Source: Thuidium tamariscinum | Lineage: Eukaryota > Streptophyta > Bryopsida > Hypnales > Thuidiaceae | DNA: 64,000 bases | NCBI GenBank assembly: GCA_947034885.2 | Contig: OX344752.2 | Coordinates: 24,141,386 to 24,205,385 of the forward strand | Reading direction: 5' to 3' | Shown here: piece after piece, positions 1 through 64,000 of the stretch | Layout of the letters: each line of letters starts with the position of its first letter | Numbering within the stretch: the first letter of the stretch is position 1 | Made by a program: the position numbers and the translations under genes | The notes under the pieces: model-generated | The model's database searches: none | What the model was told of the DNA's origin: nothing | Seen by the model: only the letters and a program-made list of their open reading frames with translations

Positions 1-399
1 TTGCAAGATGAACTTTGAAAAATTATAGACTTGTCACTTTAGAATTATACCTTTGGCAATTGTGAATCTACCTTATTCTAGACTCTTAAAATGCATCTTG
101 ACCAATATCCAACATTCAATCCTATATTTTTTGATACAAATATCCAAAGATCTTGATTTCATGTTTGCAAAGTAAATTATACGAGTAATAATTCCCTCCT
201 TCTAAGTGAAAGCCTATATAAAACCATGTACATATTCAATAGTAGGGTAGTCTAGAAATAAGTTTTGTACATGTGCACATAGCCATTGGACAAAAATCAT
301 TTCCATTTTTCTACGTTGCATTATAATTCTTCATACATACTACAGAAAAAACAAGAACCTTAAATCATTGTTGTGACCTTCAAACAACATCCATTGTAT
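1..399. other. AT-rich intergenic DNA
   Basis: No open frame with coding character, RNA gene or clear repeat was seen before the start of the tandem array near position 400. Confidence 0.5.
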
Positions 400-3300
400 A
401 GTTATGTGAGTGATAATGAAAGTTCAAATGTAATGAATATTGAAGAGGTAAATATATAGAAATGGTAATGAAAATCTCTCATTTAATAAGTCAATGGGTG
501 AATGTTTGCGTGGGGAGTAATGAAATACTCCCTCCGTCCCAAAATTATCTTCTTGTTGGCCTTAATTTTTTGTCCCAAAATGATCTTCTTGTTGCCTTTT
601 GTGATATGAAAATTTGTCAAATTTGGATTTTAATTCTTGTCCAAGACTAGCAAAACAACTTTAAGCAATAATTTCCCTTCCATTCATAAAATCATCAATC
701 AAAGGACAAAAAAAATTACTAAAGGGGTTAATCAACACTTTTTGTTTGTATTTTTTGCATACCTTTGAGTGTTGCCTACTTAAAGGAGGTGAAGCTTTGG
801 TAGGTGGAAAAAAGGTTCACACATGGTCTTAGGCCCATATTAATCACCCACAAAATAACAACCTCAAATTCAAAATTTAAGTGCATACTGGTGCTTTTTG
901 AAAATGCCTCCAAAATTCTACTTTTCTATATTCTAAAATTACACTTTAGAAAATATTTTTAAAACTCAAAGTTTCAAAGATACTAAGAGTGAACCAAGCT
1001 TTGCTTACAAATCCGAAGGGGACTTTAAAATGTTATTTTTGGCCTTAATCTATAATATTTTGTTAAATAGGAAGATCATTTTGGGACAGAGGTAGTAATA
1101 TATATGGGAAGGTAATGAAATTGCCTAATTCATAAAGTGAGTAGATAAGTAGTTGCCTAGTTGCATGAGGGTAATGAAATAACAAATATGTGAGGATAAA
1201 CTAGTTTATGAAGTGAATGGATGAGTGGTTGCCTAGTTGCAGGGAATAATGAAAGTACAGATATAGTGGTAATGAAATAATAAATATCAGAGGGTAATGA
1301 AATTGATTAATTTATGAAGTGAGTTGATGAATGGTTGTTTGGTTGTATAGGGTTATGAAAATAGAAATATGAAGGTAATGAAATAACAGATTAGAAAAGG
1401 TAATGGAATTGACTAATTTATGAAGCGAATAAATGAGTGCTAATTAAACTGTGTGAGATTATAAAAATACAAATATGGGGGTAATGAAATGATAGATTAA
1501 GAAGGGAAATAAAATTGACTAATTTATGAAGTGAGTGGATGTGTAGTTGTCCGGTTGTCTAGTTGTGTGGGGTTATGAAATTATAGATATGAGTGTAATG
1601 AAATAGCAGATTAGAAAGGGTAATGAAATTCATTAATCTATGAAGTGAGTGGAGTTATGACATTATAGATACTTATGTAATAAAGTAATAGATTAGGAAG
1701 CATAATGGAATGGACTAATTTATTAAGAAAGGGGATGAGTAGTTGTCTCATTATTTACAGTTATAAAATTACAAATATGAGGGTAATGAAATAGTTGATT
1801 AGGAAGGATTATGAAATTGACTAATTTATGAAGTGAGTAGATAAGTGGTTGTCTGATTGTGTAGCCTTAATTATGAAAATATAGATATGAAGGTAATGAA
1901 ATAAGAGATTAGGAAGGGTAATGGAATTGCTTAATTCATGAAGTGAGTGAATAAGTGGTTCTCTAATTGTGTGAAGTTATGAAATTACAGATACGCAAAT
2001 AATGAAATAATAGATTGGGAAGGGTAATGGAATTGACTAATTTATGAAGTGAATGGATGAGTGGTTGTCTAGTTGTGTAGGATTATGCAATCACAGATAT
2101 GAGTGTAATGAAATAGTAGATTAGGAAGGGTAATGAAATTCATTAAGTTATGAAGTGAGTGGATGAGAGGTTGTCCAATTGAGTGGAGTTATAAAATTAC
2201 AGATACACAAATAATGAAATAGCAAATTAGGAAGGGTAATGAAATTGACTTATTTATGAATTGAGTGGATGAGTGGTTGTCTAGCTGTGTGAGTGGATGA
2301 GTGGTCGTCTGGTTGTGCAAGTAGATGAGTGGTTGTTCGGTTGAGTGGAGTTATGAAATTACATGCACGCATGTAATGAAATAGCAAATTAAAAAAGATA
2401 ATGAAATTGACTTATTTATGATGTGAGTGGATGAATGGTTGTCTAATTGTATAGGGTTATGAAAATACAAATATGAAGGTAATGAAATAATACATTAGAA
2501 AGGATAATGGAATTGACTAATTTATCAAGTGAGTGGATGAATGTTCGTCTGGTTGTATAGGGTTATGAAAATACAAATATGAAGGTAATGAAATATAAGA
2601 TTAGAAAGGGTAATGGAGTTGACTAATTTATGAATTGAGTGGATGAGTGTTTATCTGGTTGCGTGGCGTTGTGAAAATAGAGATATAGGGATAGTAAAAT
2701 AATAGATTAGGAAGGGTAATGGAATTACTTAATTCATGAAGTGAGTGGGTAAGTGGTTGTTTGGTTGTATAAAGTTATGAAATTACAAATACACAATTAA
2801 TGAAATATCAAATTAGAAAGAGTAATGGAATTGATTAATTTATTAAGCAAGTGAATGAGTGGTTGTCTAGCTGAATAGGGTTATGAAAATACAAATATGA
2901 GGGTAATGAAATATTAGATTGGGAAAGGTACTGAAATTGATTAATTTATGAAGCAAGTGGATATGTGGTTGTTTGGTTGCGTGGCATTGTGAAAATGCAA
3001 ATATGGGGATAATGAAATAACATATTAGTAAGGGTAATGGAATTGACTAATTTATGAAGTGAGTGGATGAATGGTCATATGGTTGCAAGGCGTTGTAAAA
3101 ATAAATATATGGGAGTAATGAAATAATATATTAGTAAGGGTAATGGAATTGACTAATTTATAAAGTAAGTGGATGAATGGTCATCTGGTTGCAAGGCGTT
3201 GTGAAAATACAGATATGGAGGTAATGAAATAATAGATTAGGAAGGGTAATGGAATTCACTAATTTATGAAGTAAGTGGATGAGTGGTCATTTGGTTGAGT

Positions 3301-5180
3301 GGTGTTATGAAATTACAAATATGCAGGTAATGAAATAGCAAATTAGAAAGGGTAATGAAATTGACTAATTTATGAAGTGAGTGGATGAGTGTCCGTTTAG
3401 TTGTATGGGGTTATAAAAATATAGATGTGGAGGTAATAAAATAACACATTAGGAAGGGTAATGAAATTGACTAATTTATGAAGTGAGTTGATGAGTAGTC
3501 ATTTCGTTGAGTGTAGTTATGAAATTATAGATACACGGGTAATGAAATAATAGATTAGCAAGGGTAATGAAAGTAATTCTTTTATGAAGTGAGTAGATGA
3601 GTGGTCGTCCTGTTGAAAGGAATTATGAAATTACAGGTACGCAAGTAATGTAATTGCAAATTAGGAAGGGTAATGAAATTAATTAATCTATGAAGTGAGT
3701 GGATGAGTGGTTGCCTAATTGTATGGGAGTAATGAAAATACATACATGGGGGTAATGAAATAAGAGATTAGGAAGGGTGATGAAATTGATTAATTTATTA
3801 AGTAAGTGAATGGATGAGTGGTTGTCTAGTTGAGTTGAGTTACAAAAGTTTAGATATGGAGGTAATGAAATAATAGATTATGAAGGGTAATGAAATTAAC
3901 TAATTTATTAAGTAAGGGGATGAGTGATTGTTTGGTTGTATGAGGTTATAAAAGTGCAAATATGAGGGTAATGAAATAACAAATTAGAAAGGGTGATGAA
4001 ATTGGTCATTTGGGTGTGTGGGGTTATGAAAATACAAATAGGGAGGGTATTGAAAGAACAGATTAGGAAGGGTGATGGAATTGACTAATTTATGAAGTGA
4101 GTGGATGAGTACTCGTCTAGTTGTATGGGGTTATAGAAGTATAGATATGGAAGTAACAAAATAACATGTTAAGGAGGGTAATGAAATTGACTAATTTATG
4201 AAGTGAGCAGATGAGCGTTTATCACATTCAGTAGAATTATGAAAGTACAAACGTAGAGGTAATGAAATAACAGATTAGGAAGGGTAATGAAATTGACTAA
4301 TTTATTGAGTAAGTAGATGAGTGGTTGTCTAATTGTGTGGAGTTATGAAATTACACATATGAAGACAATGAAATAATAGATTAAGAAGAATAATGGAATT
4401 GACTAATTTATGAAGTGAGTGGATGAGTGCTTGTCTGGTTGTGTGGGGTTATAGAAGTACATATATGGGAGTAATGAAATAACAGATTAAGGAGGGTAAT
4501 GAAATTGACTAATTTATTAAATGAATGAGTGGTCATTTGGTTGTGTGGGGTTATGATTATACAAATTTGAGGGTAATGAAATAACAAATTAGGAAGGATA
4601 ATGAAAGTACCCGTAAAAGTAATTAATTTTTGAAGTGAGTGGATGAGTGGTTGTCCGGTTGAGTGGAGTTATGATATTATAGATACACACGTAATGAAAT
4701 AGCAAATTAGGAAGGGTAATGAAATTACTTAACTTATGAAGTGAGTGAATGAGTGGTTGTCCAGTTGAGTGGTGTTATGAAATTTTAGATACGTGGGTAA
4801 TGAAATAATAGATTAGGAAGTGTAATAGAATTGACTAATTTATTAAAAAAGGAAATGAGTGGTTGTCTGGTTGTGTAGGATTATGGAATTATAGATATGA
4901 AGGTAATGAAATAATAGATCAAGAAGGGTAACGGAATTAATTAATTTATCAAGTGAGTGGATGAATGGTCATCTAGTTGTATGGAGTAATGAAATTATAG
5001 ATATGGAGGTAATGAAATAACATATTAGGAAGGGTAATGTAATTGACTAATTTATGAAGTAAGTGGATGAATGTTTGTTCTATTGTGTGGCGTTATGATA
5101 ATACAAATATGAGGGTAGCAAAATAATAGATTAGGAAGGGTAATGGAATCAGTGACTAATTTATGAAGCGAGTGGATACG
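400..5180. repeat. Left minisatellite array, unit about 107 bp
   Basis: Imperfect tandem repeats whose units carry in order GGTAATGAAAT, a TAGATTAGGAAGGG-like block, GACTAATTTATGAAGTGAG, TGGATGAGTGGTTGTC and a GGGGTTATGAAA-like block. Neighbouring copies near 3016 and 3124 give a period of about 107-108 bases. From about 1100 to 5180 this is close to 38 units. Similarity starts before the Stowaway element at 528-1095, so that element sits inside the array. The same unit occurs in reverse orientation at 18880-20465. Units are diverged (point changes and small gaps) and have no consistent reading frame. Confidence 0.9.
528..1095. mobile_element. Stowaway-type MITE (Tc1/mariner), copy 1
   Basis: The left end reads CTCCCTCCGTCCCAAAAT, the known Stowaway terminus. 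The right end is its imperfect reverse complement (TTTTGGGACAGAGGTAG). TA dinucleotides flank both ends, as expected for Tc1/mariner target duplication. It is 568 bp with no transposase frame, so non-autonomous. It interrupts the 107-bp array and is therefore younger than that part of the array. Two relatives lie at 59177-59821 and about 35425-36050. Confidence 0.85.
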
Positions 5181-7655
5181 TGGTTAAAAAATTATCATTT
5201 TAGAGGGAAAAAAGAGAATGTAAGATTGGTAAGGTAAAATTTCTCTCTGGTTTGTACTACAAATATAGGAAGGGTTATGAAATTGACATTATTATTATAT
5301 GAGTAAAGAAGTAGTTTCATATGTGATAGTGAAAGTACAAATATGAGGATAATGAAAGAATAGAATTGGGAGGGGGTAATGAAAATGATTCATTTATTAA
5401 GGGAGTGGGTGATGGTTGCTTGGTTGTAGGGGGGATAATGAAAGAGTAGATATGGTGGTAATGAAATTTGGAGTAATAGATTTGGAGAGATAATGAAAAT
5501 GATTTATTTATTACGTGAGTAGGTGAAGATTGTTTGGTTGTAGGTGGAATAATGAAAGTGTAGATATGGTGGTAATGAAATATGGAGTAATAGATTTGGA
5601 GAGATAATGAAAATGATTCATTTATTATGTCAGTGGGATCGGGAGTGGGATATGGTTGTTTGGTTGTGTGGAAGATCATGAAAGTGTAGATTTGGTAGTA
5701 ATGAAATATGGAGTAATAGATTTGAAGAGCTGATGAAAATGACTCATTTAATTTGTGAGTTGGTGACTGAGTGAGTGGGTGAGTGATTGCTTGGTTGTAC
5801 TAGGGGGAATGAATGCACAAAGTGTAGTAGTAATGAAAAAATTGGTGTGGATGGGTAATGAAAATGACACTTTTATTAACCCCTAAAGGTTTTTGACTAT
5901 GTTTCCACCAAAATCACTACAAAACTGCGATTTCTAGTGCAAGTGCAATTTTTTTGATAAAAAACATTTTTTGACGTATTTAACCATAGGATCTTGTAGT
6001 TAGGTGGTTTGTAAAGATGTGTAAAATTTTTGAAACTTTCACCGTGTAGATTGCAAGATAGTAACATTTGAACTAGCAAAAATTCTTTTTTTATTCATGC
6101 AAAAATTCGGGCAGCTGCACTTCACAAGGTCACATTTGTATGAAAAAAATACTCAAAATGATGGTTACTCTTTGAATTAATTTTACAATTTGAGTTGGCT
6201 ATACGGTGAAAAAATTCAAATCATTTGGAATTGTGCAACATATAGGAAAAAAATAGTATATAAGTAGAAAGAAGTAAAAAATGCTTGAAAATACTAAATT
6301 GTGAACAATTTATTTTTAAGAATGAAAAATAACAATCCCAATGGATAAAATATTTTAATAAATAATCTTCACCCAATGTTTTTTTAATAAAAATATAAAA
6401 AATCGTATTAAATAAAGAATTTCAAACTTTTTGTAGAGTAGATATTCTATAACTACCCCCAAACTCCCCCCAAACTGAGATTCCTTATAACTTGTCACTC
6501 ATTTATCAAAATGGAATGATTCAAAGCTTTCCACATAGATAAAAATCTAATAAACCTATTTCAAACTTAAAAAAATAATTTTTAAAGAAGTTTTTTTTAT
6601 TGCCTAGGCTGCCCACAATTCAAAGGAAATAACATATAATGCCATAACTTTTAAACTGTGTAGTCAAAAGTTAAAAAAAAATTGGGCCTTGAAGCTACTC
6701 CTGGAACACATGTTATGTAAAAATTTCAAAGAAAAATAAATAAAAACTCCATTTGTAGAGAGCTGCCCAAAATTTCTATGTTGCCAAAAATGCAATTTAG
6801 GGCTTTAGGGGTTAAGTGAGTAGGTGAGTGTCTTCTTGGTTGTATGTGTGGTAATGAAAGTCAAGATGTGGACAAAATTAAAATAACTCACTTATTAATT
6901 GAATGGGACAATGGTTGCTTGGTTGTGTAGGCATGATGAAAATATTGCTACTGAGGTCATGAAAATAACAAATGTAGGGGAATGCAAATGACTTAGTTAT
7001 CAAGTAAGTGGATGAGTGGTTGCTCAATTGTATGTGGGGAATGAAAATACAAATATGAGGAGGTAATGAAAATGGATCACTTTTTAAGTGAGTGGGTGAT
7101 AAGATGAGTGGTTGTTTGAATTCATGGGGATAATGAAAGTATAAATATGGGACTAATGGAAATACAATTGTAGGGAGTATTGAAAATTACTTACTTATTA
7201 GGTGTGATTAGGTGAATGGTTGTTTAGTTAAGCAAAGATAATGAAAATGTTGATATGAGAGGATTGGAAATATAAATATAAGGGTCTGTTGAAAACAACT
7301 TATTTATTAAATGAGTAGATAAGTGTGTGTATAGGTGGAATGAGTGATTGATTCAATGGTGGATTATTGTCCTTTCAAAAGTGAAACTAACTGTGACAAA
7401 TCATTATGATATTAGTCTCATTGCATAAAATTGATTTATATCTTGAAATCTCATATTAAACTATTAAATCATGCCAAATACTAAATGTACTTTCACCATT
7501 GAAAAATAGAAAGTATGATTTTTTAATCTATCCTAATATTTTTCTACCTCTTTTAAAATTTTAGAATTGATTTTTTTATTCTTGTGAGTTCAAGTGAGTC
7601 TTCATAAACCATTAAGGTACTCATAATTTAATAAACATTGAAGAATTGGCATGTG
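5180..7655. repeat. Left flank of the inverted duplication around the SUVH gene
   Basis: Outside the regular array this block keeps degenerate pieces of the unit (5330-5870 and 6815-7370), then a non-tandem tail to about 7655. Its reverse complement matches 16955-18880 piece by piece, for example the stretch around 7375-7640 against 16955-17245. Without the inserted MITE at 5880-6811 it is about 1.55 kb, nearly the length of the right flank without its own insertion. Open frames here, including a 120-residue one on the minus strand at 5317-5679, follow the repeat period and are not taken as genes. Confidence 0.8.
5880..6811. mobile_element. TTAA-specific MITE, long form (932 bp)
   Basis: Termini are CCCCTAAAG and CTTTAGGGG, perfect 9-bp inverted repeats, each bordered outside by TTAA. 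The inverted duplicate near 18180-18195 has the same flanking sequence with one TTAA and no insert, so TTAA is the duplicated target. No transposase frame is visible. An element of similar length at 56998-57870, in the opposite orientation, shares internal sequence such as an ACCATAGGATCTT block. TTAA duplication with CCC...GGG ends is the piggyBac signature, but assignment to that superfamily is an inference because no transposase is present. Confidence 0.85.
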
Positions 7656-8401
7656 GAGATTATTGTTTAGACTATCATAAATATCAATTTCTATACTAAT
7701 CATTACCAAGATCTAAGCATTATTTTGTATTAAATTCTTTTTTTTCAAATTAAATTTTGAAATCTTTAATATCATTGTTCATGATAGATATTTATGTATC
7801 AAATAAATTACAGTTTTCTATTTGATTTGCTTATCTTATCAATCTACATTTTAAATGAATTGTACTACTTTGGAGATTTCTTTGGATTTTAAAGTTAATT
7901 TTTTATATTTTACACAAATTTTCAATTTTACGGTTGATATCATTAATTGAAAAGAGGCTTATTTTATGAATAATTTGACTTAATAATTTCAATTTTGAAA
8001 AATAAATATAAAATTTTACATTCATATCAAGTTGCAAAATAATATCAAACAATGTAAGGTAATTAGAACTAATTTTGTGTGCTTTCTAAAATTGATCACT
8101 TCAAATTCTTTGCCTCTCATTTTGCCTAAAATATACTCCTACTATTCATAAGAGTCTACAATCAATTTAATAAATATCAATTTTTTAACACTTTGAAAAT
8201 TCATAATTTATGTATATAGTGTCTATAGATGCATTCTTAGAAAATTTAGAATCTCCTTTTGACTAGCAACAATGTCCATTTATTTTTATCAATATGAAAA
8301 TGGAAACCATGCCAAATGGCTTATTTGAGTGACTATAGGTGTAGTTACCTCATTACAAGTTACGACTTGAAATTAGTAGTCACTCGCCCCTCATTTAATG
8401 G
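7656..8401. other. AT-rich intergenic DNA
   Basis: Low-complexity AT-rich sequence between the inverted duplication and the next MITE. No coding region or clear repeat was recognised. Confidence 0.5.
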
Positions 8402-8405
8402 TTAA

Positions 8406-8835
8406 CCCTCAAGCCCTTTGACGTTAATATCTTAGACAATGAACAAAAGGTTTTGAAGCACTATTCAATTCAACTAACTTCTCATTCATCCAATGTAATA
8501 TTTGAATCTAAAAAAGACAACCTTCCATAATAACTGAATTCATGAAATCTTAGTAATACTTTTGTACAAAGTTGTAAATAAGAATGTGCAAAATTCAATA
8601 AAAGTTTGAGGTGTTCGAAGATTAATTCATAAATGCTGTTGCGACTATTTTACGGTTGATGAAAGAAATTGAATCCTTGTATGTATGAAAGAAGTTCAAC
8701 TACTCACCCTTGAAATTTTGCAGAAAAAGGGAGGTCTCATACAATAACTTGACTTCCAATGAACGCATTTGGACTTATTTACACCTACTCTTCACAAAAT
8801 GCCAAAAGGAATGATACCAGCCCGTGCTTTAAGGG
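8406..8835. mobile_element. TTAA-flanked MITE, short form (430 bp)
   Basis: Starts CCCTCAAGCCC and ends in the imperfect reverse complement GCTTTAAGGG, with TTAA directly outside both ends. The interior (about 8455-8610, including AAAGACAACCTTCC) matches the smaller element at 50591-50813 in the same orientation, so the two are relatives of different length. No coding capacity was seen. It lies about 650 bases upstream of the SUVH start codon and could affect its promoter. Confidence 0.8.
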
Positions 8836-8839
8836 TTAA

Positions 8840-9487
8840 ATGCAATCCATAAGTTATTCCCCCCATTCCTCAAGATCATGCACATAGCGCTCCCTTCCAC
8901 GGAGTTCCTTCCACCAGATCATGCTTTCAGTCTGGGCCTACGAATGGTACTCTACTCTCCTACCCTAGGCCTGACTCGGATTCACACTGACGCACCAAGC
9001 ACGGGGCCCCACCCAGCCGTCAAGAGTCCCTCTCTGCCTCTCTCCCGCCAAATGAAAAGTCCCGCCCCCTCCAGCCGTTGCCCGCGCTTTTTGAATTCCA
9101 GCGCGGGCCGGGCTCCCCAGCCCTGCCCGACCCGTGGCTTCTGCCTGGCCCCGGTCCCGGTCCCGGTCCCGCCCCCGGAGCATCATATTCCCCCCCCTCT
9201 ACTCCCAGTTGTTCCAGTCCCTTCCACACTGAATGTGGATGTGTGCCCGAATTATTCCACGCTGATTGTGTTTGAGTGTAGATTTTGAAGCTTGTGGATT
9301 CTGTTTGAGTGCTTCAAGTCTTCGAGTGGTTGAAGTCTTGGAGTGTCTTTAGAGTGCTTGGAGTGCTCGCTCGGTGTGTGTTTTCAAAGCCCGGTGGATG
9401 GTGTGATAGTATCGCTGAAGCTGTGGTGTTTAGGAGCTGACTTGAAGAATTCGCGTTTGATGTTCGGGTTCAGTTGTTGAGTTCACA
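8840..9487 (+). promoter_or_regulatory. GC-rich upstream region and leader of the SUVH gene
   Basis: Sharp change from AT-rich DNA to a GC- and CpG-rich stretch, strongest at about 9000-9190 with a short CCCGGT tandem repeat near 9152. The GC island, its position and the following long open exon suggest promoter plus 5' leader. No convincing TATA box was picked out and the transcription start cannot be fixed. Several overlapping open frames here are a by-product of GC richness. Confidence 0.55.
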
Positions 9488-12400
9488 ATGCCGAGCTCGC
9501 CGTATCCGTCGCGTACCAAGGGGGATGAAGAGAGCCGAGGTTGTGAGAACAATCAGGCGCGGAAAAGAAGTGTGCGATTCGAGGGAAGTGGCGGTGTCGT
9601 TGTTGAAGAAGATGTGAAGCCTACCGTGAATCTTGAGGACAGTGAAGAAGACTGCAAACCAGCGGGGAAGGTTCGACGCGCTCCTCTGCGAAGTTCGTCG
9701 CGCATTGCGACTCTTGCTTCTCGGGCGCCTGTGAAGCAGGAGGCTGCCGAGCAGTCCCCGAGCCCTCCGCGTGGTCGGAAGAAAGTGAAGGTGACGGTGA
9801 AAGAAACGAAGGTGACGAAGAAGGTGAAGACGGTGAAGGTTAAGAAAGAGGAGAAAAAGGAGTTAAAGAAGCAAGACGCATCTGTGAAGGTGGAGAGTGA
9901 TGGTGACCCTCAGAGTGGGGATGCAGATGATCTTGGCGAGGTTGCCGAAGAGATAGAGCGTGCCGGGACGGATCAGCTGGGACAGAAGCTGGCACAGCAA
10001 CTTGTTGACCGAGCTGATATGAGCGACGCTATGCAAGTCAAAGCAACCATTCGAATTTTTAACTTCCTGTACCTTGAAGCCATCCAGGTTTGTTTAATTC
10101 TGTCGGTCTATTTGCACTGAGAATTCACTTCAAGGTTCCCTCCTTAGCGGCCAGAAAATTTTGCATGTCGAGTTCATTTCACGTGAATTCAAGTGTTGAG
10201 GGGACACAAGATGAGGCCTCCGTCTGCCTGATTCAATGATCACTTCTCCAATTCAGTAGAGTGGACATCGTAGGTTCTTGGATATCGCCTGAGAATATTG
10301 CGGAGCTGTGCTGGAGAGGCAAGGACTAGATGCTGGTGATTTTAGTTAGCAGTTTAAGGTTTGGCATGTACTCCTATGATAATTATCTGCCTCAATACGT
10401 AAACCTGATGTGTAAGCTTTCTATATTCCTGCTTGCAGTTTGAAAATAAGCGTGCCTCAGAGCATTTGATTAAGATTGAAGAGGCTGGCACTGGTAAAAG
10501 ACCCTCCAAACGACCTGATTTGAAAGCAATTTCTAAGGTAATGTAGCAGGGGAAGCCTGTATGGTGAGGAAGTGTGACATTGACAACACTGAAGCCTTCT
10601 CCTTGTTCCTTTTTTCAGCTACATTTGGGAGATTAATGTAGTGACTCTAGATCCGTGTGCTGTGCAAGTGTCGAATAACAAAACACTCAAGGAGCTGATC
10701 GTGGGTCTTTGATGAGCAGATGTTGGAGTTTAGGGCCACTCTTAACCCTGAGAAACAAATCGGGAGTATTCCAGGTCACACCCTCTATCTGACCTTGACC
10801 TTCATTGCTTGGGATCTTTATAATGCACTCCCCTTTCGACCCTTGGTTCTTTGTGTCGTCTTCAATGCTTCTCACAAAATGATCTCATCTTTACTTCTTC
10901 ATTTTGTCTCCAGGTGTTGAGGTCGGTCAGCAGTTCCTTTCAAGAGCAGAGTTAGTTGTCATAGGTCTGCACAGTCATTGGCTCAATGGAATCGACTACA
11001 TTGGGGTTGGTAAAGGCAAGGTAAGGTTCCATTGCTTTCTGCGATTTACAATCCCTGTTCTCTGCTTCTACTGAGAACATTGCGTTAAAACCTGTGAAGA
11101 TGGTACTGTCAATGTCTCACGCATTCTGTTCGCAATCTCTCAACAATCAGGGTCCTGATAGTATTGCTAAATACATACGCTTTTCGGTCCACTGCATACT
11201 CTTGTTGATTAATTTGTTCCATGAAATAGGCAGCACCATTCTGCTAATGGATTGTGGTGGATTTTGGTTATGAATTTGACCTTCAATATGTTTATGGGAG
11301 GATCATCCCCTTTTAGTGGGGTGTAGCTAGGGGTATGGCTTTGTGTGGCAGTGTGTGCGTGCACAATGACCCGTGTCTTATCAGCTCTTTCTTAGTTTGG
11401 TCAGTAACGGCCTAGAAGTGGACTAGTTCTCCTTGACTGAATATTGTTGTGGTGGTGCCAGTCATCGGACTTGGAGTTTCCTATCTGTGTTTCCATTGTT
11501 ATGTCGGGAGGTTATGAAGATGACGTGGACAATTCAGAGGATGTGGTCTACACTGGGCAAGGAGGAAATGACCTTCTAAGCACAAAGAAGCAAATCAAAG
11601 ACCAAAAGATGGAAAAGGGAAATTTGGCATTGAAGGCATGTGTTTGCTAACCTACTTACCTAAAGTTCACCACATCTGAGAAAGAATGTGGAGTGAGTCA
11701 GATCTTAATCCTAGTTTGAATCTGCTGCCACCATGTGTCATTTTTTATCAAATAAACTTTTAGATAATTTTTCTAACGTTTGCCTGTTCCAAGCGACCTG
11801 ATTGTAGCCCAGGAAGATATGAGAATTCACCTAAATTTTGTGGTGAATTATCTAAAATCAGATTAGTCACTGTTATGATTTCACCACGGTAGTCTATTAG
11901 CGATATTGAACTTGATAGTTCTTAGAGCATTACTAGCGTTTGGTAGAAACTTCTATGTGTTTTTCCTCATTTACTTATCAGTGAAGTGCATGATATTGGT
12001 ATTACAGAATAGCATGAAATGTAAACAACCTATTCGTGTCATTCGGGGCCATGAAGACAAAAGGAGCTACAGTAAGAAGGTTTACACATACGATGGACTA
12101 TATGAGGTGAATCTTCTTCTCGTAGGCCAGCATCTGCGACGGCCTCATTGACTTTGGGATTTTCAGTAATAATCTTGTCGGTCAACTTATCTTCTATAGT
12201 AGATATAGAAGTGGCAGAACTCAAAGTATTCTGTCACTTAAGGGTTCTACTTCATGCATAGTCTTCGTTTTAGATACGGTTTTGACCATTCGCACTCCTT
12301 GCTGTTATTCCTTGATGTCGACTTCTGATTATCGCAATCAAAAGTATTTATTAATCGTCGCTTACAGTAATACAAGCGAATGACATGCAGGTTCACGACC

Positions 12401-14836
12401 ACTGGGCTGAGAAGGGAATTTCTGGTTTCACGGTATTCAAGTACAAGCTTCGGCGTTTGGCTGGGCAGCCAATTCTCACTACCGAGCAGGTGCACACTTC
12501 TGTTGCATTTATAATCTTGTCTAGGAAAGAGCACCTATCACTGGTGCTGGGGATGAGGCTAAATAGTAAATAATACTTCTTGATGATACTATCTGCCACT
12601 TTTTGATTTTATTGAAGATTATGAGCAATTGCTCGGACAAGTTAAGCCTTTGCGGTGGCACTCGTTTATGAGAAATAGTTCCAAGACATATGCAACGTTG
12701 TTAAGCTAGATTTCTCCGATCTACTCAAAGCTTGGGTGTTGCGGAAAAAAATGCAGGTTAAATTCTCGAGAGGGAAAGTTGCGCCAATCAACATTGCAGA
12801 CCTCCGGGGGTACTAATCACCAACTGCACTTCTATCTGCATGAAGTTCTTAAGTGCACTATGAAATGTCTTTTTGCATGTTCTCTATGAACCAGTGGTGA
12901 ATTGAATTCTCCGATTGTGTACAGATTGGTATATAATGATATCTCGAATGGGCAGGAGAGACTTCCAGTGCCTGCTTCCAACACTATTGACGATCCTCCG
13001 GTCCCTCCAACAGGTTTGTGCGCCACCATTCCAGTGGACTGGTTTTTATTCTTCCACGTACTATCTGTTCCGTAACTTATTTTTGAAGTTATTCAAGTTA
13101 AGGCTAACTTGTTTTTGATAGTATGTCATTCATCCTGCATCTTGTTATCCATGTCACACACTTCACAGACCTCACGACCTCTCTTTCTCGCTTTTGATTG
13201 AACACGCTACTCGCAGTTCCCTATGTGTTATTATTTATTTACTTGACATGGTTCTGTTTACTAGACTACACTTACATCTCGAAGACAATTACGCCTGCGA
13301 ATATACCAAAGCCGCCCCCGGCCAAGGGCTGCTCTTGCAAGGGACTGTGCACTGACGAGAAGACATGTGCTTGTGCTCGCAAGAACGGAGGATCCTTCCC
13401 CTATGTCCTAAACCATGGCGGAAGGTAATCCTTGTGGTTTCGGTGCATTTTTTCTTTCGGTATAAGGTTTCATACTGTTTTTTCTAGGAGAGCTATGCCC
13501 TAGCTGTGACTTTGCTACACTTATGCCTTAGCATTTAAGATAAAACCGAATGTTAAGAACCTCCACTGTTGCATTTAAAGGTTTACTCATTTCTCTGGTT
13601 ATGAAGAACGAAATTTTTTTCTGACTTTTGTGTAGCAGACCTTTTGATGGTGCAGATGTGCCATTGAGCTTTATTTTCCGAAGTGGCTTCGGTCCTATCT
13701 AATCAGTTCCTTGTAAATGGTTGCGTGTAGATCGGTGCACTTCTTTGATGTTGGTTGCTACCAACATTGACCTTTGTTTTCTGCAGTTTTCATCTAGAAC
13801 TGCGAATGGTTGTGATGTGCAGGCTTGTGCAACCGATGGATGTTGTTTACGAGTGTGGGCCAGGATGTGGCTGTGGCCCCGAATGCTTGAACCGAACATC
13901 TCAAAAGGGTCTCCAATTTAGGCTCGAGGTATGGGTTTGCTTCTAGCAACGCCTCATGTTTCAGAGCCCCATTGTTTTTGCATGTATTGTATTCTTGGTA
14001 ATATAAATATTCACTAGGTTGACGTTCTGCATGGATGCCGCTGACTTTCTGAAGTGGAGCATACAATGGGTTTGAATTGTGCAGGTATACAAAACCGTCT
14101 CGAAGGGGTGGGCTTGCCGGTCATGGGACTTTATTCCAGCGGGATCTCCTATTTGCGAGTACTTCGGTGTGTTGAGAAAGAACGACGAGAATTTGGAAAG
14201 CATGGTGGATAACGGCTACATATTTGAACTTGATATGTACCAAACTATGCAAGGCATGGAAGGGCGCCAGGTAATAAATCTGTATTCCATCGATGCACCA
14301 GATCCTGTTTTCTTAAGCGAATGCGAATTCCTTCATGTCATGCAGTTTTCTAAGTCTTTCCTTTCATGTCTTAAAGTTCCCATCCCTTGTGATTGCATTG
14401 CAGAAGCGATTTGGTGATGTAACTCCTGAAATCAACACTGAGGACGAACTGATCCAAGATGTCGCATTCGTCCTTGATGCTGGGAAGAATGGAAGCGTTT
14501 CGAGATTTCTCAATCATAGCTGTGAACCTAACGTGTTCATTCAGTGTGTAATGAGTCACCATAGTGATCATTTCATGCCCCGGATTGTGATGTTCGCAGC
14601 CGACAATATCCATCCATTAGAGGTGCGCTAAAATCTCCTACTCGCTTCTCTTCTGCGTTTACTCTACGTTCGACTTACCTTAATGACATCTGTTCTCATG
14701 GATTATGTCATGTGAATGGCAGGAGTTGTGCTATGACTACGGTTATGCTATGGACAGCGTGTTGAATGCGGACGGTACAGTCAAGCCGATGGCTTGCCAC
14801 TGCGGAGCCCCATCTTGTCGGAAACGAATGTATTAG
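9488..14836 (+). CDS. SUVH: SUVH-type histone H3K9 methyltransferase (SRA + pre-SET + SET + post-SET), 14 exons
   Basis: Spliced exons: 9488-10087, 10439-10537, 10720-10774, 10914-11020, 11462-11635, 12008-12106, 12391-12489, 12757-12809, 12925-13013, 13265-13424, 13823-13928, 14085-14270, 14404-14622, 14723-14836; 2,160 nt, 719 residues, every junction in frame. The N-terminus (about 1-200) is Lys/Glu-rich and basic. The SRA/YDG domain (about 245-410) has GYEDD, TGQGG and YTYDGLYE. The pre-SET region carries exactly nine Cys (481, 483, 487, 493, 495, 523, 527, 529, 533). The SET domain has GWACRSW, RFLNHSCEPN (643-652) and ELCYDYG (683-689). Post-SET is CxCxxxxC (707-714). By family knowledge the SRA domain binds methylated cytosine and SET methylates H3K9 in nuclear heterochromatin. 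All catalytic motifs are present, so it should be active. Intron 5 has a GC donor. Start: first ATG of the long exon, with no rival upstream in frame. Which SUVH subgroup is not settled. Confidence 0.95.
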
Positions 14837-15340
14837 ATGCGATCTGTATATATAATCTACTAGTGTTTTAAGAAGGCTTGCTGGAGCACCTACCAGCCTA
14901 ATCAGCGACACAGGTTTTGCACTTCCACTGCAATTTTTTTGGTGGCTGTTCCACTGGAAACTCAATTCTTTTGTTAATTTTGATGAACCCTCTTAGTTTT
15001 AGTCTTTTTTTAGTTTATCCGTGTCCTTTATTTTATTTGCTCAGACAATTGTCAAATGTACAAAATGAATGCAAAATGCTGAACCCTGTTCAATAAAAGA
15101 TTGGTACACGTTTCCTGGCATGAAGTTGGTGCTGCCTTCTGAAGGTGGTCTTAAGGTTCAAAGCTTTTTTATATGGAAGAATAGATGCTGAACTGCTGAT
15201 CGTTATGATTCCTCTCATCTCGGGGATGCCACTAAAGCGATAAACGTCACTAACGGTCATACACGTACACCCCGCGTACAAAACATGAATCTATGAGCAA
15301 GTTAATCTTCATTTATATAATGTTGGATATGAATTTTTTT
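14837..15340 (+). other. SUVH 3' flank
   Basis: Moderate-GC sequence after the stop codon, with no coding region recognised. It probably holds the 3' untranslated region, ending near the AATAAA at 15092. Confidence 0.5.
15092..15097 (+). terminator. Possible polyadenylation signal of the SUVH gene
   Basis: AATAAA about 256 bases downstream of the stop codon, preceded by T-rich sequence. This is a reasonable distance for a plant 3' untranslated region. Plant signals are loose, so this is only a candidate. Confidence 0.35.
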
Positions 15341-15465
15341 TGGAACAACTGGGCAGGGCCCATTGCATTAAGAACTGAAGAATAAACATCCAGGCCAAGC
15401 GGCCGGAAACAGAACCAAAGCGCGAAGTCGGCGACTGCTCGGGACAGAGCGCCTTTTAAAAAAAA
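15333..15465 (-). mobile_element. Possible 3' tail of a LINE or SINE
   Basis: Read on the minus strand, a GC-richer stretch leads into TTAATGCAATGGGCCCTGCC and ends in an A-run. A hairpin-like GGGC...GCCC followed by poly(A) resembles the 3' ends of plant L1-type LINEs and derived SINEs. It is only about 130 bases, with no reverse transcriptase sequence and no target duplication I could define. It could instead be an unrelated GC-rich fragment. Confidence 0.35.
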
Positions 15466-15684
15466 AAATTTGAACAAGAGAGACGAGCCCTTGGATACGA
15501 ATCTTCAGTTGAAACTATGTCAATATACTACTCTGGCTCGTAGCACGTTAAAGCTCTATTTAATGGCGAACCTTCCAGAAAAGAACCCTGAAATAAAGAG
15601 CCCATTGTCTTTATCTTTCGCTCAAAGAAAAATCTGCCATTGATTCTTTGTTTCTGCAGGTAACTTGCAAGATTTTAGAACGCT

Positions 15685-16920
15685 TTGAGCCTTCCACAGA
15701 AGCATTACATGTCTGTTTATTTTTATTTGTCTAAAGCATGTTTGCAATCTGAAATGGACATGTTAAAAATAATTGTGTATGAAGGGCTTGTCCAAGTTGG
15801 CGTCACTGGTCTCCTCCATCTTATGGAATGTTTAACACATTTCAAAATTTGTTGCAAGAGGGTTATATATATGTTGAACATGTGCATGTAAGATTTCACT
15901 TACAATTAGCAACATATGCTTCAACAGTAGTTTGCTTGGTGGAAGCGTAGAAATGTGTGCATTATGGGAGGAGGTCCAGAAACCGACCATCTAAGGGCTG
16001 GAACAGAATTTTGGGCAGGTCAAACATCTTGAAATATTTTTCAGAAAATTTTCCTTGAAAGAGAGCTTAAATAGGCATCTAACCCAAGTTGTTTCATATT
16101 TTTTGGAGCTCTCTAGAATTAGTTATCAAATTCTGAAGTTGAAAGGGCATAGGGCTCTAAAATGGTGCCCTAGCTAAAATGTACACTGTCAGTACACTGC
16201 TGAAGGCTATGAAAATGCAACATGTACAAGTACTGTACATTTAAGAGAGGGCACCATTTTAGAACCCACTCCATTCAAGAGCCTCCTCCTATAGTCTCTT
16301 GAATAGTGGTTGTGCTTGTCAACATCATTGGTGACTACAAATCAATAGGAAACAAGAGCTTTAAAAGTAGGACATTTCAAGAGCAATAGTTGTGTCTTAT
16401 ACTCTTGTGCATTTGCCTCAGTATAATAAAAGAAAATGAAAATAAATTTTTTGATTTTCTAATTAGAAAAATGGTAGAAAATGGGAGGGTTCCTTTCTAT
16501 AGAGAAGTTATGGTATTTGATTAGAAGTGTAATCATACTAATATGATAAGAATTGGAATTGATATGAATTTTCATATCAAATATAGAAAATTGTTAGTAG
16601 GTGGGGGTCATTGTAAAGAGGTTCCAAATTAGTGATCCATTACTTTAATCTTGTTTGATAAATCTTTTGAAGTACAAGTTAAACATTCTAAAAGTACCTT
16701 TTCTATTTGTATAGATGATTAATTGTCATGTGAAGTATAAAATTCCAAGGAAGTCCATCTAACCATCCATCATGAAACTAAATGATTATCAACCTTCAAT
16801 TGTTTATTATTAAATGTAAATTTGAAGTAATTTTCTAACATGAGCACTTCTTATTTGCTTGAAGGATATGGCTTACAAATTTTGTAGAAATGCATAATGG
16901 ATTGACAATGATAGGAGGGG
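15685..16920. repeat. Direct repeat X, copy 1
   Basis: Matches 20470-22060 in the same orientation over separate blocks: around 15700-15890 (shared AAAATTTGTTGCAAGAGGGT) and around 16380-16740 (shared CAAATATAGAAAATTGTTAG and CTTTAATCTTGTTTGAT). Roughly three quarters of bases agree by eye, with several length differences. The two copies bracket the right minisatellite block. No open frame is conserved between them and no terminal motif marks them as a known element. Confidence 0.7.
16152..16267. mobile_element. Small hairpin MITE (116 bp)
   Basis: Left end GGGCTCTAAAATGGTGCCCT; the right end is its reverse complement with one mismatch over 20 bases. Inner sequence also pairs partly (AAATGTACA against TGTACATTT), giving a near-complete hairpin. 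No target duplication is convincing, so the superfamily is open. It lies inside direct repeat copy 1, and I did not find it in copy 2. Confidence 0.7.
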
Positions 16921-16954
16921 GGGCTTGTTGATGAAATTCATTCTTTTGTTAATT

Positions 16955-18880
16955 TTGCCAATTCTTCAATGTTTATCAAATTTATAAGTATCTTAATGGT
17001 TTGTAAAGACTCACTTAAATATCAACAAGAATAAAAAATCAACTCAAAATTTTTAAAAGAAGTAGAAAAGTATTTGAATAGATTAAAAAAATCATACTTT
17101 CTATTTTTCAATGGTAAAAGTACATTTAGCAATTGATGACATGATTTAATACTTTAATATAAGATTTCAAAGTGTAAATCAATTTTAGGAAGTGAAACTT
17201 ATATCATAATGATTTATCATGATTACTTTTACTTTTAAAAGGACAATAATCTACCAGCCAATCAATCCCTCATTCCAACTATATACACTTACCTATTCAT
17301 TTAATAAGTGAGTCATTTTTCAACACCCCCTCATATTTCTATTTTCAATCTTCCCATATCGATATTTTCATTATCTCTACTTAACCCATAAAGGATTGTA
17401 GTTGATTTGGAGGGTGGGCAAAACATTTTTTGACACCAAGCTAAATATGAAAAAAAACACAAATTGTGATGCATTTCAAAGATCTAACTATATTGATGAA
17501 ATTGGCATGAATATTTGTGCCTCTTCAATAACTTTTTTGGCAATTGAAAGTTCTCTTGTTAGAATTTTTTTGTATTTTTAGTCCATTTTTTGATAGTTTT
17601 TTCAACCCCTCAACCACATACTAGCACAAATTGCTATAATTCTTGTCCCAATGCATTCAATTGCCAATTCTCCACACTTATCTTCATTTGTCCATATCCA
17701 AATTCATTCTAAAACTTTTCCTACCAACAAAAAAGTGTCAATATCAATCCAAAGGTAGTCAATTGATTTTTAATAGGTTAACTAAGCAATCATTCATCCA
17801 ATTACTTAATAAGTGAATCATTTTCAATACCTCCTATAATTGTATTTCCATGAGTCCCATATTTATACTTTCGTTATCTCCATACACCCAAACAAATACT
17901 CATCTAGTCAGCCATTGACTTCATAAAAGATCCATTTTCATTACTTCCTCATATTTGTATTTTCATTCCCCACACACAATTAAGCAACCACTCACCCACT
18001 TATTTGATAATTGAATCATTTGCATTCCCCTACATTTGTTATTTTTATGACCTCCATAGTAATATTTTTGTCATGCCCACACAACCAAGCAACCATTGTC
18101 CCATTCAGTTAATAAGTGAGTCATTTTCATTCCCTCCTTATCTTGACTTTCATTACTACACACACAACCAAGAGAACACTCACCTACTCACTTAATAAAA
18201 AAATGATTTTCATTACCCTTCTACACCAATTTTTTCATTGCTCTTATAGTTTGTGCATTCATTGCCATCAATACAACCAAGCAACCACTCATCCACTCAC
18301 TCAGCCACCCACTCACTCAGTCACCTCACGTATTAAATGAGTCATTTTCATCATCTCTCCAAATCTACACTTTCATTATTCTCCACACAACCAAGCAACC
18401 ATCACCCACTCACGTAATAAATGAGTCATTTTCATTATCTTTCCAAATCTATTACTTCATATTTCATTACCACCATATCTACACTTTCATTATCCTCTAT
18501 ACAACCAAACCATCGTCACCTACTCATGTAATAAATGAGTCATTTCCATTATCTCTCCAAATCTATTACTTTGTATTTCATTACCACCATATCTACACTT
18601 TCATTATCCCCCTATAACCAAACCATCACCCACCCACTTAATAAATGAATCATTTTCATTACCCCCATATCTATACTTTCACTACCACCTATGCAATTAC
18701 TTATTTACTCACATACTAAGTGACTCAATTTCATTACTCTTCCCATATTTGTAGCACAATGTAGGGAGAAATATTAGCTTAACAAGCTAAAATCCTACAT
18801 TTTCTAGAACAAACTAGTTGTTTGGAATACATTCTTTTTTTTTCCTTCTAAAATGATCACTACCAAACAACAACTCATCC
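16955..18880. repeat. Right flank of the inverted duplication around the SUVH gene
   Basis: Reverse complement of the left flank (5180-7655). It contains the non-tandem tail (16955-17245), degenerate units (17280-18700) and the junction segment with CCTTCTAAAATGATCA near 18842, matched by TGATAATTTT-like sequence near 5200 on the left. Without the insertion at 17385-17777 its length is close to that of the left flank without its insertion, so the two came from one block before either insertion. Confidence 0.8.
17385..17777. mobile_element. TTAA-flanked insertion (393 bp)
   Basis: Starts CCCATAAAGG and ends TAATAGG, bordered on both sides by TTAA. The inverted duplicate at about 7228-7240 has the same surrounding sequence with one TTAA and no insert (TTTGCTTAACTAAACAACC), so the insertion point and the TTAA duplication are directly visible. 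Terminal inverted repeats are weak. The interior does not clearly match the other TTAA elements, so it may be a diverged or separate family. No coding region. Confidence 0.75.
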
Positions 18881-20465
18881 ACTCACTTCATAAATTAGTT
18901 AATTTCATTATCTTTCCTAATATCTTATTTCATGACCCCCATATCTGTACTTTCATAACACTATTCAATTAGACAACCACTCATCCAATCACTTCATAAA
19001 TTAATTAATTTCATTGTCTTTTCTAATTTGTTATTTCATTACCCCCATATATGTACTTCTATAACCCCACACAACCAGACAAGCACTCATCCAATCACTT
19101 CATAAATTAGTCAGTTTCATTACCCTCCTTAACCTGTTATTTCGTTACCCCCATATATGTACTTCTATAACCCCACACAACCAGACAAGCACTCATCCAC
19201 TCACTTCATAAATTAGTCAGTTTCATTACCTTCCTTAACCTGTTATTTCATTACCCCCATATATATACTTCTATAACCCCACACAACCAGACAAGCATTC
19301 ATCCACTCACTTCATAAATTAGTCAGTTTCATTACCTTCCTTAACTTGTTATTTTGTTACCCCCATCATATGTACTTCTATAACCCCACACAACCAGACA
19401 AGCACTCATCTACTCACTTCATAAATTAGTCAGTTTCATTACCTTCTTTAACCTGTTATTTTGTTACCCCCATCATATGTACTTCTATAACCCCACACAA
19501 CCAGACAAGCACTCATCCACTCATTTCATAAATTAGTCAGTTTCATTACCCTCCTTAACATGTTATTTCATTACCCCCATATATGTACTTCTATAACCCC
19601 ACACAACCAGACAAGCACTCGTCCACTCACTTCATGAATCAGTCAATTTTATTACTCTTCTTAATCTGTTATTTCATTACCTCTACGTTTGTACTTTCAT
19701 AATTCTACTTAATGTAATAAACGCTCATCTTCTCACTTCATAAATTAATCAATTTCATTACCTTCCTTAACCTATTATTTTGTTACCTCCATATATCTAC
19801 TTCTATAACCCCACACAACTAAACGAGCACTCATCCACTCACTTCATAAATTAGTCAATTCCATCACCAATCCTAATTTGTTCTTTCAATACCCCCCCTA
19901 TTTGTATTTTCACAACCCCACACAACCAAATGACCAATTTCATTACCCTTTCTAATTTGTTATTTCATAACCCTCATATTTGCACTTTTATAACCTCACA
20001 CAACCAAAAAATCAATCATCCCCTTACTTAATAGATTAGTTAATTTCATTATCCTTCATAATCTATTATTTCATTACCTCCATATCTAAACTTTCGTAAC
20101 TCCACTCAACTAGACAACCACTCATCCATTCACTTACTTAATAAATTAATCAATTTCATCACCCTTCCTTATCTCTTATTTCATTACCCCCATATATGTA
20201 TTTTCATTACTCCCACACGATTAGGCATCACTCATCCACTCATTTCATAGATTAGTCAATTTTATTACCCTCCCACATATGTTATTTCATTACCTCTATA
20301 TCTATGCTTTCATTATTCCTTACAACTAGGCAACCACTCATCCATTCACTTCATAAATTAGTTAGTTTTTTTACCTTCACATATTTGTTATTTCATTTCC
20401 CCCATGCAACTAGGCAACCACTCATCTACTCACTTATGAATTAGTCAATTTCATTACCCTTCCAT
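18880..20465. repeat. Right minisatellite array, unit about 107 bp, inverted relative to the left array
   Basis: Tandem units in reverse orientation: ACTCATCCACTCACTTCATA, AATTAGTCA, TTTCATTACC, a CCTTAACCTGTTATTTCATT-like block and ACCCCACACAACCAGACAAG. Adjacent copies near 19141 and 19247 show a period of about 107 bases, so about 15 copies. Units at 19020-19620 resemble each other more than most left-array units do, which suggests recent local expansion here. Confidence 0.9.
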
Positions 20466-20469
20466 TTAT

Positions 20470-22060
20470 TGCATGCCTATTTATTTTTATTTTTGTAAAG
20501 TACATTTGAAATCTGAAATAAGTAAGTAGATTGTGTGCAATGGGCTTGTCCATGTTTGTGTCATTTATCTCTTCCATCTTATGAAATCTTTAACACATAA
20601 CAAAATTTGTTGCAAGAGGGTTTTATACATTTTGAACATGAGCTTGTTTAGTAGGAGCATATGGTTCAACAAGGATTCACTTAGTGGAAGGATAGAAGTG
20701 CTTGCATGAGTTTCTTGAACAATTAATGTGCTTGTCATCATTGTTGGAGGAGGGGTTGTTGCAAGAAACACCATCCATTTTTTGTAACGTTTTGGAAATG
20801 GACACTGTTTTCTTTAGGAGTACTATTTAATTAGAAAATAAATTAAAAAAAATATGAAAAATATTTCTAATGTATAAACCTTAAAGAAAAAGGTATCCTA
20901 TGAAAGAAAAGCTTAAGAAAATTCTCCAAGTAGGAGAACTAGAAAAGCGGAAAATCTCATGAAAATGGGCATATTTACATTTTAATTTGTAAAAAATAGG
21001 AAAATTTATTTTTATTGAATCTAAAAATTTTCCATTTGGGAAGAGTTGATGGTGATGACATTTCACCAAAAAAATAATCTTAGCTCTATTATCAATGGTT
21101 AGAAATTGCGTGTAATGGGAGTGTTGTTTGCACACATGTGGAGGACATAAAATAATGTATTTTTAGATTTCTTTTGATATGAATATGATTTCCTACTATG
21201 CAAATGCACCATGAAAATTTCAACTTTAAATCATTAAATTTGGGTACTCCTAACGTAGTAAAACCCCCTAAACCTCAATTTGTGACAAATTAACAAAAAA
21301 TACTTTTAAGTATAAAATGATTTTTTTAATTTCTAAAAAATAAGGGATTTAAAAATCATCAAGTTAGAGAGGTCCAATAATTATTTCATATTCTCAAATA
21401 TTTTAATTCAAAAGTTATAGCAGAAAAGAACAACTTCACTCCAATTGTGACGAGAAATAGAACCGGTGTTTCTTGCAATCACCTGGCTACAAATCAACAA
21501 AAAAAAAGGGAAAACTTCAAGAAATGGTTGTGTTTTGTGCCATTGCCTTAGTATGAAATGAAAATGAAAATGGAATTGTCTAATTTTTAATTGAAAAAAT
21601 TATAGAAAGTATTAGCACTCTTCTCCATATAGACTAGAGAGGTCATGGTATTTGATTAGAAGGGGAATCATAGTAATATGATAAAAATTGGAATAGATAT
21701 GAAATTTCAAATCAAATATAGAAAATTGTTAGGGGGGGTCATTTTAAAGAGGTTCCACATAAGTGACCTACTACTTTAATCTTGTTTGATGAATCTCTTA
21801 AAGTAGAAGTTGAACGTTTTGAAAGTACCTTTTCTATTGGTAGAGATGACTCTTCATTGTGGCAAGTTTATTAATTGCAAGTAAGTCTTTCTAACCAACA
21901 ATTATGTAACCATAAGGTTATCAATCTTCAATTGTTAATTAATAAATGTACGTTTGAAATAATTTTCTAACATTAGCACTTGATTACTTGCCTGAAGTAT
22001 ATGACTTACAAACATTGTGGAATAGGATAATATATTGATGGAGATGGAGAGGGCTTGTTG
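20470..22060. repeat. Direct repeat X, copy 2
   Basis: Same-orientation counterpart of 15685-16920, adjoining the outer end of the right array. Shared blocks lie at about 20470-20720 and 21510-21990. The middle (about 20760-21500) differs from copy 1. No gene was recognised in it. Confidence 0.7.
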
Positions 22061-22789
22061 ATGAGAGAATGAGGTCAATGACAACATTGGGTTAGTTGAC
22101 TATTGTAGAGACTCTCTAACACAATGCATATCTAAATTGATGGAGTATTGATTACTTGGTCTCACATTGAACCCAATCCTAGATACATACATCAAATAAA
22201 TTCTTTGAGATTAGTGAGCATGGGGACTTGAGCTTGGTTCTACAGCTAATATTTTATAGAAGTTCTATTGGACCAAGGATGTGATCTAGGGGTGTATGGT
22301 TATGGAAATTTGATTTTAACAAACAAATAGAACAAATGACCTAGTTTAATGTATCAATATAAATTTGTTGAAATAGAAGTAGATAGGTAGATGAATCAAG
22401 AATGTGACATAAATAAATTGAATATATTTAGATGGATGTTCTATAGAGTATCTTCTAGTTTTGTAAGATGATAGGGAGAAGTTTGAAGGTAGATTTGTGA
22501 TGAAGGATTGTATAGCATTCAAGGTAATGGATGAATGTCAACAGAGAGATTTTAGAATGAGAAATGATTTACACATTACTTGTGTAAATTGCAATCTTAT
22601 AAAACTTATTTTATAAGAAGAAAATGATATAAATAATGGTACCGTACCCTTAGAATAGGGTCGGCACATTATTGCAAGATATTTAATTAAAGTTTCTAAA
22701 GTAGCTTGGGCACTTTCAAATTCAATTTTAAAAATTCATCGCTAGATTAGAATGATTTTAAATATTTAGCTCATAGTTTTAAGTGCCAA
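22061..22789. other. AT-rich intergenic DNA
   Basis: No coding region, RNA gene or convincing repeat was recognised. Confidence 0.5.
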
Positions 22790-23345
22790 GTGAGTGAGTG
22801 AGACGAGGGGTGAGACAAACTCTATATACAAATAGGGTGGTGGGAGGTAAAACAAACTATGTGGGATATATAAATGGTTGGGATTAGTAGAAGCTCAACC
22901 TTATAATTTCATCAAAAGCAAGAATTGTACTTATAGTACAATTTCACACCTCATTTAGACGTAGTAAAATAATTTTTTTCAAAAAACTTTGAACTATTTA
23001 AATATGAAAAATCAAGTTAAGTTTCATCTTGAAAAAATGTTTGAGATTTTAAGACTCAATTTAGAAGTTATGAGCAAATTTTAGTGAGGGATTAGAAGGG
23101 ATTTTTTTGACATTTTCAAACATCCTTTTAATTTTGTCTATAACTTTTTTGTAAAGAATCAAAGTCACAAACGGATTTTTGGATATTAAATTTAGATTTA
23201 TTTCTCAATGTTTTAGTTCAAATTATTTTGAAAAAAATTATTCTACTATGCCAAAATAGGATCTGAAATCCAACGTTAAACATAATTCCTCCATTTTCAC
23301 AATGAGTGGTCAAGCTCTCATCTTCAAATTATCCCATGCCCTTTG
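22790..23345. repeat. Fold-back repeat, diverged relative of the repeat at the window end
   Basis: The two halves are inverted copies: TAGTAAAATAATTTTTTTCA near 22965 against the reverse complement of the TGAAAAAAATTATTCTACTA stretch near 23229, and a GAATTGTAC/GAGCTTGACC-like outer part. The same sequence type, less diverged, occurs at 61415-61900 and 63565-64000 (shared ATGTGGGATAT, ACCTCATTTAGAC). No coding frame; probably a non-autonomous fold-back element. Confidence 0.65.
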
Positions 23346-23774
23346 ACAATTCATGAAATACAATAGATTTCAATACAAAATAGCCTCTCCATCCTTATTT
23401 CTTACTAAATGTTAATATCGAAAATCCTCTTGTGATGTTTCTTGTGATGTTTGGTTCACAAGACTTCATTAAAACTATAAAATTACTCAATGAATTTAAA
23501 TTCTCATTTATACTTGTTAGTGACTGAAAGTCTCTTACAAATATTTAACTCAAGATTCCCCTTTATAACCCACATGCTTGAGCAAATTTTTAATTCTAAA
23601 TATAATTAATATACTTTTAAAGCTAAACACATCCTTAACAATCCTAAAAATAGTGGTGCAATATAACTTCTAATAAATTACACTCTTTGAAGTAATAAAT
23701 TTCTTTACTACTGATATGTTAAATTGGTTAAATTGGTCTTGGTCCAACCCATATACAAACATCATTAATGCAAA
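23346..23774. other. AT-rich intergenic DNA
   Basis: Nothing recognised beyond low-complexity AT-rich sequence. Confidence 0.5.
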
Positions 23775-24035
23775 TGACTCTCCCTTAGGGTACATCTACA
23801 CCAAAAAAATATGTAGAGATTTAATAGAGTTAATCGAGGAAAGAAGGTCCGAGGTTGGGGTTCGGCAACAGTATCACCTGGGGGTGGTGTCATTGGCAGT
23901 ATTGCTTGCTTCAGTTTGTCAACAGCCCTGAGATCATTGGGTGTTTTTTTTAATTTTAATTTTTTAAAATAGTAGCCGTCCACTTTGCAAAGTGGGGAAG
24001 ATTGAAGCATCCATAAGCGATCATTGATATTGTAT
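23775..24035 (-). repeat. Inverted repeat arm A, GC-richer island
   Basis: Reverse complement matches 25762-26000. Shared landmarks are AAGAAGGTCCGAGGTTGGGG (its reverse complement is in the other arm) and CACTTTGCAAAGT. On the minus strand it has an 81-codon open frame (23765-24010) that runs parallel to one in the other arm; shared peptides are PQPRTFFP and LCKVDG. No protein family was recognised. Confidence 0.65.
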
Positions 24036-25761
24036 ATAGGATGAGGTAGTGGAAATTTTTCCCACTTACAAAGATGGGAAATATGAAGATTCTTAAATAG
24101 TATATTTAGGAGGGCATTATTTTTGCCTCAAACATTGATAAAAATTAAAATTTTATCCTAAAAAAGTTAATTTATTTCCTCACATTCAAAACCATTTATA
24201 AAAATCACAATAAAAATTGATATCATAGGAAGTTGCTTGAAATCTTTATAATGCAATTCAAGGCTTTGTATCTTTAGGATATAACCCCTACATGCCTAAG
24301 GCGTGTTTTGAGTTTCTTGGAATTTGCTCTAAATTGAACAAAATGCCAGCATATAATAAGTTGTATCAATTTCTTTACAATTGTAATTGTACTAATTCAA
24401 ACTAGACATGTTAGAGAGTGCACAGGAAAATAAAACACGCTTATGGAATGAAAGTTTATAATGTTAGACCATGAGGGTGTTTGAACTGCAAAAGTGATGT
24501 GAAGTCTTTCTATCCTCTTTTTGCAAGTCAAATCTGAAAAATTGGTGACCAAAAAAATATAAGGTTAAGAAGCCTAGCATGCATAATTCCAAATGAATCA
24601 ATTTATGGCTTTTCAAAATATACCCTACAATTTTTGTAAGTGAATTTTGAATGTGAATTTTCCTCCAAGATCTAGTGTAATCGAGGTTCATTTTGAACTT
24701 TGAAGAGCTCTAAACACAACAAAAAGTCAAGATTGCAATGAGTACCCTTCCACAAAATCTTTAGTACAAGAATCACTATCATTCATTTGTCAAATGGGAT
24801 TTTTGACATTGAAAAAGACTTCAAAAAGAATTTTTTTGAAATAGTAATTTGGTTAAATTTTATTAAATTTCAAAGTTTTGCAAACACCAAATTTTAGTGC
24901 CTCAAGCATTGAGGGGTTCAAAAGATGAAAATATCAAAAACATTATGCTACTAAACTTTTTTTTTTGCAACCTTAACTAAATAAGCTAGCGTGAACTCAA
25001 AGTATCCAATGGATGATAGAGTATCCTTTTATATAAGATGAAACTACATTTTTTCATCCTACAAATTTTTTTGTACAATGCTCTTGGATCAAATATTTCT
25101 TATAAAACAACCTGTAGGGGTGTAGTATTTTTGATAAAAACTTAGAATACATTTTTGTGGTTCTTTTCAACGTTAGGAATTAATAAGATTATGCCACATG
25201 TCCCAAATTAGAGAACAAGAAATTAGGAAGTACTAAGTAAGGCAAATATTTCTTGAATGATTGGAATAAGAAGACTATGGACATCAGCTATTGTTCAAGA
25301 ATACAATTTGGCTGTCAAAATTATTAATAGTTTCAATTTTGAAAGTTCTAAATTCTTTGTAGAAGATGGCAATCCATTTTTTATTAGTCCCCATTTCCAA
25401 TCAATAGGCTATTTTCTTTCTGTGAAGTTGTAGTGTAGTTCTTGGAGCAATTGTGGCACATTATGATTGGTTGCAAGGCTCTTATAAATGCAACTAGTCC
25501 TTGGTTGGTTTTGCTATCAACCTATACCACCATTATAGGTCAAAAAGAATCTTTTATTAAAAAATTCATAGTAATTACAATTTGTGTAATAAAAATCTGA
25601 TAAATATGACATCCTTCCAAATTCTACTTCTAAACATGAAAAAAAAATTACATTCAAAAAAGCTGCACTCTACATATGTGTAATTGCTTAAGTGGTTGGA
25701 AATGGGTGAAATACTCTATATGGGAAAAAATTTGAAGGCCTTACAATGTGCTCCAAAATTG
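24036..25761. other. AT-rich spacer between inverted repeat arms
   Basis: About 1.7 kb of AT-rich DNA with no coding region that I can support. Confidence 0.5.
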
Positions 25762-26000
25762 CCTCAATGATCACTTATGGGTGCCTCAGTCTTCCCAACT
25801 TTGCAAAGTAGATGGCCAGTATTTAAAAAAATTAAAATTAAAAAAAAACGATCACAAGGCTGCTGACAAACTGAAGCAGTCAATACTGCCGATGACATCG
25901 CCCCTAGGTGATATTGTTGCTAAACCCCAACCTCGGACCTTCTTTCCTGGGTTAACTCTATTAACTCTCTACATATTTTTTGGTGTGCACATACCGATAA
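25762..26000 (+). repeat. Inverted repeat arm B
   Basis: Inverted counterpart of 23775-24035. Its plus-strand frame (25748-26005, 85 codons) aligns with the minus-strand frame of arm A, with many amino-acid differences. It may be the end of a fold-back element or a duplicated remnant of unknown coding sequence. Confidence 0.65.
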
Positions 26001-26625
26001 TGTAATAACCTCTCTACAATAATGTGTAGAACCAATCCCAACCTCACTCTTGTTACATGTTCTTGTATATTGTATTCATGCAAGACATATTTTTGTATTG
26101 TACATGAAGATACCTTTCTAGCTACTATGAAGTATACTTCATTCTATCCTAGACACCTTCTCTATTTTTCTCTCCATCATTATAACTTACTAACTCCACT
26201 CAAACTCCACAAGATGTTGTGGTGAGGTCTACTGCTATCTCCTTCCGCTACTATTTGACAAGAGCTCCCACATGAAACGGTCGAAATGATATGCGAAGAT
26301 TCCGGTTTCAGAAGCCAGTGTACTTCACATTGACTTTGCATGTGAAAGAAATGAAAAAAAACCTCATTCATGATATGTACTGAACTAAGAAGAGGCTTAA
26401 GAGTCAATCCTGGATTGAAAAGAAAATCTGCATTGTGAGCCTTTATCTGTAGAAAAAACTCTACTTGATAGAGCACCCTGTGAATAGAGCAGCAGAAGCT
26501 CTCTACAATGAAATGTCCCATTGCTTTTTGCAGCATCCCCGACACAATATACAGTGTCATGACCAATATGAAAAAGGTGGACCAACCACATAAACAAACC
26601 AAAAATTATTTTTTCTTTAATTAAC
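26001..26625 (-). other. S1P 3' flank, probably including the 3' untranslated region
   Basis: Downstream of the S1P stop codon. A 140-codon minus-strand open frame (26180-26602) overlaps it but has no family resemblance and lies where the 3' untranslated region is expected, so it is not called. Confidence 0.4.
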
Positions 26626-29600
26626 CTACACTTGCCACAAATTTATTAGAGACCTTGCTGATCCCTTTCGTGCACGCCTATGTTTCCTTTGCCTTACGCG
26701 CCAAAGACCAAAGATGAGCACAAACCCTGCAATGGCAAAAGGAACATTACATTAGAACCAGTAAGACTAACATAGTTTTAAACCAGTCAGCAAGCAGTTC
26801 AAAAGCGTGCTCCGACTTGAAATACAAACTCGGTTCCTCTCAGAAACACACTATTGGTGTTTACTGCTAGCACGTGTAAAAACGCTTCTAAGCGTGACAC
26901 TGAATACTGAAGTGGACAATCTGAGTATGACCTCAGCTGGACGTGCACCTCGAAACAGTGGAGAACGAGAGCAGTTCAATCACCGCAGCTGCCAGATCAT
27001 GATGCTGTTGTACTAAACATTTCAAAACAGAATTGATAAGCAGTCATACCTGTTATACATAGAAGAATTGGGGCCAGCCATTGAACAGCTGTTTGAGTCG
27101 TGATATCCAGCTGCACACAAACAATAACTTCAATCAACTCCTTGAACACCGGACTAGCTCGACAGGAAGTAAAGGCTGGATCTCATTAGTGAACATTATG
27201 CCCAGGTATATAACTAGCAGTCCGTAAGTTACAGAATGACATTTTTTGGGCGCTATAAAAACAGAGGGTCTAGGACAAAAGAGGATTGAGGATGAAGATC
27301 TGAAGCTCGTTATCCAGACCACGGGAATGCAACTATGCACAGGGCAAGATCACATAATATGTCAAAGGAAGGAGACGAGAAGGTACTGACCTCATCTCGG
27401 GTCCACCATCCGAGCGGCAACTGAGAATTATTCTTGACTCTACCATTTGTAGTGTCAACAGTCCTTACCTCAAGGACTGCTTCATTTGGTACCAATAAAG
27501 CCTGTGATGGAAATACGAACTCTGAAATACTATCTGTCTCACTATCTGACCTAGAATTTGACACATTAGAAGACGTATCTGGCCTAATTGAATCAGCTGT
27601 AGAATTTCCTTTCAGCTGAAATACACTATCCAACGAAGTATTCTTGGATATGCCAGAGTGCACATGGCCCCCAATGATAGGATTTGGTTGCAATATGTTT
27701 CTATGTCCATTTGTACTAGTACTGTACTCCGAAATGTAGCCTTTAGAACCCTGCACTGCAACTGGAGAATCTAAGCCGCATCTTAGAGGATGTTGCAAAA
27801 CGAGAGAATACGCACTAAAATTAACGTCATCCCGCCGTAGAGGTAAGGGTGAGTCCACACTGCCAAGGGGAGAGCCCACCAACTCATTTGTTGCAGGGAA
27901 AATGACAGGATCTTCAATATTAGAACTTGTAAAATCTAGTAGCTTCTTCAGCAACCAGTAGCAGTTGCTCACCATGTGGCTGCTGTCCAAACAATTGGAG
28001 TCTCCATAGACAGCAATGCGTCCTTTTCCTGCCTCTACTGCTCCCAAAATAGGAGACTCTACCTGATTTCATCATTTGCATATTCTTCATCAGAACAAGC
28101 GAGTAGAGAAGGACAGAAAGGAAGAGAGCAGGAATGAGTTCATTTGGCAAAACATGCAGACAAAGAACTTAGGTTGCATATTTTTACACCTCAACGATAA
28201 AACAAAAATGAAAGAAAACACTTCACAAGGAAGACGAAAAGAAGCATAAAATACAATTTCAATTTCACGCAACTTCCAGTCGGGTCGGTGCATACCGGAA
28301 ATTTTTGGATTGAGGGGATATGTTCTTAAGAAACTACGAAACAAAGCGAACACCCCAATTATTGCCGCAGACTATTGCTTTCCAGAAAACAAGATACACA
28401 ATCATCATGGCAAAATTCACAGAATAAGATGAATTATGAAGGGAAGGACCTGAGCTCGCACAGAACTGCGTGATGAAATAATGCCAGAGTGACCTCCCGA
28501 GCTATCCTGGAAAAGAAAGCGGTGTACAAAGCCTCCAATCGGGAAACGTAGGAGGTCAGTGCCTGAGGCATAATGTGCTCTTTCGCCTCCAAGAGAAAAA
28601 GCACCATTAAGTATTGTGTCCCCAAATGCAATACCAAAGGGAGCAAGCAAGTCATTCAGAGCTGGAATATTAGCACCACCAGTAGCAGGAGTCCACCAAC
28701 TCCGAGTATTATCATCAAAGAACTTCATTTTCACCATAGTCTCGACATGATACCAATCCGCAAAAACAATCAGTCCAAGACCTTTCGTTTCAACGTCCTC
28801 TTGCAACTTCTTGATTTCCTCCTTGTAGTATTCATCTTCCAAGTCCACCATGAGCAGTGTACCATACTGAGTGGCATCAAAGCATGTTAATGGGGAACCA
28901 AGGGTTTCAACATAGTAACCAGCGTCGCGAAGGACATCAAACATCCCATGAAAATTGGTATGCAAATGGTCCCCATGCCAATCCAATATATCGTTCCTTA
29001 CATCTAAAGAGTCACGAGGAATATAACCAGGTGGATACCGTACACTGTGAAACTGATCCCACAAGATCCGCTTCTCCCGAGGAGGTGTAGGAATCACTGC
29101 TAACTTCAGTGGCAACTCACAATCCCATCTACGTGGACTACTCTCCCCCTTTGCAGGAGGAGAAACTACCCTAAACGTGATTTTGCCTTCTAGCGTTCCC
29201 TGATACCTGTTCCCTTCGGGTTTAATCCTAAGGTATAATCCCAGAAACCCTGTCCATGGCCAGATCACATCAGAATATGTGTATCGTATGTCCAGTAATC
29301 TGCCTGATTCTCCGGAAGGCACCCATTTGGGTGCATTGTCTATGTAACCCACGACGCCCATTCCGTTCAGTATCGTTGCATTAAAAATGACAGGCATAGC
29401 CCCAGCATAGAGAGGCTGCCGCCAAAAAGGCCATGCATAAGGACTATCAGTCAGATCTAAGGTACTGGGCATGATGCTCACACGGGGTTGGTAGGTTGCC
29501 AATATTTCATACGATTTTAACCTGAAATAAATCATGAAAAGATGTCAAACTAAAGCTTCTATGCAAGTCCATAAATATAGAGTCAATCACAATGTATGCG

Positions 29601-32600
29601 AAATGACAAGTTGGTCAATGCAACGAACGGCAACTACCAGTAAGACTCACCTCATACAGTTTACTAGAAAACAATTTCAGATGCAAATTTACTACATAAA
29701 GAAATCTATACTCACATTCAAAGCGAAAATTACTACGGATACAATTAATTAAGTTCATTAGCGACAAGACTCCTCTGAATAGGACACTCACTGCAGTGTG
29801 CTTAGATGAGGAACTTTCACTTATCTGCCAGATAATGTGCGAAAATTTCATTCTGGTGGCAATTGTGTCAACAAATTAAAAACACTTGAGAAAATAACGC
29901 AAACTGAAAGCTCTGTGAAATATGAAAACTTCACCATGTACAACTATTCAATAACTCTCAAAACAATACATCCCAGAATACATATGGTGTGAACCTATAG
30001 ACAAGTAATTAAATGCACATTAAAAATAATAACTAGAGTAAATCTCAGGCTAAACAACCTATTTCCTATTCCCAAATAGTTTCTTTTGACTTGCAAATCC
30101 TAACCATTACACCAGCCAACAAACCAAGGTATTCAATAGAGGAACGTTTTGGAAGGCATCTTACAAGTTGAGACGACCAGCTCCTTGCTCAAACATATTA
30201 GGCCCAGACAGGCGCGAAGCTCCCTCAACCAGAGCTTGTTTCATACTAGCGGGATTGAGCAGCTTCCATCGATCCTTTTGTGGAACTACACTGGCAAGCA
30301 AACAAACCGCCCCAGCCACTACTGGACTGGCCACACTCGTTCCAGACAAACTCTTGCACCCAGTGCTTATTTTAGATCCTATCACCTCTCGTCCATAAGC
30401 TACAACGTCGGGCTTTACACGACCATATCTGCCCACCACGAGTATATGAGATTTTCGAAGCTTGCCAATGTTAAATGAACTAATTCATCCGGATTGCAAA
30501 TACTTGAAAAGGTAAAAAGGTATCTGTACAATGGTCACGAAGCCATCTAAAATGATTTTAGAAGACCTGAAAAATTCACCTATCTAGCAGCTTTAACCTG
30601 CATCTTTCACAAATATGAGGGTATTCACACTGTTTACTCGTCCACTTCAAGTTTTATACGAAGCAGATGCAATTTGCATTTCCTCAAGTATGAGAAGATA
30701 AGTGTCACATAATCATCATGAATAGAAAAAGAACTAACCCGTGCGGAATTTCCCAAGTGCTCATGCCTCGAGATGAAAAGGAGGCAATATGATCGCTGTA
30801 ATCAATGCCTCCAACCCCAATGACGTCGCTCTGATCGGCTGGATTATTTAGTGTGCCGTAGAGAGGTCCATCATTGCCTATAGCTGATACCATGATGATA
30901 TTGTTTGCAGTCATTTCCCATACCTGCGACAGGTTATCAGAAAAAAATTCAGATGTTGAGAAGCTCTCATTCCGCTTTGAGGTACTGAATAAGATGAGGG
31001 GCATTCCATGTCAGCTTTCAGAAAACACACAATATTCCATAAAATTAAAAATATGAGAATAAAATCAACTTATTTCATACTTACTTCAAACTTATTTCAC
31101 GCAAATCCTGTAAACCCTCGAAGCTACGAAATACGAAAAACGGATAAAATAATAACATCTAGACTATATTGTCACATCCGCAGTATATAACGTAACTCCC
31201 CCATGTTGCTTGATGAATGGAAGAAGTGCAGAACCTTTTCGACAAAAGGCACATCCAGGTAATCAGGTCCTCCGATGCTTAGGTTGAGGACATTGATCTT
31301 AGAAGCAATGGCATAGTTGAATGCATCCAAGAACCACGAGGTGTACGATACCTGTACCCCACTAACAAAGTTAATATTCATTATCTAGCAGGAAATATAA
31401 CTTTCATGCTAAAGCACTACCTAGATACGCATAACAGCTTTGCATGTGCATACTCAACTGGAGCCAAAATCCTGCTCCTGATTGCTTCTTTTCAGTGTCC
31501 ATGATCAGATTAACAGTTCGCAGCAAAATAAATGAAATCAAACCACTGATTTATTAGGATAACCTGAGCATCAGTAAAGACGCGAAAGGCATAGATTTCA
31601 GCATCTGGAGCAAACCCCAGGCATTGAGGATCTTGGCTGGAAATAACCCCTGCAACAAAGGTGCCATGGCCCAGATTGTCATTCAAAGTGTCTTCGTTAG
31701 TCCAGTTCGTTCTCTCCTGCAATCATACGCCAACCACAACCAGCATCAGTCCTACCACCATACTCACGTGAATAAAGCAGTAGAGCACAACCAGTTCCAA
31801 AATGTACTCACACAGACTTCCCAAAACTCAAAGCCTGAATCACCAAGATCATGTACATCAACCTGGGGGCATGAAATACAACTGATTAACAAGAATTTAA
31901 CTTTTCTATTCAATATGAAGCACTGAACCCAACAAAAAACCAAGGTGATTTAACCTAAGACAACACACAACATAATAAAGAAACAGGACATCGTGTGCAC
32001 TGGATCTACCTTAATATTGCGGAAGTGAGGATGGTCAGCACGAACACCTGTGTCAAAAACTGCCATCTTAACGTTTGCACCAGTAAAACCTTTCGCCCAA
32101 AGCTTCTCAGCTTCGAACATGGATGTGATTTGAGACCGCTGTATCAACAAACACTAACATGTGAGCAACTAGCTTCCTGATTGATTAAATTGATATGCTA
32201 GCAATAGCAACAGTGGTCATTGTCACAGGACACCCTGATATTAGTGTAAACCTGGTTGTGTTCATGGAACAAATTGACACTGAAAAGTGGAAAGCCTTCA
32301 ACAGAGATCATTAAAAATTGAGGAATCTTTGCCACGAAATAGAAAGACTAAGTTTTTTGTAAAATGAAAGCTCTTGATGATCAGTTTCATTAAGGTAAAA
32401 TGGATATTACCAGGAAATCATGAACAGCATAAACATAGTGAACTACAGAACATACTGACCAAAATGTTGAGTTTCACTAAATAATACGTCTCAGAAAGAG
32501 CAAACAAAGCAAAAAATACCCAAATCAGAATTAAAACCATAAATCACTTTGTTCTGTCACAAGCAAGAGACTTATAGCATCAAGCAGAGCTCCTGACCTC

Positions 32601-33414
32601 CAACAAAATACACAAGACAGCTCTCAAATAAAAATTGCAACGGCATTACCTGCAAAAGAAGCTTGCGGTCGTGGTTAAGCGATATATTGGGGAAAAGATG
32701 AGTCGTGGCGTCCTCAAAGTCACTTTCAAACGAGAGTTTCGTGCGTAGGCGGCCCGGAGGCTTACTTCCGGCCATTCCCTCCTCATTATTCGGTTCAAAC
32801 TCTTCACCCTTTCCGGCCAGGCCTTCGTCGCCTGTCGTGCGGCTGTACTCGTCGTCACTCTTCTCAGATGTCAAGGATCGAGTGAAGCGCATCTGTGGTG
32901 AGACATCCTTCACGAAATCCAATTTTCTGAGTGCTTCTAGCATATCTTCATATTGCGTCCTTTCTATCCTTAACAATGCAAAATCTGTGGGGAAAGCCGA
33001 TGCCGGATTGTTGCGCTCGAGCCATTGCCAAACCCTACCATTACCCTCAAGCTTCTCCATCAGAGATTGTTTAAACTCTGAGGCGTGTCGGTACTCCTTG
33101 AATCTGACAATATACTCGTCATTTACTTCTCCTAAAGCTCTCATAGAGCCAAATCCTGCAGGAGTGTTACGTTCCTCTTCCGGAGAGAGCCTACCCAGCT
33201 CTGCTGTACAATCTAACGAAAGCCCGGAGGAGCAAGTATGAAAATCCCGCCCATGACTTCCTGCGCCTCCTATGGTACGAAACCCATGCATAGCCGGGCC
33301 AGGGTCTACAGCAATCGTCTGCCATAATGAGGCGTTGTTGGAGCTCAATGGTCTCGAACAGGACAGCAGCAATAGCAGTATCAAGGGCGCTCCCCACCCT
33401 GTAAACGCTCTCAT
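26626..33414 (-). CDS. S1P: Site-1 protease (subtilisin/kexin-like serine protease, MBTPS1/S1P), 10 exons
   Basis: Exons in transcript order: 33414-32650, 32138-32010, 31716-31564, 31351-31235, 30923-30739, 30428-30165, 29521-28450, 28062-27391, 27110-27050, 26726-26626; 3,519 nt, 1,172 residues, all junctions in frame. Residues 1-25 form a signal peptide (LILLLLLS core). A prodomain (about 80-255) ends in RKLLLQ, which fits the RxxL-type self-processing site of the family. The S8 catalytic domain has Asp284 (VFDTG), His315 (GHGTF), oxyanion Asn405 (AIGNDGP) and Ser481 (SGTSVASP). A long luminal domain and a Ser/Asn-rich linker follow, then one membrane segment ([20 protein letters not shown]) and a short basic cytosolic tail. 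By family knowledge it cleaves membrane-bound bZIP factors and other precursors in the Golgi. It is somewhat longer than the roughly 1,040-residue plant and animal enzymes, mostly at the N-terminus and linker. The first in-frame ATG with a signal peptide is at 33414. A possible extra 51-nt exon lies in intron 2. Confidence 0.97.
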
Positions 33415-34640
33415 GCTGCCCTGCCGTCGCGGCTTCGCCTGCGCATCTATCTCATGATAGTGGCCTGCGATACTTACCTCCAAAGAACTTCCGTCCCAAA
33501 ATTGTTGGATCCGTTGACTAGATGCTAAATTTTCCAATTCTCTCGAAAAAGCCCGCCCTGGTCAAATCCTCTTCAAAAATAGGTCTTCCCTCCATTCAGA
33601 CAAAATCTAACAACCCGGTCTCTTCATCCATCGCTCACTATTCAATGGTCTACTTCTGTGCGATCTCTGCGTATCCATGTTTAGTTCTCATTCACGAGAA
33701 GCTCATGCTTGCGAACTGGAATTCCACAGCTTCCTTCCGTCGACTCCGCTAGCCGCAAATTCTGAACTGAAGATGAGGTTAGAAAAGTCATTAGTGCTGC
33801 GAACTTATCACTGTGACACACCTCACTGTGCAAGTACAGAACACCGAAACGAAGCTACAAAACGAGATTCTCACAGAACCTAATGGATCGACCAAAGCGC
33901 ACAAATCACTGTCCGTTAGTCGCCTCTGCAAAAGTCAGAGATTGAGCCATGTCGTCCAAACAGGCAGTCAAAGCATCTGCCGAGATACGAGGACGCAATC
34001 GAAAGGTGGATAAATATAGAAACGAGAATATTAGCACCAGCCTACACCGCTTCAGCTCTAAACCAGTTTCTTCCACTTCACCAAACCTAATCCTCAATCA
34101 ATCAATCCGCACAACAATCATACACAAAACGACTCCAAATCGATAATAATGCCTCCAATGTCTTGCAATCCCGGCCTCTTACCGCTCTGTCCGAGCCTTC
34201 AGCTCTCGAATCTGATCTCTTCCGCCAATTCCATCCCCGCGAACAAACAAACAAAAGTGCTCCAGACTCGGAGCGCTGCCAAATCCTAAACTACTAGCTC
34301 CATAACAGCAAATCTGTACGCGACGGTGACAGTAATGGTGATCGGAGATGGCGTGAACTAGCACGACACCATGACTCATAACTTATTGTTGCAACGCAAC
34401 ATGATCTCCTCTGTCTCTCCCTCTCGAGAAGGAGCTGTAGCAGGAACAACAACACCAACAAGGTGGAGACGATGGGGCGGGCCGGGCGGTTCATGACCCG
34501 CTACACCCGGCCCGTGATCACCGTCAAATTTACGAACTTCCCCATCTCGGGAATCCCCATCTACTCCCCAACTTATTACCGGTACTCCCGGTTACCAACG
34601 GTTACCGGTGCTCTTGGTCTGCTCACTGCCTAGCAGGCAC
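33415..34640 (-). promoter_or_regulatory. Upstream region and leader of S1P
   Basis: Moderate-GC DNA upstream of the S1P start; base composition returns to AT-rich after about 34700. It probably contains the leader and promoter. Short open frames on both strands show no family resemblance. No TATA box or transcription start could be fixed. Confidence 0.45.
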
Positions 34641-34744
34641 TTGTTGACCAGAATGCTCCCCTTCGGGAAGGCGATGAGGTCAAAAAGTGGCTAATGGATG
34701 TCTTTCAAGAATACTAGGAATGGCAAATGCACCGATTGGTTCAG

Positions 34745-34960
34745 AAATTGTATCATTTTTGAGAGAGTACCTTGGTTAAGCCTTGAGTGTTAAATCTTGG
34801 CATCTCCAATTTGAAAGGTTGCCCTATGTTGACTCTTACAATCTTTTCAATAGGATGGTCAAATAATTTGTCCATTTCTTTATTGCTCTAAGGCTATCTC
34901 CACTATCAATTGGTATGGTTACTTTTTGAGGATTTTGTTTTTAATGATAGTTTGATTGGA
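34745..34960. repeat. Direct repeat Y, copy 1
   Basis: Shares sequence with 37075-37260 in the same orientation, including ATGGTCAAAT and GATTGGTATGG-like blocks (ATTGGTATGG in both). Moderately diverged and without coding frame. The copies are about 2.3 kb apart and bracket the Stowaway copy and hairpin. Confidence 0.55.
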
Positions 34961-35424
34961 ATGGGCATTCAAGGGTCAAGGGAAATGGGTTAATACAACA
35001 AATTCATATGTGATTAGGGTGACAACATCATGTCATCAAGAGACTCTCAACCCGAAAAAGGACATGATAGTCATCAAGAAATTATCAAATTTTATAATGA
35101 TTCAGTGTATTCTACGTTTCTATAATTTTCATAAAAGTCATCTATTGGATTTTTATTAGCTAAATTCATTGTGGAAGGTGTTGGTGTTAGAGTTGGATTA
35201 TTTGGGGGAGTTGAACTCTAGTTTTATCCTCTTTTGAAAGAATGTAAGCTTGTACTAGATAACTAGAATGATTCTCAAAATTTAGAAGATTTTCAAAATC
35301 TAACTCCATGAGGCTAAGACCAACATTACTTTTTTTTTTGGTCTAATGACTATAGACATTCATACAACAATTTCTTTTAAGGATTCCAAGAAAATATTGA
35401 ACATAGTCTATTAATTGCACCATA
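34961..35424. other. AT-rich intergenic DNA
   Basis: Nothing recognised. Confidence 0.45.
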
Positions 35425-36050
35425 GTCCCTTTGTCCAAAAATGAACTTCTCCTTGACTTTAATTATTTTTTTGTCCAAAAATGGCCTTCTTATATATTGT
35501 GACATAGAAGAAGAGCCTACAAAATGAAGTCTTGGTTGTGCACATTGTAGCCACCAAAGTCCCCCCTATAATGGACAATTGGGGCTAATATAATATTGGA
35601 GATTCAATTAATAATTTAATAAGCATCAGTGGACATGTTGACCCCACCTATCCAAGTTAGCTAACAAACTGAATTCATATCCCTAGATTTTAGAAGGATG
35701 TTAAGGTGAAGAAAAACTAAAAGATCCTACTAAACCACTTACCAATAGTATACTTCATAGGTACAATATAAAAAAAAATACATTGTATAAGAAGGTAGAA
35801 GGAAAATTCATATTGTAGAAAGTTCTAAAATGATTTGCTAGAAGTGCTTCATTGAAAATGGCCTTCAAAATCTACTTTTCAAAGTGCTACATTTACATTT
35901 GACAACTTACTTGAAACTAAATTTTTAAAAAGAAAGTAGGAATGCATCACACTAGCATCACATTCTAAAGTATAATTCAAAACAAAATTTTTAAATGTTG
36001 TTTTTGACCGTCATCCATAACATTTTGTATAACAAGATCACTTGGGAATT
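35425..36050. mobile_element. Stowaway-type MITE, diverged copy
   Basis: The left end (AGTCCCTTTGTCCAAAAATG) and right end (ACAAGATCACTTGGGAATTG) are decayed versions of the termini of the 59177-59821 element. The interior also matches it (TGGACAATTGGG, ATTGATAATTTAAT-like, AGTTAGC). It is about 620 bp with no coding capacity; older than the other two copies judging by its worn ends. Confidence 0.6.
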
Positions 36051-36052
36051 GG

Positions 36053-36071
36053 TGTGTGTGTGTGTGTGTGT
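36053..36071. repeat. (TG)n microsatellite
   Basis: About nine TG dinucleotides directly beside the right end of the decayed Stowaway copy. Confidence 0.85.
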
Positions 36072-36764
36072 TAGCATTTTGATTGTCAATAAATTGAAAC
36101 TTCAAGGTCTTATTGTACAAAAAAATGATACATTGTAATGGACAATGGTTTACAACTACAAGATGAACCAATGAGTTATAGCCATTGATTTAGAAAAGTA
36201 AATGGATACATTAAGAAGATCCCTAAGGGGAGGTTGTTGGATGTATATGAAGAGCAAATATAAGATTGATATGCTACAAAAATATATGTGCTTGTAATGT
36301 TGGCTTCTAAATATTAAAAATACTTGTAGTATTGATAAGTTTATCTAAGGCACTAAAGTAAACAAGTACTTTCTATCATTGGTTAAATGAAAATAGAAGG
36401 CCATAAGTTTAAATTAATAGGAAGTAAAGTAAAAGAGCTAGTAAAAAATATTATGCTAGATTGACCAATTGTAAAGCCTTTAGTCATTTCACATGTTTAG
36501 ATTTAACAAATTCATAACTTTTTGACAAAAAGAAAGAAAAAAGAAAATGTTTCACATCTATTTTGCAGGTCAACTAGTTTTGGAAGAAATAAACAACAAT
36601 ATAGGTGATCAAAGCAAAATCATAATGCTTTTCATTGTCATTCTTAGGGAGGAACTATTGCTTGCTTATCCATTTGAATGCTAATGTCACCATGACAATT
36701 CCTTATACATTTGCAAAGATGATTCCAAAGTATCCTTCAAGATTGAAAAATAAAATATAGAACT
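36072..36764. other. AT-rich intergenic DNA
   Basis: Nothing recognised. Confidence 0.45.
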
Positions 36765-36848
36765 TAGATTGAAAGGGTTGGAATTGCATTATTGTGTTCA
36801 TTGAATTAATGAAATCCTCTCAATTCCAACCCTTTCAACCCCAATCTA
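36765..36848. mobile_element. Short hairpin, MITE-like (84 bp)
   Basis: GAAAGGGTTGGAATTG on the left is repeated as its exact reverse complement on the right, and the outer TAGATT/AATCTA also pair. The right arm has six extra bases. It could be a small MITE or a relic hairpin. Confidence 0.55.
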
Positions 36849-37074
36849 CACTATGCTATCATAATACTAAACTATGTAGGAACGTTCTTTAGCAATACAT
36901 CTTGTTTGAAGACTATAAAGAAAAAGGTCTTTAAAGCTATCCAACGATCCAATTTTGACAAGGTACTTTTTCAAACTCAAAACAAGTTTTCAAAAATAAC
37001 TATTGGGGGATGAGTTTTATATGGCAATCATTGATGAGAGGTGAACCATTTTGAATCATGGTTGTCTACTAAAC

Positions 37075-37260
37075 CCCTAAGTGCCCCAATGCCTCAAATT
37101 TAGTTTCCCCAAATTGAGAGATTACCTTGTTTAACTACTACAATCTATTCAATAATATGGTCAAATCATTTGCCTATTTTCCTTTAGCTCCAAGCCTATC
37201 TTCATTACCGATTGGTATGGTCAATTTTTGATTGGAATGAATTTGAAAGGGTTTGGATTT
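37075..37260. repeat. Direct repeat Y, copy 2
   Basis: Counterpart of 34745-34960. It ends shortly before the GC-richer DNA that precedes the large inverted duplication. Confidence 0.55.
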
Positions 37261-37439
37261 TGGTAGACACACACAAGGTGTTTGGGGTTGAAGGTAGTCT
37301 CAAGAATAGGTGTTCCTTTCACCTCCACTTTATAGTTCTTTGTACATTCTGTGAAATAACTCGATTTAATTACATGTACTGTAGTTCCAATAAAAAATAC
37401 TGTGATCTAATATATTTTCTAAATTCTGTTAAGAGGGAG

Positions 37440-37869
37440 CACCGGAGCAGAAGTAAGTAGATACTGAGAGATTAGCACTGACGTCGGTCTCAGTTAAAAT
37501 GACGTTCTGCATGCACAACTGTACAGTACTTAATTATTGCACACCGTCGAGAGTGAAAAAACTCAGTACTCAAAACGTACAGTCGACTCAAAATTAATTC
37601 GGACTTGACGTCAGGATCATCGATTTCCATAAAATACTGGCAGAACTGCAACAGGACGAATGCAAATCTAAACTCACAATCTGCTAAATAATTCCGACTT
37701 AAAAAACAGCATGGGACATAACGAAAAAGAATTTCTATCAATCTTTTCCATTCCTCGCAAAACAGGAACTAGAAACTAAGCTTAATTCAATCCGCTTTTA
37801 ACATTCACAAGAAAACTCCTGCCCACATTCTCACTAAAAGCTCCCACAAGTCATGAACATGTCTTTCTT
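37440..37869. other. Unique moderate-GC segment outside the left duplication arm
   Basis: Contains an 83-codon open frame on the minus strand (37490-37741) whose middle follows a good 3' splice-site sequence (TTGCAG). It has no counterpart outside the right arm and no recognised family. It may be an extra 3' exon or untranslated sequence of the left DUF1639-like gene, or chance. Confidence 0.3.
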
Positions 37870-40800
37870 ACACAATGCCAGATGTAGGGAGTTTCCAGTA
37901 ATAACCAGTAATGAAAATGTTTTGGTGACCAGGAACTCCCCCAAATTGCTCAACATTCACATGATGAGCCTTCCTCATGCACCACGCTCTCATGCCACTA
38001 GCTCAGACCCAAAAGATCAAAGCCGACACAAACCTCAACCGTAATATGATTACACAGCCACGGAATCGACACATTGGGAGACCTTCAGCCGCCACTTCTC
38101 TCATCTCGCACGTCACCACCGCTGGCGAAGAAACCGACGGAGGAAACGTCTCGACGCAGCTGCCGGCCTTCCGGAAAATAGGACCACCGGAGGCACTCCA
38201 CTGAAAGCTATCAACATAAAAAACAGGCCTACTTCGTGGGAGACCAGACTCTAACCTACTGTACTCAGAAACCACTATTATTCAGTACTATGGTACAAAA
38301 TCATCCCGCTGGCAATACTGGAGGCTCAAACAATGCGCTAGCCAAAAGAATGAAGCCATCACGAGTTGGCTATCCTATCAGACCCCGAAGTATGGAGGAG
38401 CTCTTCACCCCGTTCAAGCTCGACATCCCCTTCAACGCGTTCAGGGCGACTGCAATGATCGCTCGCTGGCTCGGTCTCAACGTCCATCGTCGAAAGATTC
38501 ACGAGAAAGGAAAACTCATTTGCACATTGTCCTGCAACATTCGACTCAACTCAAAAACACGCTTCACAACACACAACACACAATGAAAGCAAAACACAAA
38601 AGGGGGAAAACAAACTACCAGCTGCAAAACAATCCCACGGCACTCCACGAAATCTCCGCATCCAGTGCACCTCACACAAACCCTAAAACCGAAATCACCA
38701 GGGGAGGTCAACAACACCTACATTGGGGTTCGTTCAGATATCGAATCGAAGACGGGCACGTCAAAGCTGTACACAAACCCAGACCCTGCAAGATCGACAC
38801 ACAAATACTCCTCAGAACTACCTTCTTCCGCAAGTCCAGGACTGCAAACAAAGTTCAAACGATCCCCACATTCTGCACACAAGCCCACGGACAAGGAACG
38901 ACTCGGTACCGTGGATCCCAAAACGTACCCGGCTCACAAGCGTGGATTTTCGAGGTTTGCCGGAGTACTTGTAGCCTGTGATATTCAACCAGTCCTCCTG
39001 GATCTCTTTCCGGGTCAGAACAAGGTGCAGTTTCGGAAGCTTCAACGGCGGTGGAGCCGGCTCTTCGTTGGCCAGCCGCTGCGCCACTCGTTTGGACCGC
39101 TTCGTGGCTCCTTTGTTGCTGTTCGTTGGTACTGCTCTCGTCGCAGCCGGCACAGCCTCACTACCACGATTCCTGCACCCATTCCCCCATTTAGTTAATC
39201 ACGAATGCAAACTACTTAGGGTGCTGATAGTGTAGCTCTTGCCACAGTCTGAGAGTTGGAAAGGGTGCTTAGATGTGCAGACGGAACATTGCAAAAAAAG
39301 GGGAACCGTATAATGTAAACTCTGACAGCAACACGCAACGGGCCAACTTTTTCATGCCAACTGTAGCTTGGACTGCCTGAAATGAGACGAATAAAGAAAT
39401 CGGTCTTCGAAAATCAAATGAATATTTAGTCCACTTTAGCAACGCAACACAACAGAATAATCCGTCTAACCTGAAAACAACGACTCCTTCCATGAGAGAA
39501 ACTTTCCTAATTGCCAAATGGACTCCAAAAACTACATGGGCTCCACAACGTCGAGTACTTCCGAGACGTCAAGCTTCTTGCAAGAAAAACACTTTAGAGA
39601 GGTGCCGAGTCCAACGTTGTCCAACATTGATACTCAGAAACTGGACCGCGCCGGCACTACCGAGATATTGCCCTCGTTACAACTCCCGTATCCTAAAGGT
39701 TTCATCATATAGCTCGTCCTTAATTATTACTAATGCTGCCGACATGAATCCCGTGAAAAGTAGTTAGCGTCGCTATCCTGCTGCTTGCATTTTGATCAAT
39801 AAATTAATGGCGATCAGAGCAGAAAATGACCTTGAAAAGCCCTCGCACGAGAAGGTCGCTTCGAAAAACAGCCAAAATCATCATTTCTTTATGCTAAAAC
39901 TCCGGATCATACACCACCAACCAAACCGCAGTGACCTAATTTCCACGTAAATCAATCATCCGTCACGGTACCTTCCCTTCCATTTTCGTCCACTCTCAAA
40001 ATTCCGGAACCTAGCTGGGGAAATTTCCTCACAATCCAAGTGTCGACTCTAACAAGACCCTCAGGACAGTGCTGCACAATAAAACCTAGTATCCTGTATC
40101 TTCGATAAGCTGAATAGGTCAGGGTTTGGGTTCGCAAGTCACCAAATATCGACAACAAGCGATGGCTAAGCTTAGTCTCATAAAGGTTCCACGGGCTAGC
40201 AAGTGAGGTCCCCACAACAGAGGAGTTAACCGACGAAGAAGAACGGAACCACTACCTGGTCAACGACCGCAATCCTCGCTCCACGTCTTCCTTGGGAGGG
40301 GTGAAAGGACGAGGCAGACGACGTTGCCTCCTTCGCGACAGAGCTTGGGGCAACTGCTGCTGCTGCTGCTGGGGAGACGCATGAGGGACTGAGCGACGCA
40401 CCACGCTGCCTCCGTGCACCTGCTGCTTGCTTCGTCTCAGCCTTCCAACGTCACCCTCCCCTACCGCCGCAGAATCCTTACCCACGCTCAAAATGCTCTT
40501 CTTCGGATCCACCTCCTCCTCCTTACGAGACTTCTTCGCATCCGATCGATGACGCTGCTGCTGCGTCTTCTTACCCTTCGAATTCGCTCGATGCTCGGTC
40601 GACGCTGCCACATCCGCCCCTCCTTGCGAGTCCACCAACGGAAACTCACCTTCTCCCTCCCTCCCTTCCGAACCCTCGTCTCGCTGCATCTTCACATTGT
40701 CCTCCTCGCTCGAGTGCCTGCAAACAAGGATGCAACATCGGGATCAGTGCGATGGAACTCCACAGACGAAACACACGCCGCTGGAGAATTCATGACCCAG

Positions 40801-42310
40801 GACGTACAACACATCAACAGCCCCTACTTCGACACCCACACAGAGACTCCAAGTTAATGGGTCCCCGGAAACGACCTCGGTTAGGACAAAGCCCCGGTGG
40901 GCCCCGGTGGTCAGGCTCCCAATACACTCAATCCACTCCGCAACAACTAAACAACACAAACAACAACACACTTCGACACACAGTGCACGGACACCCACGG
41001 AGACACCAAAAACTTCCACACACTCCCATCTCAACCGGACGCACGAGAAAACCGACACATGGCCACAAAAACAGACGAACTCACATAACACATGCGCATT
41101 GCGCTGGATTGCACTCCAAGCCTGTAACCCGACATCACACACGCAAACCCCATCGCTCCATGCAAACACTCGGCAAGAACCACACACCAACACTCGGACC
41201 ACGGGGAAGAAAAAATACTCTACCTTGCACTTGTTACCAATGCACTGGGAGGCCCAAGCTTACGAACTGCAGACACGGACCTGCTTATTTCACGCTGCCA
41301 CTCCATGAATTTCTCGCTCCTCACCACCGCACGACGTGTTCCCGTACCCGTTCCTGTTGCCTGCATTTCCACAACACGCTACCACATTCACAATCCTTCG
41401 CCACAGGAACAATCACCAACCTTCCATACACACCCGACTGAGGGACATTCCACCCATGGACATCCACTACTCACAATCCCACAACCATACCGCGCACATC
41501 CAACACACGCACTCACATCCCAACAACCATACACGCTACAATACCCCGCGACACACATTCGAATTCGGTCCTCCCCGTCAATTCCCAGCAGCTCCCTCCG
41601 CCCGCAACCACACGAAACACACAAGCCCAACGACGAACGCATGGCACGCCAACACCAAACCTCCCACACGCCCACCCATCGCCTAATTCAACCTCACCGA
41701 CCGCTGCCACGATTGCCCAAAGCCTCCTCCCATCCCCGCGAGGAGAATCCTCGCACTCAAAGAACAAAATAAGGAAGGAACAAGTCCACCATCCATACAT
41801 CCATACATCCACAACACATCCACTTACCGCATCAACCGCAGTGGCGGCCATAGCCTGGCAATCCCCGTCCGCAGCAGCCACGAGCCCGATGTGGAGGCCG
41901 AAGCACCAGACTGGTCAAGAAGCGTGCCGCGCCCCCCGGCTCCCCCTGAAAGCCGGGGCATGAGAGCATCCCTGGGCCCCGTACACACCCCTGGCAGGCA
42001 GCACCCACCAACGCAAGATATAAAAAAACAACCAGTCCAGCGAAGGGAAGGAAAAAGAATAAAAACGAAACGAAACCGAAATACAATACAGCGACAGCGT
42101 CTCTCCAATGTCTCTCCAATGAAGTAGGCGAGAAGGAATGATGAGGCAGGCGAACTTAACTTACTTGGCCAACACAGACAGACACAGGCAGACCGGCAGG
42201 CACGGAGAGAACGAGAGAGCGCGAGGGCGAGTGAGCAACTGAGACGAATATAAAACAGTGATTGCAACAACAGCGGCAGCAATACCGACGACTGACTCGA
42301 CTTCCTCACT
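37870..42310. repeat. Large inverted duplication, left arm (about 4.4 kb)
   Basis: Reverse complement of 51710-55810. The outer limit is near 37870 (shared ATGTTTTGGTGACCAGGAAC); the inner limit is near 42300 (shared CGACGACTGACTC), after which similarity fades. Arms differ in length mainly in intron 3 of the enclosed gene. From 40414 to 41881 it looks identical to 52139-53606, both 1,468 bases. Confidence 0.95.
38708..41851 (-). CDS. DUF1639-like protein, left paralogue, 5 exons
   Basis: Exons in transcript order: 41851-41828, 41360-41224, 40717-40256, 39172-38929, 38785-38708; 945 nt, 314 residues, all junctions GT-AG and in frame. The protein is mostly polar and basic, with a Gln run in exon 3 and an SRRRQRRL-type basic stretch. 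Near residues 258-283 is LVLTRKEIQEDWLNITG followed by a KPRK stretch, resembling the core of plant DUF1639 proteins (LSxEEIEEDFxxxTG then basic residues). Function is unknown in that family; nuclear location is a guess from basic stretches. The start is the ATG in GCTATGGCC, giving an 8-codon first exon. Exon 5 was chosen because it keeps frame; an overlapping frame ending SISERTPM is open but out of phase. Nearly identical to the gene at 52169-54985 and transcribed away from it. Confidence 0.65.
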
Positions 42311-43364
42311 GGGCGTGGGCACGAGAGCAGAGAGGAGTGCGAGGAACCTGGCTGGGGAGCTTAAAGGCGGCCTCCGTTATTAATTATTAAGTTCCGGTAT
42401 GAGCCAACGTAGAAGGACACTGGGCAGGTCCGGAGGGAGGCGACCAGGAGCCTTAAAGACGGACAAACGTCAAAGATAAGGAAACTACGACGGGCGCCCA
42501 ACTGCGATCATTCTTATTATACTATGTTACTCGCAGGGACAGTACTCTACCAGGAGTAAGTACTCGACCATGCCCTTCTTCCCGTAACCTGAGACCAACC
42601 GGACTGACGGACACGACCGCTCGCGAGTCCAACTGAACCAACTCCCAAGCTCTTTATTCTTCTACTGCGGGGCGCCCCGTTCAGTTGGGTCCGGGTCTCC
42701 GGGATGAAGCTGCAGTGGATTCGGAATTTCGGAGCATCAGGCAGGCTTTCACGTCTTGGGCTTCGCAGTCGTGAATGTCGCACTGTGATTTGCCTCTCAC
42801 TCTCCCGGGCTTGGACGCGGCCGCGGCGTCTGTAGCTTACGTCACTGGAGGCACGAGTTTGTCGATTTTATCGAGTTGAAACCGGGTGTACCGTACGCTG
42901 CTGGAATTGATGAAATACCACGCCGGAATTTCGGAGGTTCAAGCCACTGTGATCCAGTCGCAAGATGACATGTGGCGAGATGACATAGGACGTTTTCTGT
43001 GACAGAATTAACTTACTCTCTTGCTAACTAACTAACCTGAACTGAAATTGCACACAAAATAAGGAATTCAGCTTGCATAGTTCCCATTCTTTTATATTGA
43101 AAAGAAATTTGTGGGAGGTCTTGTGGGAGGGGATTTTAGCCCGGGGTGTTTAGATTCTGGTAGAATGCATTTTGGGGACATCAAATGAAAAATCCCAAAA
43201 AATTCAAAGTGTTGAAAATGGGTATTTACATAATGGACTGTAAACTCTCATGAATAGTGGAAGTACAATTTTAAGTAAGAATTTGTAGTAATTGGTTTTT
43301 AGCAAGTAATTGAAATTGGGCGTTATATACCTTAAGTTAAATCAAATCAAACTCACAATAGGCA
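42311..43364. other. Inner flank of the left arm, likely promoter side of the left DUF1639-like gene
   Basis: Moderate- to high-GC DNA to about 43000, then AT-rich. Weak resemblance to the sequence inside the right arm continues for a few dozen bases and then disappears. No gene called. Confidence 0.4.
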
Positions 43365-44270
43365 TCATGTACAAGAGTCAGACTTAGCATGAAGTAGTCC
43401 TGCTTTTAAGAATGTGCGAGATGTCGTCTCGGGTGGTGATGTGAGATGATGTCAAAATCCAATGTAGATGTTTAAATTTAATACAACAGGTGTCTAATAC
43501 AAGAGTCAAATTTAGCATGAAGTAGTCCTTTCTATAAGAATGTGCGAGATGTCGTCTCGGGGGGTGAGGTGAGATGATGTCAGAATCCAATGCAAATGTT
43601 TAAATTTGATACAATAGGTGTCCTTTACAAGAGTCAGGTTTAGCATGAAGTAGTCCGTTCTCTAAGAATGTGTGAGATGTCATCTTGCAGTTGATGTGAG
43701 ACAATGTAAGATGATGTGAGAATCCATTGTAGATGTTTAAACTTAACACAAGTATTCCACTCAAGAGTTAGATTTAACATGAAGTAGTCCTCTCTGTAAG
43801 AATGTGCGAGATGTCGTCTCGAGGGGTGATGTGAGATGATGTCAGAATCCAATGCAGATGTTTAAATTTGATACAACAGGTAACCTACGCAAGAGTCAAA
43901 TTTAGCATGAAGTAGTCCTTTCTGTAAGATTGAGCCATATGTCATTTTGAAGTTGATGTGAGATGATGTAAGATGATGTGAAAATTCAATGTAGATGTTT
44001 AAATTTGACACAATAGGTATTCTATGCAAGAGTCAGATTTAGCATGAAGTAGTCCTTTTTGTAAGAATGTGCGAGATGTCATCTTGCAATTGATGTAAGA
44101 TGATGTAAGATGATGTCAAAATCTAGTGTAGATGTTTAAATTCGACACAATAGGTATTCTATACAAGAATCAGATTTAGCATGAAGTAGTCTTTTTTGTA
44201 AAAATGTACCAGATGTCATCTTGGGGTTGATGTGAGAATCCAATGGAGATGTTCAAATTTGACATATCTT
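43365..44270. repeat. Seven-copy satellite, unit about 127-138 bp
   Basis: Units share TTTAGCATGAAGTAGTCC, TAAGAATGTGCGAGATGTC, GATGTGAGATGATGT and GTAGATGTTTAAATTTGA. The motif GCATGAAGTAGTC recurs near 43388, 43515, 43642, 43778 (changed), 43905, 44040 and 44178. Longer units carry an extra copy of a TGATGTAAGA-type segment. Short open frames recur with the period and are not genes. Confidence 0.9.
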
Positions 44271-45484
44271 TGTCAAATCAAACCCTTTGCGTATAGTATT
44301 CACAACACTAATTTTAGAGTAGGTGTTGGTTTTGGAACAAAGTCATTGCTCTTGTAATCAACAATGATAGTAATTGAACAGACCTACTATCATAAAACAT
44401 AAATTATTTACATTTTTGTCTCATTGGCAACAACAAAGACATTTCAACTTACTTTACTATATATTATTTAAACTCTAGATGAACATATTATAGAAATTCA
44501 AAGTATTGATAGTTGGTATATCAAAAATTGACTCTAAACTATACTAGATTTTCATGTTCAAATTGTATGCATTTATGTAATCTATTTTTAGAATTAATTA
44601 TGGTCTGCTTGTATGTGTTTTATCTTAGGCAATGACAATTATAAATGCACATACCTAAGTCTTGGCATTATTCACTTAGGCAAGATTAAAATGAAAGAGG
44701 AAGAATATTTTGTTTAGAATTCAATAATTAATATTCAATAAAAACAACACATCTTCATTAGGTTTCAAAATATTAGACTTAGATGGACTAAAAATGACCA
44801 AGAAGTCAACAAGTACTTAGTAATCATGGCAATGTCTACCACTTGTAAGGAAATAATTAGATAAGATAGAGTCACCCATAACTGATCATTTAAAGTATTT
44901 TAGACATGATTTAGTGTAGTGCCAAGCAAAGCAAATATTTCTAAAGGTGTAATGATAGAAATGATGCAAATTGCAAAAACTTTGATAATTTTAACATATG
45001 AATTGAAATTACTATGAATTTTAAAAGGCAAAAGTTGGGCTTGACCTACAACCAACATCTAGAGTCATCCAATTTTGATCATCTAAAAATTACTTTCCCA
45101 CTCATTGCTTTATACTTTCTTGCTCACTTATGTGTCATTAAGTTATTGGTCCAAACCTTGAAAAAGTACAAAATACACATTCCAAGGAGAAAATGGAAAT
45201 ACCTTCCAACCTTGGTTGAAAATATGGTATCCTATTGATTGATTATAGGTGATGATCAGGAATGGGTGGTTCTACCTTAGTTGCAGTACTTTCCACTTGT
45301 GAAGAGATAGATAGTGGCAATGTTTACCACTTATAAGGAAATAGTAACAAACTATGTACAAATGAACTCTCACTCACTTCAATAAATGAATTAATAAATA
45401 TGGATATTGCTTGTAAAGTGATAGAATATTCACCCTTATTTATATTTTTTTGTGAATTTTGTGTAATTGATATGGGATACTTAT

Positions 45485-45487
<3 letters not shown>
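44271..45487. other. AT-rich spacer DNA
   Basis: Nothing recognised. Confidence 0.5.

Positions 45488-45549
<62 letters not shown>
45488..45549. repeat. (TA)n microsatellite
   Basis: About 31 uninterrupted AT/TA dinucleotides. Confidence 0.98.
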
Positions 45550-45553
<4 letters not shown>

Positions 45554-47535
45554 TATGCAAGTATTGTTAGCTTAATGTTGTCAATATTTTGTATCAAATA
45601 CATTAATCTATATATTGAATTGTATTAACATCAATATATGTATCCATGCATCATATTGTATTAGGTAAGTCATAAGTATTTTGTATATTGTATTTATATC
45701 AAAGGTTTTAGGGGATTTGGTTTCAAGAGTGGTGTGAGTAAATTTGATGTTTTTTTAAGATTGTGCTACCTTTTGTGTTGAATCAATGGCAATGGGAGGG
45801 GGATATTCTTATTGAAATCAATGGCTAAGGATTTTTTAAGTCTAAGAGGGGGATAGGGGTAGAATTGTATGTTGTTTTTCAATAGATAGTCGATAGTCAT
45901 TAAATGTATCATTAGCATATTATGCCTATTACTTTTGAAGAGATTGTTGCATGATGACTTGGTATATGTTAAACCAATAAATTAGTTATAAGTATAACCC
46001 CCACAAATACCAATGACATGATATTGTGTAAATATGTTTTTAATTAATTATCAAGCATTTTTTTAACTAATCATTGAGTAATTTTATTAAGTGGTTATTA
46101 TTATTATTTATTTTTTAAAATATTAGAATGAGTGATTGTAAAATTGATCTAAAGTCAATGCATCCTGTACATTTCTATAATTCCATTGATTTGTGTATGT
46201 AAATAAATAAATATTTTATTTATATAAGTATCAATAATTTTTTGATATAATTGAATTTGAATAAAGGTTAAAATTATGATGACCCTAAATTTACAAATAC
46301 TATATATCAAATCTTCTAGTATAGTGAACATATATTTGTAATAAATAAGTGTAACAAATATTCCTACAAATATTTGTTACAAATGCTTTTTGAATTTTTA
46401 AAATACATCTTGCAATTATTAGGGATTCCAATTTTTAAATTGTAAGAATAATTGTTGGAAAAAATTTAATCATAAGTTTGAATTCTTGAACTTGACAACA
46501 AATGAAAACAATTGGAAAAATTATAGGCATTCAAATTATTTTCTTTTAATCTCTTGATATTGATTTTTTTACAACTTAAATAGCTATAATTTGGTAGAAA
46601 AAGGTTTATAACTAATTTAAAAGGAACATCTCAAGATGAAGAATTAGAAAATTGCAAGAAACACTTATACTAATTTGATATCACATATTGCATGCTAATA
46701 TATATTTTCACCATACCTTTTGCATTTTGGCTCCAAACAACTTAAGATTTATAAGTAAGGTATGAATGACTATTATATACCTTTTCTAATTTTTTTGGCA
46801 ATTTAAAAAAATGTTTAACCATCCAAAAATAGGTCCCAATTTTATGTTACACATGTTAATTTGGGGGGATTTAGAACAATATAGTACCCAAAAAAATGAA
46901 TTTGGAGCTGAAATTTTGAGTTACAAGTCTTCTAGTATATTTTTAGCTATCGTCTAAAAGAATTCTAAAAACAACTAAATTTCATCTTTTGTGGAAGTTC
47001 ACGAAATGAGCTCCTTTCTTCTTGAATTTTGAAATATATAAAATATTATTTTGGTGGTTATTTTGGTCAATGACCATTTCTATAGAACTGTTAAAATTTT
47101 CGTTTTTAGTTTCATTTTATAAATTTTAAAACACTCTAGAGAAACATCAACAATACTTCTAAATTCACAACAAATAGTATAAGTGTTTTTTGCAATAATT
47201 GAATTGCAAGTTTTCTTACAATTTGTTGTAGATTTTCTTAAGATTTTTTTAAGTGAATGATGGAAGAATTTTCTTTTTTGAATTATCACTAATTATTTTA
47301 TGGAGACAAATGTATAATTCTTAATGACAAAATAAACTTTTGTAGGGTAACTATTTTGGCAATTTTTATGTTTTTGCCCAATTAATATATATAATTTTAT
47401 CCATAAAAATGATATTTAAAAAAAATTGAAACCAACAATTGATTTGAAGTTAATTAAGTCTAATTTCAACTTGAATTTGTGGATTTATGTTGTAATATGA
47501 ACTTTGGATCCATTACAATCATCACCATTGGTTGA
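45550..47535. other. AT-rich spacer DNA
   Basis: Low-complexity AT-rich sequence; no coding region or element recognised. Confidence 0.5.
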
Positions 47536-47543
47536 AAATACAT

Positions 47544-48625
47544 CTCGGGGAGGACACTTCCCGTTTTTTAATAACCTACGTGCGGTAGAATATAGGATAC
47601 ATTTAAATTATCTCAGGTAAAATTTATAAGAAATTTACATATAAATTAGGGGACATTAAAAGTGGCATGTCCTTTATAAGTAATATAGGGAACCGGAAAA
47701 TATGGTCCATTAGAATTTAGGTAGATATAAATTAGGGGCAAAAGAATGGGATCCAAGGAAAAAAATTTAGTAGGTTCAATTAATATTTATAGTACTAGTC
47801 AGATACAACTTAAGATACAAGTACTATAGTATATCTACAATTCATCAGGTACTGTGGTATATCTACAGCTCATCTATGGCATATCTTTAAGTCATATCTT
47901 TCCAGCATATCTTTACAGTATATTTGTAACGACAAAGGTCATGTCCACTTGTGAAAGCTAGTTCCTCACTTAATGATTTGAATGCTGCGTTGATTCAAGC
48001 TGCCAATGATAGAAACCATCTGATACTGAATCTGCTAATTGATGCAGGTGCAACGAATTTAGTCGGCGCCATGACTAAGAAAAATGTCAGTTTGGGTAGC
48101 ACCATGTCATAGAGCTTGATTTTGTTTTTTTACATGTGAAGGAGGGCATTAGAACGGCGTATTTCTGATGTAATTTTTTATATGAGGCATATATTTGTGG
48201 TCATAGTTCACAGATGAACTTCATGTCTGTGTTTTTAAACACATTTTTGTCCCTAAAATCTCTTCAATACTTTTTCAACCCTAATGTCTTGCTTTTCATG
48301 CATGTATTTGTATTGTATTTGTATTCATGCATTGTTATAACTCGAATCATTCTAGGAATCATTTTTTCTATAAGGTATTTGTTAGTCACTTGTATTCTCA
48401 TTATTTTTTTGGTTAGTTTTTTTCCTTACAAAGAAAATAGCCTCTAATATATTCCTTTGGCCTACATATTATAAGTAATGATAGATATGATAATATGGGT
48501 AATTTTTTTGCTTTATGTAATAATAGGGGTCCTTTAAATGCTTTCTAGGAGGTAAATAGCCCCCCAAGAAATACCCCACTGCCGCACATGGGTCCCCCAA
48601 ATACACAAGAAGTGTCCTCCCCGAG
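47544..48625. mobile_element. hAT-like non-autonomous DNA transposon (1,082 bp)
   Basis: Both ends carry the perfect 17-bp inverted repeat CTCGGGGAGGACACTTC, with partial pairing further in (ACGTGCGGTAG against ATGTGCGGCAG). It is flanked by the perfect direct repeat AAATACAT at 47536-47543 and 48626-48633. An 8-bp target duplication with short inverted ends is the hAT rule. No transposase motif is visible, so it is non-autonomous. Intact ends and a perfect target duplication suggest a fairly recent insertion. It contains an ankyrin-like coding fragment. Confidence 0.85.
47925..48112 (+). pseudogene. Ankyrin-repeat-like gene fragment inside the hAT-like element
   Basis: One plus-strand frame ending at a TAG at 48110-48112 encodes LNAALIQAANDRNHLILNLL followed by IDAGATNL. 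This fits an ankyrin repeat (L..A...A...GH...V..LL..GA) with some consensus positions changed. Upstream the frame soon meets a stop and no ATG is convincing. The stretch is slightly GC-richer than its surroundings. I read it as host coding sequence captured by the transposon; the parent gene is not in this window. Confidence 0.5.
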
Positions 48626-48633
48626 AAATACAT

Positions 48634-50586
48634 AGGTTGCAAAGACAAAGCATTGCCAAATTCCTCTTATACAATTTTAGATATGTATGCCAATTATTTT
48701 TATAATTTTACGAGACTGAATAAAAGATTAATTTCAAATCAAAATGTGTTGCAGTGCTTAGAGGACCTAAAGTACTTCAAAATTGTCTTGCTTATAACAA
48801 AGCTTCAATCTTCATCATTTTCATGGACATAATGACCTCAAGATCAAAGTTGGTTTATGCATTGATATATAAATGTCCTTTAACAAGTTTTAAAGTGTTT
48901 ATGGAGTTACTTAAAGTTGAAGTGTTTGGCATTTTACTTTTAGTAGATAATTAAAGCTACTAAATATTGAAGCAACACATGTGACTTAAGCTTTATAATT
49001 ACAAATTCATGTATATTATGTTGCCCTTTTTTTTATCCTATTGTTCATGAAGTAAGTCAACTATGTCAATTCTATCTAAAATTCTACTTGAGACAAATGA
49101 GAATGTTAGCCATTTGAAGACGGTTACGAGCTTTTTGAAATTATTTTGCAATATTGCAAGTTTAATTAAGTAACAACCTTTAAGTTGGAATTGGGTTCTA
49201 TATTTTTTTATTATTGGCAAATACAAATTGAATTTGTAGAATTTGAAGCAAAAATGTATCACATTTAGATGAAAGATATACAATTGAAGGCATGAAGTTT
49301 TGAAGTCATTTAACTACAATTCTATAATTTTGAAGCCACAAATATTTGAATGCCATTTTAAAGATATAATGTTTTGAAGGCATTGCCATCCATTCTTGCA
49401 TTCATGATACATTTGAACTTCACAATGTAATTGACTTTCATTGCTTCTAAATGAGATCTATTTTCAACAATAGAACTTTATTTTAACTAGTTGTTCTTTT
49501 GTTTATCTCTAAGTGTCCTTCCATCTACAATGCACGTACTTTTGACCTCTTGATCAACTCATTTGAAACTCTTTTGCATAGGCTAAAATGCTAAATTTAA
49601 TAAACTCATAAATTTATAAAATATTTGAATGATTAAATTTTCAACTTTTTAATTCACACCACCAATTTACAATCTAAAAGTTAACAAATTACGAGTTTCA
49701 AATTATATAATTGAGTAAATGGATAATTGGCATATATACAATATTTTAGGATTAAAATTTTTTAAATTCCAACATTTCAAAATTCCAAAAATATTCACTT
49801 GTTATCTTTGGTGGTACAAAGTCCTAGAAAGCCTTCATAAAATATTTGAAGTTTTACAAATTCAATATCTTTTAAAATTTTAAATATTTAAAACATATTT
49901 AAATATTTAAACATTAAAAATAGATAAATTAGAAAATATATATAAACAAGACAAGCCCTCTGATAGACTTATGAATTTTGCAAAAATATCAAAAAATCAA
50001 AATTTTAAATGTAGTAAAAAATGTATTGTAAACTATAAGTTCTAAACTTCCATTTAGAATTTAAATTTCCATTTAAAATTTCTAAACATTTAATTTTCAT
50101 TTTTGTACTTCATAGCTTTCGAGACCTTATAGTTTTGAAATTCCTTCATTTGAAAACTCCAAAATCTCCAAAATCAATTGTTATTGGCATCAAAATTCTC
50201 AATTTCTTATAACAACACTTGTTCAAAGACATCTCTGAATGTCTTCTTGTTTCTGACAAATAATTACCAACTTTCCCATTCACACTCATACTTTAGTTCT
50301 TGGTACATAGTCATTAGGATGCTCATGCCTTAACTCATAAATGACATCAATGTCCGGACTTGGATTTGAGAGTCTTTTTCTTTCAAGGGCATCATGGAGT
50401 TTCTACCAATGATCACCAAATGATGAGCTTCCACCTCTTCAAGGCAATAGGCAACCTTGGAGCTACTGTTGTTCAAAAACTCTTTAACAACTTTTCAATG
50501 CAAATACTACTATTAGAGCAAATCCCATCATTTTACATTCAAGGAGATGAATTCACGTATTGCTTTTCATTCAAAATGATTTGATA
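48634..50586. other. AT-rich spacer DNA
   Basis: No gene or repeat recognised. Confidence 0.5.
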
Positions 50587-50590
50587 TTAA

Positions 50591-50813
50591 CCCTGAAGTG
50601 CTCCGACGTCCATATTCTGGATGATGACTAGAGGGCTTCAAGGCATTGTTTCATCCAATTAACTTCTCCAATTTATCAAATGTAATACTTGCATCTAGAA
50701 AAGACAACCTTCCTTAATGACCAAATTCATTAAATTTTGGTAAATGATATATTTGTACAAAATTATAAGCAAAAATGAGCAAAAATTCAAAAAAGGATTG
50801 AGACGCTTAAGGG
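50591..50813. mobile_element. TTAA-flanked MITE, very short form (223 bp)
   Basis: Starts CCCTGAAGTGC and ends GCTTAAGGG with TTAA outside both ends. The interior matches the element at 8406-8835 (AAAGACAACCTTCC, TTTGTACAAA), about 200 bases shorter, so it looks like an internal deletion derivative or a subfamily. No coding capacity. Confidence 0.8.
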
Positions 50814-50817
50814 TTAA

Positions 50818-51709
50818 TAGCCAAGTTTGTCCCTACACATTGTCGTTCGCAATTTGACTTTCCCTCCCCTACATTCCATAGCTGTTTCAAGGAATGAAAA
50901 GCAACCATTTTTTGCAATAATGTACCCATTCAATGTGTGATTCAAAACGTAAAAAACAAGACCGCAATAGATGCATCTCTTGGAGTCAAAGAGATGCTCT
51001 CCTCCAGATTCCCAATGAAGACCAGCCCCTCATGTTGGGTCCGACGTTTCAAACTACAGTTTAGAAATAACATGAAACCACGCCACCAAAAAAATTCCCA
51101 GCACACAAGCAGAATACCCAAACCAACGATTAATAGACTGATCCAACAACAGCTGAAAGAAACCAGGTTAACTTGCAATGGGACTGCGAACTAAAATCCC
51201 AGAATGTGGCTGACTGATCCTCCCAATCCACTCATTAGAGATCACGGGCAGAAAGGGCCGCACTCTTCGTCTGGGAACAGCAGGAGCTTTGCGACGCTGG
51301 ACCCGCGGTTGTGTCAGTCCGTTGGTCTGAGGACCCGCCCGGCCAGTTTTTTCGGGTAAGTTCAGAGCGGCGATCAATCCATGGAACTGCTGTTGCTGCT
51401 GCTGTTGTTCTTACTTTCGAATGATGATGGTCGCGCTTGGACTGACTGACGGACCCCGAGTCCAGCACTCCAGCTTCCGTCTTCAGTTTCCCTTTTCCTT
51501 TCCACCTTTCCTGCTGCCTTGTCTGGCCTGGCCTGGCCTGGCCGGGGTGCCCAGTCTCTTTTCCACAGGGGCTGGGCTTCCTCTCGGCTCCTACATTTCC
51601 ATCCATAGCTCTCAATAAGCTGGAACGTAGGCCGGGCATTCTTCTTCTTAAAATAACAGGCCGTGCAAGTCTCCAGCCTATTCGCACTCTCCCCGCCAGA
51701 CCAGACCAG
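50818..51709 (+). promoter_or_regulatory. Inner flank of the right arm, likely promoter side of the right DUF1639-like gene
   Basis: GC content rises from about 50950. A run of GGCCTGGCCTGGCCTGGCC lies near 51525. Not homologous to the inner flank of the left arm, so the two paralogues probably have different distal promoters. Open frames here show no family resemblance. Confidence 0.45.
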
Positions 51710-52168
51710 TGAGTCAGTCGTCGGTGTTTGTTGTTGCAATCACTGTTTGATATTCGTCTCAGTTGCTCACTCGCCGTCTCTTGTTCTCTCTCTCGGGTTC
51801 TCTCGTTCTCTCCGTGCCTGCCGGTCTGCCTGTGTCTGTCTGTGTTGGCCAAGTAAGTTAAGTTCGCCTGCCTCATCATTCCTTCTCGCCTACTTCATTG
51901 GAGAGCCATTGGAGAGACGCTGTCGTTGTATTGTATTTCGGTTTCGTTTCGTTTTTATTCTTCTTTTTCCTTTCCTTCGCTGGACTGGTTTTTTTTTTAT
52001 ATCTTGCGTTGGTGGGTGCTGCCTGCCAGGGGTGTGTACGGGGCCCAGGGATGCTCTCATGCCCCGGCTTTCAGGGGGAGCCGGGGGGCGCGGCACGCTT
52101 CTTGACCAGTCTGGTGCTTCGGCCTCCACATCGGGCTCGTGGCTGCTGCGGACGGGGATTGCCAGGCT

Positions 52169-54985
52169 ATGGCCGCCACTGCGGTTGATGCGGTAAGTGG
52201 ATGTGTTGTGGATGTATGGATGTATGGATGGTGGACTTGTTCCTTCCTTATTTTGTTCTTTGAGTGCGAGGATTCTCCTCGCGGGGATGGGAGGAGGCTT
52301 TGGGCAATCGTGGCAGCGGTCGGTGAGGTTGAATTAGGCGATGGGTGGGCGTGTGGGAGGTTTGGTGTTGGCGTGCCATGCGTTCGTCGTTGGGCTTGTG
52401 TGTTTCGTGTGGTTGCGGGCGGAGGGAGCTGCTGGGAATTGACGGGGAGGACCGAATTCGAATGTGTGTCGCGGGGTATTGTAGCGTGTATGGTTGTTGG
52501 GATGTGAGTGCGTGTGTTGGATGTGCGCGGTATGGTTGTGGGATTGTGAGTAGTGGATGTCCATGGGTGGAATGTCCCTCAGTCGGGTGTGTATGGAAGG
52601 TTGGTGATTGTTCCTGTGGCGAAGGATTGTGAATGTGGTAGCGTGTTGTGGAAATGCAGGCAACAGGAACGGGTACGGGAACACGTCGTGCGGTGGTGAG
52701 GAGCGAGAAATTCATGGAGTGGCAGCGTGAAATAAGCAGGTCCGTGTCTGCAGTTCGTAAGCTTGGGCCTCCCAGTGCATTGGTAACAAGTGCAAGGTAG
52801 AGTATTTTTTCTTCCCCGTGGTCCGAGTGTTGGTGTGTGGTTCTTGCCGAGTGTTTGCATGGAGCGATGGGGTTTGCGTGTGTGATGTCGGGTTACAGGC
52901 TTGGAGTGCAATCCAGCGCAATGCGCATGTGTTATGTGAGTTCGTCTGTTTTTGTGGCCATGTGTCGGTTTTCTCGTGCGTCCGGTTGAGATGGGAGTGT
53001 GTGGAAGTTTTTGGTGTCTCCGTGGGTGTCCGTGCACTGTGTGTCGAAGTGTGTTGTTGTTTGTGTTGTTTAGTTGTTGCGGAGTGGATTGAGTGTATTG
53101 GGAGCCTGACCACCGGGGCCCACCGGGGCTTTGTCCTAACCGAGGTCGTTTCCGGGGACCCATTAACTTGGAGTCTCTGTGTGGGTGTCGAAGTAGGGGC
53201 TGTTGATGTGTTGTACGTCCTGGGTCATGAATTCTCCAGCGGCGTGTGTTTCGTCTGTGGAGTTCCATCGCACTGATCCCGATGTTGCATCCTTGTTTGC
53301 AGGCACTCGAGCGAGGAGGACAATGTGAAGATGCAGCGAGACGAGGGTTCGGAAGGGAGGGAGGGAGAAGGTGAGTTTCCGTTGGTGGACTCGCAAGGAG
53401 GGGCGGATGTGGCAGCGTCGACCGAGCATCGAGCGAATTCGAAGGGTAAGAAGACGCAGCAGCAGCGTCATCGATCGGATGCGAAGAAGTCTCGTAAGGA
53501 GGAGGAGGTGGATCCGAAGAAGAGCATTTTGAGCGTGGGTAAGGATTCTGCGGCGGTAGGGGAGGGTGACGTTGGAAGGCTGAGACGAAGCAAGCAGCAG
53601 GTGCACGGAGGCAGCGTGGTGCGTCGCTCAGTCCCTCATGCGTCTCCCCAGCAGCAGCAGCAGTTGCCCCAAGCTCTGTCGCGAAGGAGGCAACGTCGTC
53701 TGCCTCGTCCTTTCACCCCTCCCAAGGAAGACGTGGAGCGAGGATTGCGGTCGTTGACCAGGTATCGTTACCCAGCATTCTTTTGTCATTCGTTTGGCGA
53801 TCCTCGTTGAGGTTGTGTAAATCCGCAGCATGCGGGTGTAACTAATACACGGTCCGTAGACTTGGGGTTTATGGCCTGGATTGTAGTACATGGTTCTGGG
53901 ACTATGTACATAACATTTTTGGTCACTGTGTTGAAGAAATGCTCGTGGTCTGGGCGCTCGAACCACTTCTTTGTGTTATGGACGATCCTCGTGGCAATCT
54001 TCGTGAGACTGGCCATTTCTTTTTGTGGATAGTGATGTGACGTGCAAGCTGAAATTCCTACCGATTGAGCTTTTCTGAGTTATTGAGCATTAGGGTTTGG
54101 CTTTTTACTGGATCGGTCTAAGTAGGGTATTGTCTTGAGGGTCTTGATCAAAATGAGTCTTGGATATGCAGAAAAGTGAGTGAGTGGGGCAATATTTTGA
54201 TACCTATGTCACGGTCCAGTTAGATGGAAGACCTCTATGACGTGTTTGTGTGCTCAACCTGTTGCGGACGGTGATGCTCTACATGAAGAGGACTTGCGGG
54301 CATATAACTTGTGGAGCTCCGCCAGGCACTGTTACTGTCAGAGTTTATATTTTAGGGTTCCCATTCCTCTTCAATTTTCCGTCTGCTCATCTAAGCACCC
54401 TTGCCGACACTCAGACTGTGGCAAGAGCTACACTATCAGCACCCTAAGTAGTTTGCATTCGTGATGAGTGGATCAACTAAATGGGGGAATGGGTGCAGGA
54501 ATCGTGGTAGTGAGGCTGTACCGGCTGCGACGAGAGCAGTACCAACGAACAGCAACAAAGGAGCCACGAAGCGGTCCAAACGAGTGGCGCAGCGGCTGGC
54601 CAACGAAGAGCCGGCTCCACCGCCGTTGAAGCTTCCGAAACTGCACCTTGTTCTGACCCGGAAAGAGATCCTGGAGGACTGGTTGAATATCACAGGCCAC
54701 AAGTACTCCGGCAAACCTCGAAAATCCACACTTGTGAGCCGGGTACGTTTTGGGATCCACGGTACCGAGTCGTTTCCTTGTCCGTGGGCTTGTTTGAAGA
54801 ATGTGGGGGTCGTTTGTTATGGATGTGCCAGGGTTTGAACTTTGTTTGTAGTCCTGGACTTGCGGAAGAAGGTAGTTCTGAAGAGTATATGTGTGTCGAT
54901 CTTGCAGGGTCTGGGTTTGTGTACAGCTTTGACGTGCCCGTCTTCGATTCGATATCTGAACGAACCCCAATGTAGGTGTTGTTGA
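52169..54985 (+). CDS. DUF1639-like protein, right paralogue, 5 exons
   Basis: Exons: 52169-52192, 52660-52796, 53303-53761, 54499-54742, 54908-54985; 942 nt, 313 residues, GT-AG introns, all in frame. Compared with the left paralogue I see one Gln fewer in the exon 3 Gln run and two substitutions in the core motif: Leu265 here against Gln, and His274 against Tyr. The motif LVLTRKEI-EDW-NITG with a following basic KPRK stretch supports the DUF1639 assignment, although it is a loose match and the C-terminal exon is predicted only from frame and splice sites. The biochemical role is unknown. Both copies remain open, so both may be expressed; the start codons are about 10.3 kb apart and point outward. 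Confidence 0.65.
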
Positions 54986-55810
54986 CCTCCCCTGGTGATT
55001 TCGGGGTTTTAGGGTTTGTGTGAGGTGCACTGGATGCGGAGATTTCGTGGAGTGCCGTGGGATTGTTTTGCAGCTGGTGGTTTGTTTTCCCCCTTTTGTG
55101 TTTTGCTGTCATTGTGTGTTGTGTGTTGTGAAGCGTGTTTTTGAGTTGAGTCGAATGTTGCAGGACAATGTGCATATGAGTTTTCCTTTCTCGTGAATCT
55201 TTCGACGGTGGACGTTGAGACCGAGCGAGCAGGCGATCATTACAGTCGCCCTGAACGCGTTGAAGGCGATGTCGAGCTTGAACGGGGTGAAGAGCTCCTC
55301 CATACTTCGGGGTCTGATTGGATAGCCAACTCGTGATGGCTTCATTCTTTTGGCTAGCACATTGTTTGAGCCTCCAGTATTGCCAGCGGGATGATTTTGT
55401 ACCATAGTACTGAATAATAGTGGTTTCTGAGTACAGTAGGTTAGAGTCTGGTCTCCCACGAAGTAGGCCTGTTTTTTATGTTGATAGCTTTCAGTGGAGT
55501 GCCTCCGGTGGTCCTATTTTCCGGAAGGCCGGCAGCTGCGTCGAGACGTTTCCTCCGTCGGTTTCTTCGCCAGCGGTGCTGCCGTGCGAGATGAGAGAAG
55601 TGGCGGCTGAAGGTCTCCCAATGTGTCGATTCCGTGGCTGTGTAATCATATTACGGTTGAGGTTTGTGTCGGCTTTGATCTTTTGGGTCTGAGCTAGTGA
55701 CATGAGAGCGTGGTGCATGAGGAATGCTCATCATGTGAATGTTGAGCAATTTGAAGGAGTTCCTGGTCACCAAAACATTTTTATTACAGGGAACTCTGTC
55801 ATCTGACATG
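54986..55810 (+). other. 3' region of the right paralogue, conserved in both arms
   Basis: The matching left stretch is about 37870-38707. Several open frames occur on both strands, for example 55420-55692 (+) and 55109-55459 (-). Their encoded residues differ between arms about as freely as non-coding sequence would, so I treat this as 3' untranslated or flanking DNA. An alternative last exon cannot be excluded. Confidence 0.4.
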
Positions 55811-56993
55811 GAGAGTAGATTTAAGCAATTTGTTGTCTCTGGAACTCATTTGATGAGGGATTGGAGCATTGAGTCTGATGATGGATTGCCTGATTCTGTG
55901 CTGGATGTGAAAGAGATTATGTTGTGCTTGTAGATGTTAAGCTGTTATTTGAGGACTGGAGATGCTCTATAGAATCCTTGACCTGGACCGAATCTTTGTA
56001 ACGGAAGTAAACTTAGCATGGGCAGTGAAACTCGAGGAAGTTTGAGCAGTCTCTTTTTCGAGATGTGAGCCAGTGCCAGAGGCCAGTACTGCCATTGTTT
56101 TCATTGTCCCTTTAACCGCAAAAGGAGTCCGCATCCTAAAAGTGGATGCCCCTTGGTCGAAGATGATTGCAACGTCCGAAGTATCCATTTTTGGGTTTGA
56201 TTTGAGCCTTGAGAATGAAATCTATTAAGGTATGCTGCCAGTGCAATTAAAATTTTTGGAAAAAATCCATTAAGTTTTTGCAAGTGGAATCTCCATGTGT
56301 TAAAATCCAGAAAAAGTATAGTTATGATGCATGTATCTTGCACTTATTTTCTTCTTTAGAACTGGTTTTCAAGTCTAAATTGCATGACATTGTTTCTGTT
56401 TCTATCCTTCAATTTTGTTGACAATCCCAAATTAAACCAATTAATACATTTATTGATATACTCTTATGCACATTTTTTTTTGAAAATTAATAGGATTTGA
56501 TTTTTTACCAAAATTTTCAGAATATCAATACCCATATTAGAAGTGTACATTCAAACATGAGAATTGTCAAAATTTTGATCAATCAATTGTACTGAAGCTA
56601 AATTAAGCTTGATGGTCGTAATTTGAATGAAGGTTATCACAAAGGATGATTTTGTTGTAATAAATAAACAATTACTTTAAAAAAAAATCACTATGGTCTT
56701 TATAGCTACAATTATTTGTTGGAGAAAATTCAGATTAATAAGATTTTTTTATAATATGTATTAACCAATTTATTTCACACTTAACACAAAGGAATTTGTA
56801 ACAATTATTAAGATTTGTTAAAAAAACTAGTAGAGATTTTCATAGTAATAGTTAACATATAGTCTTGTGCGACAAAAAGAATTATATTGAAATTTGAGTA
56901 TTATTTTTTTTAAAAAAATTGAACTCACAAATGAAGTTTGAATATATGAAAATAGAAGTATAAAACTACTTTTAGGCATCGAGTCAACCCCTA
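55811..56993. other. Intergenic DNA outside the right arm
   Basis: Moderate GC to about 56220, with a 73-codon minus-strand frame at 55967-56188 of no recognised family, then AT-rich. No gene called. Confidence 0.4.
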
Positions 56994-56997
56994 AAGG

Positions 56998-57870
56998 ACT
57001 AGCTTTCTTTGGCAACACAGCAATTTCAGTGATTAAAGATTTTCATATTTTCAACCCAAATTTTAATAGAAGGTGGGAATGAAGAATATCTTTCATGTGT
57101 ACTAAAAATCAAAACACTTGAAAATATGAATCAAAAGTTGTAGCCCGATATGTTTTTTCTTAGTAAATGGATACTTTAAGCATATTGGAAAAATCACTTT
57201 TTTTAAAAACAAAAATACAAAATTGGTTTTCTTCATTCATATATGCATGGAAAGCTTTTAATCATTCCATTTTGATCAATGAGTCAAAAGTTATGAGGAG
57301 TTTTTGTTTGCAAGTAGATATAGATTCTCTATTCTAAACCAAATTTTAAATCCTTTATTTTACTTAATTTTCAATATTATTTGAAAAATTAAAATAATAG
57401 GAAGTATCTTCTTTATTACAACATTCCAAACATTAAGATTGACATTTTTCAATTTCATAAATAAATTCTTAACAATTTTGTATTTTGAATCATTTGCTAC
57501 TTCTTTTTGCTTACTATTTTTTTTAGACAAGTATCCTACTTGACCTAAACAATGAATTTAATAATGTCAATGAATCCATAGAAGTACAACCATTTTGGAC
57601 CATTTTTCATATGATTATTGCCTTCTAAAGTGCAACTGCTTGGTTTTTCATAGGATAAAAAAATTGAAATTTGAACAATCAAACACTAATATCTTGCAAT
57701 TTATATAGTAGAAAACTCTACATTTTTTTCCTATGTTCTCAAACCAATCTACTAAAAGATCCTATGGTTACAAATTTCAAAAAATGTTTTAAGAAAAAAA
57801 TTGGTATTGGTACTAGATATGGCAATTTTTGACCATTTTTGGAGTAAACATAATCAAGGAACTTAAAGGG
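56998..57870. mobile_element. TTAA-type MITE, long form, inverted copy (873 bp)
   Basis: Starts CCCCTAAAGG and ends CTTAAAGGG. The right border is TTAA; the left border is TCAA, one base off. Its reverse complement matches 5880-6811 along its length: TTTGGCAACA near one end, AACCATAGGATCTT and a TTTGTAACC-like segment near the other. It is older or more worn than the copy at 5880. No coding capacity. Confidence 0.75.
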
Positions 57871-57874
57871 TTAA

Positions 57875-59174
57875 GGACAAAATATTCATGGTATTTTAAA
57901 TAACCATTCTCATCGATTATACTGTCAAAAGTAGAATGAAAATGTGAAAAATTTATATATTTTTCAAAAAAAATATTTGAACTAATAAAATTTACCATCA
58001 AATTATTTTATAACAACAAAAACATATAAAAATAAATAAAAGGTTAAATGTAGAATTCTTTATCTTTGAATGTACATATGTCAACCATATTTAGAAACTA
58101 AATTAATCCAAAAAGTTTTAAAAATATTAGAGTAAACATCAATTTGATATAATTTTAGGATTCAAACTCATTGTACACATTCAAATTAATCTAATAATCA
58201 CTTAGTGGCATCATGATTGCTAATTCATCTATTTGGATAAATGTCAAGGTTTGTTGCATGTGAGAGATATCTTTTATTTAATATAGACTCATGCCAAGAT
58301 ATTTTCAAAAAGCATCAATCTTTAAATTAGTACATGTTAATGCAATTTGAGATGCCAAAATGTAATTACTAATTTTCGTGCCAACATGATGCCACAAGTT
58401 AAATGATAATTTATTAGATTATAACTCATGTAAGTTGAATTTTTTGAATTAGGCAATCTTTTATTATAAATATATATTTTGGAGGCAAACTAAGTCAATA
58501 ATCTCTCAAAAATTTAGGTATCTTTTTAACTATTAATTTTCTAACCAAGTTGTTAGGAAGCTTTGATAAGTCATAGCTTCAATAAGCACTACAATATAAT
58601 AAATGGTAGAGATCCTTTTTGCTCACCTTCTTACTAAGGTAAAAAATTGTAATAGTTGAGATATTAAGATTTCAATTTCAACATAAGCATTTGTGACAAT
58701 GAAGAAAATCTTTGCCAAAATCCAACGTGGTAGTTTTTATGGCACACAATTATATCTATTACTTTGAAGATTGTATTTGTCTTCATGGGTTATAATCTTC
58801 AAAATGACTCTTAGTTTCTTACTTGCTTCTTGAATGTTGTATCTCCTTTCTACGTAAACGAATTGAATTTTCATTGGCAAGGGAAATATAACCTTCAAGG
58901 GGAGTAAGTAGTTATTGAGTGTTTATACATGTACAATGTAATACATATTATAAACTCTCAAAAGTATACTACCTTGGTAATAGGTACACAAGTAAAAAAT
59001 GATTCAATCCTTGAACCAATAGGTTTATTATGTGTTTTTGTGTTTAGTCATTCATTGAATATTTATAGTCTTCATTGTCCTTCGAGGTTCACCTATGAGA
59101 TTTCTATTTTTATTTTGCTTTTCAATTATCATTATGTTAATGCATCTTAAAAAGACAAAATACTATATTAAATA
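57875..59174. other. AT-rich intergenic DNA
   Basis: No gene or element recognised. Confidence 0.5.
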
Positions 59175-59176
59175 TA

Positions 59177-59821
59177 CTCCCTCCGTCCCAAAATGATCTT
59201 TAGGTTGGCCTCATTTTCTTGTCCCAAAATGATTTTCATGGTGTGACTAGGAAAAAAAACCCGCCAAATGAAATCTTACTGTAATGGACAATTGGGTAGA
59301 TTTTGCTTGTGAATGTGGCCACGATGACAAGGGCTGACATCATCAATTGATAATTTAATATATGGAAGATGCATGACGACTTTAGTTAGCCAAGTTAGGT
59401 TATAGATTTTGATTCTTCAAGTTATTTACAAAAATTAAGAGTAATTGCATAGTGGATTCCCATTTGCTTTCTGTACTGGTCTATTGTGTTTAGTCGTTCG
59501 TCCTTCCAATCCCCTTGTGATTGAAATATGCGTGGATGCGTGAAATACAGGTCATGCAACGCAAAGAGACAAAGTCACAAAAAGGAGGCGCGGGAAATGT
59601 TCCATTGATTGGCCAGTGGTGCTCCTTCCAAATGTCCCCAAATCCCACATTGTAAAGCTTCATAGCTTTTATTTGAAAACAAATTTGAAGCTTAAATTTA
59701 GTGGACAGTAGGAAAGAATCAACTTTTATTTTTAGTTGAACATAGAATTAAAAAATATTAATTTTTTACCTTAATCCAAAACATTTAGTTGAACAAGAAG
59801 ATCATTTTGGGACGGAGGGAG
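59177..59821. mobile_element. Stowaway-type MITE, best preserved copy (645 bp)
   Basis: Near-perfect inverted ends, CTCCCTCCGTCCCAAAATGA on the left and its reverse complement on the right, each flanked by TA. The subterminal GTCCCAAAATGAT motif is repeated just inside the left end (about 59221), as in copy 1. No transposase frame. Confidence 0.9.
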
Positions 59822-59823
59822 TA

Positions 59824-60686
59824 GTATTCTTTGGCGAACAAAATGAGTAGATTGAAAAATCTAAGTAAAAATATTCATCAAAAAATAAATATTTATAGCA
59901 TTTTAAAAATCAAATGGTGGGATTAATACTAAATTTTATTATTAGTATAGTACTATTCATAGTGAAGAGTCTTCACAAATATCATTGGTAAGAAAATTCT
60001 TCCTTTATAAATGGATAGAACTAAATGTAGTTTTATTGCATAACACACTACAAAATATTATATATATATATACACACACACAAAAATAACGACAAGTCAG
60101 TGTAATGAACAATCAATGGTTTTAAAATAGACTGCCAACAATGTGAGAGCATAATTAAGACTTGTTATATATTGCTTCATACTTTGTCAATGGATGGAAT
60201 AACTTCTCTTGCTTCTTATCTTTGATGAAGAGTAACCTCGAAGTTTGAAACAAGGCCTTGCCAAAAGGCAACAATTTAGACAATTAAGAAGGGTCCGTTT
60301 CAAAGCCAAGGTGTGTCGACTTGATTTTTCTAAATGAGAATCGATTGCCCAATTGCTTTCTTCCAAATGTTAAAATAATGAAAGATTCATTAAAGTTTAG
60401 TAAGATTGCATTTATAAACCTCATGTATTATTTTTTTGATGCAACAATGACTATTTATAATTAAGCCATATCTTTTTTCAGATCACATGTGTATGGTTTT
60501 TGCAAGGGCTAGAAGTGAGAAATAGGTACCTACCAAATTTTTTTTTGGAAATTCATAAGGAATTCATAAATTCTCCGAAAAATATAAAACCATTTGGATT
60601 AGATTCTTCATCAGTTTTTCTTCAAGTGAAAAATAAGTGAAATATTTTTTAGGCATCTGGATCCCATCAAAATGGTCCAACAGCCC
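59824..60686. other. AT-rich intergenic DNA
   Basis: A short TA/CA microsatellite lies near 60060-60082; otherwise nothing recognised. Confidence 0.5.
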
Positions 60687-60690
60687 TTAA

Positions 60691-61074
60691 TCCTTAAATG
60701 TCGGACGGGTAACCGTGGAGAAAAGTGGATTGTGAACACTGGCATCGATTGAGCTGACCGAAGGAAGGGACACTGTTCTTCTAGAGTGAATAGTGCCAGC
60801 AAAGTCTGCACCACATGCTGCCCTCTTTGAAATTGAAACAAGGGCAGCAAGGGCTCTTCCACCATGGTTTTCAATCTCCATGGCATTTGGGTACAATCTG
60901 CAACACCTAAAAAGGAAATGCATTCAAAGACCTTATTTCCAGCCTTCTATGACAAAGCATGTCTCTGTTATCACGTTAGAAAGAAAAATTTGGATGGAAA
61001 AGCCTTTTCTACATCCACTAGTCTATTTTTGGGTCATTCATCGGACGTTAGACGTCCGCGTCAACCTTTAAGGG
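60691..61074. mobile_element. TTAA-flanked MITE, GC-richer subfamily (384 bp)
   Basis: Starts TCCTTAAATGTCGGACG and ends with the partial reverse complement CGTCAACCTTTAAGGG, with TTAA outside both ends. A subterminal palindrome GGACGTTAGACGTCC lies near the right end. The interior is GC-richer than its surroundings and has overlapping open frames up to 96 codons on both strands, none of recognised family. Confidence 0.65.
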
Positions 61075-61078
61075 TTAA

Positions 61079-61414
61079 AGGATCACTTTTTCAGCCACCT
61101 CGCTTACATTACAAGTTTTCTCTAAGGGTACGTCCCCACCGGGTGTTAAGTTAGTAACTTAACTATCTCGGTGTTATTACAGGGGGCTGGTTTGACGCAG
61201 TGAGCCTTTTTCGGGGCAGGGCTGGGATGCGGGCAGAAATTGCTTTTATTTTGCCTTAAATTGAATTTTTTCCCATCCTTGCACACCCTTTCCTGCAATG
61301 TCAACCAACAAGAATTTCCCAAAAATTGTCAATCCATACATCCAAACAACAAAGTAAAATCCAATCCAATGAAGTGGCTTTTGTGCCACATATTTCATTT
61401 CTTGATCCACTTTC
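61079..61414. other. Intergenic DNA
   Basis: A short GC-rich patch around 61130-61240, otherwise AT-rich. Nothing recognised. Confidence 0.4.
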
Positions 61415-61850
61415 TCATTGGAACTTCTTGACCAATCTTGTGAAGAACTAGGAGAGGAGAGAAGCTCTTTATACTAGTGGGATAGTGGTAGGTGAAACAA
61501 ACCATGTGGGATATGTGAATTAGGACAAAGAAGAGCTCCACCACTCATGGTTAAGTGAAAACGCAGGAATTGTGATAAAACTCAAATTTTAGACCTCATT
61601 TAGACATAGTACAATATTTTTTTTCAAAAAACTTCAAACTAAGAAAAGTTGGGGAATCAAGTGAAGTTTTATTTCCAAAAATCTTTTTGATATTTCAATA
61701 CTCCATCTAAAAGTTATGGACAAATTTTAGAGAGGGGCTTTGAAAATGTCCAAAAAAATCTCCCTTCCACACACCCTCTAGAATTTTGTCCATAACTCTT
61801 ACATGAGGCTCCAAAATCCCAAAGTGGATTTTGGGAGACAAACATTAATT
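61415..61850. repeat. Inverted repeat at window end, left arm
   Basis: Nearly exact reverse complement of 63565-64000, both 436 bases. The arm also contains self-complementary parts, for example AAGTTATGGACAAATTTTA against AATTTTGTCCATAACTCTT. A further GTTAAGTGAAAACGCAGGAA pairs with TTGCGTTTTCACTTAA just outside, near 61865. It is related to the fold-back at 22790-23345. Confidence 0.95.
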
Positions 61851-63564
61851 TTGAACATAATTCTTGCGTTTTCACTTAATTATTAATAGCTGCATTTAAT
61901 GTGAAAAAAATTGAAAAGTGTTTAAAATGGTACAATCCTAGAAGTAGAGAATTCTCTACTTAAGTAAGTGAATCCAATTATGATCCACATATTAAGTTGA
62001 TAGTCTTTACAAATTTTTATCTATTATGTAGAATACTATTGTAGGAACACAAATTTCTTAGCATTGTGAATTTTTTTGTCCAGTCATACATTGTCTACAG
62101 AAATGCATTTTAGGATATTTTAGAGTACTCTATTGACTTCTACTAATATCCTACAAGAAATTGGTAGTTTCTATAGATGTGCAATTGCATATTTTGTCAC
62201 ATATAAGCATAATTACTTTATGAGAATATAAGTAGTGATGTTTTTATTGTCAACCCTCCATTGTAAATATTTGTTTCACATGTATGTGTAATGCATAAAT
62301 TTTTTTCAATTACAACAAATTTTCATTCAAGCAATGAAATAAAAAATTATATTTTTCAAATATTTGAAAGGTAGGTGTTTTTCAATTGATTTAACAAAGA
62401 CTAGTCATTGAAGATATTAGAAGCTTCATATAAATATTTTCTAATCATCAATTTTAACATTCAAACAAATTAAGAATGTAAAAAACGTTGTACAATATTA
62501 TACACTATTAATAGCACATTTAGGTTTGGTATGAATTTACTTTCGGCATTTGGGGAATTAATCCCATTTAATTTGTAGTAAGTTTAGAATAAATAATTAA
62601 ATTTTACAAAAAAATTAAATAAATATTTTTTTCAAAATTTATGCAATGATTAGTATTGAGTACTTTGAAAGGAAAATACAAACAACATCGGTGTTGAATT
62701 CTACAAACACGTCCCTTCCAGCCCCTCTTTGAAAATTCTCCACCACTAACATTGTACCATATTCAACAGTTTTCAATTTCATTTACAAAAAATGAAGTAC
62801 TTCATAGTTACACCTCAAAGTTTCCTCCTTTCTTGTTTCATTGTTGTTTCAACATTTGGTGCAAGCTATTAGTGCACTTTTTGAAAGTAGTGAGAACAAC
62901 TAAAAATTGGTCTATTGTTATTTGGAACACTCATGGAATATTTTGGGATGTTTATCTACTGGTTGAAACATATTACAAAAAAAGTATATTGTTGCAGCGC
63001 ATTGTAGTTAGACCATTAGAATTGAAATCAATCCATATTAGCACAACAACATTTAGCCATTGTTAAAACAACGATTAGACAAAATATAAATTATGAGAGC
63101 ATTCATCTATTATTGAAACAACAATGAGACATTTTTTAAGTAGAGAAACTTAAGCATCATTAATACAATTATGAAATATTGTTAAAGAATATATTTTTGT
63201 AACCATGCTTGATATAATATTGAAACAACCTTTCAAAAATTCTATTTACTGACAAAATAACAACTTGGATAGCCAAAATGTTGGACTACTTGAATTGCAC
63301 ACAAAATTTGTACAACACTTACAACTTACAATGTACTCAAGCCTTTTCATTTGCTTGACTTGTACTATAGACAAATTAGTAAGAAGTGACCAAGAGACTT
63401 CATCGAATACACCTTGTACAAGTATTCCAATAGTCTATAAATAACTTGCAAGACAAAGATTTCCATAGTAAATGAAGTGTCTTACTTTTTGATACCATGT
63501 TTCAATCAATTGTCTTTGTGCTTCCATTTGTAAAAAAATTGAACTATAAGAAGTTGGAGAACTG
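61851..63564. other. AT-rich spacer between the fold-back arms
   Basis: About 1.7 kb. The longest open frame (62752-63066, 104 codons, +) has no recognised family and lies in low-complexity sequence, so it is not called. Confidence 0.5.
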
Positions 63565-64000
63565 AATTAATGTTTGTCTCCCAGAATCCACTTTGGGATT
63601 TTGGAGCCTCATGTAAGAGTTATGGACAAAATTCTAGAGGGTGTGTGGAAGGGAGATTTTTTTGGACATTTTCAAAGCCCCTCTCTAAAATTTGTCCATA
63701 ACTTTTAGATGGAGTATTGAAATATCAAAAAGATTTTTGGAAATAAAACTTCACTTGATTCCCCAACTTTTCTTAGTTTGAAGTTTTTTGAAAAAAAATA
63801 TTGTACTATGTCTAAATGAGGTCTAAAATTTGAGTTTTATCACAATTCCTGCGTTTTCACTTAACCATGAGTGGTGGAGCTCTTCTTTGTCCTAATTCAC
63901 ATATCCCACATGGTTTGTTTCACCTACCACTATCCCACTAGTATAAAGAGCTTCTCTCCTCTCCTAGTTCTTCACAAGATTGGTCAAGAAGTTCCAATGA
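63565..64000. repeat. Inverted repeat at window end, right arm, continuing beyond the window
   Basis: Reverse complement of 61415-61850. The match is still running at the last base, so the outer end of this structure is not visible. Confidence 0.95.

Follow-up and report, generated by a model that had tools for sequence, protein, structure and literature searches.

TTAA-flanked miniature transposons and piggyBac transposases in the genome of the moss Thuidium tamariscinum

The piggyBac transposon serves widely as a tool in genome work, and most of its documentation comes from animals. Elements of the moss Thuidium tamariscinum resemble the piggyBac superfamily (PDB entries 6x67 and 9c0f, the latter piggyBat) in encoding a DDE_Tnp_1_7 domain with three aligned Asp residues, in targeting TTAA, and in having ends that start with CCC, but differ from known piggyBacs in a long frame upstream of the domain and in their plant host. 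At about 5.1 kb, the two that were traced to both termini are also longer than the intact beetle piggyBacs of 2.1-3.5 kb in PMC12732532. The superfamily is already known, and it is the host that is poorly described. Among the matches listed from the moss literature, as far as their excerpts extend, none described piggyBac from a moss; a Niphotrichum paper was set aside as a candidate report, the one occurrence shown of its two being the word ‘piggybacking’.

PMC10004981 places piggyBac-type MITEs among seven angiosperm MITE superfamilies. Two inserts described here, given the names M932 and M393, are like such MITEs in being short, without a long ORF, bounded by TIRs and a TTAA duplication, and present in many copies. 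They are unlike them in that M932 keeps 200-450 bp resembling the end of a transposase element, and in that transposase elements with related ends reside in the same genome. By the usual norm, M932 is also long for a MITE.

Two inserts in an inverted duplication

The window, a stretch of 64,000 nucleotides from contig OX344752.2, holds two arms in inverted orientation around a gene whose SAD_SRA, Pre-SET and SET exons confirm its identification as SUVH-type (Table 1). M932 contains no ORF of at least 150 aa. When both inserts and one TTAA each were taken out before alignment, the arms proved 86.0% identical over 1459 columns, in agreement with the earlier note, which had read the blocks as inverted copies. 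In the 150-bp stretches flanking the M932 junction the arms are 85% and 87% identical, and in those flanking the M393 junction 81% and 83%. After insert removal, TTAA is seen twice around each insert and once at each empty site, and the gap edges fall at TTAA, not elsewhere, for both inserts. The single TTAAs of the empty sites had thus been recognized correctly, though their coordinates, given as near 18184 and 7234, were 6-8 bases off.

Table 1. Positions of the arms, the enclosed gene, the two inserts and their target sites in the window
Feature	Position	Strand	Description
Left arm of inverted duplication	5180..7655	+	satellite-like repeat, then unique part ~7330-7655
Right arm of inverted duplication	16955..18880	-	
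SUVH-type gene exons, between the arms	11879..14628	+	SAD_SRA 11879-12148, Pre-SET 13198-13425, SET 14317-14628
M932	5880..6811	+	932-bp non-autonomous piggyBac-type element (very probable), ends CCCCTAAAG...CTTTAGGGG
M932 left TTAA target duplication	5876..5879	.	
M932 right TTAA target duplication	6812..6815	.	
Site without M932, right block	18192..18195	.	single TTAA
M393	17385..17777	+	393-bp non-autonomous element, ends CCCATAAAGG...TTAATAGG, degenerate copy from the family ending CCCATTAAGGACC
M393 left TTAA target duplication	17381..17384	.	
M393 right TTAA target duplication	17778..17781	.	
Site without M393, left block	7228..7231	.	single TTAA

The empty sites had been taken as proof of insertion. 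The single TTAA holds, but the proof calls for a reservation, as excision of the piggyBac type also leaves a single TTAA. Precise excision at TTAA by piggyBac is described in PMC8086355, and since such excision is seamless, a site that was never occupied and one that was vacated look the same. Each empty arm would, in the simplest account, never have held its insert, as one event suffices for insertion into one arm. It is less probable, although far from negligible, that at least one empty site is an excision scar, left by an element that predates the duplication or entered both arms and then departed from one. The ages of elements and arms do not separate these cases. The arms differ by 14%, with half of the Jukes-Cantor distance amounting to 0.077 (0.071 in the unique part), while the M932 copy lies 0.068 from its consensus (Jukes-Cantor 0.071). 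M393 lies 0.123 from the consensus of its seven relatives and 0.15-0.19 from each, and on these distances may, if anything, be older than the duplication. This order of ages may however be deceptive: gene conversion between the arms would lower the apparent age of the duplication, and the M393 consensus probably mixes subfamilies, inflating the age of M393.

The M932 family and its transposases

Insertion at TTAA extends to other copies of the M932 family. The terminus with its TTAA, TTAACCCCTAAAG, has 12,133 exact occurrences (6104+6029) in the 363-Mb genome, and its reversed control has 8 (4+4). Dispersed copies share the TTAA rather than carrying different target duplications: it precedes 1,039 of the 1,171 exact genomic copies of the left 20-mer, against a TTAA frequency of 0.9% in flanking DNA, and stands perfect on both sides in 22 of 30 fetched copies; 28 of them deviate by no more than a single base on each side. 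These 30 are the best-scoring copies and not a random sample, and the counts, taken from alignment columns, supersede an earlier regex count (15/30 with TTAA on both sides) that misplaced ends with mutated TIRs. Both the TTAA target site duplication and the TIRs, which start CCC(C/T), are those of piggyBac. TTAA-specific miniature families of 932, 583, 393 and 152 bp were found, the 932-bp kind in thousands. One locus with two M932-type ends 5 kb apart, C1:42206-47240, was considered as an autonomous parent and rejected; the locus proved to be an M932-type copy (75% match) interrupted by some 4.2 kb, and its longest stop-free frame is 126 codons.

The genome also encodes piggyBac transposases, which the earlier note had proposed to look for. 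A search with PF13843 (DDE_Tnp_1_7) returned 659 candidates at first look, and all 116 scored matches passed the cut-off; none of 14 control genomes gave a match. In the 29 of 30 loci that were aligned (L068 being left out), all three catalytic columns are D in every domain. L048 matches PDB entry 6x67, titled ‘Transposase’, with an E value of 8.8e-33, and L054 matches piggyBat 9c0f at 2.9e-27, both by sequence. The three Asp residues align to positions 268, 346 and 447 of 6x67, presumably the catalytic Asp residues of a protein that we take to be T. ni piggyBac. The 29 best domains compared fall into 14 groups at 80% protein identity. A single plant genome harbours no fewer than 116 scored matches to piggyBac transposases, together with a miniature family that has thousands of ends.

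Autonomous piggyBacs in this genome have CCC-starting ends at TTAA. One of them is present in 11 practically identical copies on five contigs; the two of these that were traced through to either end measure 5,096 bp, both TTAAs included. Such near-identity among full-length elements suggests recent movement, and makes recent activity directly testable by resequencing. Tentatively, the moss may host a presently mobile native piggyBac, a reading with nearly even prospects that draws on this autonomous family of at least 11 identical or nearly identical copies, on the many transposase lineages and on the TTAA miniatures. If true, it would amount to an active piggyBac native to a land plant, and would offer a transposase of plant origin. 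As a partner for M932 the 11-copy element was discarded, its ends resembling M932 no more than shuffled sequence does (z -1.0 to 1.0).

Closer relatives of M932 are found among other transposase elements. The L063 element ends in TTAA-CCCCTAAAGG, and from this end, TTAACCCCTAAAGG, it runs collinear with M932 over the first 450 bp (z 12.8, 0/200 shuffles); the TIR of L063 and L076 is the same as that of M932. The 3′ end of L048 matches the left terminal 200 bp of M932 (z 23, 0/300 shuffles), and the L063 and L048 elements both contain the PF13843 domain. This sharing concerns the left end of M932, with L063 compared at one end; the right end matches the 5′ end of L048 weakly (z 2.8, reached by 4/300 shuffles), and further inward than the terminal ~200 bp M932 and L048 showed no homology. 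Some few ends from other groups of transposases exceed shuffles too (L067, z 3.6; L064, z 3.0). When 38 miniature copies, including 8 of M393, were compared by BLAST with the 30 transposase loci, only L048 and L052 were hit, and only by M932 copies. The L052 match was rejected as homology, L052 being a piggyBac that occupies the TTAA of one M932-type copy.

Both inserts are thus very probably non-autonomous cut-and-paste TTAA transposons, with M932 a miniature of a resident piggyBac lineage, the L048/L063/L061 transposase group. For M932, the superfamily proposed in the earlier note is well supported by TTAA ends, DDE_Tnp_1_7 transposases, and shared TIR and subterminal sequence. A transposase of this lineage would excise M932 after binding its shared CCCCTAAAG ends and subterminal sequence, and insert it at TTAA with duplication of the four bases; it is probably this enzyme that moved M932. 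Together, M932 and the L063/L048 group represent a natural miniature with its likely transposase lineage.

M393 and the superfamily assignment

The M393 family follows the same target rule. Its CCCATTAAGGACC ends are preceded by TTAA in 340 of 371 cases, and, as judged by eye, TTAA flanks five of the seven further fetched copies at both ends; of the relatives, L005 has TCAA at the left and the right end of L006 was not reached. The family ends carry CCC...GGG TIRs, and the copy in the window is itself degenerate (CCCAT / CCTAT). TTAA and these family ends speak for piggyBac, as had been proposed, but no transposase element with M393-type ends (CCCATTAAGGACC) was found among the 30 transposase loci as far as their sequences were retrieved, which for many elements stopped short of the ends. 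For this reason membership of M393 is only likely, and a sister piggyBac lineage may have moved it.

TTAA duplication alone is not unique to piggyBac; Kolobok elements have a TTAA target duplication, as do M932 and M393. An origin of the inserts in Kolobok or another TTAA-duplicating superfamily, for which the so far missing transposase partner of M393 leaves some room, is nonetheless very improbable. M932 shares with an element encoding DDE_Tnp_1_7 both the TIR and a terminal stretch of 450 bp, and autonomous piggyBacs in this genome likewise have ends that begin with CCC and lie at TTAA. The type of transposase and the matching ends point to piggyBac, and for M932 these ends already weigh heavily against another superfamily.

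Alignment register of the arms

Self-comparison reveals a repeat of about 106 bp in both arms, so that slippage into a wrong register had to be taken seriously. The MAFFT alignment of whole blocks suggested in the earlier note (5180-7655 with 16955-18880 reverse-complemented) placed the left edge of M932 and the outer edge of M393 at TTAA, but misaligned the stretch between the inserts because each block has its own. Empty sites that are mere artefacts of a tandem satellite aligned in the wrong register can nevertheless be dismissed as scarcely credible, since the same TTAA flanks dispersed copies and the joined flanks match the claimed sites far above the rest of the window. Along its full 200 bp, the joined M932 flank is 85.5% identical to the empty site claimed for it, scoring 209 bits against 64 bits for the next-best match in the window (own parts excepted), and the joined M393 flank matches 7166-7368 at 80% and 145 bits, the next best scoring 55 bits.

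Inserts and empty sites around the SUVH gene

Two inserts, M932 and M393 (932 and 393 bp), occupy opposite arms of an inverted duplication whose enclosed gene carries SRA, Pre-SET and SET exons; its earlier naming as SUVH is therefore right. Read directly in the window, M932 is bounded by TTAA-CCCCTAAAGG and CTTTAGGGG-TTAA, and M393 by TTAA-CCCATAAAGG and TTAATAGG-TTAA. Alignment of the whole blocks, as the earlier note proposed, puts the left edge of M932 and the outer edge of M393 at TTAA, though the sequence between these edges is misaligned. With both inserts and one TTAA each taken out before alignment, the arms are 86.0% identical over 1459 aligned columns, and 87.0% identical (280/322) in their unique part. 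Each arm holds one TTAA at the exact place where it lacks the insert. The register of these empty sites was checked because both arms carry a repeat of about 106 bp: excluding the flanks themselves, the joined M932 flanks match the claimed site with 209 bits and the next best place with 64 bits, and the joined M393 flanks with 145 and 55 bits, respectively. The original observation on inserts and empty sites is confirmed.

Features of the window
Feature	Position	Remark
M932	5880-6811	left edge from 5876, right edge to 6815, including TTAA
M393	17385-17777	left edge from 17381, right edge to 17781, including TTAA
Arms around the SUVH gene	5180-7655; 16955-18880	inverted duplication
Empty site for M932	18192-18195	single TTAA
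Empty site for M393	7228-7231	single TTAA
Satellite-like arrays on either side of the SUVH gene	about 1100-5185; 18867-20470	long, inverted orientation, spacing about 106 bp
Inverted repeat, overall extent	37905-42065; 51955-55790	young palindrome
Inverted repeat, arms	40357-42065; 51955-53663	100% complementary over 1709 nt, 9889 nt between
Inverted repeat, outer pieces	37905-38690; 38897-39200	98% with their partners
MBTPS1-like frame	28417-29535	matches third and fourth domains of MBTPS1 (site-1 protease)

The single TTAAs had been read as unoccupied sites. They are indeed single, but piggyBac excision would also leave one TTAA, which it restores according to a passage of PMC8086355. Insertion into one arm after the duplication is the simpler account, although M393 may instead have been excised from the left arm, which would make the TTAA there its scar. 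Dating does not separate insertion from excision: halving the distance between the arms gives 0.071-0.077, the window copy of M932 lies 0.071 from its consensus and M393 lies 0.12 from a mixed consensus.

Miniature families

Relatives of M932 (best 40 of 9534 candidates scored) are 84-88% identical, barring itself and one 32-bp fragment. Genome-wide, TTAACCCCTAAAG occurs 6104+6029 times versus 4+4 for the reversed pattern, equivalent to some 6000 M932 elements, an order of magnitude only because other families may share this end. The more specific left-end 20-mer has 1171 genome copies, 1039 of them (89%) directly preceded by TTAA; in flanking DNA this tetranucleotide has a frequency of 0.9%. 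Of 30 compared copies, which are the best-scoring ones rather than a random sample and include that of the window, 22 are flanked by an intact TTAA on either side and 28 deviate from it by no more than one base per side. The TTAA duplication claimed for the window thus recurs at other genomic copies. Within the element, these 30 differ from their own consensus by 4.6-7.4% (window copy, 6.8%). At the transposase locus L052 (1-220), the TTAA of an M932-type copy (about 75% match) is exactly where a piggyBac copy is located, and L049 likewise adjoins a further TTAACCCC end; in these cases old TTAA duplications seem to be reused as new targets.

Relatives of M393 (best 40 of 275 candidates scored, itself excluded) are 78-88% identical, and TTAA stands on both sides in five of seven other copies judged by eye. 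A related end, CCCATTAAGGACC, occurs 371 times versus once for the reversed control, in 340 cases after TTAA. Of the facing pairs within the first 100 listed of these 340, 16 span 582-584 bp and 11 span 150-152 bp. Two copies of the 583-bp family (loci L077, L080) match at 561/583 positions, two of the shorter family (L078, L079) at 136/152, and with DNA parameters a 152-bp copy folds into a long hairpin (z -14). The clustered spans, copy matches and hairpin therefore reveal at least two more miniature families of uniform size that carry the same ends.

Transposases and the origin of M932

The search of the genome for DDE_Tnp_1_7 (PF13843) advised in the earlier note found piggyBac-type transposases: it returned 659 candidates, every one of the 116 scored cleared the cut-off, and 14 control genomes yielded no match. 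The longest frames, which are mechanical and not gene models, have 983 codons (L054) and 756 codons (L048); at E 0.001 or better they match only piggyBat 9c0f and 6x67 in the PDB, with the three catalytic aspartates aligned. The catalytic columns are D in 29/29 domains aligned (29 of 30 loci, L068 left out), which form 14 groups at 80% identity. Many copies are decayed, since eight of these domains contain stop codons.

Eleven loci on contigs C1, C2, C5, C8 and C9 (L050-L060) are practically identical autonomous piggyBac copies (99.9-100% over 3984 bp), with TTAA at the one end in view in 11/11. The two copies traced to both ends are identical, 5096 bp long including both TTAAs, with ends CCCCTAAACGCC and CCCTGAAACGCC. 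Because the copies are practically identical and the other matches scored (40 of 92 candidates) reach only 67-71%, they point to a recent burst, possibly still active. As a partner of M932 this family was rejected, its ends scoring at shuffle level (z -1.0 to 1.0).

The L048 element has ends TTAA-CCCCTAAATGCCC and CTTAGGGG-TTAA, 5135 bp lying between the TTAAs; of two GGGGTTAA 12 bp apart at its end, the inner one was used. Positions 32-191 of its 3' terminal 200 bp align with 31-191 of the M932 left end, scoring 52 versus 11.3 ± 1.8 for shuffled sequence (reached by 0/300 shuffles), and its 5' end is collinear but weak against the M932 right end (z 2.8, 4/300 shuffles). L063, whose protein is 55% identical to that of L048, has the downstream end TTAACCCCTAAAGG, which is the M932 terminus, and is collinear with M932 over 450 bp (z 12.8, 0/200 shuffles). 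The M932 left end gives z 4.9 with L061, which falls in the same protein group at 50%, and z 3.6 with L067; the right end reaches at most z 3.0 with L064 and L066. Because the L048 and L063 ends match its left end, M932 is most likely a miniature of this lineage, and the matching ends support the earlier piggyBac call for it. M393 is likely piggyBac-type; no transposase partner with matching ends was found for it among the 30 loci, of which at most one end each was covered.

Host and genome setting

Passages in the literature name plants as piggyBac hosts (PMC8086355; PMC10813416), give piggyBac as a plant superfamily (PMC10794571), place it among angiosperm MITEs (PMC10004981), report it in all groups studied (PMC4438587) and label 1,230 fern repeats with its name (PMC6890710); a passage of PMC12732532 describes its occurrence in plants as occasional and the work on it there as limited. 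No report from a moss is among the literature matches listed, which is weak evidence of absence as most subscription journals lie outside coverage. The mechanism itself is ordinary; the host, the scale and the hints of recent mobility are what make the case unusual.

Contig C4, which contains the window, is one of 19 in a 363-Mb assembly; ten of the 19 measure 24-54 Mb. Contig C19 is taken for the plastid because it carries psaA and psaB. The host is probably a moss, since PsaB finds its best PDB matches in 7ksq, 6l35 and 8htu, which are Physcomitrium patens photosystem I.
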